NCBI RefSeq assembly: GCF_015910535.1
Contig: NZ_JACBJG010000012.1
Coordinates: 62,001-126,000 of the forward strand
Length of the DNA stretch: 64,000 nucleotides
Source: Saccharomonospora sp. NB11
GTDB taxonomy: Bacteria > Actinomycetota > Actinomycetes > Mycobacteriales > Pseudonocardiaceae
Reading direction: 5' to 3'
Of the stretch, positions 1-64,000 are shown piece after piece. A model generated the notes under the pieces. That model was not told where the DNA came from, ran no database searches, and saw only the letters and a list, made by a program, of their open reading frames with translations. How positions within the stretch are numbered: the first letter of the stretch is position 1; every line of letters starts with the position of its first letter. A program made the translations under genes and the position numbers.

Positions 1-1218
1 GAGATCGAAAGCCTCGTGGATGGCGCGCACCGCGTCGTCGAGCTGCTCGTCCCGGATCAGCACCGAGATGCGGATCTCCGACGTGTTGATGATCTCGATG
101 TTGACTCCGGCCTTGGCCAGCGCCTCGCAGAACGTCGCCGTCACACCCGGGTGCGAGCGCATGCCCGCTCCGACGAGGGAGACCTTGCCCACGTGGTCGT
201 CGTAGAGGACGGCGGTGAAGTCCAGCTCCTCCTTGATCTTCTCGAGCTCGCTGACCGCCTTCGGCCCGTTGGACTTCGAGAGCGTGAAGGTGATGTCCGT
301 GCGGCCGGTGGTGTTGGAGATGTTCTGCAACACCATGTCGATGTCGATCTCCGCGTCGGCCACGGCACGGAAGATGCGGGCGGCGGCTCCGGCATGGTCG
401 GGCACACCGGTGACGGTGATCTTCGCCTCGGACCGGTCGTGGGCGACACCGGTGATCAGCGCTTGTTCCACGGGGATCTCCTCAATCGAACCGGTCACCG
501 TGGTGCCCGGCTTGTCACTGTAGGAAGAACGGACTCGGATCGGCACCCCGTACCGGCGGGCGTACTCCACCGACCTCAGGTGGAGGATCTTGGAACCGCT
601 CGCGGCGAGTTCCAGCATCTCCTCGTACGGGATCGTGTCCAGTTTGCGGGCGTCGGAGACGATGCGCGGGTCGGCCGAGTACACGCCGTCCACATCGGAA
701 TAGATCTCGCAGACGTCGGCGTTCAGCGCCGCCGCGACCGCCACCGCGGTCGTGTCGGAGCCACCACGGCCGAGCGTGGTGATGTCCTTCGTGTCCTGCG
801 CGACGCCCTGGAACCCGGCCACCAGAGCGATGTACCCCTGCTCCAGGGCCTCGGTCACCCGCGACGGGGTGACGTCGATGATGCGGGCGTTGCCGTGCAC
901 GGACGTGGTCACCACACCGGCCTGCGAGCCCGTGAACGACCAGGCCTCCGCTCCGAGTGCCGAGATCGCCATCGCCACGAGGGCGTTCGAGATGCGCTCC
1001 CCCGCCGTGAGCAGCATGTCCATCTCGCGCTCCGGCGGAACGGGGTTGACCTCCTGAGCGAGGTCGAGCAGCTCGTCGGTCGTGTCGCCCATCGCCGAGC
1101 ACACGACCACGACGTGATTTCCTGCTTTCTTCGTGGCGACGATCCGCTCCGCCACACGCTTGATCCGGTCAGCGCTCTCCAGCGACGAACCACCGTACTT
1201 CTGGACTACGAGGGCCAC
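1..1218 (-). CDS. lysC: aspartate kinase, 3' end cut by window edge
   Basis: Aspartokinase phosphorylates aspartate, the first step towards lysine/DAP, threonine, methionine and isoleucine. Reading from a GTG at 1216-1218 gives [14 protein letters not shown], the family's N-terminal lysine/phosphate-binding signature. Near the window edge the frame reads [18 protein letters not shown], typical of the C-terminal ACT domains that bind lysine/threonine. 406 codons are present and the frame is open at base 1, so roughly 15 residues are missing against the usual ~421. A strong GAGGAGG lies about 8 bases before the start. In related actinobacteria asd follows directly, which would lie outside the window. 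The reading frame is clear and the identity is very likely. Confidence 0.96.
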
Positions 1219-1389
1219 TGCCTCGTACCTCCTCGCATGCCGCGCCTGCCGCCGATCCGGTCTCGACGTCAGCGCGTGCGGGTCGCTTCGAGACATCAGA
1301 CTACCGGTGGCTCATCTTCCCTTTACCCGATTGTGTGGCGCCGACCACTGCCCGACCTGCATTTTCTGTGGCTGGCATACTCGACCGCC

Positions 1390-1980
1390 GTGAGTGACAA
1401 GCGAGCCCTGACCAGCGTCGGGATCCACGACATCATCGCCCGCCGATGGAGCCCTCGCGCGTTGGACGCCGAGGCGGACGTGAGCGAGACGCAGTTGCGC
1501 GCACTGCTGGAAGCCGCGCGCTGGGCCCCGTCGTTCGGCAACACCCAACCGGCCCGTTACCTGGTGGGTGTGCGCGGTGACGACACGTACAAGCGCATCC
1601 TCGACGTGCTGGCCGAAGGCAACCGGCAGTGGGCACACCGCGCCGGTGTGCTGCTGCTGGGTTGCGCGGTGACGCGCAACGACAAGGGCGACGTGCCCTA
1701 CGCCGAGTACGGCCTCGGGCTCGCGAGCGAGAACCTCGTGCTCCAGGCCGTCGCCGAGGGTCTCGCGGCGCGGCAGATGGCGGGCTTCGACGCCGACGCC
1801 GCCCGACAGGTGTTCGACCTGCCCGACGGTGTCGAGCCGCTCGTCGCCATCGCGGTGGGCGTCCGCGCCGAGCCGGAGGTGCTGGGCACGGACCGCGACG
1901 TCGAGCGCGAGAACGCTCCCCGCGTGCGGGTCCCGCTGGACGAGTTCGCACTGCGCGACTGGGGCACCCCGGCGTTCTGA
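1390..1980 (+). CDS. nitroreductase family protein
   Basis: FMN-dependent nitroreductase/oxidoreductase fold, 196 aa, probably cytoplasmic; the physiological substrate is not evident. The N-terminal RRWSPRALD and AARWAPSFGNTQPAR are typical FMN-phosphate binding segments of the family, and the C-terminal part carries the usual EPLVAIAVGV strand. The open frame extends far upstream to position 16, but that part is antisense to lysC and lacks family similarity, so I place the start at the GTG at 1390. No Shine-Dalgarno precedes it; a CATACT hexamer just upstream would fit leaderless transcription. Divergent from lysC. The family call is firm, the function is not. Confidence 0.9.
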   Translation: MSDKRALTSVGIHDIIARRWSPRALDAEADVSETQLRALLEAARWAPSFGNTQPARYLVGVRGDDTYKRILDVLAEGNRQWAHRAGVLLLGCAVTRNDKGDVPYAEYGLGLASENLVLQAVAEGLAARQMAGFDADAARQVFDLPDGVEPLVAIAVGVRAEPEVLGTDRDVERENAPRVRVPLDEFALRDWGTPAF

Positions 1981-2048
1981 GTGCGGCGACCGCCCGGGCC
2001 GCTCGCCCGGGTCAGCCCTCGGGTTCGCCGTTTCCGCACGGCCCGCCG

Positions 2049-2070
2049 CCTGGCGTCGGACGGCGCCAGG
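2049..2070. terminator. weak hairpin between convergent genes
   Basis: Arms CCTGGCG (2049-2055) and CGCCAGG (2064-2070) pair around an 8-base loop, between the convergent nitroreductase and YbaB-like genes. There is no T-tract. It could be a bidirectional terminator, but in DNA this GC-rich a 7-bp stem can arise by chance. Confidence 0.35.
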
Positions 2071-2119
2071 TCAGCGGTGCGCCGGTCTCGCTGGGCCACG
2101 GCTCGTCCGGAGGCCGACG

Positions 2120-2602
2120 TCAGCGGCGAAGGATCGAGCCCTGGTCCTCGAAGTAGTCGTCGTCGGGACGGGACCGGCTCGGCCTCGACGCCTGCGGAGC
2201 CTGCTCGGCCGTGTCCTGATCGCCGGTGCCGAACGCCTCGGCCTGCGCCTGCCGGATCTGCTCCGAGGTGTTCAGACCGAACGCGTCGCCGAAGGTGTCG
2301 TCCACGATCCCGGCCTGCTGCTGCACGGCACCCGCGACGGCCTGACGCAGCGTCGACAGGATCGTCGACGCGAGCTGCGTGTGGTCCATTCGCATCGCGG
2401 ACGGCGACAGCGTGAGATCCGTGACCGACCCGGACGCGCCCGCGACCACCGTCACGGTGCCGTCGGGCGAGGTCACCGCGTGCCGGATCTCGGCGATCTG
2501 TTGCTGCATCTCGCCGACCCCCTCGAAGCGCGCCTCCGCCTCGCGGAGCTTCGACTGGAACTTCGAGAACTGGGCGATCAACTCGTCCATCTGGGCCGAC
2601 AT
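2120..2602 (-). CDS. YbaB/EbfC-like DNA-binding family protein (long paralog)
   Basis: 160 aa. The first ~110 residues have the YbaB pattern: an N-terminal amphipathic helix (MSAQMDELIAQFSKFQSKLREAEARF, shown here only in part as FSKFQSKLREAEARF), a short beta region (TVTVVAGASGSVTDLTLSP) and a helix ending in AVQQQAG. The acidic/Arg-rich tail after ~residue 120 (SRPDDDYFEDQGS) looks disordered. This is a second, longer paralog beside the canonical ybaB at 17.1-17.5 kb; long forms of this kind are frequent in Pseudonocardiaceae. A GCAGGGAGAG ribosome site precedes the ATG, and a CATAAT hexamer lies about 40 bases upstream. The specific role is unknown. Confidence 0.85.
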   Translation of the reverse strand: MSAQMDELIAQFSKFQSKLREAEARFEGVGEMQQQIAEIRHAVTSPDGTVTVVAGASGSVTDLTLSPSAMRMDHTQLASTILSTLRQAVAGAVQQQAGIVDDTFGDAFGLNTSEQIRQAQAEAFGTGDQDTAEQAPQASRPSRSRPDDDYFEDQGSILRR

Positions 2603-2719
2603 GACATCTCTCCCTGCAGCGTGTTCGGCTGTGTGGGGGACATTATGCGAGGGCCCGTGGCCCCCGTGGGCCGGTTGTCCTGATCCGGTCGCGCAGGGCC
2701 TTGCGTACCGCAGCGGCCG

Positions 2720-3136
2720 TCAGACGTCCTCGCCACCGACGCGGCGGACGAGTTTCGCCCCCACCGACGACACGACCAGCCAGAACAGCGCCGCGAGTCC
2801 GAAGTTGACGAGCACCGTCAGCTTCGGGTCGTCGGGCAGGAACAGGTCCTCGAACCCGAGCGAGACGGCGTCGGCGGCGTCGGCGACGAACGACACGATG
2901 CCGTTGTCCGGGTTGCCCTCACCCACCACGAACAGGACGTGGAGGACGAGCACCGTGGCGCAGGCGAGCCCCACCCAACGGACGAGCCCCGCCAGTCCCC
3001 GAACGACCCTGCCTCGCACCGCACCCCAATCGACGGTGCGGGTGGACGACGACTCCGCCGGTGTCTCGCCACCGCTCTCCCGCACGTCGTCGTCGATGTG
3101 ATGTGCACCCATGTGCAGCAGTGTGGCATGCGACAT
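2720..3136 (-). CDS. small two-helix membrane protein, hypothetical
   Basis: 138 aa. Two hydrophobic segments are visible: ACATVLVLHVLFVVG (around residues 60-75) and LTVLVNFGLAALFWLVVSSVGA (about 105-127). Between them lies an acidic loop (ADAADAVSLGFEDLFLPDD). The N-terminus is hydrophilic and acidic. No enzyme motif is seen. An alternative start is the ATG at 3112 (MGAHHIDDD), which would drop eight residues; neither has a good Shine-Dalgarno. It lies upstream of the YbaB-like gene on the same strand, 117 bases away, and is divergent from leuA. I do not recognise a named family. Confidence 0.7.
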   Translation of the reverse strand: MSHATLLHMGAHHIDDDVRESGGETPAESSSTRTVDWGAVRGRVVRGLAGLVRWVGLACATVLVLHVLFVVGEGNPDNGIVSFVADAADAVSLGFEDLFLPDDPKLTVLVNFGLAALFWLVVSSVGAKLVRRVGGEDV

Positions 3137-3227
3137 CCGCCGGAATCTACGCGCGAGTAACCGCTTCGGTCGCCGCCGAATAACGGTTCGGACACGCCCC
3201 CGGATGTCGTTCTCCCGACGCGGTGTC

Positions 3228-3233
3228 TAAGCT
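3228..3233 (+). promoter_or_regulatory. putative -10 element of the leuA leader transcript
   Basis: TAAGCT fits the actinobacterial TANNNT -10 consensus and lies six bases before the GTG of the leader peptide. Transcription would therefore start at or next to that GTG, making the leader mRNA leaderless. There is no convincing -35 at 17-19 bases upstream. This is inference from sequence only. Confidence 0.5.
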
Positions 3234-3239
3234 GACCCC

Positions 3240-3268
3240 GTGGCGTTCGCGCTCCTTCTCCTTCGCTG

Positions 3269-3284
<16 letters not shown>
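3240..3284 (+). CDS. leuA leader peptide with four consecutive leucine codons
   Basis: A 14-codon frame reads MAFALLLLRCRDGA then TGA, starting with GTG. Codons 5-8 are CTC CTT CTC CTT, i.e. four leucines in a row directly upstream of a leucine biosynthesis gene, the hallmark of ribosome-mediated attenuation. The end of the frame overlaps the 5' arm of a perfect 11-bp hairpin. The Leu codons themselves contain CTCCTTCG, complementary to the leuA ribosome site. The peptide has no expected function of its own; its translation would sense charged tRNA-Leu. It is too short to appear in ordinary gene calls. Confidence 0.75.
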
Positions 3285-5165
<1,881 letters not shown>

Positions 5166-5218
5166 GGCCGTGATCACGGCGCGACGGTGCGGTTGAGGAC
5201 TTCTCGACCGTCACGGCG

Positions 5219-5785
5219 TTGGATGGTGGCGTGGACGACGTCTCGCTGCTGATCCTCTTCGCCGTCTCCGTCGTGCCGTTGATACCGACGGAGGTCGCGC
5301 TCATCGGCATGGGGGTCGCCGCCGCACACGGTGGCGACCCCTTCTTGCTGGTGGTGGCGGTGGCGGTGGCGGGCTGCCTCATCAGCGACCTCGGGCTGTA
5401 CCTCGTGGGCAGGCTCGGCGGCGCTCGCCTGCTCGACCGGTTGCGGACCCGGCGCTCCGCCGACGTCAGCGCCCACTGGATCGGCCGTCACCTGGACCGG
5501 CGGGGCGTGCCGATCCTCGTTCTCGCGCGCTGGTTGCCCGCAGGCGGCACCGTGGGCGCCCTGTTGGCGGGGTCCCTGCGTTGGTCCGGCTCGCGGTTCG
5601 TGTCCGCCTCCCTGATCGGCGTGCCGTTGTGGTGCGCGTACGCGGGTGGACTCGGCTACCTGGGCGGCACACTGGCCGAGCAGTCCCGACTCGGGGTCGT
5701 GGTCTCGGCCACCGTGGCGCTGACGGTGGCCGTGGTGATCACGGCGATGATCCGGCGCGCCGCGACCGCCTCCGCCCGGGCATGA
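5219..5785 (+). CDS. DedA-family membrane protein
   Basis: 188 aa, strongly hydrophobic. The order of features matches the DedA/VTT family: an N-terminal hydrophobic helix (VSLLILFAVSVVPLIPTEVA), a Gly-rich re-entrant region, GCLISDLGLYLVGRLGG, the conserved basic segment with a following GVPILVLARWLPAGG, and C-terminal helices. Family members act as undecaprenyl-phosphate or phospholipid flippases/scramblases in the inner membrane. The start could be the TTG at 5219 or, four codons later, the GTG at 5231; both follow the leuA stop by 50-65 bases. A 12-bp palindrome CCGTGATCACGG at 5168-5179 lies between. Confidence 0.85.
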   Translation: MDGGVDDVSLLILFAVSVVPLIPTEVALIGMGVAAAHGGDPFLLVVAVAVAGCLISDLGLYLVGRLGGARLLDRLRTRRSADVSAHWIGRHLDRRGVPILVLARWLPAGGTVGALLAGSLRWSGSRFVSASLIGVPLWCAYAGGLGYLGGTLAEQSRLGVVVSATVALTVAVVITAMIRRAATASARA

Positions 5786-5792
5786 TGGCGGG

Positions 5793-6764
5793 GTGCGAGC
5801 CGAACGTCTGGTGGCCCTGCTGTTCACCTTGCAGAGCCGACGCAGCGCGACGGTGGCCGAACTGGCGCAGGCGCTCGGGGTGTCGCCACGCACCATGCAC
5901 CGGGACCTCGCGGCACTCCAGGCCGCGGGCGTTCCCTTGTGGACGGAAACCGGACGCTACGGCGGTGTGCGACTGGTCGAGGGGTGGCGCACCCGGCTGG
6001 ACGGGCTGACGGCCCGGGAGGCAGTGGCGCTCTTCGCGATGGGCGCGCCGCGGGCGTTGGCCGAACTCGGGCTCGGCGCGGCGGTCGCCGGCGCGCACGC
6101 CAAGGTGACCGCCACATTGCCCGCTCCGTTGCGGGACCAGGCCCGACAAGTGGCGCAACGCTTCCATCTCGACGCTCCTCGCTGGTTCCGCCCCGCCGAG
6201 GACACCGCTCACCTCGCCGAGCTGGCGAAGGCAGTGTGGGAGGAGACGCGGCTACGGGTGCGCTATCGCCCCAGCGGCGCGGAGCGCGAGGTCGAACGCA
6301 CGCTCGACCCGCTCGGACTCGTCCTCAAGGCCGGGGTGTGGTACCTCGTGGCGCGGGTCGAGAAGTCGATCCGCACCTACCGCGTCGCGCGCATGACGAA
6401 CGTCGAACCGCTGACCGAACGCACCGAACGCCCGGAGGACTTCGACCTCGCCCGGTGGTGGGCGGAGTCGTCGGCACGGTTCGAACGCTCGCTGCGTCGG
6501 CTCCCGGTGCGGGTGAAGCTGAGCCCGGCCGGGGTTCGGGCGTTGGCGACCGTGCTGGACGCCGAGCTCGCCGCGGCGGCGCTCGACGGCGCTCGCCCCA
6601 CCACCGACGGCTGGACCGAGGCCGTCGTCGAATTCGAGGCACCCGACGTCGCGGTGGGGCAGCTCCTCGCGCTCGGCACCGAGGTGGAGGTCCTCGAACC
6701 CGCATCGGTACGCCAAGAGTTCGCCGCCGTGGCCCGACGGATCGCCGAGCGCCACGGCGGCTGA
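5793..6764 (+). CDS. WYL-domain helix-turn-helix transcriptional regulator
   Basis: 323 aa. The N-terminal winged HTH of the DeoR/HTH_11 type reads ATVAELAQALGVSPRTMHRDL (recognition helix VSPRTMHRDLAAL, ~residues 30-42), followed by GGVRLVEGW, the usual link to the ligand region. The central WYL domain (about 135-220) contains GVWYLVARV and RTYRVARM, where basic residues contact nucleic acid or ligand. The C-terminal WCX extension completes it. The start is 8 bases after the DedA stop, so the two may be co-transcribed. Targets are unknown. A second WYL regulator lies at 33.0-34.0 kb. Confidence 0.9.
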   Translation: MRAERLVALLFTLQSRRSATVAELAQALGVSPRTMHRDLAALQAAGVPLWTETGRYGGVRLVEGWRTRLDGLTAREAVALFAMGAPRALAELGLGAAVAGAHAKVTATLPAPLRDQARQVAQRFHLDAPRWFRPAEDTAHLAELAKAVWEETRLRVRYRPSGAEREVERTLDPLGLVLKAGVWYLVARVEKSIRTYRVARMTNVEPLTERTERPEDFDLARWWAESSARFERSLRRLPVRVKLSPAGVRALATVLDAELAAAALDGARPTTDGWTEAVVEFEAPDVAVGQLLALGTEVEVLEPASVRQEFAAVARRIAERHGG

Positions 6765-6783
6765 TCCGCGTCACCGCCGGAAC

Positions 6784-6819
6784 CCGGCACGGCGGAGGCC
6801 ACCATGGCCGCCGTGCCGG
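6784..6819. terminator. bidirectional hairpin between convergent genes
   Basis: A perfect 12-bp inverted repeat, CCGGCACGGCGG (6784-6795) and CCGCCGTGCCGG (6808-6819), with a 12-base loop containing a further GGCC/GGCC pairing. It sits in the 69-base gap between the convergent WYL regulator and SDR genes. No T-tract, as is usual in high-GC actinobacteria. Confidence 0.7.
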
Positions 6820-6833
6820 TCACGTCACCGACC

Positions 6834-7748
6834 TCAGCGGTAACCGGTCGGGTCGGCGGGCTTGCCCTGCTGCTCCACCTCCTCGATGTACCGCCACCCG
6901 TCGGGCCGACTGCCGTCCACGTCGTCGATCTCGTAGAGCTTCGCGAGCTGGCCGCTGTTGAGCGTCTGCCCCGAGAACCGCGACTTCTCGGGATCGGCCG
7001 CCAGGGCCGCGACCGTGCGGCCCACGAACGTCGGCGTCTCGGAGATGCAGAAGTGCGGCTGCTCGGCCAGCGCGTCCCGCCAGTTCTCCTCCGTGACACC
7101 GAACTCGTCGAGCATCGCCTCCGACCGAAGCCAACCCGGGGTGAACGCGACGGCCGTGCAGCCGTACTTCGCCGTCTCCGCCGCCTCACCGATCGCGAGC
7201 GTGTGCGCCGACGCCTTGGCCACGTAGAACGCGAGCGTGGTGCCCTCCCGGTACTTCGCGTTGTGCTCGGCCGTTCCGTCGGTCAGCTCGACCACGAGTC
7301 CCCCGGGCTGCTTCAGCACCAGCGGCAGCAGGGAGTGCGCCGTGATGAGATGGGCGTCGATGCCCAGCCGGATCATGCGCAGACTGGCGTCCAGCGGGTG
7401 TTCCCACACAGGCTTCTCCCAGCCCAGATGCGTGTCACCGCCCCACACGCCGTCGACGAGGATGTCGAGCCTGCCGTGATCGGCCTCGACGCGCTCCGCC
7501 AACGCGCGAACCTGGTCGGGTTCGAGGTGGTCGACCCGCATCGCGGTGCCCCTGCCGCCCGCCTGCTCGATCAGCTCGACGGTGCCCTCGATCGTCTCGG
7601 GCCTGCCGACCTCCGACCGGTGCTCGCCGGACGTGCGCCCCGTGACGTAGACGAAGGCCCCCGCCCGCGCCAACTCCACCGCGATCGCCCGGCTCGCACC
7701 CCGTGTGCCACCGGCGACGAGTGCGACCTTGCCTGTCAGTTCGTTCAT
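6834..7748 (-). CDS. short-chain dehydrogenase/reductase (SDR) family protein
   Basis: 304 aa with a Rossmann fold: GGTRGASRAIAVELARAG is the dinucleotide-binding glycine loop, YVTGRT follows beta2, and RLDILVDGVWGG the NNAG-equivalent region. The catalytic signature is unusual: the family's YxxxK reads FYVAK here, so the Tyr is only three residues before the Lys and Phe occupies the usual Tyr position. Either the geometry is shifted or catalysis is altered. The frame continues upstream of 7748 but overlaps lysR antisense, so I start at the ATG preceding NELTGKVALVAGG. Substrate unknown. Confidence 0.88.
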   Translation of the reverse strand: MNELTGKVALVAGGTRGASRAIAVELARAGAFVYVTGRTSGEHRSEVGRPETIEGTVELIEQAGGRGTAMRVDHLEPDQVRALAERVEADHGRLDILVDGVWGGDTHLGWEKPVWEHPLDASLRMIRLGIDAHLITAHSLLPLVLKQPGGLVVELTDGTAEHNAKYREGTTLAFYVAKASAHTLAIGEAAETAKYGCTAVAFTPGWLRSEAMLDEFGVTEENWRDALAEQPHFCISETPTFVGRTVAALAADPEKSRFSGQTLNSGQLAKLYEIDDVDGSRPDGWRYIEEVEQQGKPADPTGYR

Positions 7749-7821
7749 GCCTTCACGGTGCCCGCGAACCCTGCCACCTACCGGCAGAGTTTCGACCGCC
7801 GACGCGCACCGCTGAACCGCG

Positions 7822-8715
7822 TCACGCCACCCGGTTGGCCTCGGCGCGCAGCGCGGCGAGCACCGCCGCCACGGCGGGACGCGTGGCCGCACCGGGTCGC
7901 AGCACCGCCTCCACGTGGCGAGCAGCCCTGATCCCGGACAGCTCGCGGCGCAGCACGCGGCGCGTGTCCATGGTGTGACGCGGCAACAGCGCGATGCCGT
8001 GACCCGCCGCCACCAGAGCCTCGGTGATGCGGAAGTCGTTGATGCGGTGCACCACGCGAGGCCGCACCCCCGTACGCACGGCCAGCGACCGCAATACGTC
8101 GTCCACGGGAAACCCCACGTCCACACCGATCCACGGCTCGTCGGCCAGCTCGTGCGGCTCGATGCGCCGCTGGTTCGCCAGTCGATGCCCGAACGGCAAC
8201 GCCACGTCGAGCGGCTCGCGCAGCAACGGCACCACGTCCAGGCGGTCGGTGGGGAACGGCTCGCCGTGCTCGTCGCGATGGGTCACTACCACGTCGAAGT
8301 CGGCGACCAACCGCGGCACCTCGGCCGGGGTCATGTCCACGTCGCGCACCTCGACGTCCAGCCCGGCGTGCGCCGCGACCCGGTCGAGCAGCCCGGGAAG
8401 CAGCAACAGCCCCGCCGACGGGAACACCGCCACGCGGACCCGGCCCCGCGGCACCCGACGGTAGGCGTCGAGTTCGGCCTCCGCCCGTTCCACGGCGGCG
8501 AGAACCTCGTCGGCACGCGCCACCAGCGCACGACCGGCGTCGGTCAGCCGCAGTCCGCGTCCGGACGGCTCCGTCAACGGCACCCCGACCTCCCGCGCGA
8601 GTGCCCGTAGCTGCTGGGACACCGCCGACGGGGTGCAGTGCAACGCCTCCGCCGCCGCGGTCACGCTGCCGCGGTCGGCGAACTCGCGCAGCGTTCGAAG
8701 TCTCGTGACGTCCAC
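7822..8715 (-). CDS. LysR-family transcriptional regulator
   Basis: 297 aa from the GTG at 8713-8715. The N-terminal HTH reads RLRTLREFADRGSVTAAAEALH and CTPSAVSQQLRALA, the classic LysR pattern; the remainder is the periplasmic-binding-protein-like effector domain (GRVRVAVFPSAGLLLLPGLL, ~residues 82-101, then two lobes). An upstream ATG at 8748 would add 11 residues, but it lies inside a perfect 12-bp palindrome that looks like the operator, and LysR proteins normally begin just before the HTH. Divergent from an EamA exporter gene, its likely target. Confidence 0.9.
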   Translation of the reverse strand: MDVTRLRTLREFADRGSVTAAAEALHCTPSAVSQQLRALAREVGVPLTEPSGRGLRLTDAGRALVARADEVLAAVERAEAELDAYRRVPRGRVRVAVFPSAGLLLLPGLLDRVAAHAGLDVEVRDVDMTPAEVPRLVADFDVVVTHRDEHGEPFPTDRLDVVPLLREPLDVALPFGHRLANQRRIEPHELADEPWIGVDVGFPVDDVLRSLAVRTGVRPRVVHRINDFRITEALVAAGHGIALLPRHTMDTRRVLRRELSGIRAARHVEAVLRPGAATRPAVAAVLAALRAEANRVA

Positions 8716-8736
8716 AACCGCATCGAAGCACGAATC

Positions 8737-8748
8737 GTGAAGCTTCAC
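8737..8748. promoter_or_regulatory. palindrome in the lysR/eamA intergenic region (operator candidate)
   Basis: GTGAAGCTTCAC is a perfect 12-bp palindrome located 22 bases upstream of the lysR start and ~60 bases upstream of the divergent exporter start. A related half site GCTTCAC recurs at about 8780. LysR regulators typically bind dyads between divergent genes. Binding by this LysR is inference. Confidence 0.5.
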
Positions 8749-8809
8749 TTCATACTCGGTGAAAACAAACTCGCTGGTGCTTCACAGTGCCTGGGTAGAT
8801 CCTGAAGAC

Positions 8810-9763
8810 GTGCCACGCCTCGACCGCCTGCTCGCCGTGCTCACTGCCCTGCTCTGGGGCTGCAACTTCCTCGCCATCCACGCGATGCTCACCCATTTCC
8901 CGCCATTGCTCGCGGGGGCGATCCGGTTTCTCCTGGTCGCCGTGCCCACGATCCTCCTGGTTCCCCGGCCCCGGGTGAAGCTGCGCTGGCTCGTCGGATA
9001 CGGACTGGGCTTCGGCACGCTGCAGTTCGCGTTCCTGTTCGTCGGCATGGACACCGGGATGCCGACCGGACTGGCCTCACTGGTGTTGCAGGCCTCGGCG
9101 CCGTTCACCGTGGTGCTCGGCGCGGTGTTGCTGCGGGAGAAGCTGAGCGGGCGGCAGGTCGTGGGCATCACCGTCGCGGTCCTCGGCATGGCCGCCATCG
9201 CGTGGCAACGCGCCGAGCACGCCGCCCTCCTGCCGGTGATCCTGACCCTGCTCGGTGCGCTGAGCTGGGCGGTCGGGAACCTGTGCGCCCGCAAGGCGGA
9301 GGCACCCAACCCGCTGCACTTCACGCTGTGGTCATCGGTGGTCCCGCCGCTTCCGATGTTCGCGCTGTCCCTGGTGTTCGAGGGACCGCGGGCGCAGTGG
9401 ACAGCGGTGTCGACGGCACTGGCCGGTGACGCCTGGCTCGCACTCGCGGGTCTCGCCTACGTCGTCGTCCTCGGCACCGTCGTGGGCTCGGGAATCTGGA
9501 CCACGCTCATGCGCCGCAACCCGGCGAGCACGGTCGCACCCTTCTCGCTGCTGGTGCCCGTCGTGGGACTCACGCTCGCGTTCCTCGTGCTCGACGAGCG
9601 CCCCACACCCGTCGAGATCGCGGCCTCCGTGGTCGTGGTCGGCGGGGTCCTGTTGGGATCGCTTCCCCGCCGACCACGACGGTCACACGGTCAGGCCGAC
9701 ACCGGCTCCTCCGCCGCCTCGGCACGCGGGGACACGCGCCCCGCGAGGATGTCCTCGGCGTAG
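8810..9763 (+). CDS. EamA/DMT-family drug/metabolite exporter
   Basis: 317 aa, about ten hydrophobic helices in two EamA halves. The first half begins [20 protein letters not shown] and includes [21 protein letters not shown], the conserved EamA helix ending at [10 protein letters not shown]. The second half repeats this as [29 protein letters not shown] (quoted only in part: [21 protein letters not shown]). The frame is open upstream to a GTG at 8759, but the GTG at 8810 immediately precedes helix 1 and has a GAAG nearby. Likely exports small metabolites or amino acids under control of the divergent LysR. The tail after ~residue 300 is hydrophilic and overlaps the end of the convergent ABC gene. 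Confidence 0.88.
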
Positions 9764-10773
9764 TGGCAGGCCACCCGGTGCCCGTCGCCCACCTCGCGCA
9801 GCTCCGGTCGCTCGGTGTCACACAGCGTCTGCTGCCGCCACGGGCACCGCGTGTGGAAGCGGCAGCCGGTGGGCGGGTTCGCCGGTGACGGGAGGTCGCC
9901 GGAGAGCAGGATCTGCTCCCGGCTGTCCTCCACCACCGGGTCCGGCACCGGGATGGCCGACAGCAACGCCTTCGTGTACGGGTGCAGCGGCTCGGCGTAC
10001 AGACTGTCCGCATCGGACTCCTCGACCAGCGAGCCGAGGTACATCACGCCGATCCGGTCGGAGATGTGCCGCACGACGGCGAGGTCGTGCGCGATCACCA
10101 CGTAGGTGAGCCCGAACTGTTCCTGCAGGTCCTTCAGCAGGTTGATGACCTGCGCCTGCACCGAGACGTCCAACGCGGACACGGGCTCGTCGGCCACGAT
10201 GAGGTCCGGCTGCAACGCCAGCGCCCGCGCGATGCCGATGCGCTGCCGCTGGCCGCCCGAGAACTCGTGCGGGTACTTGCGCAGCGCCGACTCCGGCAGC
10301 CCCACCGCCGAGAGCAGCTCCTTGAGCTTCGCCCTCGTCTCGGCGGGGTCCTTGTCGAGCCCGTGTGCCCGCAGGCCCTCGACGAGCAACGACTCCACCG
10401 ACTGGCGTGGGTCGAGGCTCGACAGCGGGTCCTGGAACACCATCTGCATCCGCTTGCGCATCGACCGCAGCGCCTCGCCCTTGAGCGACGACAGGTCGGT
10501 GCCGTCGAAGGTGATGGTGCCGTCGGTGGGATCGGTCAGTCGCAGCACCGCGCGGCCGAGCGTGCTCTTGCCGCAGCCCGACTCACCGACGAGTCCGTAG
10601 GTCTCCCCGCGGGTGACCCGCAGGCTCACCCCGTCCACCGCGTAGACGTAGCCGACCGTGCGGTCGAGCAGCAACCCGCGCTTGATCGGGAAGTGCACCT
10701 TGACGTCGTCGAGCACCAGCAGGTCGTCGCCGGGGCCCGACTCGGCCGTGGTCCGTGGCGTCTCGTCGGTCAT
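9691..10773 (-). CDS. oligopeptide/dipeptide ABC importer, ATP-binding protein (DppF/OppF type)
   Basis: 360 aa. Walker [10 protein letters not shown] (~residues 67-75), Q-loop [12 protein letters not shown], signature [15 protein letters not shown], Walker [13 protein letters not shown] and the H-loop IAHDLAVV are all intact. The C-terminal oligopeptide/dipeptide transporter extension is present, with the Cys-bearing [10 protein letters not shown] that in this family can bind a 4Fe-4S cluster. Its ATG overlaps the stop of the preceding ATPase gene by four bases (ATGA). Last gene of a five-gene operon. Its 3' end overlaps the convergent EamA gene by ~73 bases. Confidence 0.95.
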
Positions 10774-11768
10774 CGTGCTCCCTCCGCCACCGTGACCTCC
10801 ACCGGATTGTGGCACCGCAACATCCCGCCCTCGCGACGGCCGTCGGACACCAGCTCGGGCGCGCTCGACCAGCACGCCTCGACGTGGTTCGGACACCGCG
10901 GGGCGAACGCGCAGCCGCTCGTCCACGGGATGTTGTCGGCCACCGAGCCCTTCACGGGCACCAGCTTCTCGCCCCTCGGCGCGTCGAGCCGCGGGATCGA
11001 GGCCAGCAGGCCGTTCGTGTACGGGTGACGGGGTTCGGCGAACAACTCGTGGCGCTGCGCGCGTTCCACGATCCGTCCCCCGTACATGACGTTGACCCGG
11101 TCGCACAGGCCCGCCACGACACCCAGGTCGTGGGTGATCATGATGAGCGCGGTGCCGGTCTCCGACACGAGTTCCCGCAGCAACGTCAGGATCTGCGCCT
11201 GGATGGTGACGTCGAGCGCCGTGGTCGGCTCGTCGGCGATCAGCAGCTTCGGCGAGCACGCCAGCGCGATGGCGATGAGCACCCGTTGCCGCATCCCGCC
11301 CGAGAGCTGGTGCGGGTACTCGTCCACCCGCCGCTTCGGGTCCGGGATACCGACCCGGCCGAGCAGGTCGACGGCCTCCGCCTTCGCCTGCTTGCGCGTG
11401 AGGTCACGGTGTCGCAGCAGCACCTCGGTCAACTGCACGCCGACGGTCACCACGGGGTTCAGCGACGACAGCGGGTCCTGGAACACCATGCTCAGGTCCC
11501 GACCGCGACGTTCGTCGAGCTGCTTCGGGCTGAGCGTCAGCAGCTCCTCACCCGCGAATTTCACCGAGCCGCTGATCCGCGCGCTGCGCGTGGGCAACAA
11601 CCCCATGATCGCCAGCGACGTCACCGACTTGCCGCAACCGGACTCGCCCACCAGACCGACGGTCTGCCCCGGCTCGACGTCGAAGGAGATCGAGTCGACG
11701 GCCGTGGTCGGCTGCTCGCCCTTACGGTGGAACTGCACCGAGAGGTCGCGTACTTCCAGCAGAGCCAT
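10770..11768 (-). CDS. oligopeptide/dipeptide ABC importer, ATP-binding protein (DppD/OppD type)
   Basis: 332 aa. Starts [14 protein letters not shown]; the open frame continues upstream into the permease gene but that part is not homologous. Walker [11 protein letters not shown]-loop [11 protein letters not shown], signature [15 protein letters not shown], Walker [13 protein letters not shown] and H-loop ITHDLGVV are visible, with the C-terminal oligopeptide domain ([10 protein letters not shown]). Pairs with the downstream ATPase as the heterodimeric motor of the importer. Four bases separate it from the upstream permease gene. Confidence 0.95.
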
Positions 11769-11772
11769 GCCA

Positions 11773-12741
11773 TCACCGCCGTTGCCGAGGATCGAGGGCT
11801 TCCCGCATCGACTCGCCGACGAGCGTGAATCCCAGTGCCACCACAACGATGCAGGCCGCGGGCCAGAAGGCCAGGTGCGGCTGCGTGTCGAAGTAGTCCT
11901 GTGCGTTGCCGAGCATCTGCCCCCACTCGGGCGTCGAGTCGTCCGCCGCGCCGAGGCCGAGGAACGACAGCGCCGCCGCGTCGAGGATCGCGATCGCCAG
12001 CACCAACGTGGACTGCACGATCACGGGCCCCAGCGAGTTCGGCAGGATGTGCCGGAACACGATCGCCCCGCGCTTCACGCCGAGGGCCCGGGCCGCGAGC
12101 ACGTGGTCGCTCTCCCGGATCGCCAGCATCGTGCCGCGTAGCAGCCGCGCGAAGATCGGCACCTGCACGATGGCGACGGCGAGGATCACCGAGAACTGCG
12201 TCTGCGACACGAACAGCGCGCCGATCGACACCGCCAACAGCAGCGACGGGATCGACAGCATCACGTCGACGACCCGCATCACCACGGTGTCGACCCAGCC
12301 GCCGAACGCGCCCGCGAGCGTGCCGAGCACCAGCCCACCGCCGAGCCCGATGATCGTGGCCAACAACGCCACCAGCAGGGTCTGCTGCGACCCGAGCAGC
12401 ATCCGCGAGAACAGGTCGCGACCGTACTGGTCACCACCCAGCGGGTGCCCGTCCTGCGCGGGCGGGATCTCGTTGCGGGCGTTGGACACCTGGTCCTCCA
12501 ACAGCCGCAACGCCGGGTCGTGCGGGGCCAGCCACGGCGCCAGCAACGCCAGCAGCACGAACAGCCCGATGATCGTGGCACCGATCAAGAACAGCGGGTT
12601 GCGCCGCAGCCGACGCCACGCCGACTTGGCGAGACTCAACCCCTCCGCGCCCGAGGCGCCGGAGTCGTCGGGTTCGAGTCCACCCGCGACCCCACCCGCC
12701 GTGGCCGCGAGCTCGTCGATCTTGGTTGCACGCGAGGCCAT
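11773..12741 (-). CDS. oligopeptide/dipeptide ABC importer permease (DppC/OppC type)
   Basis: 322 aa. N-terminal cytoplasmic tail of ~50 residues, first TM helix FLIGATIIGLFVLLALLAPW, then HPLGGDQYGRDLFSRMLLG, the motif that marks DppC-type permeases, and the EAA loop ESDHVLAARALGVKRGAIVFRHILPN contacting the ATPases (seen as AARALGVKRG). Five further helices follow. It directly follows the DppB-type permease gene (1-base gap). Forms the heterodimeric pore. Confidence 0.95.
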   Translation of the reverse strand: MASRATKIDELAATAGGVAGGLEPDDSGASGAEGLSLAKSAWRRLRRNPLFLIGATIIGLFVLLALLAPWLAPHDPALRLLEDQVSNARNEIPPAQDGHPLGGDQYGRDLFSRMLLGSQQTLLVALLATIIGLGGGLVLGTLAGAFGGWVDTVVMRVVDVMLSIPSLLLAVSIGALFVSQTQFSVILAVAIVQVPIFARLLRGTMLAIRESDHVLAARALGVKRGAIVFRHILPNSLGPVIVQSTLVLAIAILDAAALSFLGLGAADDSTPEWGQMLGNAQDYFDTQPHLAFWPAACIVVVALGFTLVGESMREALDPRQRR

Positions 12742-12742
12742 G

Positions 12743-13768
12743 TCACGCCCCCGCTTTCTGCGCCGTCCGGATGCGCGGATCGATCAGCGCGTACGACAGG
12801 TCGACGATGAGGTTGACCAGGACGTAGGAGGCCGCCCCGGCGATGATCACCACTTGGAGCACGGGGAAGTCCTTGCGTTCGAAGCCGAGCGCGAGCGCCT
12901 CACCGATGCCGTGCCACGCGAACACGGTCTCGGTGAGCACCGCACCCGACAGCAGGGAGCCGGTCTGCAGACCGATGGTCGTGACCACGGGCAGCATCGC
13001 GTTGCGCAGGATGTGGCGGTCGCGGATCACCCGCTTGGCCAACCCCTTCGACCGGGCCGTCCGCACGTAGTCCTCGTCCAACACGTCGAGCACCGAGGCT
13101 CGGGTGATACGGAAGATGACCGCGAACGGGATCGAGGACAACGCGATCGCCGGCAGGATCAGGTGCACCAGCGCGTCGAGCGCCGCGTCCCACTCCTGCG
13201 TCAGGATGCCGTCCAGCACGAAGAAGCCGGTCACTCTCGTGGCGTCGATGCCGACGGTCTGGCGACCACCCGTGGGCAACCAGCCCAGCTCGATGGCGAA
13301 GATCCACTTGAGCAGGAACGCGAGGAAGAAGATCGGGACGGAGATGCCCACGAGCGAGCCGACGATGCCCATGTTGTCCAGCCAGCCACCACGGCGGCGG
13401 GCGGACAGGTAACCGAGCGGGATCGCGGTGGCCAACGCGATGACGATGGCCACGAAGCTCAGCTCGATCGTGGCGGGGAACCGTTCGAGGAACAGCTCCA
13501 ACGCGGGCCTTCCTGGCGAAACCCCCAGCGACGTTCCGAAGTCGCCGGTCAGCGCGCGTCCCAGGAACGCGAAGTACTGCACGAAGATCGGCTGGTCCAG
13601 ACCGAGGTCCTGGGCCAGCTGCGCGCGGCTCTCCGCCGTGCCGCGGTCACCGAGGAGGGCCGAGACCGGCCCTCCCGGCAGTGACCGCAGCCAGGCGAAG
13701 AGCAGCACCGAGAGAACGAACAGAACGAGTACGAGCTGCAGTACTCGCCTAAGAGCGAAGCGAAGCAC
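12743..13768 (-). CDS. oligopeptide/dipeptide ABC importer permease (DppB/OppB type)
   Basis: 341 aa. N-terminal helix VLQLVLVLFVLSVLLFAWL, the periplasmic segment with GDFGTSLGVSPG typical of DppB/NikB permeases, and the EAA loop DEDYVRTARSKGLAKRVI. It ends in LIVDLSYALIDPRIR, a conserved DppB tail. Second gene of the operon, ten bases after the binding-protein gene. Confidence 0.95.
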   Translation of the reverse strand: MLRFALRRVLQLVLVLFVLSVLLFAWLRSLPGGPVSALLGDRGTAESRAQLAQDLGLDQPIFVQYFAFLGRALTGDFGTSLGVSPGRPALELFLERFPATIELSFVAIVIALATAIPLGYLSARRRGGWLDNMGIVGSLVGISVPIFFLAFLLKWIFAIELGWLPTGGRQTVGIDATRVTGFFVLDGILTQEWDAALDALVHLILPAIALSSIPFAVIFRITRASVLDVLDEDYVRTARSKGLAKRVIRDRHILRNAMLPVVTTIGLQTGSLLSGAVLTETVFAWHGIGEALALGFERKDFPVLQVVIIAGAASYVLVNLIVDLSYALIDPRIRTAQKAGA

Positions 13769-13778
13769 GACTCAGCTT

Positions 13779-15455
13779 CTACTCCGCGATCGTCACGGCA
13801 GCGAACTCCTCCTTGGTGAGGGGGCTGGCGACCAGACCCTTCACCTCAGGACGGAGCACCAACGCGGGCGGCGAGTGCGTCAGCGGGATCGCCGGCAGGT
13901 ACTCGGACATCAGGTCACGGTTGATGTCCTGGTACGCGGCCTCGCGCTCCTTGGCGTCGACCGTGGAGTCGGCAGCCTGCAGCGCGTCCGCCAGCTCGTC
14001 ACCCCACGGCGAACCACCGGTGTAGAACTGGTTCTCCGTCGTGCCGAAGAACGTGCCGATGAAGTTGTTCGGCGAGTTGTAGTCACCGGTCCAACCGAGC
14101 AGGAACAGCTCCGCGCGCGCCGACTCGACGTCGTCGGTGTAGCCACCGGCCCACGGCTTGCTGACCGGCTTGACGGTGATGCCCGCCTCTTCCAGGTCTT
14201 CCTTGATGGCACCGAAGATGGCGGTCGGGTTCGGCATGTACGGACGCGTCACCTGCGTCGGGTACCAGAGCTCGACGGTGAGGTCGGCGTGTCCGGCTTC
14301 CTTCAGCAGCTTCTTCGCCTTGTCGACGTCGTGCTCGTACTCCATCACGTCGTCGGCGTAGCCGTCGACCGAGGACGGATACATCTGCTTCGCGACCTCG
14401 GAGTTCTCCGGCATGATCGACGAGACCAGGGTCTTGCGGTCGATCGCGTAGGCCAGCGCCTGGCGGACCTTGAACTCCTTGAGCGCCGGGTTGTTCTTCT
14501 GGGTGATGCCCAGGTACAGGATGTTGAACGGGTCGCGGATCTCGACGTTGTAGCCGGCCTTCTCCAGCGAGTCCCAGTCGGACGGCGACGGGAAGTCGTA
14601 GCCGTCGATCTCGCCGGCCTCCAGGGCCTGCTTGCGCGCGGTCTCGTCCGGGATGATGCGGAAGATCAGGCGGTCGAGCTTGGCCTTCTCACCCCAGTAG
14701 TCCTCGTTGCGCTTGAGGGTGATGGTGCCGTTGGCCTCGTCGTAGCTGTCGAAGACGAACGGGCCGGTGCCGGTCGGGTGCTGACGCGCGTACTCCGAGA
14801 ACACGAAGCTGTCGCCCTCGGCCTTGACGTCGTTCGCCTTGTGCTCGTCCATCGCCTTGGGGCTCTGCATGGCGAACGAGTCCTGCGTCAGCATGGTCGG
14901 GAAGTCGGCCGTGAAGCGGGTGAGCGTCAGCTCCACGGTGTGCTCGCCCGTGGCCTCGCACCCCTCGTACAGCGACGGCTTCTTGCCGTCGGCGAACCCG
15001 CCGAAGTTCTCGATCCAGTAGTAGGACAGCGCCGGGGACGTCCCCGCGCCCTCCTGGTTGAACATGCGCTCGAAGTTCGCGCACACGGCCTCGGCGTCGA
15101 AGGGCGTGCCGTCGTGGAAGGTGACACCCTCCTGGAGCTCGAACGTCCAGGTCTTGCCGTCCTCGCTCGACGACCATTCCTTCGCGAGCTCGGGCTTGAT
15201 GTCGGCAGTGCCGGGCTCGATGCCGATGAGGTTCTCGAACATCTGCCGCGTCACGCGGAAGGTCTCGCCGTCGGAGGCGTAGAACGGGTCGAAGTTGGAC
15301 GGAGCTCCCGTGGCGCCGAAGACGAACGTGCCGCCCTCGCCACCGCCCGCGGCGTCACGTTGGGACTCGGCACACGCGGTGAGCGAGAGCGCCAGCGCGC
15401 CCGCGATGCCGAGCACAGCCAGGCGGCGTGGTCGAGCCACCCGTGATTGGAGCAT
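13779..15455 (-). CDS. ABC importer substrate-binding lipoprotein, family 5
   Basis: 558 aa. The start is the ATG at 15453-15455 (MLQSRVARPRRL), 6 bases after AAGGGGG; the frame is open upstream but lacks homology there. Signal peptide with a lipobox LSLTAC, so the mature protein starts at Cys ~28 and is anchored to the outer face of the membrane. Family-5 features follow: PSNFDPFYASDGE, the PELAKEWSSSEDGKTWTFEL segment (read as AKEWSSSEDGKTWTF) and GVTFHDGTPFDAEAV. Such proteins bind oligopeptides, dipeptides, nickel or other solutes; peptide is the default guess. First gene of the importer operon. Confidence 0.95.
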   Translation of the reverse strand: MLQSRVARPRRLAVLGIAGALALSLTACAESQRDAAGGGEGGTFVFGATGAPSNFDPFYASDGETFRVTRQMFENLIGIEPGTADIKPELAKEWSSSEDGKTWTFELQEGVTFHDGTPFDAEAVCANFERMFNQEGAGTSPALSYYWIENFGGFADGKKPSLYEGCEATGEHTVELTLTRFTADFPTMLTQDSFAMQSPKAMDEHKANDVKAEGDSFVFSEYARQHPTGTGPFVFDSYDEANGTITLKRNEDYWGEKAKLDRLIFRIIPDETARKQALEAGEIDGYDFPSPSDWDSLEKAGYNVEIRDPFNILYLGITQKNNPALKEFKVRQALAYAIDRKTLVSSIMPENSEVAKQMYPSSVDGYADDVMEYEHDVDKAKKLLKEAGHADLTVELWYPTQVTRPYMPNPTAIFGAIKEDLEEAGITVKPVSKPWAGGYTDDVESARAELFLLGWTGDYNSPNNFIGTFFGTTENQFYTGGSPWGDELADALQAADSTVDAKEREAAYQDINRDLMSEYLPAIPLTHSPPALVLRPEVKGLVASPLTKEEFAAVTIAE

Positions 15456-15930
15456 GTTGGCCCCCTTGAGCAAAGGCTTCGGTTCAGGCCGCGTCCACAG
15501 AGGGTGCACGCGGATGGTGGGTGACCATATCGGTTATCGCGCGCTCACTTAAGCCCCCGAAACCGGCCTCACACCGCCCATCGGCGGGTCGTCGGAGCGC
15601 CGAACGCCGCTCGATCGCCGACTCGATCAAGCCGTCGCGGATCTTGCCGAGAGTGGTCGAGACCTTCTGGGCCTCGCATTTCGCGCCGTCGCGGAGTGTC
15701 AGACGCGTGTCACCTGATCGGCGATCATCACTCGAAAGGGTTGCATCCCACAGCTTCGTCACAGTTGGATAACTGCTGACAACCAGGTGACCAGTCGACG
15801 GTCGACGTCACGGTGTGTAGCGATACCACTACGAGGAGGCGCCCGTTGCGCGCCGAAGCATCACCGACTCCACGACGATGGGCGTGCGCTTCATGACCGG
15901 TGGAGTCGCCAGGAAACCCTGACGTCCTCG
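15456..15930. other. 475-base intergenic region with an imperfect dyad
   Basis: No convincing gene. It should contain the promoter of the ABC importer operon. A dyad at 15787-15811 pairs GTGAC-CA-GTCGAC with GTCGAC-GTCAC, a possible operator. A 92-codon minus-strand frame (15484-15762) exists but has TTA and ATA codons and no family resemblance, so I do not call it. Confidence 0.5.
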
Positions 15931-16521
15931 TCACGCGCCGACGACCGCCGCACCGTCCTCCGGCTGGACGACGTCGTCGGCGTGGCGACGCGTGTCGTCC
16001 ACCGCGAACCAGCCGTCCTCGAAGCGCTGCCAGGCTTCGAGGTGTCGTCGACACGACTCGCCGTCCCTGGCCACCGCGCGCTCCAACCGGCGAGCCCGAT
16101 CGGGGCCCTCCACCCAGCACAACCGCGTCAACCTCAGACGCACCGAGGCCCGCCCCGACGACACCCCTTCCACGACGAGGACATCGGGGACGGGGACCTC
16201 CACCACAGCACCCGGACGCGGCAGGCCGCTCGTCCAGTCCCATGCGCGGTAGGAGCCGGGACACCCGGTGGCGAGCCGGTCGAGCACGGCGGCGAGCCTC
16301 GGCCACCACGACACGGGGTCGTCCCACGTGGCGAAGTCGTCGGTGCTCACCAGGGCCACCGCGTCCCCTCGGGCTCGTAGCGCCGCGACGAGCCGACGCG
16401 CGAACGTCGACTTCCCGGCACCCGACGGCCCGTCGACCGCGACCAGCCGCACGCCGCCGAGCCGAGCGGGTGACCCACGCACCGCGTCGGCCACCCGGTC
16501 GGCGACAGGATCAGAGCGCAC
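15931..16521 (-). CDS. P-loop kinase-like protein (uridine kinase/AAA type)
   Basis: 196 aa. Walker A reads [16 protein letters not shown] at residues ~26-41, followed by [15 protein letters not shown], the nucleoside/phosphate-acceptor region of the uridine kinase-like P-loop family, and [12 protein letters not shown] resembling its Walker B. The LID-like Arg-rich segment ([14 protein letters not shown]) comes next. The GTG start overlaps the end of recR by 11 bases, suggesting translational coupling. The true phosphate acceptor cannot be read from sequence. Last gene of the dnaX-ybaB-recR group. Confidence 0.85.
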
Positions 16522-17107
16522 GCCGACCGGACAACGCCCGGCCGAGAGTGAGTTCGTCGGCGAACTCCAGGTCACCGCCCATCGGCAACCCGGACGCCAG
16601 GCGCGTGACCGTCAGCCCCGGGAAGTCCTTCAGCATCCGCACGAGATACGTGGCGGTGGCCTCGCCCTCCGTGTTCGGGTCGGTCGCGATGATCACCTCG
16701 GACACCTCGTCGGCGCCGATGCGCGCGAGCAGTTCCTTGATCCGGAGCTGATCCGGCCCCACTCCCGACAACGGATCGAGCGCCCCACCGAGCACGTGGT
16801 AGCGCCCCCGGAACTCCCGGGTGCGTTCGACGGCGAGGACGTCCTTGGGCTCCTCCACGACACAGATGACGCTCGTGTCGCGACGCACGTCGGAGCAGAT
16901 GCGGCAACGCTGGTTCTCCGACACGTTGCCGCACACCTCGCAGAACCGCACGCCCTCCCGGACCTTGCCGAGCACCTCCTGCAGCCGCGCGATGTCGGCC
17001 GGGTCGGAGGCCAGCAGGTGGAAGGCGATGCGCTGCGCACTCTTCGGACCGATGCCGGGCAGCCGCCCGAGTTCATCGATCAGATCCTGAACGACGCCTT
17101 CGTACAC
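16511..17107 (-). CDS. recR: recombination mediator protein RecR
   Basis: 198 aa, standard size. N-terminal HhH ([20 protein letters not shown]), a four-cysteine zinc finger ([16 protein letters not shown], ~residues 56-71), a Toprim domain ([35 protein letters not shown]) and a C-terminal Walker-B-like strand. With RecF/RecO it loads RecA onto SSB-covered gaps. It lies two bases after ybaB and overlaps the kinase-like gene, the common bacterial dnaX-ybaB-recR arrangement. Confidence 0.98.
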
Positions 17108-17109
17108 CG

Positions 17110-17472
17110 TTATCCAGGAAGTCCGAAGCCGCCGAGGTCGGGCATGCCGCCACCGCCGCCGAGTCCACCGGCGAGCGGGCCGAGCTTCTGCTCGGTGAGC
17201 CGCTGCGCGTTGCCCATCGCGTCACGCACCGCGGCCACCACGAGGTCGGACAGCGTCTCGGTGTCCGACGGGTCGACCACCTTCGGGTCGATCGTCAGGT
17301 TCTTCAGTTCGAGGCTCCCGCTGACCGTGGCCGTGACCAGACCGCCACCCGCGCTCCCGGTCACCTCGGCGTTCGCCAGCTCCTCCTGTGCCGCGACGAG
17401 CTGCTCCTGCATCTTCTGCGCCTGCTGGAGGATCTGCTGCATGTCGGGCATTCCGCCGCCGGGTTGCACCAT
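17110..17472 (-). CDS. ybaB: nucleoid-associated protein YbaB/EbfC
   Basis: 120 aa. [19 protein letters not shown] forms the N-terminal helix, [19 protein letters not shown] the central sheet (nearly invariant AGGGLV), and [16 protein letters not shown] the C-terminal helix; the Gly-rich end ([14 protein letters not shown]) is typical of actinobacterial members. The dimer binds DNA non-specifically as a nucleoid protein. Between dnaX and recR on the same strand. Confidence 0.95.
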
Positions 17473-17652
17473 GATGTGGCTTTCCGATCGTCTCGTTGTC
17501 GAGTGCTTGTTTCGCTGGCCGAGTCCGCCGCCTGGCGACGTCGTCGCGCCGGTTCCAGCCTAGCCGCAGGCGCCGACGGTGACCGTGCCCTCCGAGTGCC
17601 CGCCGCGGGCTTGAAGAGAAGTGCGCCCTGGTCCGCACGGCGGCGTGGCGGG

Positions 17653-19629
17653 TCAGTCGATGGGCCGGGCGCCGAGGTGTTCGGTGATGAGTCGACGAGC
17701 CCGGGTCTCCGGGTCGACCGACTCGGTCTCCTGCTCCGAGGGCTCGGGCGGGTAGGGCTCGTCGTCGGGTTCGGGTGGCAGCGGGATGTCGGGCTCCGAC
17801 GTCGTGACCCGTGCCCGCGCTCCCTCGCGCGCGGCGGAGTCGGACGGCCGCTGGAAGGTGCGGGCCTTGCCCTGCTCGGGACGTGCCTGTGGTGCTCTGG
17901 CCGGGGGCGCGGCACTCGGCTCGTCACCTGCCAACGCACTCGGGTGCACGCACCGCACGCTCCACGTGCCCGACACCACCTGCCCGAGCGCCCGGGCGAT
18001 GCAGTCGAGGTTGCGCGGCTCCGACAGCCGTCGCACCAGCGGCTGCGCCGGGTGCGTGAGCGTCACCGCGGTGCCCTCGACGCTGTGCACCGTGGCGCCC
18101 GTGAGCAACGCCTCCGTGCTCCGACTCTGAGACCGCACGGCCGCGAGCACCTGGGGCCAGTACTGGCGCAGCCCGGCGACGTCGACCGCTCCCGACGCAC
18201 CTGCGCTCGCCGACCCGGTGTCGGACGTCGGGCGCTCCGGCGCGGGCTGCGCAGTGGGTGCGGGCTGCGCGGTGGGCGAAGGCGCCGGGGCGGCCGCGGT
18301 CTCCGCACGCCGCGTCGGGCTCTCGGAGACACTCGCACGCTCGGGGCGTGCCGCCCGCTCCTGCTGCGCCGCCGCGCGCTGCGACGGTCGCTGGTACACG
18401 CGCTCGGGCGCGGGCCGGGTCTCCGATTCGGCCGACGGCGCACTCGGCTGCCCGGCGGCGGGGACCCCGGCAGCGAGTCGCCGTTCCATCCGTTCGAGTC
18501 GTTGGAGCACGGCTCCGGAGTCGTCGGCGACCTCGGGCAGCAGCATCCGCGAGCACAGCAGTTCGAGCACCAGCCGCGGCGACGTGGCGCCCCGCATCTC
18601 CAACAGTCCGTTGTGGAGGATCTCCGCATAACGGGTCAACGTGCCGGGCTGCAACCGCTCGGCCTGCCCGACCATGCGCTCGATCTGTTCCTCGGGCGCG
18701 GACACCATGCCGTTGTTCGCCGCCTCCGGCACCGACCGCAGCAGGATCAGGTCGCGGAAGCGATCGAGCAAGTCCGTGGCGAACCGCCGAGGGTCGTGTC
18801 CCGCCTCGGCGAGTCGGTCGATGGTGCCGAAGACGTTCGTGGCGTCGTCATTGGCCAGCGCGTCCACCACGGCGTCGATGAGCGCGGAGTCGGTGACCCC
18901 GAGCAGGGCCACGGCGCGCTCGTAGGTGACGCCCTCCGGTCCCGCGCCCGCCAGAAGCTGGTCGAGCACAGACTGGGTGTCACGCGCCGATCCGCCACCC
19001 GCGCGGATCACCAGCGGGTACACCGCGGGCTCGACGGGCACGCCCTCCGCCGCGACGTTGCGCTCCAGCAACTCCCGCATGGCGCTGGGCGGGATGAGCC
19101 GGAACGGGTAGTGGTGCGTCCGCGACCGGATGGTGGTGAGCACCTTGTCGGGCTCGGTGGTGGCGAAGATGAAGATCAGATGCTCGGGCGGCTCCTCCAC
19201 GATCTTCAGCAGGGCGTTGAAGCCCTGCGGCGTGACCATGTGGGCCTCGTCGATGATGAACACCCGGTAGCGCGACTCCGCGGGCGCGTAGAACGCGCGG
19301 TCGCGCAGCTCGCGGGCGTCGTCGACGCCGCCGTGGCTGGCCGCGTCGAGTTCGGTGACGTCCACGCTGCCCGGCCCCTCGGGCGCGAGCGCCCGACACG
19401 GTCCGCACTCGCCGCACGGGTCCGGAGTCGGCCCCTTCTCGCAGTTGAGCGAGCGGGCCATGATGCGCGCGCTCGACGTCTTGCCGCAGCCGCGGGGCCC
19501 CGAGAAGAGGTAGGCGTGGTTGATGCGGCCGGAAGCCAGCGCGGTGCGCAGCGGTTCGGTGACGTGCTCCTGCCCGACGACCTCGGCGAAGGTCGCCGGC
19601 CGATACTTGCGGTACAGCGCTAAAGCCAC
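17653..19629 (-). CDS. dnaX: DNA polymerase III subunit gamma/tau
   Basis: 658 aa clamp-loader ATPase. Starts at the GTG at 19627-19629 (MALALYRKYRPATFAEVVGQ); an extension to 19779 lies in the SRP RNA region and is not homologous. Walker A SGPRGCGKTSSAR, a zinc module with Cys in CEKGPTPDPCGECGPC, DEAH-like FIIDEAHMV, sensor 1 IFATTEPDKV, and domain III precede a long Pro/Ala-rich tau region (~residues 390-470) and a C-terminal domain. The third codon is TTA, rare in such GC-rich genomes and read by the bldA-type tRNA-Leu(UAA). No frameshift signal for a short gamma form is obvious. Confidence 0.97.
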   Translation of the reverse strand: MALALYRKYRPATFAEVVGQEHVTEPLRTALASGRINHAYLFSGPRGCGKTSSARIMARSLNCEKGPTPDPCGECGPCRALAPEGPGSVDVTELDAASHGGVDDARELRDRAFYAPAESRYRVFIIDEAHMVTPQGFNALLKIVEEPPEHLIFIFATTEPDKVLTTIRSRTHHYPFRLIPPSAMRELLERNVAAEGVPVEPAVYPLVIRAGGGSARDTQSVLDQLLAGAGPEGVTYERAVALLGVTDSALIDAVVDALANDDATNVFGTIDRLAEAGHDPRRFATDLLDRFRDLILLRSVPEAANNGMVSAPEEQIERMVGQAERLQPGTLTRYAEILHNGLLEMRGATSPRLVLELLCSRMLLPEVADDSGAVLQRLERMERRLAAGVPAAGQPSAPSAESETRPAPERVYQRPSQRAAAQQERAARPERASVSESPTRRAETAAAPAPSPTAQPAPTAQPAPERPTSDTGSASAGASGAVDVAGLRQYWPQVLAAVRSQSRSTEALLTGATVHSVEGTAVTLTHPAQPLVRRLSEPRNLDCIARALGQVVSGTWSVRCVHPSALAGDEPSAAPPARAPQARPEQGKARTFQRPSDSAAREGARARVTTSEPDIPLPPEPDDEPYPPEPSEQETESVDPETRARRLITEHLGARPID

Positions 19630-19764
19630 GACGCGAGCGTACCGGCAGGTCCCGACGCTCGGCCCGTAGCCTGCACGGTCCCGGCAATGGCGTGCCACCG
19701 GCCCGGTACCGCCCCACCGCGACGACACGCGCGCCGACGGGAGGAAAAAGGGGGCAGGAAAAGA

Positions 19765-19853
19765 AGGGGACCCCCGCACCCGTCAGAGCCTGCTTATCCT
19801 TGCTGCCTTCCGGCCCTGGGGAGGTTCACAGGGTGGACGCCGCGGGGGTCCAC
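19765..19853 (-). ncRNA. ffs: small SRP RNA (4.5S-type)
   Basis: On the minus strand the sequence folds as one long hairpin: GGACCCCCGCGG pairs with the 3' GGGTGCGGGGGTCC, and the apex contains the conserved SRP domain IV core CAGGGCCGGAAGGCAGCAAGG with its GGAA tetraloop-type element and internal loops that bind Ffh. About 89 nt, as in other actinobacteria. It lies just upstream of dnaX on the same strand, its conserved location in this group. Ends are approximate to a few bases. Confidence 0.92.
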
Positions 19854-19912
19854 GTTCAGTCTAGGCCACACCGCCGAGGCGGATCGAGCCCGGGTCGCCG
19901 CGTCGGCGCGCC

Positions 19913-20167
19913 TCAGCGTTGCGGCAGGTCGAACTGCCCCGCCTTCACCGCCGTCAAGAACGCCTGCCATTCGGAGTGGCCGAACACGAACACCGGACTC
20001 TGCGAAAGCTTGGTGTCGCGAACCCCGACCTTGTCCTCGGCGAGATTCACCTCGACACAATTGCCCCCGTTGGGTTCACTGGCGAAGGACTTGCGCCAGT
20101 TTCCTGGGTCGAACAAGCTCACCGCCGTCGACGGGTCATAGTCCCCGTTCCCGGCATAATCGACCAT
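19913..20167 (-). CDS. DUF397 domain protein
   Basis: 84 aa. WRKSFASEPNGGNCVEVN is the DUF397 core (W/F-x-K-S-S ... G-x-CVEVA pattern), followed by VGVRDTKLSQSPVFVF and a C-terminal EWQAFLTAVKAGQFD helix. DUF397 proteins occur in large numbers in actinomycetes next to XRE-DUF5753 (WhiJ-like) regulators, where they are thought to act as partner or toxin-like effectors. Here the partner XRE gene is 0.45 kb away. Start ATG at 20165-20167; the gene ends 60 bases from the SRP RNA. Confidence 0.9.
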   Translation of the reverse strand: MVDYAGNGDYDPSTAVSLFDPGNWRKSFASEPNGGNCVEVNLAEDKVGVRDTKLSQSPVFVFGHSEWQAFLTAVKAGQFDLPQR

Positions 20168-20302
20168 CGCCTACCTCCGAACCCGGTGCGAACGTTCCGC
20201 ACCCCGTCGTCGCCCTCAGTGACATTTGTCGTCGCAGAGCCCGAAACCCCTCGAACGGATGCGTCCATCCGTGCGACTTTCGACGCCGCGGGTCGACAAC
20301 AC

Positions 20303-20327
20303 GATTATTAACGATCTAGGATTATTA
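20303..20327. repeat. GATTATTA direct repeat in an AT-rich divergent promoter region
   Basis: GATTATTA occurs at 20303-20310 and 20320-20327, a 17-base period, in the only clearly AT-rich patch of the neighbourhood. It lies between the DUF397 gene (minus) and the small gene at 20407 (plus). It may hold overlapping promoters or sites for the nearby XRE regulator; neither is shown. Confidence 0.5.
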
Positions 20328-20361
20328 CTAGCGGGTAGGGATCACCACACGCGAGCGGGGT

Positions 20362-20379
20362 CGATCTCCTGAGAGATCG
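20362..20379 (+). promoter_or_regulatory. inverted repeat upstream of the small WhiJ-cluster gene
   Basis: CGATCTC (20362-20368) and GAGATCG (20373-20379) form a 7-bp stem with a 4-base loop, 28 bases before the ATG at 20407. It could be an operator for the XRE regulator or a 5'-UTR hairpin. Confidence 0.35.
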
Positions 20380-20406
20380 GCAACAACTCCGGGGGATGGA
20401 GCAGGC

Positions 20407-20595
20407 ATGGCCGTACGACTCGACGTGGGACCGCTGGCGAGCCGGTGGAGAAACGAAGAATCAGAAGCCGACACACCCACGCCTCGTCGCAACCGACTCA
20501 ATCTCAACCTCGTCAAGCTCTCGACCCGGAAGAAGCCCGTGTCTCTCCTGTTCGTGGAGGACCCGCTGGCGCTGCGCTACCTGTGCCGAGCCTAG
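20407..20595 (+). CDS. small hypothetical protein in WhiJ-type cluster
   Basis: 62 aa. Hydrophilic and Arg-rich in the middle (TPRRNRLNLNLVKLSTRKK) with a hydrophobic end (VSLLFVEDPLALRYLCRA). GGAG lies 6-10 bases before the ATG. Codon third positions are mostly G/C. It sits between a DUF397 gene and an XRE-DUF5753 gene, a setting where short uncharacterised genes are common. I do not recognise a domain; coding is likely but not certain. Confidence 0.55.
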   Translation: MAVRLDVGPLASRWRNEESEADTPTPRRNRLNLNLVKLSTRKKPVSLLFVEDPLALRYLCRA

Positions 20596-20612
20596 GGGGC
20601 CGCTGACGCGGT

Positions 20613-21467
20613 TCAGTCGAGGGCCTCGCGATACTCCTGAGCGAGCTGCTTGAGAAACTGGCGGGTCTCCTGTCGCTCCAGGGCCGCGCCCCGCAGCCGG
20701 TCCCACGAGTCGACGAAGATCTGGAAGTCCTTGATGTCGTCGAGGTAGAGCCCGCCGGCGGAGTGCTCGATGTAGACGAAGTCCCGGGTGCGGTCGGGGA
20801 ACCTCATAATCGTGAAGTCGTTGGGCACCGAGGCCAGCTTGGCGTCGAACGGCAGGACGTGCACGTACACGCGCTGCCGCTGGTCCAGCTCCAGCATGTG
20901 CTCGATCTGGTCGAGCATCACCGCCGGAGCGTGTCCACCCGGGGCTCGCCGCAACGCGGCCTCGCTGATGATGAACCGGTAGTAGGGCGGCTGCTGCTGG
21001 TCGAACACGGCCTTGCGGTCGAGCCGGTTGCGCACCAATGCCGTGATGTCCGTGGCCCCGAACTCGGTGAACTGCTTGAGCATGTAGTGCTCGGACTGCA
21101 GCGGGCCGGGAATGCGCTCGCAGTGCCACGTCATGATCTCGGCCGCGGCCGGTTCCAGGTCCGTGAAGGTGCGGAACCAGTGCGGCACCACGGAGCGGTA
21201 GCCGGACCACCGACCTCGCTGCCCCGCGGCCGATCTGGCCATGTCGATCAAGGTCTCGGCCTCGTCGCCAGTCACGCCGTACGCCTCCAACATCCTGCGC
21301 ACGTCGCCGAGCTTCGCGCCGACCGCGCCTGACTCGATCTTGTTGACCTTCCCCTGCGTGCAGCCCAGAACCTCGGCGACCTGCTGCTGGGTCATTCCGG
21401 CAGACCTGCGCGCATGCCGAAGCTCGTTACCGAGCTGTTTGCGACGGGAAGTGACGGTGCTGGCCAT
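20613..21467 (-). CDS. XRE-family regulator with DUF5753 (WhiJ/Scr1-like)
   Basis: 284 aa. N-terminal XRE helix-turn-helix: LRHARRSAGMTQQQVAEVLG, CTQGKVNKIESG (~residues 16-48). The rest is a DUF5753 domain, recognisable from FTDLEPAAAEIMTWHCERIPG (in part EIMTWHCERIPGPLQSEHYM), the RQ-rich segment around ~130-150 and the C-terminal FVYIEHSAGGLYLDD. In Streptomyces this architecture is WhiJ-like and works with DUF397 partners in developmental control; it is also annotated as Scr1-type antitoxin. Target and ligand here are unknown. Confidence 0.92.
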   Translation of the reverse strand: MASTVTSRRKQLGNELRHARRSAGMTQQQVAEVLGCTQGKVNKIESGAVGAKLGDVRRMLEAYGVTGDEAETLIDMARSAAGQRGRWSGYRSVVPHWFRTFTDLEPAAAEIMTWHCERIPGPLQSEHYMLKQFTEFGATDITALVRNRLDRKAVFDQQQPPYYRFIISEAALRRAPGGHAPAVMLDQIEHMLELDQRQRVYVHVLPFDAKLASVPNDFTIMRFPDRTRDFVYIEHSAGGLYLDDIKDFQIFVDSWDRLRGAALERQETRQFLKQLAQEYREALD

Positions 21468-21590
21468 GGCGCGATGACGTTACCGCGTTCAACCGCCCGA
21501 GTGAAATCACCTCACCGGCTGGCTTTCGACTCACCCGATGGCCACGCTGCGCGACCGTCGCGAGAGGCCCGGCGCGCGTAATGTCGAGCC

Positions 21591-23042
21591 ATGACCTCGC
21601 AGACGGGCAGAGCAAGCATCGGCGTCACCGGGCTCGCGGTCATGGGCCGCAACCTCGCGCGCAACCTCGCTCGGCACGGGCACACGGTCGCCCTGCACAA
21701 CCGGACGGAGCAGCGCACACGGGACCTCGTCGAGCAGTTCGGCTCCGAGGGCGACTTCGTCCCCACCTACTCCGCGCAGGAGTTCGTGCGGGCACTGGAA
21801 CGCCCCCGCAAGCTCGTCGTCATGGTCAAGGCGGGCGCACCCACCGACGCGGTCATCGACGAGTTCGTGCCGTTGCTCGAACCGGGTGACATCGTCATCG
21901 ACGCGGGCAACGCGCACTTCGCCGACACGCGACGTCGGGAGGCGGCGCTGCGCGAGCGCGGCCTGCACTTCGTGGGCACGGGCGTGTCCGGCGGCGAGGA
22001 AGGAGCCCTGCACGGGCCGAGCATCATGCCGGGCGGCTCGGCGGAGTCGTACGAGTCGCTGGGGCCGCTGCTGGAGGACATCTCCGCCAAGGTGGACGGC
22101 GCGCCGTGCTGCACCCACATCGGCCCCGACGGCGCGGGTCACTTCGTGAAGATGGTGCACAACGGCATCGAGTACTCCGACATGCAGCTCATCGCCGAGT
22201 CGTTCGACCTGCTGCGGGGTGCGCTCGGGTACGAGCCGCCCCGGATCGCCGACATCTTCCGCACCTGGAACACGGGCAGGCTCGACTCCTACCTGATCGA
22301 GATCACCGCGGAGGTCCTCGCGCACACCGACCCGGCGACCGGCAGGCCGTTCGTCGACGTCGTCGCCGACGAGGCCGAGCAGAAGGGCACCGGGCGCTGG
22401 ACCGTCCAGAACGGACTCGAACTGGGGGTGCCGATCACGGGCATCGCCGAAGCCACCTTCGCGCGTTCGCTTTCCGGTCACACGGACCTGCGGCGTGCCG
22501 CCCGTGGCCTCGCCGGACCCACCCGCGACTCCTCGGTGAGAGCGAACGTGCCCGAAAGCTTCGCCGACGACGTCGAGCACGCGCTGTACGCGTCCAAGGT
22601 CGTCGCGTACGCGCAGGGCTTCCACCAGATCCAGGCGGGCAGCGCCGAGTACGACTGGAACATCGACCTGGCGTCCGTGGCCGCCATCTGGCGCGGCGGC
22701 TGCATCATCCGCGCGACGTTCCTCGACGACATCCGCGCCGCCTACCGTGCGGAACCGACGTTGCCCACGCTGTTGACCAGCGGCGAGTTCCGCGCCGCGG
22801 TCGAGGACGCGCAGGACGCGTGGCGGTCGGTGGTGAGCACCGCCGTCCGGCTGGGCATCCCGACGCCCGGGTTCTCCACGGCACTGGCCTACTACGACGC
22901 ACTCCGCGCGGACCGGCTCCCCGCGTCGTTGATCCAGGGGCAACGCGATTACTTCGGCGCTCACACCTATCGCCGGGTCGACCGCGACGGCAGCTTCCAC
23001 ACCACCTGGGCCGCCGACCCTCGCGAGGAACACGAGGTCTGA
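21591..23042 (+). CDS. gnd: 6-phosphogluconate dehydrogenase, decarboxylating
   Basis: 483 aa, the long form. The Rossmann N-terminus reads IGVTGLAVMGRNLARNLARHG with the NADP-preferring NRT after beta2 (VALHNRTEQRT). Catalytic elements GVSGGEEGALHGPSIMPGG and HFVKMVHNGIEYSDMQLIAE (the Lys-x-x-His-Asn-Gly-Ile-Glu-Tyr catalytic segment) are intact, and the C-terminal all-helical domain ends in AHTYRRVDRDGSFH with the conserved His-Thr-x-W. It oxidises 6-phosphogluconate to ribulose-5-phosphate in the pentose phosphate pathway, making NADPH. Confidence 0.97.
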   Translation: MTSQTGRASIGVTGLAVMGRNLARNLARHGHTVALHNRTEQRTRDLVEQFGSEGDFVPTYSAQEFVRALERPRKLVVMVKAGAPTDAVIDEFVPLLEPGDIVIDAGNAHFADTRRREAALRERGLHFVGTGVSGGEEGALHGPSIMPGGSAESYESLGPLLEDISAKVDGAPCCTHIGPDGAGHFVKMVHNGIEYSDMQLIAESFDLLRGALGYEPPRIADIFRTWNTGRLDSYLIEITAEVLAHTDPATGRPFVDVVADEAEQKGTGRWTVQNGLELGVPITGIAEATFARSLSGHTDLRRAARGLAGPTRDSSVRANVPESFADDVEHALYASKVVAYAQGFHQIQAGSAEYDWNIDLASVAAIWRGGCIIRATFLDDIRAAYRAEPTLPTLLTSGEFRAAVEDAQDAWRSVVSTAVRLGIPTPGFSTALAYYDALRADRLPASLIQGQRDYFGAHTYRRVDRDGSFHTTWAADPREEHEV

Positions 23043-23170
23043 TCGACGGGCCAGGACGCACGCCTCGGTCGTTGCCATGCGCCGCTTCCGCGCGCACCCT
23101 GGGGCATGTGGCTTGAGTCACACACGTTCGGGTGGGCGGCCCACCCGATGACCCACGGACGACACCGAGC

Positions 23171-24124
23171 ATGTCGACGCGCGAGCCGGGATTTCGCCGG
23201 CTTCTGAGACTCGCCGCCATCGCCGTCGTCGGCGTGACGGCTCCGGTGGCGGCCTGCGCCGTCGACACCGCATCCCAGACACCGCCGTCCCAGACACCGA
23301 CGTCCCCGACGCAGCCTCCCTCGACGGCTCCGTCCCCGACACCATCCCCGGCGCCATCCTCGGCATCTCCGCTCTCACCGGCTCCGGTCGCCGAAGCCCC
23401 GGCGGTGCCGGTCGCGTCCGTGCCGGACGAGGTCGTCCACGAGCACGGCTTCGAGGACGTGGGCTTGGTGGTCGTCGACCGCGCCCGCCCGGGTGTCGTG
23501 CTGACCCACGCCCCGCACGCGATCTTCACGTCCGCGTCGCTGGTGAAGCTGCTCCTGGCGTTCGAGGCCCTGGACCGCGGTGAGCCCGCGTCCGACGTGC
23601 ACACCATGCTCGCCACGAGCCACGACCCGCTAGCGAGTCGGCTCTGGGTCCGCTACGACGGCCCGAGGCTCGTCACGTCCTGGGCGCAACGACTCGACCT
23701 GCGCCACACCGTCCCGCCCGAGCGGCCCGCCATGTGGGGCGACACGCTCACCACGGCGGCGGACACGGTGGCCGTCTACGACCACCTGCTACGCGACGCG
23801 CCTCCCCGCACCCGAGACGTGGTGCTCTCCGCACTACAGGCGTCCACGCCTCGGGGGCACGACGGCTTCGACCAGCGCTTCGGCATCCCCGACGCCGCCC
23901 TGCGGCACGGCCTGTCGTTCGCGGTGAAGCAAGGGTGGGCGTGCTGCACCGACCACCGCGTCCTGCACACGACCGGGGTCGTCGGCGAGGGTGCCGAGCC
24001 GGACCGCTGGCTCGTCGCCGTCCTCACCCGCAGCCCCCGTTCGGTCGACTACACCACCGCGTCGGCGAACGTCACCGAGTTCGTCACGGAGGTGCTCGGG
24101 ACGGCCGGCGTGCGTCACGGCTGA
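23171..24124 (+). CDS. class A beta-lactamase-like serine hydrolase, lipoprotein
   Basis: 317 aa from ATG 23171 (MSTREPGFRR). A signal peptide with lipobox APVAAC is followed by a ~45-residue Pro/Thr/Ser spacer, then a hydrolase domain. SLVK in TSASLVKLLLAFEAL is the SxxK nucleophile motif; SHDPLASRLW resembles the SDN region of class A enzymes; VKQGW takes the KTG position. The divergent second and third motifs argue for a DD-peptidase-like or inactive relative rather than a resistance enzyme. Exported and membrane-anchored. The frame is open to 23132, but the ATG gives a better signal peptide. Confidence 0.8.
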   Translation: MSTREPGFRRLLRLAAIAVVGVTAPVAACAVDTASQTPPSQTPTSPTQPPSTAPSPTPSPAPSSASPLSPAPVAEAPAVPVASVPDEVVHEHGFEDVGLVVVDRARPGVVLTHAPHAIFTSASLVKLLLAFEALDRGEPASDVHTMLATSHDPLASRLWVRYDGPRLVTSWAQRLDLRHTVPPERPAMWGDTLTTAADTVAVYDHLLRDAPPRTRDVVLSALQASTPRGHDGFDQRFGIPDAALRHGLSFAVKQGWACCTDHRVLHTTGVVGEGAEPDRWLVAVLTRSPRSVDYTTASANVTEFVTEVLGTAGVRHG

Positions 24125-24170
24125 CCCGATCGCACCGGTTCGCGGCCGCCGCCCGGGGTAATCCGGTGCC

Positions 24171-24722
24171 ATGTTGTCTTCCATCGCGCGCGGCGCCGCG
24201 GCGGGTGCCGCCGGAACCACCGCCCTGCACGCCGCGACCTACCTGGACATGACACTGCGCGGACGGCCGTCGAGCAGCACGCCCCAGCAGACCGTGGACA
24301 AGCTCAGCGAGGCCGCTGGGACGAAGATCCCCGGCGACGCCGAACAACAGGAGAGCCGCAAGTCCGGCCTCGGCGCGTTGCTCGGCATGGTCACGGGAAC
24401 CACCGTGGGGGTCGGCTACGGACTTCTGCACGGCCTGGGCTGGCGTCCGCCGGTGCTGGTCGGCGGGGTCGTCGCGACGGTCGCGGCGATGGTCGGTTCG
24501 AACGCTCCCATGGCGGCGCTGGGGGTGAGCGACCCACGGACGTGGAGCACGTCGGACTGGCTCAGCGACGTACTGCCGCACCTGGCGTACGGGCTCGCGA
24601 CGGCGGCCACCTTCGCCCTGACGGAGGACGACCGGCGCGCACGTCGGCTGCGGAAGCGGATGCGCAAGGCGGTGCGCGCCAACACGAGCACGAAGAACAA
24701 CGTCCTGTCCCTGACGTCCTGA
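24171..24722 (+). CDS. hypothetical membrane protein
   Basis: 183 aa. An Ala/Gly-rich N-terminal helix (ARGAAAGAAGTTALHAATYL) is followed by a polar stretch, then two or three hydrophobic segments: GALLGMVTGTTVGVGYGLLHGL, VLVGGVVATVAAMVGS and LPHLAYGLATAATFAL. The C-terminus is basic (RRLRKRMRKAVR). No catalytic motif. It begins 46 bases after the lipoprotein gene and may be co-transcribed. I do not recognise a named family. Confidence 0.75.
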   Translation: MLSSIARGAAAGAAGTTALHAATYLDMTLRGRPSSSTPQQTVDKLSEAAGTKIPGDAEQQESRKSGLGALLGMVTGTTVGVGYGLLHGLGWRPPVLVGGVVATVAAMVGSNAPMAALGVSDPRTWSTSDWLSDVLPHLAYGLATAATFALTEDDRRARRLRKRMRKAVRANTSTKNNVLSLTS

Positions 24723-24776
24723 GCCGGGCCGTGCCCGCGACGAGCAGCCGATCGCGCGCCTGCTACCCTCTTCCGC

Positions 24777-24866
24777 GGAGGATTGGCCGAGCGGCCTAAG
24801 GCGCACGATTGGAAATCGTGTTGGGTGTAACAGCCCTCACGGGTTCGAATCCCGTATCCTCCGCCA
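24777..24866 (+). tRNA. tRNA-Ser (anticodon GGA), CCA encoded
   Basis: Acceptor arms GGAGGAT (24777-24783) and ATCCTCC (24856-24862) pair fully, with discriminator G and an encoded CCA at 24864-24866. The anticodon loop reads TTGGAAA (anticodon GGA), the T loop GGTTCGAATCCC, and a long variable arm is present as expected of a class II serine tRNA. Reads UCC/UCU. Confidence 0.97.
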
Positions 24867-24874
24867 GCATCACG

Positions 24875-24907
24875 ACGCCGGGTCCTTCGCCACGAGGGGC
24901 CCGGCGT
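24875..24907 (+). terminator. hairpin after tRNA-Ser(GGA)
   Basis: ACGCCGGG (24875-24882) pairs with CCCGGCGT (24900-24907), followed by a short TCGTCGTCC. It starts 8 bases after the tRNA CCA, so it is a likely terminator or processing boundary. Confidence 0.6.
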
Positions 24908-25062
24908 TCGTCGTCCGTACCGGCCTTCGTCCGGAGTCCTCGCACGCGCCTGATCAGCGCACTTCGAATCCCCCACCTACCTGCTGTGCGTTGTCGATCA
25001 CTCACGCTAAGTTGGATGCGGCGTGACAGAACCCAACCCGACTTCGCTCGAAGGAGCTCGCC

Positions 25063-25323
25063 ATGCCCGGTGTGGACGAGATTCGCGCAGGTATCGCCCT
25101 GGCGAACGAGAAGGCCTCGGCCAGCATCGCCGCTCTGGAACAGGCCGCTCAGTCACTCCAGGAGGCGCAGCAGTCCCTGGCGCAGGCCACCGCCGGCAGC
25201 ACGCAGGAGGAGATCAGCCAGGCACACGGCCTCCTCGCGGAGGCGTTGCAGGCGGTGACGGGCACGCAGAGCACCATCCTCGCGTGCATCTCCTCCGCCG
25301 AGAGCTACTCGGCTCGGCTCTAG
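25063..25323 (+). CDS. small helical protein, first gene of FtsK-like operon
   Basis: 86 aa, almost entirely predicted helix with an Ala/Gln/Glu-rich heptad pattern (ANEKASASIAALEQAAQSLQ; EAQQSLAQATAGSTQEEISQ), ending SSAESYSARL. No signal peptide, no membrane helix, no Trp-x-Gly. An ideal AAGGAG lies eight bases before the ATG. Four bases after its stop comes a second helical protein and then a large FtsK/SpoIIIE ATPase, so it probably belongs to one complex. Size and helical character recall WXG100 proteins, which accompany FtsK-like EccC ATPases, but the WXG motif is absent. Function unknown. Confidence 0.8.
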   Translation: MPGVDEIRAGIALANEKASASIAALEQAAQSLQEAQQSLAQATAGSTQEEISQAHGLLAEALQAVTGTQSTILACISSAESYSARL

Positions 25324-25327
25324 TCCC

Positions 25328-25570
25328 ATGCTGGAGCAGGTACGGCACCTCCTCGCGGGGACGCTCGACTCGCTTGTCGACGCCCACGCCCACAGCACCA
25401 AGGCGAGACAGCTACTCGACGACTACCGCCGTGTGGTCGTCGAGGTACAGGCGAAGGCCGAACCGTGGCTGCCCGTCGAGTTGGACAGGGCCGTGGAGCA
25501 GATCGACGCCAACCACGCGCGGCTCGACACCGTGCGGGGCCTGCTCACGGAGTACGAGTCGAGATTGTGA
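25328..25570 (+). CDS. small coiled-coil protein in FtsK-like operon
   Basis: 80 aa, predicted all-helical (MLEQVRHLLAGTLDSLVDAH; HARLDTVRGLLTEYESRL), with PWLPVEL as the likely helix break near residue 47, so it may be a helical hairpin. No recognised domain. It sits 4 bases after the first gene and 9 bases before the ATPase start, so translation is probably coupled. Soluble by appearance. Function unknown. Confidence 0.8.
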   Translation: MLEQVRHLLAGTLDSLVDAHAHSTKARQLLDDYRRVVVEVQAKAEPWLPVELDRAVEQIDANHARLDTVRGLLTEYESRL

Positions 25571-25579
25571 AGTGTGCCC

Positions 25580-28342
25580 ATGGGACGCAAGGTCGTCGAG
25601 CAGCGCGCGCGGGTGACCAACGCGCTGGAGGCGCTGCGCCACCAGATCGGGCTCGCCCTCGGGGCCGCCCGTAACGCCCACTCCGACGCCGAGCTGGAAC
25701 TCACCAAGCTGAAGCTCGAAAAGCTGGTGTTGTCGGTGGGGCTCGACAACGTCGCCACCGACCCGAGACTGGCCGAGTACCGGGGCGATCCGGCGATGAC
25801 GTCGGTGCTGTCGTGGCTGGAGAGCGTCCGTAGCCGCTTCTACGCCGACTGGGCGGACGGTCCCGACGAGTTGCGCCGGGTGGTCGCCTCGGCCGCGCCG
25901 GGTCCGGCGGGGCGACCGCCGAGCGAGTGGCTCGGCAGGCTCGGCACCGACGAGGGCCCGACCTCGCCCGGACTGTGGCGGATCGGCGAGGCCACAGTGG
26001 ACGGTTCCAGCGTCGGCCGCGCCCCGGGGACGACCCTGTCGTTCGACGTCGCCGTGCCCTTGCTCGACGAGTCGCACCTGTCGATCACGTCGGCGCCGAA
26101 GACGCGCGCCACGGTCGACGCGCTCGTGGAGAACCTGCTCATGCGCGTGCTGAGCACGTTCGCGCCGGGCGCGGTGAAGGTGCACCTCTGGGACATCGGC
26201 CAGCTCACGGCCGTGCTGCCCAACTTCTACGCGCTGAGCCGGACCAGCGCCGTCACCGTGCACGACCCCACGCGGCTGGTCGACCTGCTCGACGAACTCG
26301 CCGGGCACATCCGCCGCATCCACACGCAGACGTTGCAGGCGGGCTACGCGTCGTTGCGCGCGATGCGGGAGGCCACCGGCAAACGCGTCGAGCCGTGGCG
26401 GATCGCCGTGCTCTACGGCAACGGGGAGGACCTCGCACCCGAGCATCTGCGCGACCTCAGGCGGGTCGCCAGCGGCGCGCTCGCCGCGGGGATCTCGTTG
26501 GTGCTCGTGGACGTTCCCACCGTCCTGGGCGGCTCGGTGGAGACGATCAGCCTGCTCGACGACCGGCGGGCGATCACGTCGATGACCGGTTCCGGCGTCG
26601 AGATCCGACTCGACCCGCCGCTGCCGGGCGGGCAGGTGGCCAACGCAGCGGCGCGGATCGCCGAGGCCATCGTCACGCGGCAGGGCGGCCCACGATCGTT
26701 CGCCGACCTACTGCCGACGGAGTACGGGCAGGAGTGTTCCGCCCGCGAACTGCGCACCCCGGTCGGTTTCCACGAGGGCGAACCCGTCGAGGTCGTGATC
26801 GGCGACGCCACCCCCCACGCCCTCATCGGCGGGCCGAGCGGATCGGGCAAGACGAACTTCCTGTACGCGCTGCTGGGTGGGCTCGCGGCCCGGTACTCCC
26901 CCGACGAACTGGCGCTGTACCTGCTGGACTTCAAGGAAGGCGTCTCGTTCGCCGGGCTGGCGCCCGGGAAGAAGGACGAGAGCTGGTTGCCGCACGCCCG
27001 GCTGGTGGGTGTCAACGTCAACACCGACCGCGAGTTCGGCGTTGCGCTGCTGCGGTTCCTCTCCGACGAGATGCGGCGCAGATCGGCGGCGGCCAAGGAG
27101 TTCGAGGTCACCAACATCGCGGAGCTGCGCGAGGCCGACCCCACCGGGCACTGGCCGCGGATCGTCGCCGTGATCGACGAGTTCCAGTACCTGTTCGCCG
27201 AACGCGACTCGGTGACGGCCATGGCCACGTCGCTGCTGGAGGACCTGGCGAGGCGGGGCCGCTCCCAGGGCATCCATTTGATCCTGGCCAGCCAGGACAT
27301 CGCGGGCATCGACGCCTTCTGGGGCAAGCCCGCCGTGTTCGAGCAGTGCACGTTGCGCATCGCCATGCCGAAGGCCCGCCGCGTGCTGGCGGAGTCGAAC
27401 CAGGCGGCGGTGTCCGCACCTCGCTGGCACGCCGTGATCAACCACGAGTCCGGCGTCGCGCACGGCAACCAACTCGCCCACATTCCCGACGCCAGCACGA
27501 AGAACACGTTCCCGGTGTTGCAGCGGCAGTTGTGGCAGCGGTACGCCACGCACGGACGACCGAGGCTCTTCGACGGTGCCGTCGCGCCCCGGCTCGACGA
27601 GCTGACCGCGTTCACCTCGCTCACGCCCGGCAGCAACCGCCCGAAGGCGCTGGTGGGGCAGTCGATCGAGGTCGCCGACAACGCCCACGGAGTGGAGCTG
27701 CCCGCCGCGCCCGGACGCAACCTCGCTGTCCTCGGCAGCAGCACCACGGAGGCGCTCTCCGTGCTCGACGCCGCGACCCGCTCGTTGGCCCGGCAGTACG
27801 AGCCGGGGACGGCGGAGTTCGTGCTGGGGTGTGCGGTGGACCGGTGTCTGGGCGACGTGCGGGCTCTGGCGGACGAGCTGGCTTCACTGGGACACAAGGC
27901 TCCCGTCGTGACGGCCGACGAGTTCCCGGAGCTGATCGCGCAGCGTGCCACCGAACTGTCCGAGTCGGCGGGCGACCGGTTCCTCGTCCTGTACGGGGTC
28001 GACGCGGTGCTCCCCGCACTGGAACGCAAGGAGCCGGGCAAACCGAGCGGTCTGGACCAGTTGCGGATCCTGTTGAAGCAGGGGCCGCCGAAGGGCCTCC
28101 ATGTGCTGGGCTGGTGGCGTGGCGTGGCCCGGCTGAAGGACACCCTGGGCTTCGGCGGCACCGAGGACATCGGGGCCTGGGTCGCACTCGACGTCCAGGG
28201 CAACGAACTCGCGGCGTTCTGCGCGGGCCAGGTCGTGCACTGGGCGCCGCGTGCCGGGCGCGCACTGTTCTTCGACCGCAGCACGCACGCGAGCCCGGAG
28301 GTCACCGTCCCGTTCCATCGTCCGGAGGCCGACCATGCCTGA
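25580..28342 (+). CDS. soluble FtsK/SpoIIIE-type ATPase with one intact and two degenerate modules
   Basis: 920 aa from the ATG at 25580 (a GTG two codons earlier is too close to its GAAG). Residues ~1-75 are helical and coiled-coil-like. A first RecA-like module (~150-330) has SITSAPKTRA where a P-loop would be, then AVKVHLWDI and ISLVLVDV. The central module (~390-660) is intact: Walker A GGPSGSGKTNFLY (Lys ~424), YLLDFKEGVSF typical of FtsK, Walker B VIDEFQYLF (~531-539) and GIHLILASQ. A third module (~690-900) has degenerate GSSTTEA and FLVLYGVDAV. No membrane helices. The EccC-like module count is my reading. Flanked by three small helical proteins in one operon; role unknown. Confidence 0.88.
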   Translation: MGRKVVEQRARVTNALEALRHQIGLALGAARNAHSDAELELTKLKLEKLVLSVGLDNVATDPRLAEYRGDPAMTSVLSWLESVRSRFYADWADGPDELRRVVASAAPGPAGRPPSEWLGRLGTDEGPTSPGLWRIGEATVDGSSVGRAPGTTLSFDVAVPLLDESHLSITSAPKTRATVDALVENLLMRVLSTFAPGAVKVHLWDIGQLTAVLPNFYALSRTSAVTVHDPTRLVDLLDELAGHIRRIHTQTLQAGYASLRAMREATGKRVEPWRIAVLYGNGEDLAPEHLRDLRRVASGALAAGISLVLVDVPTVLGGSVETISLLDDRRAITSMTGSGVEIRLDPPLPGGQVANAAARIAEAIVTRQGGPRSFADLLPTEYGQECSARELRTPVGFHEGEPVEVVIGDATPHALIGGPSGSGKTNFLYALLGGLAARYSPDELALYLLDFKEGVSFAGLAPGKKDESWLPHARLVGVNVNTDREFGVALLRFLSDEMRRRSAAAKEFEVTNIAELREADPTGHWPRIVAVIDEFQYLFAERDSVTAMATSLLEDLARRGRSQGIHLILASQDIAGIDAFWGKPAVFEQCTLRIAMPKARRVLAESNQAAVSAPRWHAVINHESGVAHGNQLAHIPDASTKNTFPVLQRQLWQRYATHGRPRLFDGAVAPRLDELTAFTSLTPGSNRPKALVGQSIEVADNAHGVELPAAPGRNLAVLGSSTTEALSVLDAATRSLARQYEPGTAEFVLGCAVDRCLGDVRALADELASLGHKAPVVTADEFPELIAQRATELSESAGDRFLVLYGVDAVLPALERKEPGKPSGLDQLRILLKQGPPKGLHVLGWWRGVARLKDTLGFGGTEDIGAWVALDVQGNELAAFCAGQVVHWAPRAGRALFFDRSTHASPEVTVPFHRPEADHA

Positions 28343-28703
28343 CGAGCCGACCGCCGCCGTTCGCTACAAGGAGATCATGAGCGGCGCCCGCCGCTCCGCC
28401 GACGAGGTGCGCGAGTGGGAACGGCGCCGGGTCGAGGAGTTGGAGTCGCAGATCGCCGGGGCGCAGGACCGGCTCGACCGCGTCGCCGAGCAGGAGGTCG
28501 CCGTCCAGGAGCGCACCCACCGCTGGTGGCGCATGGCGTGCGACAACGTGGACCGGTTGTCGTGGATCGAACCCGGGGACCCGCCCAACGCCAGTCCCGT
28601 GGCCCGCAGCGAGCACCTCGACCAGTACCTCGAAGAGATCCGCACGTCCTACCGCGAGCTCACCAAGGCGGTCGCCGCACTGGGCTGGCGCGCCCGCCGC
28701 TGA
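28335..28703 (+). CDS. coiled-coil protein, last gene of FtsK-like operon
   Basis: 122 aa. Residues ~15-65 are strongly heptad-like (SADEVREWERRRVEELESQI; AGAQDRLDRVAEQEVAVQER), then WWRMACDNVDRLSWIEPGD and a helical end with YRELTKAVAALGWRARR. The ATG overlaps the ATPase stop by eight bases, which implies coupling. No known domain. Probably a structural partner of the FtsK-like ATPase or of its substrate. Confidence 0.82.
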   Translation: MPDEPTAAVRYKEIMSGARRSADEVREWERRRVEELESQIAGAQDRLDRVAEQEVAVQERTHRWWRMACDNVDRLSWIEPGDPPNASPVARSEHLDQYLEEIRTSYRELTKAVAALGWRARR

Positions 28704-28725
28704 GGCGTGGCGGGCACACGGCACG

Positions 28726-28767
28726 ACGGACGGTGTGGGCGGGCGGTGACACACCCACACCGTCCGT
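28726..28767. terminator. perfect 14-bp hairpin ending the FtsK-like operon
   Basis: ACGGACGGTGTGGG (28726-28739) and CCCACACCGTCCGT (28754-28767) are exact complements with a 14-base loop. It lies in the gap between the convergent operon and the carboxylesterase gene and would serve both strands. No T-tract. Confidence 0.75.
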
Positions 28768-28813
28768 CCACACGGGACTGTTCACCGTCGTGGCCGAGTT
28801 CGCCGCGCCCTGA

Positions 28814-30319
28814 TCAGCTCCCGCGCGCGATGTCGAGGTCCTCCCACAGCCGCCGTTCCTCCGGAGCCGGGTCCTCCACCACGCGCGACTCGCTGTCGAA
28901 CCGCTGCACAGGTCGCGTGCTCAGGTCGTAGCGAGGCCAACCCGGATCGCCGTGCGTGGCGAAGGCGACCCAGGCGGTGTGCATCGCGTCGGCGAGCGCC
29001 TGCGGCGGGGCGTCACCGGTGATCGCCGAGAAGAGCGGCATGTCGAGGAGGTCGAAGACGAACGGGACCTCCAGGAAGTGACACGCCCCCAGCGCCCCAC
29101 CGAACTGGGGGGAACGCCAGGCGAAGTCGTAGAGGTACGCCGACCGGCCGCGTCGGACGACGGCCTCGGCGAGGCGGTGGGCCGGCGCGCGGTAGTACCA
29201 GTCTCGTTGCAGCAGCGCCAGGACGTCGCCGGGACCGGCGTCGGGGTGGGTGGCGCGGTAGACGCTCCACGCCCGCTCGACCGGCAGCCCGTACGACCGC
29301 ATGGCGGTCTCCACGTCGTCGTCACCGATCGCGTCCAGCGCACCGAACGGCACCAACGAGAGCCGTCCTTCCTCCGCGTTGCTGCCGAGGAGGACGTCGA
29401 CGTCGGCCGCCACCCCCGCACGGACCGCGTCGAGGGTGGTCGACGGCAGGACGTCGCCGTCGACCGTGGGTTGCACCAGGTGCACCCTGGCACCGGGCTC
29501 GCCGCACCACCGCCGCGGGTCGGGACGTTCGGCCAGCCGCCGCTCCACCCGCTGCTGCGCGGCGAACAGCCGCTCGACGGGCACCTGCGCGAACTCCTGA
29601 CGCGTCGGACCGATCCCGAGTTCGTCAGCGAGCAGACCGGCGACGTGCCGAGCGGTGTCGAGCGACTGGACCAGGTTGCCCGCACCGCTCTGCAGGGCCA
29701 CGCGGCGGAACAGCCCACGTGCGGCCGGCATGGCGAGCAACGTCGCCGTGCACATCGCCCCGGCGGACTCCCCGAACACCGTGACGTTGTCCGGGTCGCC
29801 CCCGAAGGCCGCGATGTTGTCCCGGACCCATTCGAGCGCGGCCACCTGGTCGAGCAACCCCAGGTTCGCGATGCCGTCGCCCAGCGCGAGGAACCCCTCG
29901 ACGCCCAGCCGGTAGTTGACGCTGACGAACACCACGCCGTCCCGAGCGAAGCGGCGTCCGTCGTAGAGGATGCTGCTGCCGCCGTCGAACCCGCCGCCGT
30001 GCACCCACACCATCACCGGTAGGCCGGCCCGACCGAGATCGGGCGAGAAGACGTTGAGGTTGAGGTAGTCGTCCCCGACGACCGTGGGATAGAAGCCCGA
30101 CAGCTCCTCCGGCATCCCGAAGTCCGGTTGCGGCGCGGTCGGTCCGAACGACGTCGCCTCCCGCACGCCGTCCCAGGGCTCGGCCGGACGTGGTGGCCGT
30201 TGCCGTAGAGCCCCGACGGGCGGTTGCGCGTACGGCACGCCTCTGAAGACGTGGACGCCGTCGATCACCAGCCCTCGTACGGCACCGGCACGTGTCCTGA
30301 CCACTGGATTCGCTGTCAT
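28814..30319 (-). CDS. type-B carboxylesterase/lipase family protein
   Basis: 501 aa. Starts at the ATG 30317-30319 (MTANPVVRTRAG), preceded by GGGGGAG. Alpha/beta-hydrolase of the carboxylesterase type: VMVWVHGGGFDGG oxyanion region, YLNLNVFSPD, the nucleophile elbow FGESAGA (Ser ~200), acid region AEEGRL and the His in GACHFLEVPFVF. No signal peptide, so cytoplasmic. Members hydrolyse esters including p-nitrobenzyl and carbamate-type compounds; the natural substrate is unknown. Divergent from a TetR-family gene that probably controls it. Confidence 0.92.
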   Translation of the reverse strand: MTANPVVRTRAGAVRGLVIDGVHVFRGVPYAQPPVGALRQRPPRPAEPWDGVREATSFGPTAPQPDFGMPEELSGFYPTVVGDDYLNLNVFSPDLGRAGLPVMVWVHGGGFDGGSSILYDGRRFARDGVVFVSVNYRLGVEGFLALGDGIANLGLLDQVAALEWVRDNIAAFGGDPDNVTVFGESAGAMCTATLLAMPAARGLFRRVALQSGAGNLVQSLDTARHVAGLLADELGIGPTRQEFAQVPVERLFAAQQRVERRLAERPDPRRWCGEPGARVHLVQPTVDGDVLPSTTLDAVRAGVAADVDVLLGSNAEEGRLSLVPFGALDAIGDDDVETAMRSYGLPVERAWSVYRATHPDAGPGDVLALLQRDWYYRAPAHRLAEAVVRRGRSAYLYDFAWRSPQFGGALGACHFLEVPFVFDLLDMPLFSAITGDAPPQALADAMHTAWVAFATHGDPGWPRYDLSTRPVQRFDSESRVVEDPAPEERRLWEDLDIARGS

Positions 30320-30393
30320 GTCTCCCCCACACCGCGTCACGGGACGCCGCGGTGCCCCCCGCCCCGCGGCGTCATTGCGCCGACCATCGTATT

Positions 30394-30406
30394 CTTACAT
30401 CGTAAG
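30394..30406. promoter_or_regulatory. operator candidate between esterase and tetR-family gene
   Basis: CTTAC-ATC-GTAAG is a perfect 5-bp dyad with a 3-base centre, in an AT-rich spot 24 bases upstream of the TetR-family start and 75 bases from the divergent esterase start. TetR-family regulators commonly bind such short palindromes over divergent promoters. Binding is inferred. Confidence 0.55.
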
Positions 30407-30429
30407 TTTGGCCAGAACGGGGAGGGACC

Positions 30430-31056
30430 GTGACAGCGAAGCGGGGACGCGGACATCGCGTTGGTCTCACGCGCGAGGACGTCCTGCACGCCGCCGTTCG
30501 GCTGGCCGACGACGAGGGAGTCACGGCCGTGTCGATGCGCCGGGTGGCCTCGGAACTCGGCGTCGAGGCGATGACGCTGTACCACCACGTGGCAGGCAAG
30601 GACGCCTTGCTCGACGGCATGGTCGAGGAGGTGCTTCGTTCAGCCAGGTCACCGCAGCCTTCCGACGACTGGCAGGCGGTGCTGCGGGAGTACGCGCGAA
30701 CACTGCGAGAGGCTCTGCTGACCCATCCCGCGCTGATCTCGCTCGTCGCCACGCGGCCTGCTCTCACCACCAGGAACCAGGACCTCGTTGAGGCCGTGCT
30801 CACCGCGCTGTGCTCCCACGGCTTCGAGCCGAAGGCCGCCCTGGACGTGCTGCACTCGCTCGCCGGGTTCGTCGTCGGACACGTCGTCCTCGACACGGCG
30901 ACCCCGGACACCGACGGGTCCGACGTGGACGCCTCGACGCACCCGTTGCTGCACGAGGCGATGAGCTCAGGGAGACGGACGGCGCGGTTCGACGCGGCGC
31001 TCGACGCGTTGGTGACCGGCTTCCAGGCGACACTGGCTCGCCAGCCCGGCCGGTGA
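30430..31056 (+). CDS. TetR/AcrR-family transcriptional regulator
   Basis: 208 aa, GTG start after GGGGAGGG. N-terminal HTH: LTREDVLHAAVRLADDEGVT, VSMRRVASELGVEAMTLYHHVAGKDALLDGM (seen as VASELGVEAMTLYHHV). The rest is a helical TetR_C-type ligand domain, with LLTHPALISLVATRPAL and a C-terminal helix FDAALDALVTGFQATL. It likely represses itself and the divergent carboxylesterase through the nearby CTTACATCGTAAG palindrome. Ligand unknown. Confidence 0.92.
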   Translation: MTAKRGRGHRVGLTREDVLHAAVRLADDEGVTAVSMRRVASELGVEAMTLYHHVAGKDALLDGMVEEVLRSARSPQPSDDWQAVLREYARTLREALLTHPALISLVATRPALTTRNQDLVEAVLTALCSHGFEPKAALDVLHSLAGFVVGHVVLDTATPDTDGSDVDASTHPLLHEAMSSGRRTARFDAALDALVTGFQATLARQPGR

Positions 31057-31060
31057 TCGA

Positions 31061-31092
31061 CGTGGGCGGTGCCGGTCGAGGCACCGCCCACG
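31061..31092. terminator. perfect 13-bp hairpin between convergent genes
   Basis: CGTGGGCGGTGCC (31061-31073) and GGCACCGCCCACG (31080-31092) pair exactly around a 6-base loop, directly after the TetR-family stop and before the convergent nuclease gene end. A strong bidirectional terminator candidate without a T-tract. Confidence 0.75.
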
Positions 31093-31096
31093 CACG

Positions 31097-32944
31097 CTAC
31101 CTGGGGATGAACCGCACGATCTGCGGGTCGTGGTCGCTCGCCTGGTCGGCGAACTCGGCGTTGACGTGCACGACGTCGTAGTCGACCCGGTGCGGGCCGG
31201 AGGAGACCAGGATGTGGTCGAGCACCTGCGAGTTGCCCTCGTAGACGTAGCTGTAGCGCTCGGAAGGCGGCAGCGTGTCGACGAGCGAGCGCAGCGCCCC
31301 TCCCCGGGTCAGCTCCCGCACGGTCGGCGAGAACGGGAAGTCGTTGAGATCGCCCGCCACGACGACGTTCGCCCTGCGGTCGACCGCGAGCAGCTCGTCC
31401 ACGAACTCCCGCACGAGCGCCGCCTGCCGGACGCGCTGGTCCTCCGACGGCCGAGCCGGAGGCTGGAAGCGCCCGCGCACCGGCTGATCCCCGCCCTTGG
31501 AGGCGAAGTGGTTGGCCACCACGAACACGGTCCGCCCGCGGAAGACGAACTCGCCCACCAGCGGCTTCCGGCTCTCCATCCAGGCGTCGTCGCCGGGTTC
31601 GATCCGGCCGGGAGACACGGACAACCGCGCCCCGCCACGCTCGCGCTCGACCCGCACCGCGGTGGTGGCGTCCCCGCCCTCGCGGTCGACGAACTGCACG
31701 CGCTCGGGGTTGAAGAGGAAGCCCACGCGGATGTTGCCGCCGGGCTGACCGCCGTCCGCGAGGTCCTCCGGGTCGATCTGCCGCCACTCGTACCGCGGCC
31801 CACCGGCGGCCACGATCGCCTCGGTGAAGCGACGCAACGTCTGGTCGGCGGACACCACGCCGTCACCGACCCCCTCGGGGCCGTTGTCGTCCTGGATCTC
31901 CTCCAGCGCGACGACGTCGGGTGTCGACAGGTTGTGAACGATGCCCTCGGCGAGGCGGGCGAACTTCTCCTCGCTGTCCACAGCGGACAAATTTTCGACG
32001 TTGTAGGTCGCCACGGCCAACTCGCCGGGCTTCTGGGGACGCGTGACCTCGCGTTCCAGCCCGTTGTCCTTCACCTCGCCGAGCACGGTCGCCATGAGCG
32101 TGTACCCGCCGTAGGAGTCGTACTCCACCGGCCCGGACGTGACCCCGGCGAGGGTGTCGCCCGTGTTCGCCGTCGGGAACGGCCGCTCCGAGAACGGGAT
32201 CAACGACTCGATCTTGAGCAGACCCGTGTTGGGACGGTCGTAGTCGAGGTACACCGTCCCGCCCCGCGCGCTGGGGTTCTGCTCGGGCTTGGTCGTCACG
32301 TACAGCTCGTCGTAGGCGGTGCTGGGCCCGACCAGCCGCACGTCCGACACGGAGACCAGCTCGCCCTCGTGCGCCTCCCAGAAGTCGAGGGCGTACGTCT
32401 CGGGGCGCAGGGGCTCGTGCTCGATCGACCCGCCGGGCGTGGCCGTGAGCAACTCGGGGATCGTGTCCGGCCCGATCTCCAGCGCCTTCGGCAGTTCTGC
32501 GCCGCGTGCGGTGACCGTCCAGTCGGCGTCCACGAGTTCTGTGGTGGACTGCGCGGCGGTCGTCGCGGGGTCGTCGGGGTAGTACTCGGTCACGGTGCCG
32601 TCGACGGTGACGACGTCACCCGGCTCGACGTCGGGGGTCTGCGAGCCGGTGAAGACGAACAGGCCCTCGCTCGTGCGCGGGTCGTCGTCGGGGTGGGGGT
32701 CCTGGATCCAGAACCCACGGCTCGAACCGAAGGCGCGGGTGGCCGTCACCACGGCCGACACGCTCACGCGCTCGCCCACCAGGGGCGAGATGCGCGTGGT
32801 GCCCTGAATCTCGTGGATGCGGGTGGGCGTGGCGGTGACGGTGTGCTCGGGGTCGGCCACCGCTCCGGGCGCGACGAGCACGCCCAGAGTCGCCACGAGG
32901 GCGGTGCTGCCCGCGATCCTCGCTGTGCGTTGGGAAGACTTCAC
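31097..32944 (-). CDS. secreted endonuclease/exonuclease/phosphatase family protein
   Basis: 615 aa from the GTG at 32942-32944, chosen because AAGGAT lies 6 bases before it (the ATG at 32962 has no such site). Sec signal peptide TALVATLGVLVAPGAVADP. An N-terminal OB-like domain of extracellular nucleases (~60-180: VGERVSVSAVVTA, PGDVVTVDGTVTEYY) precedes the EEP domain: LAVATYNVENL (~330), VVALEEIQD, RKPLVGEF, VVANHFASKG, VVVAGDLNDF and the terminal SDHDPQIV carrying the catalytic His. The motif set is complete, so an active, metal-dependent phosphodiesterase or DNase outside the cell is likely. Confidence 0.9.
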   Translation of the reverse strand: MKSSQRTARIAGSTALVATLGVLVAPGAVADPEHTVTATPTRIHEIQGTTRISPLVGERVSVSAVVTATRAFGSSRGFWIQDPHPDDDPRTSEGLFVFTGSQTPDVEPGDVVTVDGTVTEYYPDDPATTAAQSTTELVDADWTVTARGAELPKALEIGPDTIPELLTATPGGSIEHEPLRPETYALDFWEAHEGELVSVSDVRLVGPSTAYDELYVTTKPEQNPSARGGTVYLDYDRPNTGLLKIESLIPFSERPFPTANTGDTLAGVTSGPVEYDSYGGYTLMATVLGEVKDNGLEREVTRPQKPGELAVATYNVENLSAVDSEEKFARLAEGIVHNLSTPDVVALEEIQDDNGPEGVGDGVVSADQTLRRFTEAIVAAGGPRYEWRQIDPEDLADGGQPGGNIRVGFLFNPERVQFVDREGGDATTAVRVERERGGARLSVSPGRIEPGDDAWMESRKPLVGEFVFRGRTVFVVANHFASKGGDQPVRGRFQPPARPSEDQRVRQAALVREFVDELLAVDRRANVVVAGDLNDFPFSPTVRELTRGGALRSLVDTLPPSERYSYVYEGNSQVLDHILVSSGPHRVDYDVVHVNAEFADQASDHDPQIVRFIPR

Positions 32945-33015
32945 CGGCGCATCCTTACCCATTCGGGTGAACGGGGAGAAGCCGCCCTTCGTCGGGGATG
33001 TCCCGGCGAACTGTG

Positions 33016-33981
33016 TCACGGCGCACTCGACGCCTCATCCGGCGACGCCGCCCGCAGCGCGCGTCGTCCCACCTCACGCACCTGGTCGAGCAGTTCCGGG
33101 GGTTCATGGACCCGGAACTCGTGCCCGAGCGACAGGAGTCGCACCGCGAGCCACTCCGCCGTGTCCGCGTGGCAGCGCACCAGGCACCGGCGTTCGTCGA
33201 GCGGTTCGACGTCGCCGAGTCCCGCGTCGATCTCGGTCGCGGGCGCGAACACGGTCACCACCGCCTCGTGGGTGGGTCCGAGTCGGGACAACGCGTCGGC
33301 GACGACGCTCGCCGCGTCGTCGGCAGGCAACCGCCTCGGTGCCGCCCGAGCCCCGGTCGCGAACGGCTCGGCGATCCGATCTGCCCGGAACGTGCGCCAG
33401 TCGTCGCGGTCGAGGTCGAAGGCGACCAGGTACCAGCACCGTCCCAGTGGCACGAGCCGGTGCGGTTCGACGTGCCGTCGCGAGCGCTCCCCACCGCGCG
33501 AGCGGTAGGCGAACCGGAGCCGCTCGGTGTTGCCGATCGCCGCCGCCACGACCGTGAGCACCGTCGGGTCCACCATGGACTCACCGAGCTCCGGGCCAGG
33601 CTCGACGGCACTGTGCACCGCCGTCACCCGGTACCGCAGCCGCGACGGCAACACCTGCTCCACCTTCGTCAGGGCCCGCAGAGCGGCCTCTCCCAACCCG
33701 GTCACGGCGTGTGCCGTGGCGTTGCGCAGCCCCACCGCGACCGCCACGGCTTCCTCGTCGTCCAGCGACAGCGGCGGCAAGGCGGCACCTGCCACCAACC
33801 GATACCCGCCCTCGGCGCCTCGTGACGCCACGACCGGATACCCCAGCTCCCGCAGTCGTTCCACGTCGCGGCGCACCGTGCGACGGCTGACTCCCAACCG
33901 GCGCGCCAGCTCGCCGCCCGGCCACTCGCGCGCGGTCTGCAACAGCGACAGCAGGCGCAACAAGCGCGTCGGTGTGGTCAT
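33016..33981 (-). CDS. WYL-domain helix-turn-helix transcriptional regulator (second copy)
   Basis: 321 aa from ATG 33979-33981 (MTTPTRLLRLLSLLQ). HTH_11: GGELARRLGVSRRTVRRDVERLRELGYPV, here seen as LARRLGVSRRTVRRDV, followed by SRGAEGGYRL. The WYL domain spans ~140-220 with LRFAYRSRGGE and GRCWYLVAFD, then RTFRADRI. A WCX C-terminal domain completes it. Similar in layout to the WYL gene at 5.8-6.8 kb but not a recent duplicate. Targets unknown. Confidence 0.92.
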   Translation of the reverse strand: MTTPTRLLRLLSLLQTAREWPGGELARRLGVSRRTVRRDVERLRELGYPVVASRGAEGGYRLVAGAALPPLSLDDEEAVAVAVGLRNATAHAVTGLGEAALRALTKVEQVLPSRLRYRVTAVHSAVEPGPELGESMVDPTVLTVVAAAIGNTERLRFAYRSRGGERSRRHVEPHRLVPLGRCWYLVAFDLDRDDWRTFRADRIAEPFATGARAAPRRLPADDAASVVADALSRLGPTHEAVVTVFAPATEIDAGLGDVEPLDERRCLVRCHADTAEWLAVRLLSLGHEFRVHEPPELLDQVREVGRRALRAASPDEASSAP

Positions 33982-34049
33982 GCCGCCCAGAGTGCCCGAC
34001 GAAGCGGACAGCGGCCGACCGCCTCGCCCCACCGCCGCGCTCTCAGGAG

Positions 34050-35321
34050 TCAGCCGAGCGCGCCGGTGGCGAGGGCCTCACACGTCCGGACCACGGTCGC
34101 GGCCGCCTGCCGCTGCGTCGAGGAGAGCACCGGGTTCTCCACGTACGAGCGCCACATCCGCAACACTCCCGCCGCGGTCCGCCGTACCACCGGCTCCACC
34201 GGCTCGGGCGCGGTCAACGCCAACCTCGTCCGCGGTGCCTCGCCGTACCCTCCGACGAGCCGAGCCGCCTCCTCACCGAGGTCGCCGGGCAGGACCACGC
34301 GGCCCGTGCGCAACGCGGCGAACAAGCGCAGCTCGGCGAGTTCGTGTGCCCCGGTGAGCGTGCGTTCGAGCTCTGCCACCAGCGGCGCGGCGGACGGCCG
34401 CGGCTCTCTGCGCATCATCACGTCGAGCCCCAGCAACGCCGACCGCGCCTTCAACACGGCTGCGCGGTCGGTGAAGTATCCCGACACGGCCTCGCCGAGG
34501 GCGTCGAGGCCGCTGCGCTTCGCCAGTTCCGCGCACAACCCCTGGGGAGTGCGGACCCCACGGCGGATCGCCGTCGTGGCCACCCGGACCCCGAACAACC
34601 CGAGCCGCGAGAGCAGCTCAGCGCGCTGCGGGTCCGCGCCGAACCGGTCGGCCGACAACAGCAGCGGTTCGAGTTCCGCCTCCGGTACGGCAGCCAGGGC
34701 GGCGAGCAGCTCGAAATCGTCGGGACGCAGGGTCCGCGCCGCCCGCGCACACAGTCCCGCCACCGCGACGACGTCCTGGCACGACTCGGCGAGCCGCCCC
34801 TCCCGTGCCCGACGTCGCGCCACCTGCCGCGCCGAGTCGACCGCGTCGAGGCGACCTCCACCCACTTCGTCGGCCCTGGCCAACACCGCGAGCGCGTGCA
34901 CGGGCGGGAGTTTCGGCGAGGGCTGTTCGTGCAGCGCACGCAGCAACTCCGCGTCGGTGTCGTGCTGAGTCACGAGGTAGAGCACCGCGTCGGCCTCCGC
35001 GCCGATCGACTCGGACAGCGCGGTGACGGAGTCGTGCCGCGTCAACGACGTGTCGAGCACCAGCAACTCCGGCCACGGGTGACGCGCCGGAATGTGCCGC
35101 CACGACATCGGCGGGTGCGGCGGCACGCCGTAGTCCGCGTCGCCCGTCAACGCCGACACGAGCGTCGAGACCCCCGAGCCCGCCGTGCCCGCGACGGCCA
35201 TGCGTACCGGCTCCCCGAGCCGCACCAGGTGCTTGCGCACCCAACTCGACGCCCTCGGGTTGTCGGCGTACACCTCCTGCGCGCGGTTGAGCAGCGACCA
35301 TGCTCGATCGGCCAACGTCAT
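34050..35321 (-). CDS. iniC: IniC-like dynamin-related protein with a degenerate P-loop
   Basis: 423 aa. Placed immediately after the IniA-like GTPase gene with an ATGA overlap, as iniC follows iniA in mycobacteria. The G1 loop reads VAGTAGSGVSTLVSAL: Val replaces the Lys of GxxxxGK[ST], so ordinary nucleotide binding is doubtful. A DxxL-like LLVLDTSLTRHDSV takes the place of G3 and VLARADEVGG that of G4 (TKAD-type). The rest is helical (about 200-423). It may form a hetero-oligomer in which IniA supplies GTPase activity. Mycobacterial iniC contributes to isoniazid/ethambutol tolerance; that role here is extrapolation. Confidence 0.75.
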   Translation of the reverse strand: MTLADRAWSLLNRAQEVYADNPRASSWVRKHLVRLGEPVRMAVAGTAGSGVSTLVSALTGDADYGVPPHPPMSWRHIPARHPWPELLVLDTSLTRHDSVTALSESIGAEADAVLYLVTQHDTDAELLRALHEQPSPKLPPVHALAVLARADEVGGGRLDAVDSARQVARRRAREGRLAESCQDVVAVAGLCARAARTLRPDDFELLAALAAVPEAELEPLLLSADRFGADPQRAELLSRLGLFGVRVATTAIRRGVRTPQGLCAELAKRSGLDALGEAVSGYFTDRAAVLKARSALLGLDVMMRREPRPSAAPLVAELERTLTGAHELAELRLFAALRTGRVVLPGDLGEEAARLVGGYGEAPRTRLALTAPEPVEPVVRRTAAGVLRMWRSYVENPVLSSTQRQAAATVVRTCEALATGALG

Positions 35322-37180
35322 GCGGTGAGCCCCCGCGGGACCGCGCGCGGCGCCAGCGCCTCCGCCCGCCTGCGCAGCAGTTCCAACTCGTCGATCCGCC
35401 GCGCCACCTCACGCATCGCCGTGCCCCGCTCCGCGGCCTCGGCGTCGATGACCTGCTTGACCCGCGCCGCCGCCTCGCTGATCTCCGTGCGCAACTCCTG
35501 CGCCACGGCGGCACACCGGTCGCGCAGTTCCCGGTGGATCAGGCGCACCGTGTCCTTGCTCTCCTTGCCGTAGGCCAAAAAGAAGTCGTCCACGTAGCGG
35601 TGCGCGGCGGTGCGGGCCGCGGACTGCCTGCGCTTGAGCCGCGTTCCCCGCTCCTCGAAGACGCTCTTCGCGCCGAACGCCACCCCGGCCCCGATGGAGA
35701 TCGGATTGATCAGGTCCATCCCGGCCAACGTGGTGGCGAGGCCGAACATCAACAATCCGCTGTACGAGCCGCGCATCCCGACGAAGAGCTTCTGCCCGAG
35801 GGAGAACCTCTCGATGTTCGGTCCTTTCAACTCGGCGATCTCCTCGACGGGCAACGACGGCAGGACGTCCTCGGGGGCGAACGCGTCGGGACGGTGGACG
35901 GCGATCGCCCCCGTTAGCTTGCGGGTGATCCACTCGAAGCGGTCGAGCAACCAGCCCGAGTTCGCCTCGGCTGCGGCCGTCAGGTTCTCGCGAAGCCACT
36001 CCTCGAACTCCGGCCAGTCCTTCGCGGGATCGGCCACCTCGAAGTACTCGTCCGCCTCCCGCAGGATGCGCCGCGTTCGATCGCGCAAGTCGTAGTCGAG
36101 ATCGGCGGTGAGGTCGGCGACCTCGTCGGACAACATGGTCTGCCAACGCGCCGACTCCCGCTGCAGCCGTTCGAGCTGGGTGCTCGCGGCGCGGTACCGG
36201 GCGAACAGCTCACCGTCGCCGCTGCGTTGCAGCTCCGCGAGCCGGTCCCGCAACGGGCGTGCGATCCGCTCGGCGGCCAGGCCGGCGAGCAGGCCCGCGC
36301 AGCGCCGACGCAGGACGTCCGCGTTGCCCATGAGTTCGTGGTGCAGGTACGAGACGAGCGCGGGATAGCCGGACTCGTCGTTCAGTCCGGTGTCGTTCGT
36401 CCTCGCCGCGATCAGCCGCAACGCCGACGACACCGGGAACACCGTGACCGGAAGCCCCTGCTGCCGCAGACGGTCGCGGGTCCGCTCCACGACCCGCCGC
36501 CATCCGGGGACGAGGTCGGTCTTCGTGAGCACGACCGCCACGGTCGGACACACCGAGAGAACGCTGTCGAGCACCTCCAGCTCGGCCGCGGAGAGCTCGC
36601 GGGTCGCGTCGGTGGTCAGCAGCACCGCGTCGGCGCTCGGCAACGCGGCGAGAGCGGCACGCGCGTGTTCGTCGGCGCCGGTTCCGTACGGCGGTGTGTC
36701 GATCAACGTCAGGCCCGTCTCCAGCAGGGCCCGGGGCAACCCCACCTCCACTCGCGCCACGTCGCGGCGCCCGTTGGCGAGCGTGGTGGCCGACTCGACC
36801 GACACCACCGTCCGGTCGGCGCTCTCCAACGCGGGAGCACCGTGGCCGACACCGTCCGACACGAGTCCGCCGTCACCGGCCTCGACGAGTGGCACCGGAC
36901 TGCCCGGCACCAGCGAGGCCACCGGTTCCGAGGCGTAGGAGATCACGGTGGGCACGGTGGTGGTGACGTCGGCACCGACCTCGCACACGGTCGTACCGAG
37001 CAGTCCGTTGAGGAGCTGGCTCTTGCCCTGCCCTCGCGCACCGAGCACCACGACGCGGATCTTCGGTCCGGCCAGCTCGGCACGGCGGGCACGCAGCCGC
37101 GCAACGAGGTCGTTGCGGTCGTGCGCGGCACACGAACGGATCGCCTCGTCCAGGACGTCGAGCCACGGGGAAGCCTTCAT
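35318..37180 (-). CDS. iniA: IniA-like bacterial dynamin-family GTPase
   Basis: 620 aa. GTPase domain intact: G1 LGARGQGKSQLLNGLLG (~46-62), a G2 Thr-rich ADVTTTVPTVISY, G3 LIDTPPYGTGADEHA and G4 VLTKTDLVPG. The helical stalk follows (~300-600) with a hydrophobic Gly-rich paddle-like segment SGLLMFGLATTLAGMDLINP (~465-485) that in IniA inserts in membrane, and coiled-coil ends. Mycobacterial IniA is a dynamin-like protein that remodels membranes and protects against cell-wall drugs. Sits 95 bases after the IniB-like gene and overlaps the IniC-like gene by 4 bases. Confidence 0.85.
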   Translation of the reverse strand: MKASPWLDVLDEAIRSCAAHDRNDLVARLRARRAELAGPKIRVVVLGARGQGKSQLLNGLLGTTVCEVGADVTTTVPTVISYASEPVASLVPGSPVPLVEAGDGGLVSDGVGHGAPALESADRTVVSVESATTLANGRRDVARVEVGLPRALLETGLTLIDTPPYGTGADEHARAALAALPSADAVLLTTDATRELSAAELEVLDSVLSVCPTVAVVLTKTDLVPGWRRVVERTRDRLRQQGLPVTVFPVSSALRLIAARTNDTGLNDESGYPALVSYLHHELMGNADVLRRRCAGLLAGLAAERIARPLRDRLAELQRSGDGELFARYRAASTQLERLQRESARWQTMLSDEVADLTADLDYDLRDRTRRILREADEYFEVADPAKDWPEFEEWLRENLTAAAEANSGWLLDRFEWITRKLTGAIAVHRPDAFAPEDVLPSLPVEEIAELKGPNIERFSLGQKLFVGMRGSYSGLLMFGLATTLAGMDLINPISIGAGVAFGAKSVFEERGTRLKRRQSAARTAAHRYVDDFFLAYGKESKDTVRLIHRELRDRCAAVAQELRTEISEAAARVKQVIDAEAAERGTAMREVARRIDELELLRRRAEALAPRAVPRGLTA

Positions 37181-37215
37181 CGATCGGACAGTGTGCCTCC
37201 TTCACGCGACGCAGT

Positions 37216-37252
37216 ACAGGCCGGACTCGTAATATCACCGAGCCCGGCCTGT
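37216..37252 (-). terminator. intercistronic hairpin between iniB-like and iniA-like genes
   Basis: On the minus strand ACAGGCCGGGCTCG pairs with CGAGTCCGGCCTGT (14 bp with one G-U) around a 9-base AT-rich loop GTGATATTA. It starts 24 bases after the IniB-like stop. It could be a partial terminator or processing site that lowers iniA/iniC expression relative to iniB. Confidence 0.55.
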
Positions 37253-37275
37253 TATCAGGTTGAGATCACTCAGAG

Positions 37276-38772
37276 TCAGTGCCCGAGGTCCACATCGTCC
37301 AGTCCGGAGCCACGGGAGAGCAGATCTTCACCCTGGTCGGCAATGCCGCCGAGCGGGCTGTCACTGACGGTGTCGGCGACCTGGTCGACACCGCCGCTCA
37401 TCGGCTCCGCAGCGCGGGTCACGTCGCCGATGGTGTCGGCGTCGACGCTGTCGGACTCGGGCATCGGGTTCAACACGGGCAGGTCGGGCATCTCCGCCTT
37501 CGGGCCCGGGATGTCGAAACCGAGCTGCTCAGGCAGCGTGTTGAGGTCGCGGTGCAGGTCCGAGGCCAGGTCGTAGACCGGCTGCCCCAGCTCCGGCAGG
37601 TTCGTGTCGAGGTCGATCACCTGGATCGGCTCGTCGAGGTCCAGACCGACGTCGCGGGGCTGCGCCAGCACCTCGTCGTCCACACTGGTCGCGTCGGCCG
37701 CGACGGCGTCGTCGTTCTCCGGGGCGACCGCGCGCGTGTCGCGCGGAACGTCGGTGGGCAGGTCGACCGGCAGTTCGGCGGCCAGCTCCTCCGTCGCCGC
37801 GCGGACGGTGCCCGGCAACGCGGCCCCACCGGAGGTCACGTAGGTCGCCACCGTGCTGGCGGCGGCCTCGCTGCCCCGGGTCAGCGTGTCGGCGTCGAGC
37901 GTGTCGACCAGGTCCCCCTTGGTCGTGATCTCGGGAAGGCTGAGGCTGGTCTCGTCGGTGACCTCCACGCCGTACGTGCCGAACGGCGTCTCGACCGTGC
38001 CACCGGCGGCGTAACCGTCCTCGGTCAGGATCGCGAGCCCGTCACCCGACACGATGTCGCCACGCAGACCCGCGCTGCCGACGACACTGTCCTCGGCCAC
38101 GTCACCGAACACACCCGCGTCGAGCTGGTCGGTGCTCACCCCACCGAGGCCCGCGACGCCGTCGGCGTTGGCGTCCAGCATCCCGTGCGCGGTACCCACG
38201 GCACTGTCCACGGACGCCATCCCGCCCGAGTTCTCCAGACCGACGCCACCCACGCCCGACGCCCTGCCGACCAGGCTGTCGGTGTAGGTGCCGAAGTTCA
38301 GACCGTGCTCGTCGAGCTGCCCCGCCGTCTCACCGACGACGGCCTCGTTGTCGTAGCGCAGCACGCCGGTCACCTCGTCGAGCGTGGCGCTTCCCCCCGC
38401 GGTCACACCGCCCACGAGGGAGTCGAGACCGGTGGACTCCGGCAGGTCGGCCCGCGGCGCCTGCCCCTGTTCCTGCGCCACACCCCGAAGTTGGGCCAGG
38501 ACGTCACCGAGCCCGTTCACCACGTCGTCCTCCGGTTCGGCGCCGACCTGGTCCATCACCAGCGGCACCACGTCCTGGACGTCCTGCGGCGTGATGCCGC
38601 CGAGTCCGGCGACGTCGAGCATGCCCACCGGGTCCTGCGCGAAGGCTGCACGGGCGGTGGCGTCGTTGAGCAGGTTCGCCACGAAGTCGTGCAGCGTCTG
38701 CTCGTGGGTGACACCTGCGGGCTCCGAGACGGTCACGTCGTACTCGGCCTCTGCCTCGCCCTGTGCGTTCAT
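37276..38772 (-). CDS. iniB: IniB-like protein (IniB N-terminal domain plus low-complexity repeats)
   Basis: 498 aa from ATG 38770-38772, with GAAGGAGA 9 bases before. The N-terminal ~60 residues match the IniB domain: EQTLHDFVANLLNDATARAA, FAQDPVGMLDVAGLGGITPQ. The remainder is Gly/Asp/Val-rich and weakly repetitive (VAGLGGVSTDQLDAGVFGDV; AEDSVVGSAGLRGDIVSGDG), then a more acidic half ending SRGSGLDDVDLGH. Mycobacterial IniB is similarly Gly/Ala-rich and of unknown function. No signal peptide. The open frame extends far upstream antisense to the Hsp70-like gene and is not used. First gene of the iniBAC-like operon. Confidence 0.8.
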   Translation of the reverse strand: MNAQGEAEAEYDVTVSEPAGVTHEQTLHDFVANLLNDATARAAFAQDPVGMLDVAGLGGITPQDVQDVVPLVMDQVGAEPEDDVVNGLGDVLAQLRGVAQEQGQAPRADLPESTGLDSLVGGVTAGGSATLDEVTGVLRYDNEAVVGETAGQLDEHGLNFGTYTDSLVGRASGVGGVGLENSGGMASVDSAVGTAHGMLDANADGVAGLGGVSTDQLDAGVFGDVAEDSVVGSAGLRGDIVSGDGLAILTEDGYAAGGTVETPFGTYGVEVTDETSLSLPEITTKGDLVDTLDADTLTRGSEAAASTVATYVTSGGAALPGTVRAATEELAAELPVDLPTDVPRDTRAVAPENDDAVAADATSVDDEVLAQPRDVGLDLDEPIQVIDLDTNLPELGQPVYDLASDLHRDLNTLPEQLGFDIPGPKAEMPDLPVLNPMPESDSVDADTIGDVTRAAEPMSGGVDQVADTVSDSPLGGIADQGEDLLSRGSGLDDVDLGH

Positions 38773-38905
38773 CAAGGGTCTTCTCCTTCGTCCGAAGCTG
38801 ACATCCGTGTCGCCGCGCGCGACGGCCCGGCCGACGCTAGGTCGCCGCATTCCAAGGGGCATCGGGGAGAAGACCGGGTTCTTCACCACCGTTCCGTGAC
38901 CACCC

Positions 38906-38936
38906 GTTAGGGGGTTAGGGGATGCCGAACGGCCTA
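38906..38936. promoter_or_regulatory. TTAGG-type repeats upstream of the iniB-like operon
   Basis: TTAGGGGG (38906-38913) and TTAGGGGA (38914-38921) are tandem 8-base repeats, and the inverse CCTAA follows at 38932-38936. They lie in the 279-base divergent gap between the iniB-like gene and the Hsp70-like gene. A plausible binding region for the neighbouring LuxR-type regulator; no other evidence. Confidence 0.35.
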
Positions 38937-39051
38937 ATCGGGGGGTGTCATACGGAGGAATGACTTTGGTACGAAAGGACCCACCCGCGGCGGCCCGTCC
39001 CACCCGGACGCCCGCCGACCGAAGTCCCGAGTCGGGAGGAACTCGCCGTTC

Positions 39052-40323
39052 ATGCGCTATGTCCTGGGGATCCACCTCGGCGCCACCCGTGTGAGCGCGG
39101 CGGTCTCCCGCTACCGCCGAGGTCACTGGCATCCGCCCGAGGTGATCCCCCTGGGGACGTCCACCCGATGGGCGGACGCGGTGCTGCACGTGTCGGGCAG
39201 GGGCGACCTGCTCGTGGGACAAGCGGCGTTGCGACACGTGGCGAGCGAGCCCGAGCGCGTGGCACGAGCTCCCCTGCACCGGACCGGCGATCCCGTGCCC
39301 TTCGTCCTGGGAGAGACGTCCTACCCGGCGGAGACGCTCGCCGCCGGCATGATCGGCTGGGTCGCCGACCGGGTCGCCGAGGCAGAGGCATCCCACGCCG
39401 AACGCATCGTCGTGACCCATCCGCCGAGCTGGTCGGCCTACCGCCGGGGCCTGCTGCACAAGGCCCTCGACGCGGCGGAGCTGCCGGGCGTGCTGGCCCT
39501 GCCGAGTCCCATCGCCGCCGCCGAGTGTCACCTGGGCCGTCCGGACGCGGCGGACGTCGAACCGGGGCGGCTGCTCGCGGTGTGCGCCATCGGCGGCGTG
39601 CACGTGGAGACGGCGCTGCTGCGCCGGACTCCCCGCGGGGTCGAACTGCTCGCCCACGCCGAGTCGTCGGAGCACGAGGCGGGCTGCCACCTCGACGACC
39701 TGGTGGTGCGGCACGTGCTCGAACGCGCCGACGTCGACACGGGCGACCCGAACGCCATGGGGCGGCTTCGGTCCGCCGCCACGGCCGCGAAGGAACGGCT
39801 CTCCACGACCACGGACGTCCTCGTCACCGACACCGTGTCGCTGGGCAGACAGGAGTTCGAGCAACTGGCCGCACCGGTGCTGCGGTCGGCGGTCCGGCGG
39901 CTGCGCCGACTCCTGCTGCACGTGCCCGAGGGGCAGCTGGCCGCGGCGATCCTCGTCGGGGGCAGTGCCAACATCCCGCTCGCCGCCAGGCTCGCGCGCG
40001 CCGAGCTGCCGTGTCCGGTGGTCGTCGCCGACGATCCCGGCACCGCATTGAGTCGGGGCGCTGCTCTGGCCGCACGTCCCCGACCGCACCCGAGGCCCGG
40101 CAACTCCCCGAAGCCGCCCGCTCCCGCCGCCGCACCGGCGCGCGGCACGGCGCTCGTTCCCGGCCTCGACGACCTGCCGGCACGCTCCGGCGAACCGCCC
40201 GAGTCCCCGGAACCACCACCCCATCGACCACCCGTCGAGATCACTCCGTTGCAGCCGCCGCGCCGCCGGTTCTCCCGTGCGCGCCGAGGCGGCTCGTCAC
40301 GAGCCCGAGACGAGGATCGCTGA
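39052..40323 (+). CDS. Hsp70-like ATPase without a substrate-binding domain
   Basis: 423 aa. The actin/Hsp70 nucleotide fold is recognisable: phosphate 1 loop VLGIHLGATRVSAAV at the N-terminus (DnaK has IGIDLGTT), IVVTHPPSWSAYRRGLLHKA, ALPSPIAAAECHL, a phosphate-2-like LLAVCAIGGVHVETALL and the adenosine motif AAILVGGSANIPLA. The DnaK substrate-binding domain is absent; from ~345 to the end the chain is Pro/Arg-rich and looks disordered. Divergent from the iniBAC-like operon and overlapping the LuxR-type gene (TGATG), so it probably belongs to the same regulatory unit. ATP binding likely, chaperone activity uncertain. Confidence 0.82.
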   Translation: MRYVLGIHLGATRVSAAVSRYRRGHWHPPEVIPLGTSTRWADAVLHVSGRGDLLVGQAALRHVASEPERVARAPLHRTGDPVPFVLGETSYPAETLAAGMIGWVADRVAEAEASHAERIVVTHPPSWSAYRRGLLHKALDAAELPGVLALPSPIAAAECHLGRPDAADVEPGRLLAVCAIGGVHVETALLRRTPRGVELLAHAESSEHEAGCHLDDLVVRHVLERADVDTGDPNAMGRLRSAATAAKERLSTTTDVLVTDTVSLGRQEFEQLAAPVLRSAVRRLRRLLLHVPEGQLAAAILVGGSANIPLAARLARAELPCPVVVADDPGTALSRGAALAARPRPHPRPGNSPKPPAPAAAPARGTALVPGLDDLPARSGEPPESPEPPPHRPPVEITPLQPPRRRFSRARRGGSSRARDEDR

Positions 40324-42833
40324 TGCCCTCAACCCACGTCGCCTCGCCGGAGCGGCCGAGCGCCCTCCGAACGTCCACACGCGACGATCCGTTGCTCGAC
40401 GAACCGACCCGGGAACTGTGCACGGCGGTCGCCGACGGCACGCTCGCTCCCGCGCGCCTCGCCGTCATCGCACCCGGCGGGCACGGCAAGACCGCCGTAC
40501 TGGGCCACCTCGCCCGACGCTGCGAGAGCCGAGGGAGGTCGGTGGCCTGGTACGGCCAGCAGGATGTCGAGGGCGCGGACCTCGTCCTCGTCGACGACGC
40601 CCATCGCCTCGACGACGCAGCTCTGGGCGACCTGTGCGAGAAGGCGGTCGACGAGGTGACCGACCTCGTGATCGCGGCACGACCGTGGCCGCGTCCGGCC
40701 GCGCTGACCACGCTGCTCTCCCGGCTCCGGGGACAGGTCGTGCTGCGCCCGCTCGACGCCCGTCGGGTCGCCGCGTTGCTGGGGCGCGACCGCGCCGAGC
40801 TGGCCGAGCTCGTGCGAGCCCAGACCCTCGGCGTCCCGGGATTCGTGGTGCGGCTCGCCGCCGCCCTCGCCGCCGTCGGGGCGAACAAGGGCGGCACCGC
40901 CGACGCCACGGCCGATGGCACCGGCCTCCCGCCCGCCGTGTTCACCGAGTTCCGGGCCGACCTCGACCGTCTGTCACCGCAGACGCTGACGTTGTTGTTG
41001 GCGGCCACCTCGGGAGCCGGTCTCGACGTGGACCTGCTCGCCGGGCTGCTCGACACCGACCACGACGGTGTCGCCCGCACCGTCGCCGCGGCGAGGGCGT
41101 GCGGGCTGCTGACTCACGACGGCGCTCCTGTGCCGGTGGTGGCACGTGCCGTGCGGGTGCTGGTTCCGGAGGAACGACGACTCGCGGTGTCCCACCGGTT
41201 GGTCCGCATCCAGCTCGACCGCCGAGGCCCCGTGCTCGACCTCGTCCGGCCGTTGTTGGGCAGCGATTCGAGCGGCGCGGAGCTGGCGAAGGCGTTCGAG
41301 GCCGCCGCCGACGAGGCCACCGAACGCGATCCCCGGCTCGCGGCGACGCTGTACGAGGCGGCCACGCGCGCGGGCCGGGCGACCACCGCCGTCGGAAGTC
41401 GGTGGGCCGAGGCGGCGGCCCGTGCAGGCGAGCTGGACGCCGCCCTCCGGTTGGCCGACGCCGTGATCGCCTCGCCCGACGCCGACGGTCGCGCCGAGGC
41501 CGCCCGCACGGCGGCCACCGCGTTCGTCCACAAAGGCCAACTCGACCGCGCGCGGGAACTGTATCGCTGGTCGGGCACCCGACTCTCGCGACTGCACTCC
41601 GCTCTCGTGTCGGTGCAGCAGGGAACGCTGGCGGACGCGGAGTCGGTGCTGAGCGAGCGGAACACCGACGAGCCACCGACGTTGGCGACCGCGGCGACCG
41701 CCACCCTGGTCCGTGGTGTGGTCGAGTCGGTGACCGCGGGACCGACCACCGCCCTGTCCACGTTGTCCGACGCCGCGGAGACGCTCGACCCCGTGGGCGA
41801 CACGCTGTTTCTGCCCGACACCCCGGCCGCCGTGGGAGCTCTCGTGGGCATGCAGTGCGGTGAACTGCCCCTCGCGGAGGCGTTGCTCGACCACGCCGTG
41901 AACACCGGCGGCGGGGGCCGCACGACGCGGACCCGCCATCTGCTGTTGGCGGCGTGGATCCGCATGCTGCGAGGTGATCTGGACGCGGCGACGCACGCCT
42001 TGCCCTCGGTCGGCACCGAGCTGTCGACACGCGACTGGCTGTTCGCGGTGGCGCTGCGGGCGGGTCTCGCGCGCAGGACCGGCGATCCGACCGCGCTGCG
42101 CGACCTCTGGGCCGACGTCCGGGAGGCGTTGCCGCGGCTGCGCATCGACTTGTTCACGATCCTCCCCTTCACGGAACTCGGTGTCGCCGCGGCGCGCATC
42201 GGGGAACGTGACCGCCTCGCCCACCACCTCCAGCGAGCGCGCGCTCTGCTCGCCGCGCTGGGCGACCCGCCGCTGTGGTCGGCGACGCTGCACTGGAACG
42301 GACTGCACGAGGCCGTCGTCTCCGACCGCCCCGACGAGGCCGCCGAACACGCCCGCGCGCTGGGGGAGTTCGCCGACCACAGCGACTACCACCGCGCGCT
42401 CGCCGAGGCCGCCACGTGCTGGGTCGACGCGATGGGGAACACGGTCGACGCCGACCGCGTCGACTCGGCCGCGCGTGCCCTGCACGCGGCGGGGCTCTGC
42501 TGGGACGCCGCCCGACTCGCCGGTCAGGCCGCCATCCGCACCACCGACCGCTCCGCCATGGTGAGCCTGCTCGAAAGCGCTCGGGCGATGCAGGGCACGG
42601 TGACGACGAGCACCGCGCAACCGACGCCACGGTCCGACACCGACGTCCTCAGCGAACGGGAACGGCAGGTGGCCGAGCTGGTCGTCGCGGGACTGACCTA
42701 CCGCCAGGTCGGTGATCGACTGTTCATCTCCGCCAAGACCGTCGAACACCACGTGGCCCGCATGCGTCAGCGGTTGGGTGCCTCCAGCCGTGCCGAACTG
42801 CTCGCCGAGCTGCGGGCGCTGGTCACGACCTAG
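40323..42833 (+). CDS. iniR: large ATPase-LuxR transcriptional regulator, IniR-like
   Basis: 836 aa. The start ATG overlaps the Hsp70-like stop by one base. An N-terminal STAND/AAA module has VIAPGGHGKTAVLGHL (~residues 54-69) and LVLVDDAHRLDD (~90-101). A long helical TPR-like middle (~340-740) precedes a C-terminal LuxR HTH: LSERERQVAELVVAGLTYRQ and VGDRLFISAKTVEHHVARMR. Size and layout match mycobacterial IniR (Rv0339c, ~830 aa), reported to activate iniBAC; the adjacent iniBAC-like operon supports this. The inducer here is unknown. Its last 11 bases overlap the convergent gene. Confidence 0.83.
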   Translation: MPSTHVASPERPSALRTSTRDDPLLDEPTRELCTAVADGTLAPARLAVIAPGGHGKTAVLGHLARRCESRGRSVAWYGQQDVEGADLVLVDDAHRLDDAALGDLCEKAVDEVTDLVIAARPWPRPAALTTLLSRLRGQVVLRPLDARRVAALLGRDRAELAELVRAQTLGVPGFVVRLAAALAAVGANKGGTADATADGTGLPPAVFTEFRADLDRLSPQTLTLLLAATSGAGLDVDLLAGLLDTDHDGVARTVAAARACGLLTHDGAPVPVVARAVRVLVPEERRLAVSHRLVRIQLDRRGPVLDLVRPLLGSDSSGAELAKAFEAAADEATERDPRLAATLYEAATRAGRATTAVGSRWAEAAARAGELDAALRLADAVIASPDADGRAEAARTAATAFVHKGQLDRARELYRWSGTRLSRLHSALVSVQQGTLADAESVLSERNTDEPPTLATAATATLVRGVVESVTAGPTTALSTLSDAAETLDPVGDTLFLPDTPAAVGALVGMQCGELPLAEALLDHAVNTGGGGRTTRTRHLLLAAWIRMLRGDLDAATHALPSVGTELSTRDWLFAVALRAGLARRTGDPTALRDLWADVREALPRLRIDLFTILPFTELGVAAARIGERDRLAHHLQRARALLAALGDPPLWSATLHWNGLHEAVVSDRPDEAAEHARALGEFADHSDYHRALAEAATCWVDAMGNTVDADRVDSAARALHAAGLCWDAARLAGQAAIRTTDRSAMVSLLESARAMQGTVTTSTAQPTPRSDTDVLSERERQVAELVVAGLTYRQVGDRLFISAKTVEHHVARMRQRLGASSRAELLAELRALVTT

Positions 42834-45528
42834 CGGGTCGGGCGACCACGGTGTCGTCGGCGGCCCGCCACACGAGCGACCCGCCCTGGAAATCGCTGCG
42901 CCGTCCACCCTCGACGGCGTACTCGCTCGTCACCGGGTAACCGAGGTACGACCGCTCCCAGCCCAGTTCCGCCCAGCGGCGGCGGATCGCGCCGTACACG
43001 GCGTGCGCTCCGGTCCGCGGCGTCCAGTACACCGAGCCGCCCTTGCTGAAGTGGTTGTAGCGCCCGATCCCGTCGGGCGTGCGCAGCTCGTCGGTGGTCG
43101 GGTAGCCCAGTCGACCCCGCTCCCAGCCCATCGCGGCCCAGCGCTTGCGCACCTCGCCCCAGATGGCATGGGCCCCGGTCTCCGGTGTCCAGTAGATCGA
43201 CGCCGTCCGGGTGTAGGGCGTGCCGAGGAAGTGGTTGAACCGACCCTCGCCGTCCGGGGTCACGGTCTGGTCGGTGGTGGGCGGCCCGAACCGTTCGTGC
43301 CCGCCCAGTTCGACGTACTTCTCGGCGATGGGTCCGTGCACCTCGTGTGTGCCCGTGCGGGCCGACCAGTACAGCCGGCCTCGGGCGTGATCGCGGTAGT
43401 ACGTCCCGCCGTCGATCACCACCGGACCCGTCGGCGGGCCCAGCACCTCCCGCAGTTCCGGTTCCTCGTCATAGCGCTGCTCCACCGGTGTCGCGTAGAC
43501 GGCGTTCAGCGTGGCGTCCTCGTCGGGCATCGTGATCGTGCGCGTGCGCTCCGACACCCCGTCGTCCCAGTGCGAGAAGACCGAGAGGCCGTCCGCCGCG
43601 ACCCGTTGCGCGGTGACGCCCACCGTGGCGCCCGCCGTGACCATCGCCGTCCCGCCGGCCCCGTTCGACGTGTCGCCGTCGCCCTCACTGGTGATCTCCA
43701 CGGCGGCGGGCACGTTGCTCGACAACCTCAGCCGATGCTCGCGAGGCAGCGCCTCGTAGGTGTGGGTCGCGGACACGCCCGCGCTGTCGGTGGCGGTGGC
43801 CGTCAGTTCCATGTGGGAGTCGGGGTGGTCGGTGAACGCGACGCTGAAGCGCATCCCCTCGCCGGTCTCCGTGGGATGGGCGTGACACGTCTGCCGTTCC
43901 GGGCAGTGCACCACCGTGGCTTGCCAGCGCACGTCGAGCATCCCGTCCTCCTTGTCGGTGGCGAGCACGCTCACCGTCACCGGCTCCCCGACCGCGTACG
44001 CGTGGTCGTCCCGTTGCTCGGCACGCAGCACGGGCGTGTGGTTGCCGGGGACGACGCTCACCTCCGCACTGCCCTGGGCTCCCGCGGGGTCGGTGACCGT
44101 CAGGGTGGCGGTGAAGCGTTCCGCCTCGTCGCCGTAGGTGTGCTCGACGTGGGCGCCCTCGGCGGTGCTGTCGTCGCCGAAGTCCCAGGTGTAGGTCAGG
44201 GTGTCGCCGTCGAAGTCGAACGAGTCGGAGCCGTCGAAGGACACCGTGCGGGTCTCGGGGTCGGTGTCCATCGCGATGCGGGCGACGGGAGCCTGGTTGC
44301 CCGCCGCGTAGACGAGCCGCTTGAGCTTGCCCGACTCGATGTCGGCGAACACGATGTCGCCGTTGGCCGCCGTGTCGAACTTGACCGGCCGCCCCACGTG
44401 CGTGCCCATCGGCGGGCTCTGCGGCTCCTGCGTCAGCCTGCCCCGGTGGTCGTATCGCAACGTCCACAGCTTCCGGTGGGTGTAGTCGCCGAAGAAGTAC
44501 GCGCCCCGGTACTGCTCCGGGTACGCCGATCCCGTGTAGACCACGCCGCCGGTGACGCTGTTGGCGTTGTCGACTCCCTTGCCATGCCGGAACGTCACGA
44601 GCGGTGCCGTGTTCGGTGCCTGCTCGCACTCGGGGAAGTCGCGGTACCCGGTGGTGCGCTCGTTGCCCTCCCAGCAGGGCCAGCCGTAGTCGCGGCCCGG
44701 CTGCACGACGTTGATCTCCTCCCAGCGGTTCCACCCCACCTCGCCGAGCACGGGCAGCCCGGTGCGGGGGTCGAGCGACATCCGGAACGGGCTGCGGAAG
44801 CCGCTGGCGAAGATCTTGCTGCGGGCGGAGTGGGGCGCGTCGGGGTCGTAGAAGGGGTTGCTCGGGACACCCGCGCCGTCGGCGGTGAGGTGCAGGATCT
44901 TGCCCTGCAAGGCGTGCGGCTTCTGTGCGCGCAGGGCAAGACGGTCGGTCTCCGTGTAGCTCGCGACGTCACCGATGGAGACCCAGATGGTGCCGTCGTC
45001 GTCGGCGACGATGCCGGTGATGCCGTGCACGTTGGCGTCGCCGGGCAGCCGCACCAGTTCCGTCTCGCCGGTCAATCCCGTCGGCTCGGCCTCGCCGGTG
45101 ACCTCCCAGCGGGCGAGCGTGAGGTCGTAGGCGCCGCCACCCGTCGGCACCGACCGCGCGAGGTAGATGTGCCGGGAGACCTCGTAGTCGGCCGCGACGG
45201 CGAGCCCCACGAGCCCCATGTCCTGTTGCGACTCCACCGCGAGAGTGCGCAGGGTCCGCGACCGGCCGTCGGTGGACACCCACGCGACCGTGCCGGTCTT
45301 GCCGATGCTGAGCACGCTGCCGTCGGGCAGGTAGGCGAAGTCGGTCAGGTTGCCCGGCGCCTGCCCGCTGGGCAGCTCCTTGAGCGAGAAACCTTCAGGA
45401 AGGTGCGGCTGCTCCGCTCGCGCGGTGCTGCCCTCCAGCATCCCGATCGCGGTGAGGCCGACGACCAGAACGGTGGCGGTGACGACGGCGACCAGACGCG
45501 CGAACAGACGGTCTCCAAGAGAGCACAT
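42823..45528 (-). CDS. secreted PQQ-type sugar dehydrogenase with PKD and LGFP repeats
   Basis: 901 aa. A signal peptide (VVTATVLVVGLTAIGML...ARA) leads to a soluble glucose dehydrogenase-type beta-propeller (~40-400): LTDFAYLPDGSVLSIGKTG, GLVGLAVAADY, KIFASGFRSPFRMSLDP and PGRDYGWPCWEG are its hallmarks. Then a PKD domain (~410-500: SFDGSDSFDFDGDTLTYTWDFGD, seen as DGDTLTYTWDFGDDS), a further beta domain, and at least three C-terminal LGFP repeats (GWERGRLGYPTTDE; GWERSYLGYPVTSE), which anchor proteins to the cell wall in mycolate-type actinobacteria. Extracellular; the sugar substrate is unknown. Overlaps the 3' end of the IniR-like gene by 11 bases. Confidence 0.9.
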   Translation of the reverse strand: MCSLGDRLFARLVAVVTATVLVVGLTAIGMLEGSTARAEQPHLPEGFSLKELPSGQAPGNLTDFAYLPDGSVLSIGKTGTVAWVSTDGRSRTLRTLAVESQQDMGLVGLAVAADYEVSRHIYLARSVPTGGGAYDLTLARWEVTGEAEPTGLTGETELVRLPGDANVHGITGIVADDDGTIWVSIGDVASYTETDRLALRAQKPHALQGKILHLTADGAGVPSNPFYDPDAPHSARSKIFASGFRSPFRMSLDPRTGLPVLGEVGWNRWEEINVVQPGRDYGWPCWEGNERTTGYRDFPECEQAPNTAPLVTFRHGKGVDNANSVTGGVVYTGSAYPEQYRGAYFFGDYTHRKLWTLRYDHRGRLTQEPQSPPMGTHVGRPVKFDTAANGDIVFADIESGKLKRLVYAAGNQAPVARIAMDTDPETRTVSFDGSDSFDFDGDTLTYTWDFGDDSTAEGAHVEHTYGDEAERFTATLTVTDPAGAQGSAEVSVVPGNHTPVLRAEQRDDHAYAVGEPVTVSVLATDKEDGMLDVRWQATVVHCPERQTCHAHPTETGEGMRFSVAFTDHPDSHMELTATATDSAGVSATHTYEALPREHRLRLSSNVPAAVEITSEGDGDTSNGAGGTAMVTAGATVGVTAQRVAADGLSVFSHWDDGVSERTRTITMPDEDATLNAVYATPVEQRYDEEPELREVLGPPTGPVVIDGGTYYRDHARGRLYWSARTGTHEVHGPIAEKYVELGGHERFGPPTTDQTVTPDGEGRFNHFLGTPYTRTASIYWTPETGAHAIWGEVRKRWAAMGWERGRLGYPTTDELRTPDGIGRYNHFSKGGSVYWTPRTGAHAVYGAIRRRWAELGWERSYLGYPVTSEYAVEGGRRSDFQGGSLVWRAADDTVVARPARS

Positions 45529-45649
45529 ACCGTCACCTTCGACGGCCCTCGTGTGCTGGTTTCAGCGGACACGCCGTTCGGGTCGCCTCCGACCCTGGTC
45601 AGGTGATGACGTCCACCCGTCCGGGCCGCACACGGCACGAAAACGGAGG

Positions 45650-45683
45650 AAGCCGGGCGACCCGATTCGGGGTCGCCCGGCTT
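45650..45683 (-). terminator. terminator of tRNA-Ser(CGA)
   Basis: AAGCCGGGCGACCC (45650-45663) and GGGTCGCCCGGCTT (45670-45683) are exact 14-bp complements with a 6-base loop, 4 bases after the tRNA CCA. On the minus strand it is followed by TCCTCCGTTTT, giving a short T-run. Confidence 0.8.
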
Positions 45684-45687
45684 CTCG

Positions 45688-45775
45688 TGGCGGTAGCGGT
45701 GGGATTTGAACCCACGGACGGTTGCCCGTCACACGATTTCGAGTCGTGCTCCTTCGGCCGCTCGGACACGCTACC
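45688..45775 (-). tRNA. tRNA-Ser (anticodon CGA), CCA encoded
   Basis: Minus strand: acceptor GGTAGCG pairs with CGCTACC, discriminator G, encoded CCA at 45688-45690. Anticodon loop CTCGAAA gives anticodon CGA (codon UCG); T loop GGTTCAAATCC; long variable arm as expected of class II serine tRNA. 88 nt. Confidence 0.97.
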
Positions 45776-45843
45776 GCTGAAAACAATACTGCATGCCCCG
45801 ACGCTGATCGCCGACGGGTCCGCAACACCGATCTTCGGCCTGG

Positions 45844-46326
45844 TCAGCGGCGTTCCGAGGCCGTTCGGTGGCCGGAGAAGAAGTCGTCCAGCAACGCCGA
45901 GCACTCCTGCTCCAACACCCCACCCAGCACCTCGGGACGGTGATTGAGCCTGCGGTCGCGGACGACGTCCCACAACGACCCCACGGCTCCCGTCCTGGGC
46001 TCCCACGCGCCGAACACGACCCGTGCCACGCGCGCGAGCACGAGCGCTCCCGCGCACATCGTGCAGGGCTCCACCGTGACGGCGAGCGTGCATCCCTCCA
46101 ACCGCCACCCGTCACCGTGCACGCGGGCCGCCTCCCGCAGCGCCAGCACCTCCGCGTGCGCGGTGGGGTCGCCCAGCGCCTCCCTTGCGTTGTGGGCACC
46201 GGCCAGCAGCCTGCCGTCGGGTGCGAACACCGCGGCGCCGATGGGGACGTCGGCCGTGTCACGAGCGCGCTCGGCGAAGTCGAGGGCCACCCGCACGGCG
46301 TCGAGGTCCGCGGGCCCGGCGATCAC
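45844..46326 (-). CDS. tadA: tRNA adenosine deaminase
   Basis: 160 aa from the GTG at 46324-46326; upstream extension overlaps the partner gene in another frame. Zinc-dependent deaminase motifs are complete: TAHAEVLAL (HAE, zinc His and proton-shuttle Glu) and EPCTMCAGAL (PCxxC zinc ligands). Converts A34 to inosine in tRNA-Arg(ACG). GTGA overlap with the upstream gene's stop indicates coupling. The pair with the next gene is conserved across actinobacteria. Confidence 0.95.
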   Translation of the reverse strand: MIAGPADLDAVRVALDFAERARDTADVPIGAAVFAPDGRLLAGAHNAREALGDPTAHAEVLALREAARVHGDGWRLEGCTLAVTVEPCTMCAGALVLARVARVVFGAWEPRTGAVGSLWDVVRDRRLNHRPEVLGGVLEQECSALLDDFFSGHRTASERR

Positions 46327-46805
46327 AGTTCGTCGAGCAGGGTCGCGAACTGGTCGGCGAACCCGCAGCGTTGCGCGATCATCTGCAGCTGCTCGTCGGG
46401 GTAGAGCTCGACCTCGTTGACGATGACCTCCAGTTCCGCCTTCGGCATCCCGAGGTCGGCGAGGATCTCCAGATCGCCCGCGGGCCACACCACGTCGTCA
46501 TCGTCATCGGGCGCCTCGGCCCTGAGCAGGTCGAGCACGTCGGCGGCGATGTCGTAGTCCAGTGCCGCCGCCGCATCGGAGAGCAGCAACGACACCCCGC
46601 TCGGAGTCGGCCGGACGACCACGAAGAACTCGTCGTCCACTGCCAACAGCCCGAACACCGCCCCGGTCGACCGGAGCTTCCGCAACTCGGTGATGGTGGT
46701 GTCCAACTCGGTCAGCGCCGTGTCGGCCAGCCGGTCGCAACGCCAACGACCGTCCTCACGCACCACGGCCACTGCGAATCCCGTGACCGGCCCTTCCAGC
46801 GCCAT
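46323..46805 (-). CDS. tRNA adenosine deaminase-associated protein
   Basis: 160 aa. TGFAVAVVREDGRWRCDRL, an acidic central patch (EAPDDDDDVVWPAGDLEILADLG, read as APDDDDDVVWPAGDLE) and EVIVNEVELYPDEQLQMIAQ match the actinobacterial protein family always found next to tadA. Whether it assists deamination is not known. It overlaps the tadA start by 4 bases. Start ATG 46803-46805. The preceding open frame to 48719 is antisense to the M20 gene. Confidence 0.9.
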   Translation of the reverse strand: MALEGPVTGFAVAVVREDGRWRCDRLADTALTELDTTITELRKLRSTGAVFGLLAVDDEFFVVVRPTPSGVSLLLSDAAAALDYDIAADVLDLLRAEAPDDDDDVVWPAGDLEILADLGMPKAELEVIVNEVELYPDEQLQMIAQRCGFADQFATLLDEL

Positions 46806-46877
46806 ACGACCACCGTATACCGCGACGGCCCGACGCAAGCGACGAACGACGTCGGGCGCACGTGTCACTATCGGAGC

Positions 46878-48110
46878 ATGACCGGACCGACGGACCTGCC
46901 CTCCCTGCCCGACGCCCGCTTCGCGGGACTGCTCGACGAGGCGAAAGCCCTCCAAGCGAGCACCGTCGCCCTGCGACGCACGATCCACCGCCGTCCCGAA
47001 CTCGGCCTTCAGCTCCCCGAGACCCAGCAGGCGGTGCTGGATGCGCTCGACGGGCTGCCCATCGAGACCACCCTGGGCACCACGACCACGTCCGTGACCG
47101 GCGTGCTGCGGGGTTCGCAGCCCGGCCCGGCCGTGTTGCTGCGCGCCGACATGGACGCGCTGCCGATGCCGGAGGACACCGGCCTGGAGTTCGCGTCCGA
47201 GGTCCCGAACGCGATGCACGCCTGCGGCCACGACACCCACGTGGCGATGCTCGTGGGAGCCGCTCGCCTGCTGTCCGAGCACGTCGACGAGCTGGCCGGG
47301 TCGGTGGTCTTCATGTTCCAGCCCGGCGAGGAGGGACACCACGGTGCCCGCCACATGATCCACGAGGGCGTGCTCGACGCCGGCGGCACGCGGGTGGCGA
47401 ACGCCTTCGCGATCCACACGTTCGCCAATCTGCCCACCGGCGTCATTGCGACGCGGTCCGGCCCGGTGCTGGCGTCGGCCGACAGCTTCTCCGTCCGCGT
47501 CGTGGGCAAGGGCGGACACGGCTCCATGCCGCACTCGGCCGTCGACCCCATCCCGGCGGCTGCCGAGATCGTCACGGCGCTGCAGACCCGCGTGACCCGC
47601 AGCGTGGACGTGTTCGACCCCGCGGTCGTCACCGTCACCCGCATCGCGGGCGGCACGACGGACAACGTCATCCCCGAGACCGCCGAGCTGGAGGGCACCA
47701 TCCGCACGTTGTCCGAACGCACCCGCGCGCACCTGCGCACCGAGGTGCCTCGGGTGGCGGAGCAGATCGGTGAGGCACACGGCTGCCGCGTCCTCGCCGA
47801 CGTTGTGCCGGGTTTCCCCGTCACCGCCGCCGACGAGACCGAGACCCAACGTGTGCTCGACCTCGCCGCCGAGGTGCTCGGCGCCGAACGCTCCCAGCGC
47901 ATGGCCAACCCGATCATGGGCGCGGAGGACTTCTCGTACGTGCTGCAGCGGGTTCCGGGCGCGTTCGCGTTCCTCGGTGCCTGCCCGCCCGGCGTCGACC
48001 CGGCCGAGGCGGCACCCAACCACTCCAACCGCGTGGTCTACGACGAGGACGCACTCGCCTACGGCGTCGCGATGTACGCCGCCTACGCACTCGACAGCCT
48101 GCGCCGGTGA
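46878..48110 (+). CDS. M20-family metallopeptidase/amidohydrolase
   Basis: 410 aa from ATG 46878, GGAG just before. Zinc-hydrolase motifs of the IAA-amino-acid/hippurate hydrolase type: LRADMDALPMPE, HACGHDTHVAMLVG, FQPGEEGHHGARHMI (catalytic Glu-Glu) and MGAEDFSYVLQRVPGAF. A bacterial dimerisation domain with GKGGHGSMPHSAVDP lies in the middle. Cytoplasmic; probably removes an acyl group from an N-acyl amino acid. Divergent from the tadA pair. Confidence 0.94.
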   Translation: MTGPTDLPSLPDARFAGLLDEAKALQASTVALRRTIHRRPELGLQLPETQQAVLDALDGLPIETTLGTTTTSVTGVLRGSQPGPAVLLRADMDALPMPEDTGLEFASEVPNAMHACGHDTHVAMLVGAARLLSEHVDELAGSVVFMFQPGEEGHHGARHMIHEGVLDAGGTRVANAFAIHTFANLPTGVIATRSGPVLASADSFSVRVVGKGGHGSMPHSAVDPIPAAAEIVTALQTRVTRSVDVFDPAVVTVTRIAGGTTDNVIPETAELEGTIRTLSERTRAHLRTEVPRVAEQIGEAHGCRVLADVVPGFPVTAADETETQRVLDLAAEVLGAERSQRMANPIMGAEDFSYVLQRVPGAFAFLGACPPGVDPAEAAPNHSNRVVYDEDALAYGVAMYAAYALDSLRR

Positions 48111-48140
48111 CGGTGAACCGATCGGGCAGGATGTGCTGCC

Positions 48141-49127
48141 ATGAACACCGTGCGTGACGTGTGTGTGATCGGGCTGGGCCTGCTCGGCGGCTCGGTTCTG
48201 CGAGCGGCGGTCGCCTCGGGCCGCAAGGCCTGGGGAGCGTCGACGTCCGTCGCCGACGCCGAGGCCGCCACCGCCGACGGCTTCGACGCGCGGGGCGGCG
48301 ACGGTGCGGTCGCCGACGCGTTGAGCCGGGCCGCCGCCACCGACGCCGTCGTGGTGCTCGCCGTCCCGCTCACCGCCGTCCGCTCGGTGCTCACGCGAAT
48401 CGAGCAGCACGCGCCGGGCTGTCTGGTGACCGACGTGACCAGCGTGAAGGCCCCGGTCCACGACGCGGCGCGGGCGGTGGCCCCGTCGGTGACGTTCGTC
48501 GGTGGGCACCCGATGGCGGGGACGGCCGAGTCGGGCTGGCGCGCCTCGACGCCGACGCTGTTCGACGGTGCCGCCTGGGTGACCACCCTCGACGGCAGCA
48601 CGGACCTGTCGGCGTGGCGGGAGGTGGCCACGCTCGCTCTCGATCTCGGGGCACGGGTCGTTCCACTCGACGCCGACACCCACGACGAGACGGTGGCCCG
48701 GATCTCGCACGTCGGACATCTGCTGGCCGCGGTGCTCGCGTCGGTCGGCGCGGCCGGAGGGCCGGTCGCCGCTTCGCTCGCCGCCGGGTCCTTCGCCGAC
48801 GGCACCCGAGTGGCCGGTACCCGGCCTGAACTCGTCCAGGCCATGACCGAGGGCAACCGTGACGCCCTGCTCCCGGTCGTCGACGAGGTGCTGGGCGCGC
48901 TCGGAGCAGCGCGGGGGTCACTCGCCTCCACGGGCGGACTCGCCGCCACGATCCGGTCCGGGCACGACGCGCTCCGTCGGATGGCGGAGCAGCGCGACGC
49001 GCCCACCACCCCGGTGCGAGTGCGACTCGACGCACCCGACGCACCCGAGGCGTTGCTCTCGATCGGCCACCGTGGCGGCCACGTCACCGGTTTCGATGGT
49101 GACGTGGCCCTGGCCGACGTGCCCTGA
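48141..49127 (+). CDS. tyrA: prephenate dehydrogenase
   Basis: 328 aa. Rossmann N-terminus VCVIGLGLLGGSVLRAAVASG, then VVVLAVPLTAVRSVL, CLVTDVTSVKAPV and the signature GGHPMAGTAESGWRAS with the catalytic His. The helical C-terminal dimerisation domain contains ARISHVGHLLAAVLA. Converts prephenate to 4-hydroxyphenylpyruvate for tyrosine. No ACT domain is evident. tadA-M20-tyrA clustering resembles the Rv3752c-Rv3754 region of mycobacteria. Confidence 0.93.
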   Translation: MNTVRDVCVIGLGLLGGSVLRAAVASGRKAWGASTSVADAEAATADGFDARGGDGAVADALSRAAATDAVVVLAVPLTAVRSVLTRIEQHAPGCLVTDVTSVKAPVHDAARAVAPSVTFVGGHPMAGTAESGWRASTPTLFDGAAWVTTLDGSTDLSAWREVATLALDLGARVVPLDADTHDETVARISHVGHLLAAVLASVGAAGGPVAASLAAGSFADGTRVAGTRPELVQAMTEGNRDALLPVVDEVLGALGAARGSLASTGGLAATIRSGHDALRRMAEQRDAPTTPVRVRLDAPDAPEALLSIGHRGGHVTGFDGDVALADVP

Positions 49128-49136
49128 CGCGGCGGG

Positions 49137-49376
49137 TCAGGGCTGCGGGCGCGGAGGCGGCGGCTGACCGCCCGCCTGCCCCGTGTCGTCGCCACCGGCG
49201 TTGCGGTGCAGGAACTTCTTCGCCTTCTCCGTGGCGTTGTCGATCTTGCTCGACTGTTTGCCGAATCGGGACTTGGCCATTCCGCTCGCCTTGTCCAAGC
49301 CCTGCTCGATCTTGTCGCTGTTCTTCGTCAACGCGTCCTGAGCCTTGTGCTTCAGCTCGTTGAAGTTGATGCCCAT
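49137..49376 (-). CDS. Rv0909-family putative antitoxin
   Basis: 79 aa. MGINFNELKHKAQDALTKNS and DKIEQGLDKASGMAKSRFGK match the short, Lys-rich family named after mycobacterial Rv0909; the C-terminal 15 residues are Pro/Gly-rich. No Rv0910-like toxin gene is adjacent, since the neighbours are tyrA (convergent) and a FUSC transporter, so the antitoxin role is doubtful here. Confidence 0.82.
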   Translation of the reverse strand: MGINFNELKHKAQDALTKNSDKIEQGLDKASGMAKSRFGKQSSKIDNATEKAKKFLHRNAGGDDTGQAGGQPPPPRPQP

Positions 49377-49433
49377 ACGACCAATGGACCAGGCTCTGGC
49401 TCGTCCCGCAACGCGAGCGCCGCGCTGCCCGAC

Positions 49434-51392
49434 TCACCGCACGTGCCGGAACGTGTGCGGGTCCGGCCCCGCCACCGCGTCGACGGCGTTCGTGAGCTGC
49501 GTGCGGACGTCGGCCAGCACCTCGCCTCCCGGCAGCTCCACTTCGGGTGCCTCGATCCCGGTTCGCACGGCAAGCGCGATTTCCGCGAGCGCCGCACGGA
49601 CCTTGCGCACCTCGCTCTCCTCGGGCGGTTCCGCGGCCTGCTGGTCGATCGCCACGCCGACCGCCGTGACGGCGTCGGTGAGCTGCTCCAACGCCACGAT
49701 CGCGGGCCACCACGCGACCGCCTGCCGACCTGCCGCCGACGGCTCCACCACGATCTGTTGGAACGCCGTCCGCAGGTTCGACAGCTCGCGATAGCACTTC
49801 CGACGTCGCCGCGACCGGGCGTTGCGGGCATCCTCGTCCGCCATCGGTCGCAGCGCGTACTCGGCGTACTCGGAGATCGCCTCGGCCGCGTCGGCGAGGT
49901 TGCCCCCCAGCGCGGGTCTGCGGCTGCCCGGCCAGAGCACGTAGCCGAACACGAGCACCAGCACGCACCCGACTGCGGTGTCGATCACGCGCACGGATGC
50001 CACCCCGTAGTCGCCCGAGGACAACGCCATCTGCACCAGGATCACCGGCGTCACGAAGGCACTCAGCAGGCCGTAGTGCCGCCCCTTGCCGATCGCGACG
50101 CCCATCCCGAACACCGCGACCACCACCGCCAGCAGGGCACCGTGAGGCACCAGCGACAACGCGAGGGTGCCGATCCCGGCGCCCACCACGGTGCCCAACC
50201 CACGCAACACGGCCCTGCCGAACACCGAGCCGAAGTCGGGTTTGAGCACCAGACCGACGGTCAGCGTGATCCAGTACGACCGGTCGGTGGGCAGGACGAA
50301 CCGCACGACCTCCGCCACCGCCACGCACACCGTGAGTCGCACCGCGGCGAGCCACACCAACGGCCCCGACGCGAGCGTCTTCACCCACTCGACGACCCGG
50401 TCGGCGGCCGACGTCTTCGTCCGGCGCAGGCGTTCCTCCTCCGTGCCGATGTCGTGGAGCGCCTGGTAAAGCGCGGCGACGGCGGGTGCCTGTTCGGGCC
50501 GTGGTTCCTCCCGCAGCGGAGGCACGCGCGGCAGGGGCGTGTCGGACAGCACCGCGGTCGCGAGGTCCGTGCAGTGCGCGATGAGAGCACGGGGCGGCCG
50601 GACCCCCGAGTTCACGGCCGCCACCGTCGCCTCGATGGCCGGAGTGGTGGCGGTGAGCAGGTTGAGCAGCTTGCGGTAGGTGTCGTCGCGCCCCGGCAGC
50701 CACGACCGGGCGGCGAGCAGTCGGTCGTAGGCGGTGTTCAGCGCCTTGGTGAGCTGGTGCCGCGCCTCCAGCGCCGTCTCGTCGTCGTCCGCGGCGACGG
50801 CCGACAACATCGTGGCGAGTTCGAGGTAGACCTGGGCGACCGCGCGCCGTTCCGGGCTGGTGGCCCGCACCGTCCAGCCCGCGAGCGCCACGAAGAGTCC
50901 CCACCCCGCCCCGACGCAGAACAGCGACAACGACAACCACGGCGACGCCGCGTCCGTCACCAGCCCCGAGCCGAGCACGGTGAAGACGAACAATTGCAGC
51001 GCCGCCGTCGACGCGTTGCTCCCCGCATCGCTGATCAGCGCCGACACGGCGGCGACGACGATCACGACCGACACCGACACCACGGTGTCGTCTCCACTCA
51101 CGATCCCCAGGCCGAAACCCACGACGGCCGCGCTCAACGCCCCGACGAGCCGGACGGCGCGAGCCCGGTACGTGTCCGTGGTGTCCGCGGTGATCGACGG
51201 CAGCGCCCCGGTGGACGCCAGCGCGCCGTAACCGATGTTGCCGAGCAGATAGCCCACCAGGATGGGCGCCGAGAGGACGACCGCGGCGCGCAGCAACTGG
51301 TTCCACCGGATCGGGTCCAGGGGCACGCGCAGCAGATGCACGATCCACCGTGGGGTGGCGCTGCGGCGGCCGGTCGCGTCCACGACGACCAT
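49434..51392 (-). CDS. FUSC-family membrane transporter
   Basis: 652 aa. Two repeats of hydrophobic bundles flank a soluble middle: helices at ~35-180 (AAVVLSAPILVGYLLGNIGY; VVIVVAAVSALISDAG) and ~340-480 (LTVCVAVAEVVRFVLPTDRS; YWITLTVGLVLKPDFGSVFG), the latter with the FUSC signature R-x-x-x-T-x-G. A helical cytoplasmic domain follows (~500-652). Related proteins export aromatic acids. The start ATG is at 51390-51392. Substrate unknown. Confidence 0.9.
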   Translation of the reverse strand: MVVVDATGRRSATPRWIVHLLRVPLDPIRWNQLLRAAVVLSAPILVGYLLGNIGYGALASTGALPSITADTTDTYRARAVRLVGALSAAVVGFGLGIVSGDDTVVSVSVVIVVAAVSALISDAGSNASTAALQLFVFTVLGSGLVTDAASPWLSLSLFCVGAGWGLFVALAGWTVRATSPERRAVAQVYLELATMLSAVAADDDETALEARHQLTKALNTAYDRLLAARSWLPGRDDTYRKLLNLLTATTPAIEATVAAVNSGVRPPRALIAHCTDLATAVLSDTPLPRVPPLREEPRPEQAPAVAALYQALHDIGTEEERLRRTKTSAADRVVEWVKTLASGPLVWLAAVRLTVCVAVAEVVRFVLPTDRSYWITLTVGLVLKPDFGSVFGRAVLRGLGTVVGAGIGTLALSLVPHGALLAVVVAVFGMGVAIGKGRHYGLLSAFVTPVILVQMALSSGDYGVASVRVIDTAVGCVLVLVFGYVLWPGSRRPALGGNLADAAEAISEYAEYALRPMADEDARNARSRRRRKCYRELSNLRTAFQQIVVEPSAAGRQAVAWWPAIVALEQLTDAVTAVGVAIDQQAAEPPEESEVRKVRAALAEIALAVRTGIEAPEVELPGGEVLADVRTQLTNAVDAVAGPDPHTFRHVR

Positions 51393-51446
51393 CTTGACGC
51401 ACGGCCCCCGTCGTGGCTGGCTACTGCGAGACCGGCGAATCGCCCG

Positions 51447-54023
51447 TCAGCCCGCGCCGAGGCAGAGGAACGGGCGACGGAACGGATCCACCGCCGTCGC
51501 CTCGGCCAGGGCCACGGCGGGCGAACGTCCCGCCGCGAGCCGGGTGTGGAGGTCCGTCATCGCCTCCGCGGAGGCGTGGTCGCCGACCCGCGCGACCGCG
51601 CCGACCACCGTGCGACACCCGCTGGCCAGCAACGCCCCCGCGAAGCCGAGCGCCTCCTCACCGGGCCGGATGTGGCTCAACGCCAGTTCGCAGGCGGCCA
51701 GCACGACCTGGTCGGGCGGGTTCGGCAGGCGCGCGGCCTCGTGCGCGAACAGGGGCCCGTCCACCAGCTCCAGCCGGGAGAACAGCGCGTTCGCCGGTTC
51801 GTGGGCTCCGTGGGCCACGAGATGGGCCAGCCCGGAACCGTCGAGTGCCTCCAGCACCGCGTCGCTGGTCGCCTTCTCGCCGTCCACGAGGCGCGCCGTC
51901 GGATACACCGAGGTCAGCTTGCCGACCTCGCCCACCGCGCCCGGCACTCCCGGGCCGCCCACCAGCACCACCGGTTCGGGCTTCGGTCGACTCGCGGCGC
52001 CGAGCCACGCCGTGGCCGACGGCGCCACCGACAGCGGCCGTCCCCGCAGGCTCGGCAGTGCGCCCCACGGCAGGGCGTGCAAGGACCCCGTCGGAATGAT
52101 CACCAGTTCGCGGTCGGCGACGAGCCGTCCGAGTGGGGCGAGCAGCATGTCGTCCAGCCGGGCCGCCCGGCGTCGCGCCGACGACAACACGGCTGCCGCG
52201 AGCGGCGCGGGCAGGTGGTCGGGAGCGAGTGCGTCGAGGTCGGCCCGCAACTGGTGGGTCAGCTCCACCGCATCGCCCAGGACACCCAGTCGCACGAGCG
52301 CGAATCGGCCGTCCCGCACCACCACCGCGGCGAGGGTGTCGGCATGGCCGACGAAACTGACCATGACCCGCTCGCCGAGCGCGTCGGCGACCTGGTCGGG
52401 AGACGCGACGGGCCGAGGCCGCCCCCACTGACTCGTGTACCACCCGAGCCGGCTCGCCTCCCGCTGCAACCACGCGTAGCGATTCTCCAGCGCGGTCACC
52501 GGCTTGCCCGCGAGGCGGTTCTGCTGCACCGAACGCTGCACGTGCCGCATCTCCGCGAGGTGCTTGGCCAACACGGGGTCGTCGATCGCGGGCATCGGCT
52601 CGTAGCGGTACGCCTGAGCACGGGTTCGTTCCTGCCAGGCGAACAGCCGCCGGGCCCCGTTCTGTCCCGACGCGCTCTCCAACACCAGTCCGACCGCGAG
52701 CGTGCCCAGTTCCTGTCCGTGTACGGCGGTACCGCAGAGCAGGTCGAGCCCACCCATCCGATCACGCGCCCGACCCAACTCCGCCAGCCCGGCCCTGGCC
52801 TGCGCCAACGCGGACCGACGACTGCCCGTGGCCACCGCGAGTTCCGCCCGGCACAGCCGCAGCAGCATGCGGTGGTCCACCGGCGTCGTACGGCGTGGCT
52901 TCGGCACGCTGTCGAGCAACGCGGTGGCCTCGTCCAGTTCCCCCCGCCTCAGCAGCAGGCGCACGGCGAGCAGGCGGGCAGCCGCCGTCTCGTCGCGCAG
53001 CCCGAGTTCGGCCAGTCGCTGGGACACCTCCACCAGCGCCGAGGGCAGTCGGGCAGGCGGCAGTCTGCCCTCCTCCAGCACTTCGGTCGCGTCCGCTCGG
53101 AGCCGTGCGAGGGCGGCCACCTCCGCCCACGGAAGGTTGCCTCGCCTCAGGAACCGGCGACGCGCCGACACCGCGAGGCGTCGGGCGGCGTCGAACTGCC
53201 CCTCCAGCAACGCGGCGGCAGCCCTCGCGACCTCCGCCTCGGCGAGGTCCTGGATCACCTGGTTGCGGCGCAGCTCGGGCAGTGCCTCGTCCAGGTGGCG
53301 TGCCGCCTCCGTGGCCAGCCCCGCGACGAGCAGCGCACGCGCCTGGTCGAGGCGGACCCTGGCCACCCAGCCCGGTGCCGCGTCCTCCAGGATGCGCACC
53401 GCCTCGTCGTAGTGGCGCAACGCGCCCGGGATGTCCCCGGTGAGCTGCGCCAGGTCGCCCAGCCCGTGCCGAGCCTTGCCCTCGATCCTCCTCAACCGAT
53501 GCTCGGAGGCCAGGCGGATGGCCCGGTGGAAGTCCTGCGCCGCCGCGTCGACGGCACCGGTCTCGGCGTGGATCTGCGCCCGGTTGGTCAGGGTGCGTGC
53601 CAGCAGCAGACCGTCGTCGTGCCGGAGGTCCTCCAACGCGGGAATGATCGCGTCGAACAACGCGACCGACTCCGACGCCCGTCCCACCCGGAACAGCAAC
53701 AACGCGCGCTGCCCGGTGATCACGGCGTCGAGCTCACGCCGCAACGGCCCCTCCGGGAGCTGTTCCAGCTCGGCCCTCGCCCGCTTCAAGCCACGGAAGC
53801 CGTCGGCCGTCGAACCGACCTCCGACGTGGCGAGAGCCAGGCTGATCCGCACCCGGATACGCGCGGCGACCCAGTCCGTCGTCTCCCGGCCCGACGCCTC
53901 GATCAGTCGCAGGGCCTTGCGCAGCAGGCGAATGGCCTCGACGTTGTGTGCGCTCGCCGCCGCGTTGTTCGCCCGACGTTGCAGTGCGAGAACGGCGGAG
54001 AGCCGCGCGGTGTGAGAAGACAC
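51447..54023 (-). CDS. TPR-CHAT caspase-like peptidase
   Basis: 858 aa, GTG start. Residues ~1-550 are helical with TPR-like spacing (ARTLTNRAQIHAETGAVDAA; ALRHYDEAVRILEDAAPGW). The C-terminal ~270 residues are a CHAT domain: LVIIPTGSLHALPWGALPSL, the His motif HLVAHGAHEPANALFSRLEL (His near 738) and the Cys motif VVLAACELALSHIRPGEEAL (Cys near 778). Both catalytic residues are present, so it is probably an active cysteine protease. It ends the sigma-factor operon: 10 bases separate it from the small protein gene. CHAT proteases act in bacterial conflict and regulated proteolysis; the target here is unknown. Confidence 0.9.
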   Translation of the reverse strand: MSSHTARLSAVLALQRRANNAAASAHNVEAIRLLRKALRLIEASGRETTDWVAARIRVRISLALATSEVGSTADGFRGLKRARAELEQLPEGPLRRELDAVITGQRALLLFRVGRASESVALFDAIIPALEDLRHDDGLLLARTLTNRAQIHAETGAVDAAAQDFHRAIRLASEHRLRRIEGKARHGLGDLAQLTGDIPGALRHYDEAVRILEDAAPGWVARVRLDQARALLVAGLATEAARHLDEALPELRRNQVIQDLAEAEVARAAAALLEGQFDAARRLAVSARRRFLRRGNLPWAEVAALARLRADATEVLEEGRLPPARLPSALVEVSQRLAELGLRDETAAARLLAVRLLLRRGELDEATALLDSVPKPRRTTPVDHRMLLRLCRAELAVATGSRRSALAQARAGLAELGRARDRMGGLDLLCGTAVHGQELGTLAVGLVLESASGQNGARRLFAWQERTRAQAYRYEPMPAIDDPVLAKHLAEMRHVQRSVQQNRLAGKPVTALENRYAWLQREASRLGWYTSQWGRPRPVASPDQVADALGERVMVSFVGHADTLAAVVVRDGRFALVRLGVLGDAVELTHQLRADLDALAPDHLPAPLAAAVLSSARRRAARLDDMLLAPLGRLVADRELVIIPTGSLHALPWGALPSLRGRPLSVAPSATAWLGAASRPKPEPVVLVGGPGVPGAVGEVGKLTSVYPTARLVDGEKATSDAVLEALDGSGLAHLVAHGAHEPANALFSRLELVDGPLFAHEAARLPNPPDQVVLAACELALSHIRPGEEALGFAGALLASGCRTVVGAVARVGDHASAEAMTDLHTRLAAGRSPAVALAEATAVDPFRRPFLCLGAG

Positions 54024-54033
54024 GCCCGCGCGA

Positions 54034-54498
54034 TCAGAGCACCACCGCGGGCGTCACCACCGTGCGCCGCCCACCTTCTCCGCCGACGTGCACGACGATC
54101 TGCGTGGTTCCGCTCGGCACGTCGTTGAGCACGAACCGGCCTCCGTCGTCGGCCACCGTGGAACACGTGTCGTGGCCCGCCACCCGAACCTCCACCGCAT
54201 GTTCACCCTCGGGGACGAGCCACCCGTCGATGCGGTGCCTCGGCCCGGTCTTCGTCAAGTTCACCATGACCGTGAGGTCGCTGACGGTGAAGGTGATCGT
54301 GCCCTGGGCGACACTGCGAACCCCGGCCAGCGCGTCGGCTCTCTCCCACTGCGCCACCTCGACGTCGAGGTCCTCCAGGGCGAGCGCGAACTGCACCCGC
54401 TCGACGAGGCCGGAGGGCGGCGGGTCGAACGTGTCGATCAGCCGGTCGAGGTCCAACAGCAGGGTGTCGTCGTCCGGGTAGGAGCTGCTGTCATGCAT
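54034..54498 (-). CDS. small beta-sandwich protein between sigma factor and CHAT gene
   Basis: 154 aa from ATG 54496-54498, overlapping the sigma-factor stop by eight bases. An acidic N-terminus (SSYPDDDTLLLDLDRLIDTF) and helix precede two beta-rich segments: TITFTVSDLTVMVNLTKTG and VRVAGHDTCSTVADDGGRFV, the latter like carboxypeptidase-regulatory/Ig-like sandwiches. No signal peptide or membrane helix. Position makes it a candidate anti-sigma or CHAT partner; this is inference only. Confidence 0.78.
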   Translation of the reverse strand: MHDSSSYPDDDTLLLDLDRLIDTFDPPPSGLVERVQFALALEDLDVEVAQWERADALAGVRSVAQGTITFTVSDLTVMVNLTKTGPRHRIDGWLVPEGEHAVEVRVAGHDTCSTVADDGGRFVLNDVPSGTTQIVVHVGGEGGRRTVVTPAVVL

Positions 54499-55102
54499 CC
54501 GCTGTCCCCTCCGTAGCGTCCAGCGCCTCCCGGAGGCGCCGCAGGCACCGGCCCCGCGTCGGGCCCACACTCCCACGCGGCATTCGCAACACGTCGGCCA
54601 CCAACCCGTACTCGGCCCTTCCCGCGAGCACCGTCAGTCGAAGCAGCTCCTGGCACCGGTCCGGCAGTCCGCGGAACGCCTCCCAGATCCGGCGATCACG
54701 ATCGGCCCGCACGGCCTCGGCCTCCGGTTCAGGCTGGCTGCTGGGCATGTTCTCGGCCAACTCGTCGGTCAACGGCACCGGACGACTCAACCGTTCGGCC
54801 ACGGCGCGGGACTCGCGACGGGTCGTGGTGATCAACCACTTGGCGAGCGCCTTCGGATCCTCGATTCGCTCCAGACTGCGGAACAACGCGAGCCACACGG
54901 TCTGGACGACGTCCTCGGCAGTGTGTCTGTCGAGGCCGTTGCCCCGAGCCACCTGCCACACCAGTGGAGTCAGTTCCTCGACCAACCGATTCATGGCACT
55001 GCGGTCGCCCGCCCTCGCGGCATGCATGCAGGCCGCGTAGAGGTCGTGACCGCGCAACCCGTCCCACGACGGATCGGCCTCGGCCGTCTTGGCGTCGGTC
55101 AA
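54491..55102 (-). CDS. ECF-like RNA polymerase sigma factor
   Basis: 203 aa from a TTG at 55100-55102 with GGAAGG 8 bases before; a GTG at 55204 would add 34 residues of poor character. Region 2 reads ARAGDRSAMNRLVEELTPLV, WQVARGNGLDRHTAEDVVQT and WLALFRSLERIEDPKALAKW; region 4 reads LPDRCQELLRLTVLAGRAEY and VLRMPRGSVGPTRGRCLRRL. It would direct RNA polymerase to a small regulon, likely its own operon with the small protein and CHAT protease. No classical transmembrane anti-sigma gene is adjacent. Confidence 0.85.
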   Translation of the reverse strand: MTDAKTAEADPSWDGLRGHDLYAACMHAARAGDRSAMNRLVEELTPLVWQVARGNGLDRHTAEDVVQTVWLALFRSLERIEDPKALAKWLITTTRRESRAVAERLSRPVPLTDELAENMPSSQPEPEAEAVRADRDRRIWEAFRGLPDRCQELLRLTVLAGRAEYGLVADVLRMPRGSVGPTRGRCLRRLREALDATEGTADA

Positions 55103-55637
55103 CGCATCCGCCTTCCCGAATCTCGATGTCGATATTCGCGAACGCAGTATCTCGGGCTCCTCGGAGCGACACACCAACTTGCAGGAAAGCACTCGCACAC
55201 TCACACGTTCGGACTAATGGACACGGCGGTGCGAGCCGGACGGCGCGGCCCGGGATCCCACAACCGCGCCGCCGGCTCGCGATGAGGTTCCCGCGGGCGC
55301 CGACTGTGTCGGACGCACGTGGGCGAACCTCACCTTCCCCGGAAGTCCCACCCCAGTCGGACTCCCGACCGGGTTGGTCGCCACCCCCACCGACGCACGC
55401 GTCGGCGACCAACCCGACACCCCCTGCACAACGCCGTGGCCGACGACCATCGACTGGTCGACGACCGTGCGACCACGGCGTCGCGGTGCCACCGGTCCGG
55501 CCGACGGTCACCGCGTTCTCCCCCTGACTCGCCGCCGAACTCCCCCCGAGTTCGGCGACACCCCCGGTCGTGTGGTGCGGCGGTGGCCGGCGGCCCCCTC
55601 GACTGCCGGCCACCTGCTCGTCACGTGGGTCACCCGT
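55103..55637. other. 535-base gap with hairpins, upstream of the sigma-factor gene
   Basis: No supported gene. It should hold the sigma operon promoter (minus strand) and the terminator of the repeat-protein gene. Besides the strong hairpin listed separately, GTGG...CCAC and GACCATCGACTGGTC pairings occur around 55437-55485. If the sigma factor starts at the GTG 55204, the gap begins there. Confidence 0.5.
55370..55416. terminator. 13-bp hairpin downstream of the repeat-protein gene
   Basis: CGGGTTGGTCGCC (55370-55382) and GGCGACCAACCCG (55404-55416) are exact complements; inside the 21-base loop CGACG and CGTCG (55391-55395/55400-55404) can extend the structure. It lies about 220 bases after the repeat-protein stop and could terminate that gene or be a 5'-leader element of the sigma operon. 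Confidence 0.5.
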
Positions 55638-56378
55638 TCAGACGAGCAGTTGATCGATGTGCCCACGCGAGTCCTCGTGATACGCCACCGGCAGCCGGTG
55701 GTTCATCGCCAGCAACGCCAACGTCGCCAGGTGGGCGTGCCCGGACTCGGACGCCGACGACAACTGCCGCCAGCCCACCCCGTGGATCGCGACCCACACT
55801 CCGTCGTTCTCCACCGCCGACCACAGCCGCGTGATCAGCGCACGCTGAACCCAACCGCCTCCCGCGTCGGGCCGCCGGTCCTCCCCCTCGGACTCGACGT
55901 GTGCCGGACCGGCGACGGGCCCGCTCAGCGGCTGAGGTTCGACCCGAGCGGGCGGCTGGTACGGATCCCAGCCCGCGGGTGCGGGCGGCTGGTACGGGTC
56001 CCAGCCATTGGGCGCGACCGGACGCGACGGCGGCACGTACGGATCCCACCCGCTCGGTGCGACGGGCAGCGCCCTGGTCGGCGGCACATACGGGTCCCAG
56101 CCGCCCGGCACGACCGGACGCGACGGCGGCGCATACGGATCCCACCCGCTCGGCGCCACCGGCGTCGCCCGCGTCGGCGGCACATACGGGTCCCAACCAC
56201 TGGGCGCCACCGGTGTCGCCCGCGTCGGCGGCACGTACGGGTCCCAGCCCAGCGGCGGCGAGGGCGCCTTCGAAGCGTCCTTGTCGGTCTTCTCCTCGGG
56301 CACCACCGGCTCGTTCGGGGATGCCGTCGAGTTCTGATCGGCCTTGCCGTTGCGCTCGCTGACCGTCTCCTGCGTCAT
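55638..56378 (-). CDS. GWDPYxPP-repeat protein of unknown function
   Basis: 246 aa from ATG 56376-56378. Residues 1-43 are polar. From 44 to ~143 come seven copies of GWDPY[VAQ]PP separated by Pro/Arg/Ala spacers such as TRATPVAPS; the region must be extended. The final ~85 residues form a distinct, probably folded domain: GGWVQRALITRLWSAVENDG, VWVAIHGVGWRQLSSASESG, HAHLATLALLAMNHRLPVAY. No signal peptide. It begins 16 bases after the stop of the C1 peptidase gene, so the two are one operon. The repeats may be ligands, multimerisation or cleavage sites. I do not recognise either part. Confidence 0.82.
   Translation of the reverse strand: MTQETVSERNGKADQNSTASPNEPVVPEEKTDKDASKAPSPPLGWDPYVPPTRATPVAPSGWDPYVPPTRATPVAPSGWDPYAPPSRPVVPGGWDPYVPPTRALPVAPSGWDPYVPPSRPVAPNGWDPYQPPAPAGWDPYQPPARVEPQPLSGPVAGPAHVESEGEDRRPDAGGGWVQRALITRLWSAVENDGVWVAIHGVGWRQLSSASESGHAHLATLALLAMNHRLPVAYHEDSRGHIDQLLV
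55950..56249 (-). repeat. seven tandem GWDPYxPP-encoding repeats
   Basis: Codons 44-143 of the repeat protein hold seven units with spacings of 17, 17, 15, 17, 15 and 11 residues. Two 51-base units at the start are nearly identical in DNA, indicating recent duplication; the last two units read GWDPYQPP. Confidence 0.9.
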
Positions 56379-56394
56379 GATCCACTTCTTTCCG

Positions 56395-57537
56395 TCAGCC
56401 GACCAGTCGTACGGCGCCGAGATCCTCCCCCGAGACGAACGGCGCGCAGCCGAGTCCTCGCGCCTTGGCGAGCGCGAGCACGGCGAGGTCGGCGGTCTGA
56501 TCCCGCGACAGCCGCGTCCAACCCAGGTTCTCCAGGTAGGCCCAGCTGTTGTGGTCGTGGGCCGAGGTGAACAGCCCCAGTGCACGCTGCGGCGGGAGCC
56601 ACGCGTGCAGATCCACACCCGTGCAGCCGAGGGTGGTCGGCCGCGGGTCCGGATAGTCCTCGATGAAGGCCTCTCCGTACGCGATACGCAGGAACCCGTT
56701 CTCCCCCCAGTCGGTGCCCCACGAGTTCTTGGCGATCCAGCACCCGGCGTCGTCGTCCCAGCCCACGAGCGCGACGCAGTGCCCCCCGCTGGTCCTCTCG
56801 GTGGTGTGCCGGTAGACGCCGCCGGTGTAGTGGAACAGATCGTCGTGCACCACGAGGCACGCCGTGACGGGCCCGTAGTTGTAGAGGTGCTCCTTGATGG
56901 CCACCGGATCGCGACTCAGGTCGACGACGTCCTTCGCCTTGGCCAACCGGTCCCCCCACCCGTCGGCCAACTCCCCCGAACCATCCTCTGTGTACGGACA
57001 GTGCTCCTCGAAGGTGACACCCAGGTCACGGCAGTCGGTGAGCAGTTCGTCGGGCCACGTGCCGTCGGGAAGGATCGCCTCCCGGGCCGCCGCGTGGCCG
57101 AAGAACAGGTGCGCCTCGGACAGGTCCAGAGCCAGCCGAGGCGCACGCCGGGTGTAGGCGGCCGTGGTCTCCAACGTGGCCAACACCCCGAACGCACTGC
57201 ACGTGCCGCCGTCCCCCTGATCCTTCACCGGCGTCACGTAGTTGACCCCGTCGACGTCGCGCAGGTCGAACGACCTGGGCAGGTGCGGCGTCGGCGCGTG
57301 CTCGGTCTCCTCGTGCGTGTGCGGAGGCGCGAGCGCCGCCTCGGCCATGCGAGCGGGCAGGTCGGCCCGCGCCTCGATCTCCCTCGAGGACGGCGCCGGA
57401 ACCCCCAGCCGACGCCTGCGCCCCTCGGGCGAGAGCCTGCCCACCGGAGTCTCGCCGCATCGCCACGGATCACCCAACGCGGCCAGGGAATCGCGGATCG
57501 CCGCGATCTCCGAGGCGCACGAATGGTCCGGGCTCAC
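56395..57537 (-). CDS. C1 (papain-like) cysteine peptidase, apparently cytoplasmic
   Basis: 380 aa, GTG start with an excellent GGAGGA 8 bases before. After a ~85-residue N-terminal region comes a papain fold: SFDLRDVDGVNYVTPVKDQG (oxyanion Gln), GGTCSAFGVLATLETTAAYT with the catalytic Cys (Ser replaces the usual Trp after it), SGGHCVALVGWDDDAG with the catalytic His, and AKNSWGTDWGENGFLRIAY with the Asn. All catalytic residues are present. No signal peptide is visible, unusual for the family. A C-terminal ~75-residue extension follows. Co-transcribed with the GWDPYxPP-repeat protein; possible processing enzyme for it or for a nearby product. Confidence 0.9.
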   Translation of the reverse strand: MSPDHSCASEIAAIRDSLAALGDPWRCGETPVGRLSPEGRRRRLGVPAPSSREIEARADLPARMAEAALAPPHTHEETEHAPTPHLPRSFDLRDVDGVNYVTPVKDQGDGGTCSAFGVLATLETTAAYTRRAPRLALDLSEAHLFFGHAAAREAILPDGTWPDELLTDCRDLGVTFEEHCPYTEDGSGELADGWGDRLAKAKDVVDLSRDPVAIKEHLYNYGPVTACLVVHDDLFHYTGGVYRHTTERTSGGHCVALVGWDDDAGCWIAKNSWGTDWGENGFLRIAYGEAFIEDYPDPRPTTLGCTGVDLHAWLPPQRALGLFTSAHDHNSWAYLENLGWTRLSRDQTADLAVLALAKARGLGCAPFVSGEDLGAVRLVG

Positions 57538-57714
57538 GTAATCCTCCAGGCACAGCCGATTCGATCACTCACACTCACCACACAGGAGTGCGGAGGGACC
57601 GCCCAGATACATCCGAGATCGAGAAATTTCCGGCCGATCGCATTTGCGCACGTCGGAGCCGTCGAGGACCGGCACAGTCGCCTCGCGTCCCTCCCCCTCG
57701 GCCGGCGATCTGCG

Positions 57715-57720
57715 TAGTTT
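57715..57720 (+). promoter_or_regulatory. putative -10 of the ABC efflux genes
   Basis: TAGTTT lies seven bases before the ATG at 57728 and fits TANNNT; no Shine-Dalgarno precedes the ATG, so a leaderless mRNA is likely. Confidence 0.4.
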
Positions 57721-57727
57721 CGCTCCT

Positions 57728-58636
57728 ATGGGCGACTGCATCTCGATCTCGGGTCTCCGCAAGCGGTTCGGCCCGACGACCGCACTCGACGGCCTCGACC
57801 TCTCCGTCTCCCGCGGGGAGGTGCACGGATTCCTCGGCCCGAACGGATCGGGAAAGTCGACCACCATCCGGATCCTGCTCGGCCTCCTCAGGGCCGACGG
57901 CGGCACTGTCACGATCCTCGGCGGCGACCCCTGGCGCGATGCCACCCGCCTGCACCGGCGACTCGCCTACGTCCCGGGTGACGTGAACCTGTGGCCGTCG
58001 CTGAGCGGCGGAGAGGTGATCGACCTGCTCGGGCGGCTGCGGGGCGGGCTCGATCCCGACCGGAAGGCCGAGCTGATCGATCGGTTCGACCTCGACCCGA
58101 GGAAGAAGGGCCGCGCCTACTCGAAGGGCAACCGCCAGAAGGTGGCTCTCGTGGCCGCGCTGGCCTCGGACGTCGAGCTGCTCGTCCTGGACGAACCGAC
58201 CTCCGGGCTCGACCCGCTGATGGAGGCGACGTTCCGCGACGTCGTCCGGGAGGAACGCGAGCGCGGGCGCACGGTGTTGCTGTCGAGCCACATCCTGTCG
58301 GAGGTGGAGCACCTCTGCGACCGGGTGAGCATCATCCGCGCGGGACGGACGGTCGAGTCGGGCTCGCTGGCCGAACTCCGCCACCTGACCCGCACGACGA
58401 TCACGGCCGAATTGTCCGGGTCTCCCGACGGACTGACGGACCTCGACTCACTCCACGACTTGGAGGTGGACGGCCGTCGCGTGCGGTTCGCCGTGGAGTC
58501 CGACGCGCTCGACGACGTGCTGCGCACCCTCACCGCGATCGGGGTCCGCAGCCTCACGAGCCAACCGCCCACGCTGGAGGAACTCTTCCTTCGGCACTAC
58601 ACCGACTCCACGGACGGACGGGTGAGCGCGTCGTGA
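57728..58636 (+). CDS. ABC efflux transporter, ATP-binding protein
   Basis: 302 aa from ATG 57728; the frame is open to 57644 but lacks homology there. Walker [18 protein letters not shown]-loop-region [16 protein letters not shown], a signature-like [15 protein letters not shown], Walker [13 protein letters not shown] and H-loop LSSHILSEV. The signature lacks the canonical LSGGQ (KGNRQ), as in polyketide-antibiotic (TnrB2/DrrA-like) exporters. Its stop overlaps the permease start (GTGA). Confidence 0.93.
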
Positions 58637-60267
58637 ACACCGTCGTGCGCGCCGCGCGCCCGATCTCGTCGGGCGGCGGCCCGTTCACCGGCACCGGCCA
58701 CCTGGTCCGCCTCGCACTCCGCCGCGATCGGTTCGTGCTGCCGCTGTGGGCGATCGTGGTCGCGGCGCTGCCCGTGTCGAGCGCGAGCGCCTACGAACAG
58801 CTCTATCCGGACCCGGCCCAACGAGCGATGTTGACGGACGCGCTCGGCGACAACCCGTCGATCACGTTGCTGTACGGACCCGCGTACGACCTGTCGACGG
58901 CGGGCGGGTTCACGGCGTGGCGTCTCGGCACCATGCTCGCGGTGCTGCTCGCCCTGGTGTGCGGATTCACGCTCGTCCGCCACACCCGGCAGGAGGAAGA
59001 CACGGGAAGGCAGGAACTGCTGTCGTCCACTGTGGTCGGACGAAGGGCGTCGCTCACCGCGGCGCTCGTCGTGTCCGTCGGATTCGCTCTGCTCACCGGT
59101 CTCGCCGCGGCGGCGGGCTTGATCGGCGCGGGCAACGACGTCTCCGGGTCGCTGGTGTTCGGACTCGAGCTGAGCGCGGCGGGGCTGGTGTTCACCGGAG
59201 TCTCCGCGGTGACCGCGCAGCTCGCCGAGTACTCCCGCACCGCCAACGGCATGGCGGGAGCCGTGCTCGGCGTCGCCTTCGCGGTCCGTGCCGCGGGCGA
59301 CTCGGCGGACCTGCCCTGGTTGTCCTGGCTGTCCCCGCTCGGCTGGTCGACACACGCCCAGGCGTTCGCCGACGATCGGTTCCGGGTCCTCACCCTCCCG
59401 CTGGTCGTCACCATGCTTCTCGTCGCCGCGGCGTACGCGCTGCAGAGTCGACGCGACGTCGGCCTCGGTCTGCTGCCTGCCCGACTCGGGCCCGCGTCCG
59501 CGCACGCCCGGCTGCGCTCCGCCTTCGCCCTGGCCGCACGCCTGCATCGGGGCACGCTCACGGGCTGGTTGGTCGGGTTCGCCCTGTTCGGTGTGCTGTT
59601 CGGTGCGTTGGCGTCGGACATCGCCGAGATCGTCGGCGACAACGCGGAGATGCGCGAGGCCCTGGCCCGGATGGGCGGGAGCGAGGGCGTGATCGACGCC
59701 TACCTCGCGTCGACGGCCAACATCCTCGGCATGGTGGCCGCCCTGTTCGTCGTGCAGACAGCGACCCGGGTGCGGTCGGAGGAGACCGCTCTGCGTGCCG
59801 AACCGCTGTTGACCGGCGGTGTCTCGCGCCTGCGGTGGTTGTCGGGACACCTCGTGTTCGTGTTCGGTGGTGGGCTCGCACTGCTCGTGGTGGCGGGTCT
59901 CGGGGTGGGCCTCGCTCATGGCGTGCGGACCGGGGACGTCGGGGGACGGACACCCGAGATGGTCGTGGCCTGTCTCGTGCAACTGCCCGCCGTCGCGGTC
60001 GTCGGGGGCGCCGCCGTGCTCCTGTTCGGAGCCCTACCCGCCTACACCACCGGGGCTTGGGCCGTGGCGGCGGTGTCGCTGCTCCTGACGATGTTCGGCC
60101 CGGTGCTCGACCTCCCCCAGGCGGTGCTGAACCTCTCGCCCTTCCAGCACGTGCCGAAGGTGCCGAGTGTGGACGTCACACTAGCCCCGATGCTCTGGTT
60201 GGCCCTCGTGGCGGTCGGGCTGACGGCGGCGGGAGTCGTGCGGTTCACCCGACGCGACATCGGCTGA
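58633..60267 (+). CDS. ABC efflux transporter, permease
   Basis: 544 aa from GTG 58633. About 12 hydrophobic helices in two halves ([40 protein letters not shown]), matching the large permeases of TnrB3-type antibiotic/anthracycline exporters. [24 protein letters not shown] (seen as [12 protein letters not shown]) and its echo [20 protein letters not shown] in the second half are the conserved cytoplasmic loops. Exports an unidentified, probably hydrophobic compound with the upstream ATPase. Confidence 0.92.
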
Positions 60268-60291
60268 CCGCAGCAGCACCGCCGACCACGC

Positions 60292-60774
60292 TCAGCGGGC
60301 CGCCACCGTGCCGTCGGAGGCGACGTCGAGGTGCAGTTGCGGACCACCTGCGCCACAGCCGGGTCCGTTCGGCGACCCCCACTGCGGGGTGGCCCGCACC
60401 GTGCCGGTCGCGAGTGTCTCGCCCGCGAGGTCGGACACCACGAGCCTCACCTCCACCGGCCGGTCCGGCAGGTCGGGCAGGTCCGCGAAGCCCGTCGTCC
60501 CCCCGGTCTCGCGGACATGAGCCGAGCACACCGCGTCGGGCCCCTCGCCCTCACAACCGTCGTCGACGGCCTCCGTGGCCGGGCGCAGCTCGACGGCCAT
60601 CGTTTCGCACCGGCCTTCCCGGCACACCTCCACCTCGGCGGTGTGGGCGGGCAGTCCGCTCGCGACGTCGACGCCGATCCCGGCGGGCATTCCGATCGCG
60701 GTGCACTCCGCCGCACCGGAGCAGCCGACACACCCTGCGAGGACGAGACACCACGACACGATCACACGACGCAT
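60292..60774 (-). CDS. hypothetical lipoprotein, cysteine-rich
   Basis: 160 aa from ATG 60772-60774 (MRRVIVSWCLVLAGCVGCSG). The lipobox VLAGC predicts lipidation at Cys ~15. The mature part has about seven further Cys (AAECTAIG, VCREGRCE, DDGCEGEG, AVCSAHV, GPGCGAGG), suggesting disulphides, and an Ig-like strand pattern. No known domain. Convergent with the efflux permease. Confidence 0.72.
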   Translation of the reverse strand: MRRVIVSWCLVLAGCVGCSGAAECTAIGMPAGIGVDVASGLPAHTAEVEVCREGRCETMAVELRPATEAVDDGCEGEGPDAVCSAHVRETGGTTGFADLPDLPDRPVEVRLVVSDLAGETLATGTVRATPQWGSPNGPGCGAGGPQLHLDVASDGTVAAR

Positions 60775-60848
60775 ACCGGTGACGACGGTGTCCACCCGCT
60801 CCGAGGTTGCACGGGTGTCGGGCGAGCACGCTCGGGTAACCCGTTCGC

Positions 60849-62309
60849 ATGAGCGAGCACGACATCATCGACCGGGCCCGCACGCAACTGCTGATCGGCG
60901 GAACCTGGCGTGCGTCGGCCGACGGCAGCGTGTTCGGCGTGACCGACCCCGGCACCGGCGCGACGCTGTGCGAGGTCGCCGACGGGCAGGCCGACGACGC
61001 GAAGGCCGCCGTCGAAGCCGCCGTCGACGCGCAGGACGCCTGGGCAGCCACCCCGCCGCGAGAACGCGGCGAGATCCTGCGGCGAGCCTGGCAGTCGATG
61101 ACGGACCGCGCCGACGAGCTGGCCACGCTCATGACGTTGGAGATGGGCAAGAGCCTCACCGAGTCACGAGCCGAGGTCGCCTACGCCGCCGACTACTTCC
61201 GGTGGTTCTCCGAGGAGGCCGTGCGCATCGATGGCAACTACAAGAAGACCCCGGACGGCAGCGCCCGCATGATCGTCACCCGCCAACCCGTGGGGCCGTG
61301 CCTGCTGATCACTCCGTGGAACTTCCCGCTGGCCATGGGCACCCGCAAGATCGGCCCGGCGCTCGCGGCGGGATGCACGGCGATCGTCAAACCCGCCCAG
61401 CTCACGCCGCTGTCGATGCTGACCCTCGCCGCCCTCCTCGCCGAGGCCGGAGTGCCGGACGGCGTCGTCAACGTCGTGCCGAGCACGTCGGCCACCCGCG
61501 TCGTGGCTCCCGTCCTCGCCGACCCGCGCATCCGCAAGATGTCGTTCACGGGCTCCACCGAGGTGGGCCGCGCGCTCGTCGAGCAGTGCGCCCCGAACCT
61601 GCAGCGCATGTCCATGGAACTCGGGGGCAACGCGGCTTTCCTCGTGTTCGCCGACGCCGACCTCGACGCCGCCGTGGCCGGTGCGGTGACCGCCAAGATG
61701 CGCAACAACGGCGAGTCGTGCGTGGCCGCCAACCGCTTCCTCGTGCACGAGTCGATCGCCGACGAGTTCACCCGCATGCTGACCGACCGCATGGCGGGGC
61801 TGCCCGTGGGACACGGCACGCAACCGGACGTGGTCGTCGGCCCACTCGTCAACGAGAGCCAACGCGCCACGGTGGCCGACCTCGTGGGGGACGCGGTGAG
61901 CCGTGGCGCGCGGGCGACGACCGGTGGCGAGCCCGGGGAGGGCGACGGCTACTTCTACCGGCCGACCGTGCTCGCCGACGTCCCCGACGACGCCCGCATC
62001 CTCCGAGAGGAGGTGTTCGGCCCGGTGGCGCCCGTGACGACGTTCGCCGACGAGGACGAGGCGGTCACCGAGGCCAACGACACGGAGTACGGGCTCGTCG
62101 GCTACGTGTTCACCCGTGACCTCGACCGCGCCGTGCGGGTCGGCGAAGCCCTGGAGACCGGCATGGTGGGCATCAACACGGGGCTGGTCTCCAACGCCTC
62201 GGCGCCGTTCGGCGGGGTCAAGGCGTCGGGCTTCGGTCGGGAGGGAGGCGACGAGGGCATCGCCGAGTACCTGGACACGAAGTACCTGTCGTTGGCCCTG
62301 CGTTCCTGA
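60849..62309 (+). CDS. NAD(P)-dependent succinate-semialdehyde dehydrogenase family protein
   Basis: 486 aa aldehyde dehydrogenase. ITPWNFPLAMGTRKIGPALA and KPAQLTP form the cofactor site, SFTGSTEVGRAL the Rossmann Gly loop, MELGGNAAFLVF the general-base Glu and NNGESCVAANRFLV the catalytic Cys. EEVFGPVAPVTTF and NTGLVSNASAPFGGVKASG complete it. The VSNASAPFGG region and MGKSLTES favour the GabD subclass, which oxidises succinate semialdehyde to succinate in 4-aminobutyrate breakdown. Other aldehydes are possible. Cytoplasmic. Confidence 0.9.
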   Translation: MSEHDIIDRARTQLLIGGTWRASADGSVFGVTDPGTGATLCEVADGQADDAKAAVEAAVDAQDAWAATPPRERGEILRRAWQSMTDRADELATLMTLEMGKSLTESRAEVAYAADYFRWFSEEAVRIDGNYKKTPDGSARMIVTRQPVGPCLLITPWNFPLAMGTRKIGPALAAGCTAIVKPAQLTPLSMLTLAALLAEAGVPDGVVNVVPSTSATRVVAPVLADPRIRKMSFTGSTEVGRALVEQCAPNLQRMSMELGGNAAFLVFADADLDAAVAGAVTAKMRNNGESCVAANRFLVHESIADEFTRMLTDRMAGLPVGHGTQPDVVVGPLVNESQRATVADLVGDAVSRGARATTGGEPGEGDGYFYRPTVLADVPDDARILREEVFGPVAPVTTFADEDEAVTEANDTEYGLVGYVFTRDLDRAVRVGEALETGMVGINTGLVSNASAPFGGVKASGFGREGGDEGIAEYLDTKYLSLALRS

Positions 62310-62313
62310 GGCG

Positions 62314-62742
62314 TCAGTTCGGCTCGGGTGGAGTCGGGTCGTCGACGTCGATGACGCTGCCGGTGCCGCGCAACACGACCTCCGAGGAGAAGTGCCCCTC
62401 GCCCAACAACCGTTCGGTGGTGCCTTTCAGCTCGACCACCTCGTCGCCGCGCAGGAACACGAGGATGTTGCCCTCGGTGTCGAACCCGTACTCGGTGTCC
62501 GGCAACGGCGCACCGACCTCGCGCTCGACCCACTCCTCGGTGTGCGGGCCGAGGATCACGTGGACCGTGGTCCAGTCACCGGGCACCAACTCCTTGAGCG
62601 GCGTGCTCCGCCCGCTGTCACGCAGCTCGCGGAGGTGTCGGGCGAACCCCTCGTCGTAGTCCATCGACACCTCCTCCTTCCCCGGGCCACACGCGGCGAG
62701 CACGGCGGCGAACAGCACCAACACGACGGTGACGACTCTCAT
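62314..62742 (-). CDS. hypothetical lipoprotein
   Basis: 142 aa from ATG 62740-62742 (MRVVTVVLVLFAAVLAACGP), lipobox VLAAC. The mature part is acidic (RHLRELRDSGRSTPLKELVP; EEWVEREVGAPLPDTEYGFD) with an alternating strand pattern toward the end. GAGAAGAG precedes the ATG. No recognised domain. Convergent with, and 4 bases from, the aldehyde dehydrogenase. Confidence 0.75.
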   Translation of the reverse strand: MRVVTVVLVLFAAVLAACGPGKEEVSMDYDEGFARHLRELRDSGRSTPLKELVPGDWTTVHVILGPHTEEWVEREVGAPLPDTEYGFDTEGNILVFLRGDEVVELKGTTERLLGEGHFSSEVVLRGTGSVIDVDDPTPPEPN

Positions 62743-62884
62743 CGGAACTCTTCTCAGTAACGGCCGTCCGGATAGGCCGACGGATCCTCCGGCGTTGTAT
62801 GTCCTTCGCGCTCCGGAATAGGTGATCTCCTGCCCGTCGTGGTGCGAGTTCCCGCAGTTGGCCCCTATCGAAGTAGCCCCGCGC

Positions 62885-63748
62885 TCAGCGGGCGTGCCGG
62901 CGGACCTCGCGTTCCGCCTGCTCCAGCGCGGCCTTGGCCCGCTCGGTGCGGCGACGCGCGTCCGCCTCCTCGCGCTCGGCCGCACGAAGGCGCTTGCGGG
63001 CCTCGTCGCGGGCACGCCTGGCCTGCACCTCCGCCTCCCGGCGTCGCCGCTCGGCCGCGGCCCGTTCGGTGTCCTGCCAGGTTCGCGTCGGCGTATGGGA
63101 CAGCTCAGCGTCCGTCGTCGAGGTCTTCAATTTCGCGGTGCTCGGCTCGGGGTTCTGCGCCGCCTTCGAGGGCTTCGCGGTGCTCGGCTCGGCCTCGCGC
63201 CGCGTACGCGACCGTGGCTTCGACGTCGTTCCACCTCGCGATGTCGAGGGACCGACGGGCAACCACGCCGCCTCGAAGACGTCCGACGACGGCGACAGAG
63301 CCGAGGTCAGACATCCGGCGGTGACGGCGTCGGCGGCCTGTTCGTCGGCCACCGCCGCCTCCAACGTGGCGGCGACTTCTCGCCGGACCGACTCGCCGAC
63401 CCCGCCCGAAGCCAGCGCTTCCGCGCGCTCGACCAGGTCGTGCACGCGCTCGTGGCGTTCGTGGGTCAGCTCCCGTAGCCGGTCGCCCGCGAGGTCACGG
63501 TGCGCCGCCCGCATCCGCTCCCCCAGGGAGACGAGCGCGCGCACCTGGTCCGGATGCCGCCGCGCCACCGTGTTCACGAGCGCGGCAGCCGTGGTGGGTT
63601 TGCGGAGCTTGCGAATCCGCGCGGCGAGATCTTTCTCACCGTGCTCCCGCGCCTGCGCGGCTCGCCGGTCACGCGCGGCCACGAACTCACCGGGGTCGAC
63701 GCCGTACAGCTCCCTGACCACGGCGTCGAGGGAATCGCTCGTTCCCAT
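62885..63748 (-). CDS. hypothetical coiled-coil protein
   Basis: 287 aa. N-terminal third reads LDAVVRELYGVDPGEFVAAR and RIRKLRKPTTAAALVNTVAR, a pattern I recall from uncharacterised actinobacterial proteins of similar size. The middle (~150-215) is Ser/Thr/Pro-rich and low-complexity with STAK repeats. The C-terminal ~75 residues are a highly charged coiled coil (ERRRREAEVQARRARDEARK). No catalytic motif or membrane helix. Function unknown. Confidence 0.75.
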   Translation of the reverse strand: MGTSDSLDAVVRELYGVDPGEFVAARDRRAAQAREHGEKDLAARIRKLRKPTTAAALVNTVARRHPDQVRALVSLGERMRAAHRDLAGDRLRELTHERHERVHDLVERAEALASGGVGESVRREVAATLEAAVADEQAADAVTAGCLTSALSPSSDVFEAAWLPVGPSTSRGGTTSKPRSRTRREAEPSTAKPSKAAQNPEPSTAKLKTSTTDAELSHTPTRTWQDTERAAAERRRREAEVQARRARDEARKRLRAAEREEADARRRTERAKAALEQAEREVRRHAR

Positions 63749-63826
63749 GCCTCCCAGGCTCCCGCAGGGCGGCCGATCGGGCCACGGTCAGCCACGGTTA
63801 CGGTGTCGGCAGAGGGAGGAGCCACA

Positions 63827-64000
63827 TTGGGTATCGACACGATCGAGTTCTACTGGCGGCCCGGCTGCCCGTTCTGTGCGATCCTGCGGGGTCGCCTGCG
63901 GGAGAGCGGCCTGCCGGTGCGAGAGATCAACATCTGGGAGGACTCCGAGGCGGCCGCGCGCGTGCGATCGGTGAACCAGGGCAACGAGACCGTGCCCACC
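63827..64000 (+). CDS. glutaredoxin/mycoredoxin-like protein, 3' end cut by window edge
   Basis: 58 codons are visible. Start is TTG at 63827 after GGGAGGAGCCACA. The N-terminus reads IEFYWRPGCPFCAILRGRLR, a thioredoxin-fold strand with the redox CPFC motif, and ends at the edge in NQGNETVPT, the cis-Pro TVPT loop of glutaredoxins. Mycoredoxins, which reduce mycothiol mixed disulphides in actinobacteria, share this pattern; a NrdH-type redoxin is the alternative. Confidence 0.85.
   Translation, partial: MGIDTIEFYWRPGCPFCAILRGRLRESGLPVREINIWEDSEAAARVRSVNQGNETVPT

Follow-up and report, generated by a model that had tools for sequence, protein, structure and literature searches.

A short peptide motif accompanies TPR-CHAT proteases at sigma factor-linked loci of the Pseudonocardiaceae

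Comparison of a protease locus of Saccharomonospora sp. NB11 with related loci points to a short, repeated peptide tag as the link between a caspase-like enzyme and its partners. In the window, the 64,000-nucleotide stretch of DNA analysed here, a papain-like protease (C1) and a repeat protein (REP) are encoded beside a sigma factor, a small protein (SMALL) and a TPR-CHAT protease; on the evidence of sequence, the last three are the core of the module. The motif (G-aromatic-D/E-P-Y/N-x-PP and similar forms) is found either in REP or in genes of 55-66 aa. Among distinct loci of the Pseudonocardiaceae (identical SMALL sequences counted once) it lies upstream of sigma at 37 of 49 that bear CHAT versus 0 of 25 that lack it, in counts that omit five rows truncated on the CHAT side and three truncated upstream, that are not independent events because the loci are related, and that use a pattern composed after the sequences had been seen and missing, by eye, look-alikes in L235, L240 and L097. 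The motif therefore tracks CHAT rather than C1. It is still found with CHAT where C1 is missing, is matched in 1 of 1530 other genes, and is missing from 12 of the 49 CHAT loci, including two with C1 (L079 and L080).

Gene layout and the sigma-SMALL-CHAT core

The window carries the five minus-strand genes of the original prediction at coordinates that agree with it (Table 1), with gaps of 16 bases between C1 and REP and 10 bases between SMALL and CHAT, and an overlap of 8 bases between sigma and SMALL. The gap of about 0.5 kb between REP and sigma is also present, but a decayed inhibitor gene of the I42 family inside it, a sixth gene, had gone unnoticed. The description of two cysteine proteases with intact catalytic residues was borne out: C1 belongs to its family by a PF00112 match and an active site of Gln107, Cys113, His253 and Asn271, and CHAT by a PF12770 match and a dyad of His738 and Cys778. 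This dyad is kept in 104 of 104 CHAT proteins longer than 600 aa whose sequence extends to the site (with some genomes counted twice, and a 105th protein cut by a contig end). No signal peptide or other export signal was seen by eye, as predicted for both proteases. We read the genes as a protease module coupled to the sigma factor and, on this visual inspection, cytosolic.

Table 1. Features of the module, in positions of the window
Feature	Position	Strand	Basis
C1, papain-like protease, 380 aa	56395..57537	-	PF00112 Peptidase_C1, E 1.4e-33
C-terminal domain of C1, homologous to that of REP	56398..56604 (limits approximate)	-	
REP, 246 aa, repeat array and C-terminal domain common to C1	55638..56378	-	no Pfam family
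Seven GWDPYxPP units within REP	55950..56249	-	
C-terminal domain of REP	55641..55856 (limits approximate)	-	profile match to C1 C-terminus
Remnant of I42 (chagasin family) inhibitor gene	55275..55433	-	tblastn, E 3.6e-5
Sigma factor, ECF-type, ~203 aa	54491..~55102 (TTG start probable)	-	TIGR02937, E 7.8e-20; PF04542
SMALL, 154 aa, candidate sigma inhibitor	54034..54498	-	alignment; model; sigma directly upstream
TPR-CHAT protease, 858 aa, His738/Cys778	51447..54023	-	PF12770, E 7.5e-29, and TPR matches

The sigma factor matches Pfam Sigma70_r2 (E 2.5e-10) and lies directly upstream of SMALL at 80 of 80 loci in the Pseudonocardiaceae. Comparison shows sigma and SMALL as a near-invariant pair, with TPR-CHAT a frequent partner. 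SMALL itself has only sub-threshold Pfam matches and a single weak match among PDB sequences (E 0.38). Its model, of middling confidence (pLDDT 69.7), places two N-terminal helices before a C-terminal beta-sandwich. The top match of SMALL in a fold search was FN3/Ig-like (E 5.6e-3, with none at 0.001). CHAT found no match among PDB sequences at 0.01, and the model of C1, with the protein taken whole, is cathepsin-like as expected. None of the five proteins matched a profile of known anti-phage systems in PADLOC-DB 2.0.0 at E 0.01. A common promoter motif upstream of sigma was sought and set aside, as related sequences dominated the counts of dyads, which yielded no usable signal.

Partner proteases, the REP domain and the I42 gene

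Comparison shows REP to be, as judged by profile, a motif array joined to the C-terminal domain of C1; that the two proteins have this domain in common had also gone unnoticed. The array consists of seven GWDPY(V/A/Q)PP units whose codons differ synonymously between units, and the remainder matches the C1 C-terminus with a profile probability of 90-91% (E ~1e-6; 13 controls reached at most 1.2%). Hybrid C1/REP ends occur in L084, L088 and L089, and the REP domain has a single weak match among PDB sequences (E 0.26). At C1 loci without CHAT, REP lacks the array or is absent. Ser stands in place of the catalytic Cys at 7 of 10 distinct loci of this kind in the family, all seven in the Kibdelosporangium/Actinocrispum group and with no I42 seen; at L179, L085 and L087 the Cys is retained although CHAT is absent.

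Comparison with relatives shows the I42 gene to be a component of many C1 loci that has decayed in the window. The remnant is 43% identical over 53 aa by tblastn and matches the relatives' profile over 51 positions (E 1.7e-5); taken alone it matches no Pfam model and is not itself assigned to I42, and PF09394 was not found in G000 at E 1e-5. Intact copies in relatives do belong to I42, with a PF09394 match in 17 of 17 aligned copies. Of 30 distinct C1 loci linked to CHAT, only 21 have a complete I42 gene, and the C1 Cys is kept at the other 9 too. This count leaves out L062, where the C1 gene was not called and which was read separately; its I42 gene is called degenerate because it matches the relatives' profile but no Pfam model, and a reading as frame-broken was rejected, since an open frame matches that profile at positions 13-115. 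C1 also adjoins I42 in L142, L143 and L146, and weakly in L147.

Outside the window's family the partner of CHAT, as identified by comparison, is nearly always a subtilase (S8), the place taken here by papain-like C1. In a class-level sample, which leaves out L256 (SMALL not called), S8 is present at 28 of 30 CHAT-bearing loci, and the two without it are the window, with C1 instead, and one other. Lineage-specific tandem repeats occur in 16 of 32 S8 proteins at a repeat score of at least 9 (among 1563 other genes, a score of 8 marks the 99% level). The other 16 have no clear repeats, and the idea that all S8 proteins carry them was rejected. None of 20 genomes with C1 linked to CHAT has full-length S8, whereas 7 of 8 whose C1 loci lack CHAT do, and in those seven it lies at most 1.2 kb from another CHAT gene. 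S8 was called at 0 of the 80 SMALL loci in the Pseudonocardiaceae, of which 21 have CHAT without C1; a second protease is therefore not always beside CHAT. Strict replacement of S8 by C1 was likewise rejected, as 9 of 12 C1-less CHAT genomes also lack full-length S8.

A proposed tag-reading model and its alternatives

The reading that we tentatively favor, and to which we give somewhat less than an even chance, is that TPR-CHAT binds or cuts motif-tagged clients, REP delivers C1, I42 restrains C1 and SMALL restrains sigma. Binding, cleavage and sigma control are our inferences. The TPR part of TPR-CHAT would read the motif as an address tag and REP would be an adaptor that docks C1 there; in this way CHAT, once activated, would, we propose, free or activate C1. 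Where kept, I42 would hold back stray C1, and SMALL, acting as a sigma inhibitor, would be released or cut once the complex fires, leading to a transcriptional response.

This model draws support from the pairing of CHAT with S8, or with C1 where S8 is missing in the window, from the contrasting occurrence of S8 between genomes with CHAT-linked and CHAT-less C1, and from the restriction of the motif to CHAT loci, with REP lacking its array at C1 loci without CHAT. The joint absence of catalytic Cys and I42 at 7 of 10 such loci, the homology between C1 and REP, the further loci with C1 beside I42, and the precedent of Csx30, which inhibits an ECF sigma factor and is cut by Csx29 (PMC10028731), point the same way. 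Counted against it are the 12 CHAT loci without the motif and the 16 S8 proteins with unclear repeats, the incomplete presence of I42, the Cys kept without CHAT at three loci, the middling model and fold match of SMALL, and the want of S8 at SMALL loci and in most C1-less CHAT genomes.

It is rather unlikely that C1, REP and I42 form an independent protease/inhibitor cassette beside sigma, SMALL and CHAT, sharing at most a promoter. The trio does occur without SMALL in L142, L143 and L087, and of the 80 SMALL loci from named genomes only 26 have C1; the link predicted between the two halves is in this respect asymmetric. Within the window's family the co-occurrence nevertheless holds: of the 28 C1 genomes that could be read, 27 have C1 adjoining sigma-SMALL (leaving out G130, split over contigs, and the second, weaker C1 match of G131, L031), an adjacency kept while the flanking genes vary between groups. 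The loss of REP arrays, and of the active-site Cys in 7 of 10 cases, where CHAT is absent also argues against independence.

RRNPP systems sense peptide pheromones through TPR receptors. It is possible but unlikely that the repeats and tiny genes here are signal-peptide precursors, cut by C1, S8 or CHAT and sensed by the TPR domain. The genes of 55-66 aa contain the motif once or twice and several end in PPVN, half of the S8 proteins contain repeats, and CHAT has TPRs, all of which would suit such a scheme; no export signal was seen by eye, however, and tiny motif genes also occur at loci with neither C1 nor S8 called alongside.

Distinctly unlikely is the suggestion that C1 cleaves REP, or that one protease frees sigma directly, with the repeats playing no part as a tag: C1 does lie next to REP and has a domain in common with it, and proteases free ECF sigma factors in known systems (PMC10028731, PMC11417357), but REP is repeat-less in L085, L087, L142 and L143, where CHAT is absent and the C1 Cys kept, and the motif stays with CHAT where C1 is absent. 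The predicted action of C1 on the repeats is thus not favored, because their presence goes with CHAT, not with C1. That CHAT might release sigma is plausible by analogy with the precedent (PMC10028731), and the original interpretation as a whole is partly supported.

Extending the tag-reading model, we think it quite possible, if a little short of an even bet, that actinobacterial TPR-CHAT proteases know their clients by a fast-changing short peptide tag on unrelated vehicles, and therefore that various effector proteases could plug into one sigma-linked caspase-like switch. In that reading the vehicles are the interior of a subtilase, a papain-adaptor protein, or a free peptide of 55-66 aa.

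Relation to known systems

The module is a variant on the known theme of sigma factor, inhibitor and protease. As in the type III-E Csx29-Csx30-CASP-sigma system (Craspase), in which the TPR-CHAT protease Csx29 cuts Csx30, the window combines TPR-CHAT, an ECF sigma factor and a candidate inhibitor (PMC10028731). It differs in several respects. CHAT scores 16.8 bits, far below the Csx29 cut-off of 300, and by this score does not qualify as a Csx29; no CRISPR array or CRISPR-like regularity was found among 20 of 22 repeat families in window positions 44000-64000; SMALL has 154 aa, while the Csx30 fragments in the excerpted report reach residue 565 (PMC10028731); and the module also includes a peptide motif and another protease. 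CalpL-CalpT-CalpS (Lon protease, anti-sigma and ECF sigma) resembles the module, with its candidate inhibitor, in uniting protease, sigma factor and inhibitor, but CalpL is a Lon/SAVED protease switched on by cyclic oligoadenylate, and the excerpted account has no TPR-CHAT, C1 or S8 (PMC11417357). EACC1/EACC2 conflict systems resemble the module in their caspase-like peptidases and, for EACC2, in neighborhoods with ECF sigma and TPR genes; their descriptions, as excerpted, include no sigma-SMALL-S8-CHAT set, papain/I42 pair or tandem motif (PMC7159879, PMC8195603). Chagasin (I42) proteins inhibit papain-family peptidases (PMC2607524), in keeping with the intact PF09394 homologues beside C1 in relatives; unlike the chagasin setting in that source as excerpted, these genes are bacterial, have no visible export signal and are decayed in the window.

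Among the matches listed from the open-access literature, no paper described a sigma-SMALL-S8-CHAT set or C1-REP-I42 with a sigma factor. A literature search for a SAVED-CHAT/PCaspase/sigma cascade found no paper on it, and it is not used as evidence here. To our knowledge, CHAT proteases have few known substrates or ligands. That the presence of CHAT predicts a nearby short motif means that the choice of substrate or ligand can be tested directly and cheaply. The arrangement proposed here would join a caspase-like protease with both a sigma factor and another protease, with exchangeable partner proteases and no CRISPR genes in view.

Gene set and linkage of C1 to sigma-SMALL

The original prediction placed five genes on one strand, with a papain-like protease (C1) and a repeat protein (REP) separated by 16 bases and followed, after about 0.5 kb, by a sigma factor, a small protein (SMALL, 154 aa, 8-base overlap) and a TPR-CHAT protease (10-base gap), and its positions, gaps and overlap all proved accurate. 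Curated family profiles identify the papain-like C1, ECF-type sigma and TPR-CHAT families in the window, and profile searches returned no curated family above cut-off for REP or SMALL. The predicted fold of SMALL comprises two helices and a beta-sandwich with a low-confidence stretch (36-62) between them. The window C1 is the sole C1 of its type found in the 4.3 Mb genome to which the window belongs. Elsewhere in the window, a gene run at 34050-42833, read by eye, includes two genes for GTPase-like proteins and a third for an Hsp70-like one, and might be another conflict-type cluster.

That the two halves of the cluster belong together, as had been proposed, is supported from the side of C1 but not from that of SMALL. 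C1 is present in 29/150 Pseudonocardiaceae genomes; 28 of these are readable, and in 27, all but G115, it adjoins sigma-SMALL, with CHAT also at the C1 locus in 20 of these C1 genomes. Yet among the best 80 of 130 confirmed SMALL loci of the family, counted in named genomes, C1 occurs at only 26 (that side is cut in 5 more), and in other families L142 and L143 carry C1-REP with no SMALL nearby. At these same best 80 of 130 loci sigma lies directly upstream of SMALL in all 80 and CHAT directly downstream in 45 (that side cut in 5 more). Beside C1, loci L063-L073 have a conserved upstream gene of about 170 aa that by eye looks like a MarR-type regulator; it is not among the genes called upstream of C1 in the window. 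Two contigs titled Rhodococcus rhodnii NRRL B-16535 (L174, L196) show a gene order resembling Kibdelosporangium aridum loci, and the record title may be wrong.

Repeat motif, CHAT and the second protease

Where C1 occurs with CHAT, REP carries arrays of GWDPYxPP, GAWDPNTPP, GVYDPNTPP, GNWEPNTPP and other forms, the exceptions being L079 and L080; C1-REP loci without CHAT have no arrays in REP. Amycolatopsis CHAT loci without C1 contain a 55-66 aa gene with one or two motif copies, and in Saccharothrix the motif takes the form GHHQTHSVP. A motif pattern drawn up after the sequences had been inspected was positive at 37/49 CHAT loci versus 0/25 CHAT-less loci and in 1/1530 other genes, counts that weigh less because the loci are related. 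Codon differences inside the arrays are synonymous, suggesting conservation at the protein level.

Features located in the window and in locus L079
Feature	Position	Strand	Observation
I42 remnant, window	55275-55433	minus	53-aa piece, E 3.6e-5
Frame of 210 aa, L079	L079:9118-9750		adjoins sigma; TTDPSTATPLAATQGLVAPLG-type repeats; own REP without array

Within the family, CHAT is missing from ten distinct C1 loci (L082-L089, L179, L181). In seven of them, all from the Kibdelosporangium/Actinocrispum group, the catalytic Cys is replaced by Ser, no I42 (a chagasin-family inhibitor of papain-type proteases) is seen, and REP is array-less or missing; the Cys is kept in L179, L085 and L087, the last two with I42 present. 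A full-length subtilase (S8) occurs in 7/8 genomes with CHAT-less C1 loci versus 0/20 with CHAT-linked C1, and by coordinates each of these S8 genes has another CHAT gene no more than 1.2 kb away. S8 is also missing from 9/12 CHAT genomes without C1, which rules out strict replacement of S8 by C1 and leaves a pattern of exclusion.

In 394 genomes drawn at class level, SMALL turned up at 45 loci spread over 44 genomes (L081, L144, L149-L161, L242-L271); 44 rows were counted after L256, where SMALL was not called, had been set aside. Sigma adjoins SMALL in 42/44 rows and CHAT lies within five genes of it in 30/44. S8 lies within five genes in 28 of these 30, the other two being the window, which has C1, and L269; it occurs in 1/14 CHAT-less rows (L244, whose CHAT lies seven genes from SMALL). 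Beyond five genes from SMALL, 69 genes included no S8 and one CHAT. All seven S8 proteins scanned match PF00082, and 16/32 S8 proteins have tandem repeats scoring at least 9, where the 99% level in 1563 other genes is 8. At the best 80 of 130 Pseudonocardiaceae SMALL loci no S8 was called, and CHAT occurs without C1 at 21. At phylum level SMALL was found in 8/198 genomes, that of the window included. Nine loci of one genus, g89 (L158, L246-L252, L254), have sigma-SMALL pairs at which no CHAT and no S8 was called, adjoining a recurring gene set of about 193, 368, 215 and 880 aa.

A domain common to C1 and REP, and the I42 gene

Profile comparison shows that C1 and REP share a homologous C-terminal region (probability 90%, or 91% with E 1.1e-6 when three hybrid-end C1 rows are omitted); eight column-shuffled and five other-segment controls gave at most 1.2%. 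In L084, L088 and L089 the final residues of C1 are those of REP and a separate REP gene was not found, which fits an apparent deletion between the two domain copies.

Relatives carry an I42 gene after REP. Seventeen intact copies were aligned, all of them matching PF09394; 16 sit between REP and sigma, and the remaining one, in L087, is without sigma. The 53-aa piece in the window matched no Pfam model by itself, a C-terminal-like portion lies by eye in a different frame, and a search of the host genome for PF09394 at E 1e-5 found nothing. L065 has the gene broken across two frames, and L062 has it as an open frame matching the relatives' profile at positions 13-115 with no Pfam match. Across 30 distinct CHAT-linked C1 loci (L188 and L189 read separately), a complete I42 match occurs at 21 and none or pieces at 9; the C1 cysteine is retained at all 30, including those 9. 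Outside the family C1 adjoins I42 in L142, L143 and L146, and weakly in L147.

Proposed mechanism and role

In the mechanism we propose, the TPR part would read the motif, REP would bring C1, and I42 would hold C1 in check. SMALL would hold sigma, by analogy with Csx29-Csx30-CASP-sigma (PMC10028731) and CalpL-CalpT-CalpS (PMC11417357). As a whole the scheme is tentative and falls somewhat short of an even chance, its odds having been lowered slightly because I42 is complete at just 21 of the 30 CHAT-linked C1 loci. A defence role is possible but unsupported here, since the five cluster proteins matched no PADLOC model. In sum, the data support a unit made up of CHAT and the motif, often joined by a second protease, with sigma-SMALL as its partner.
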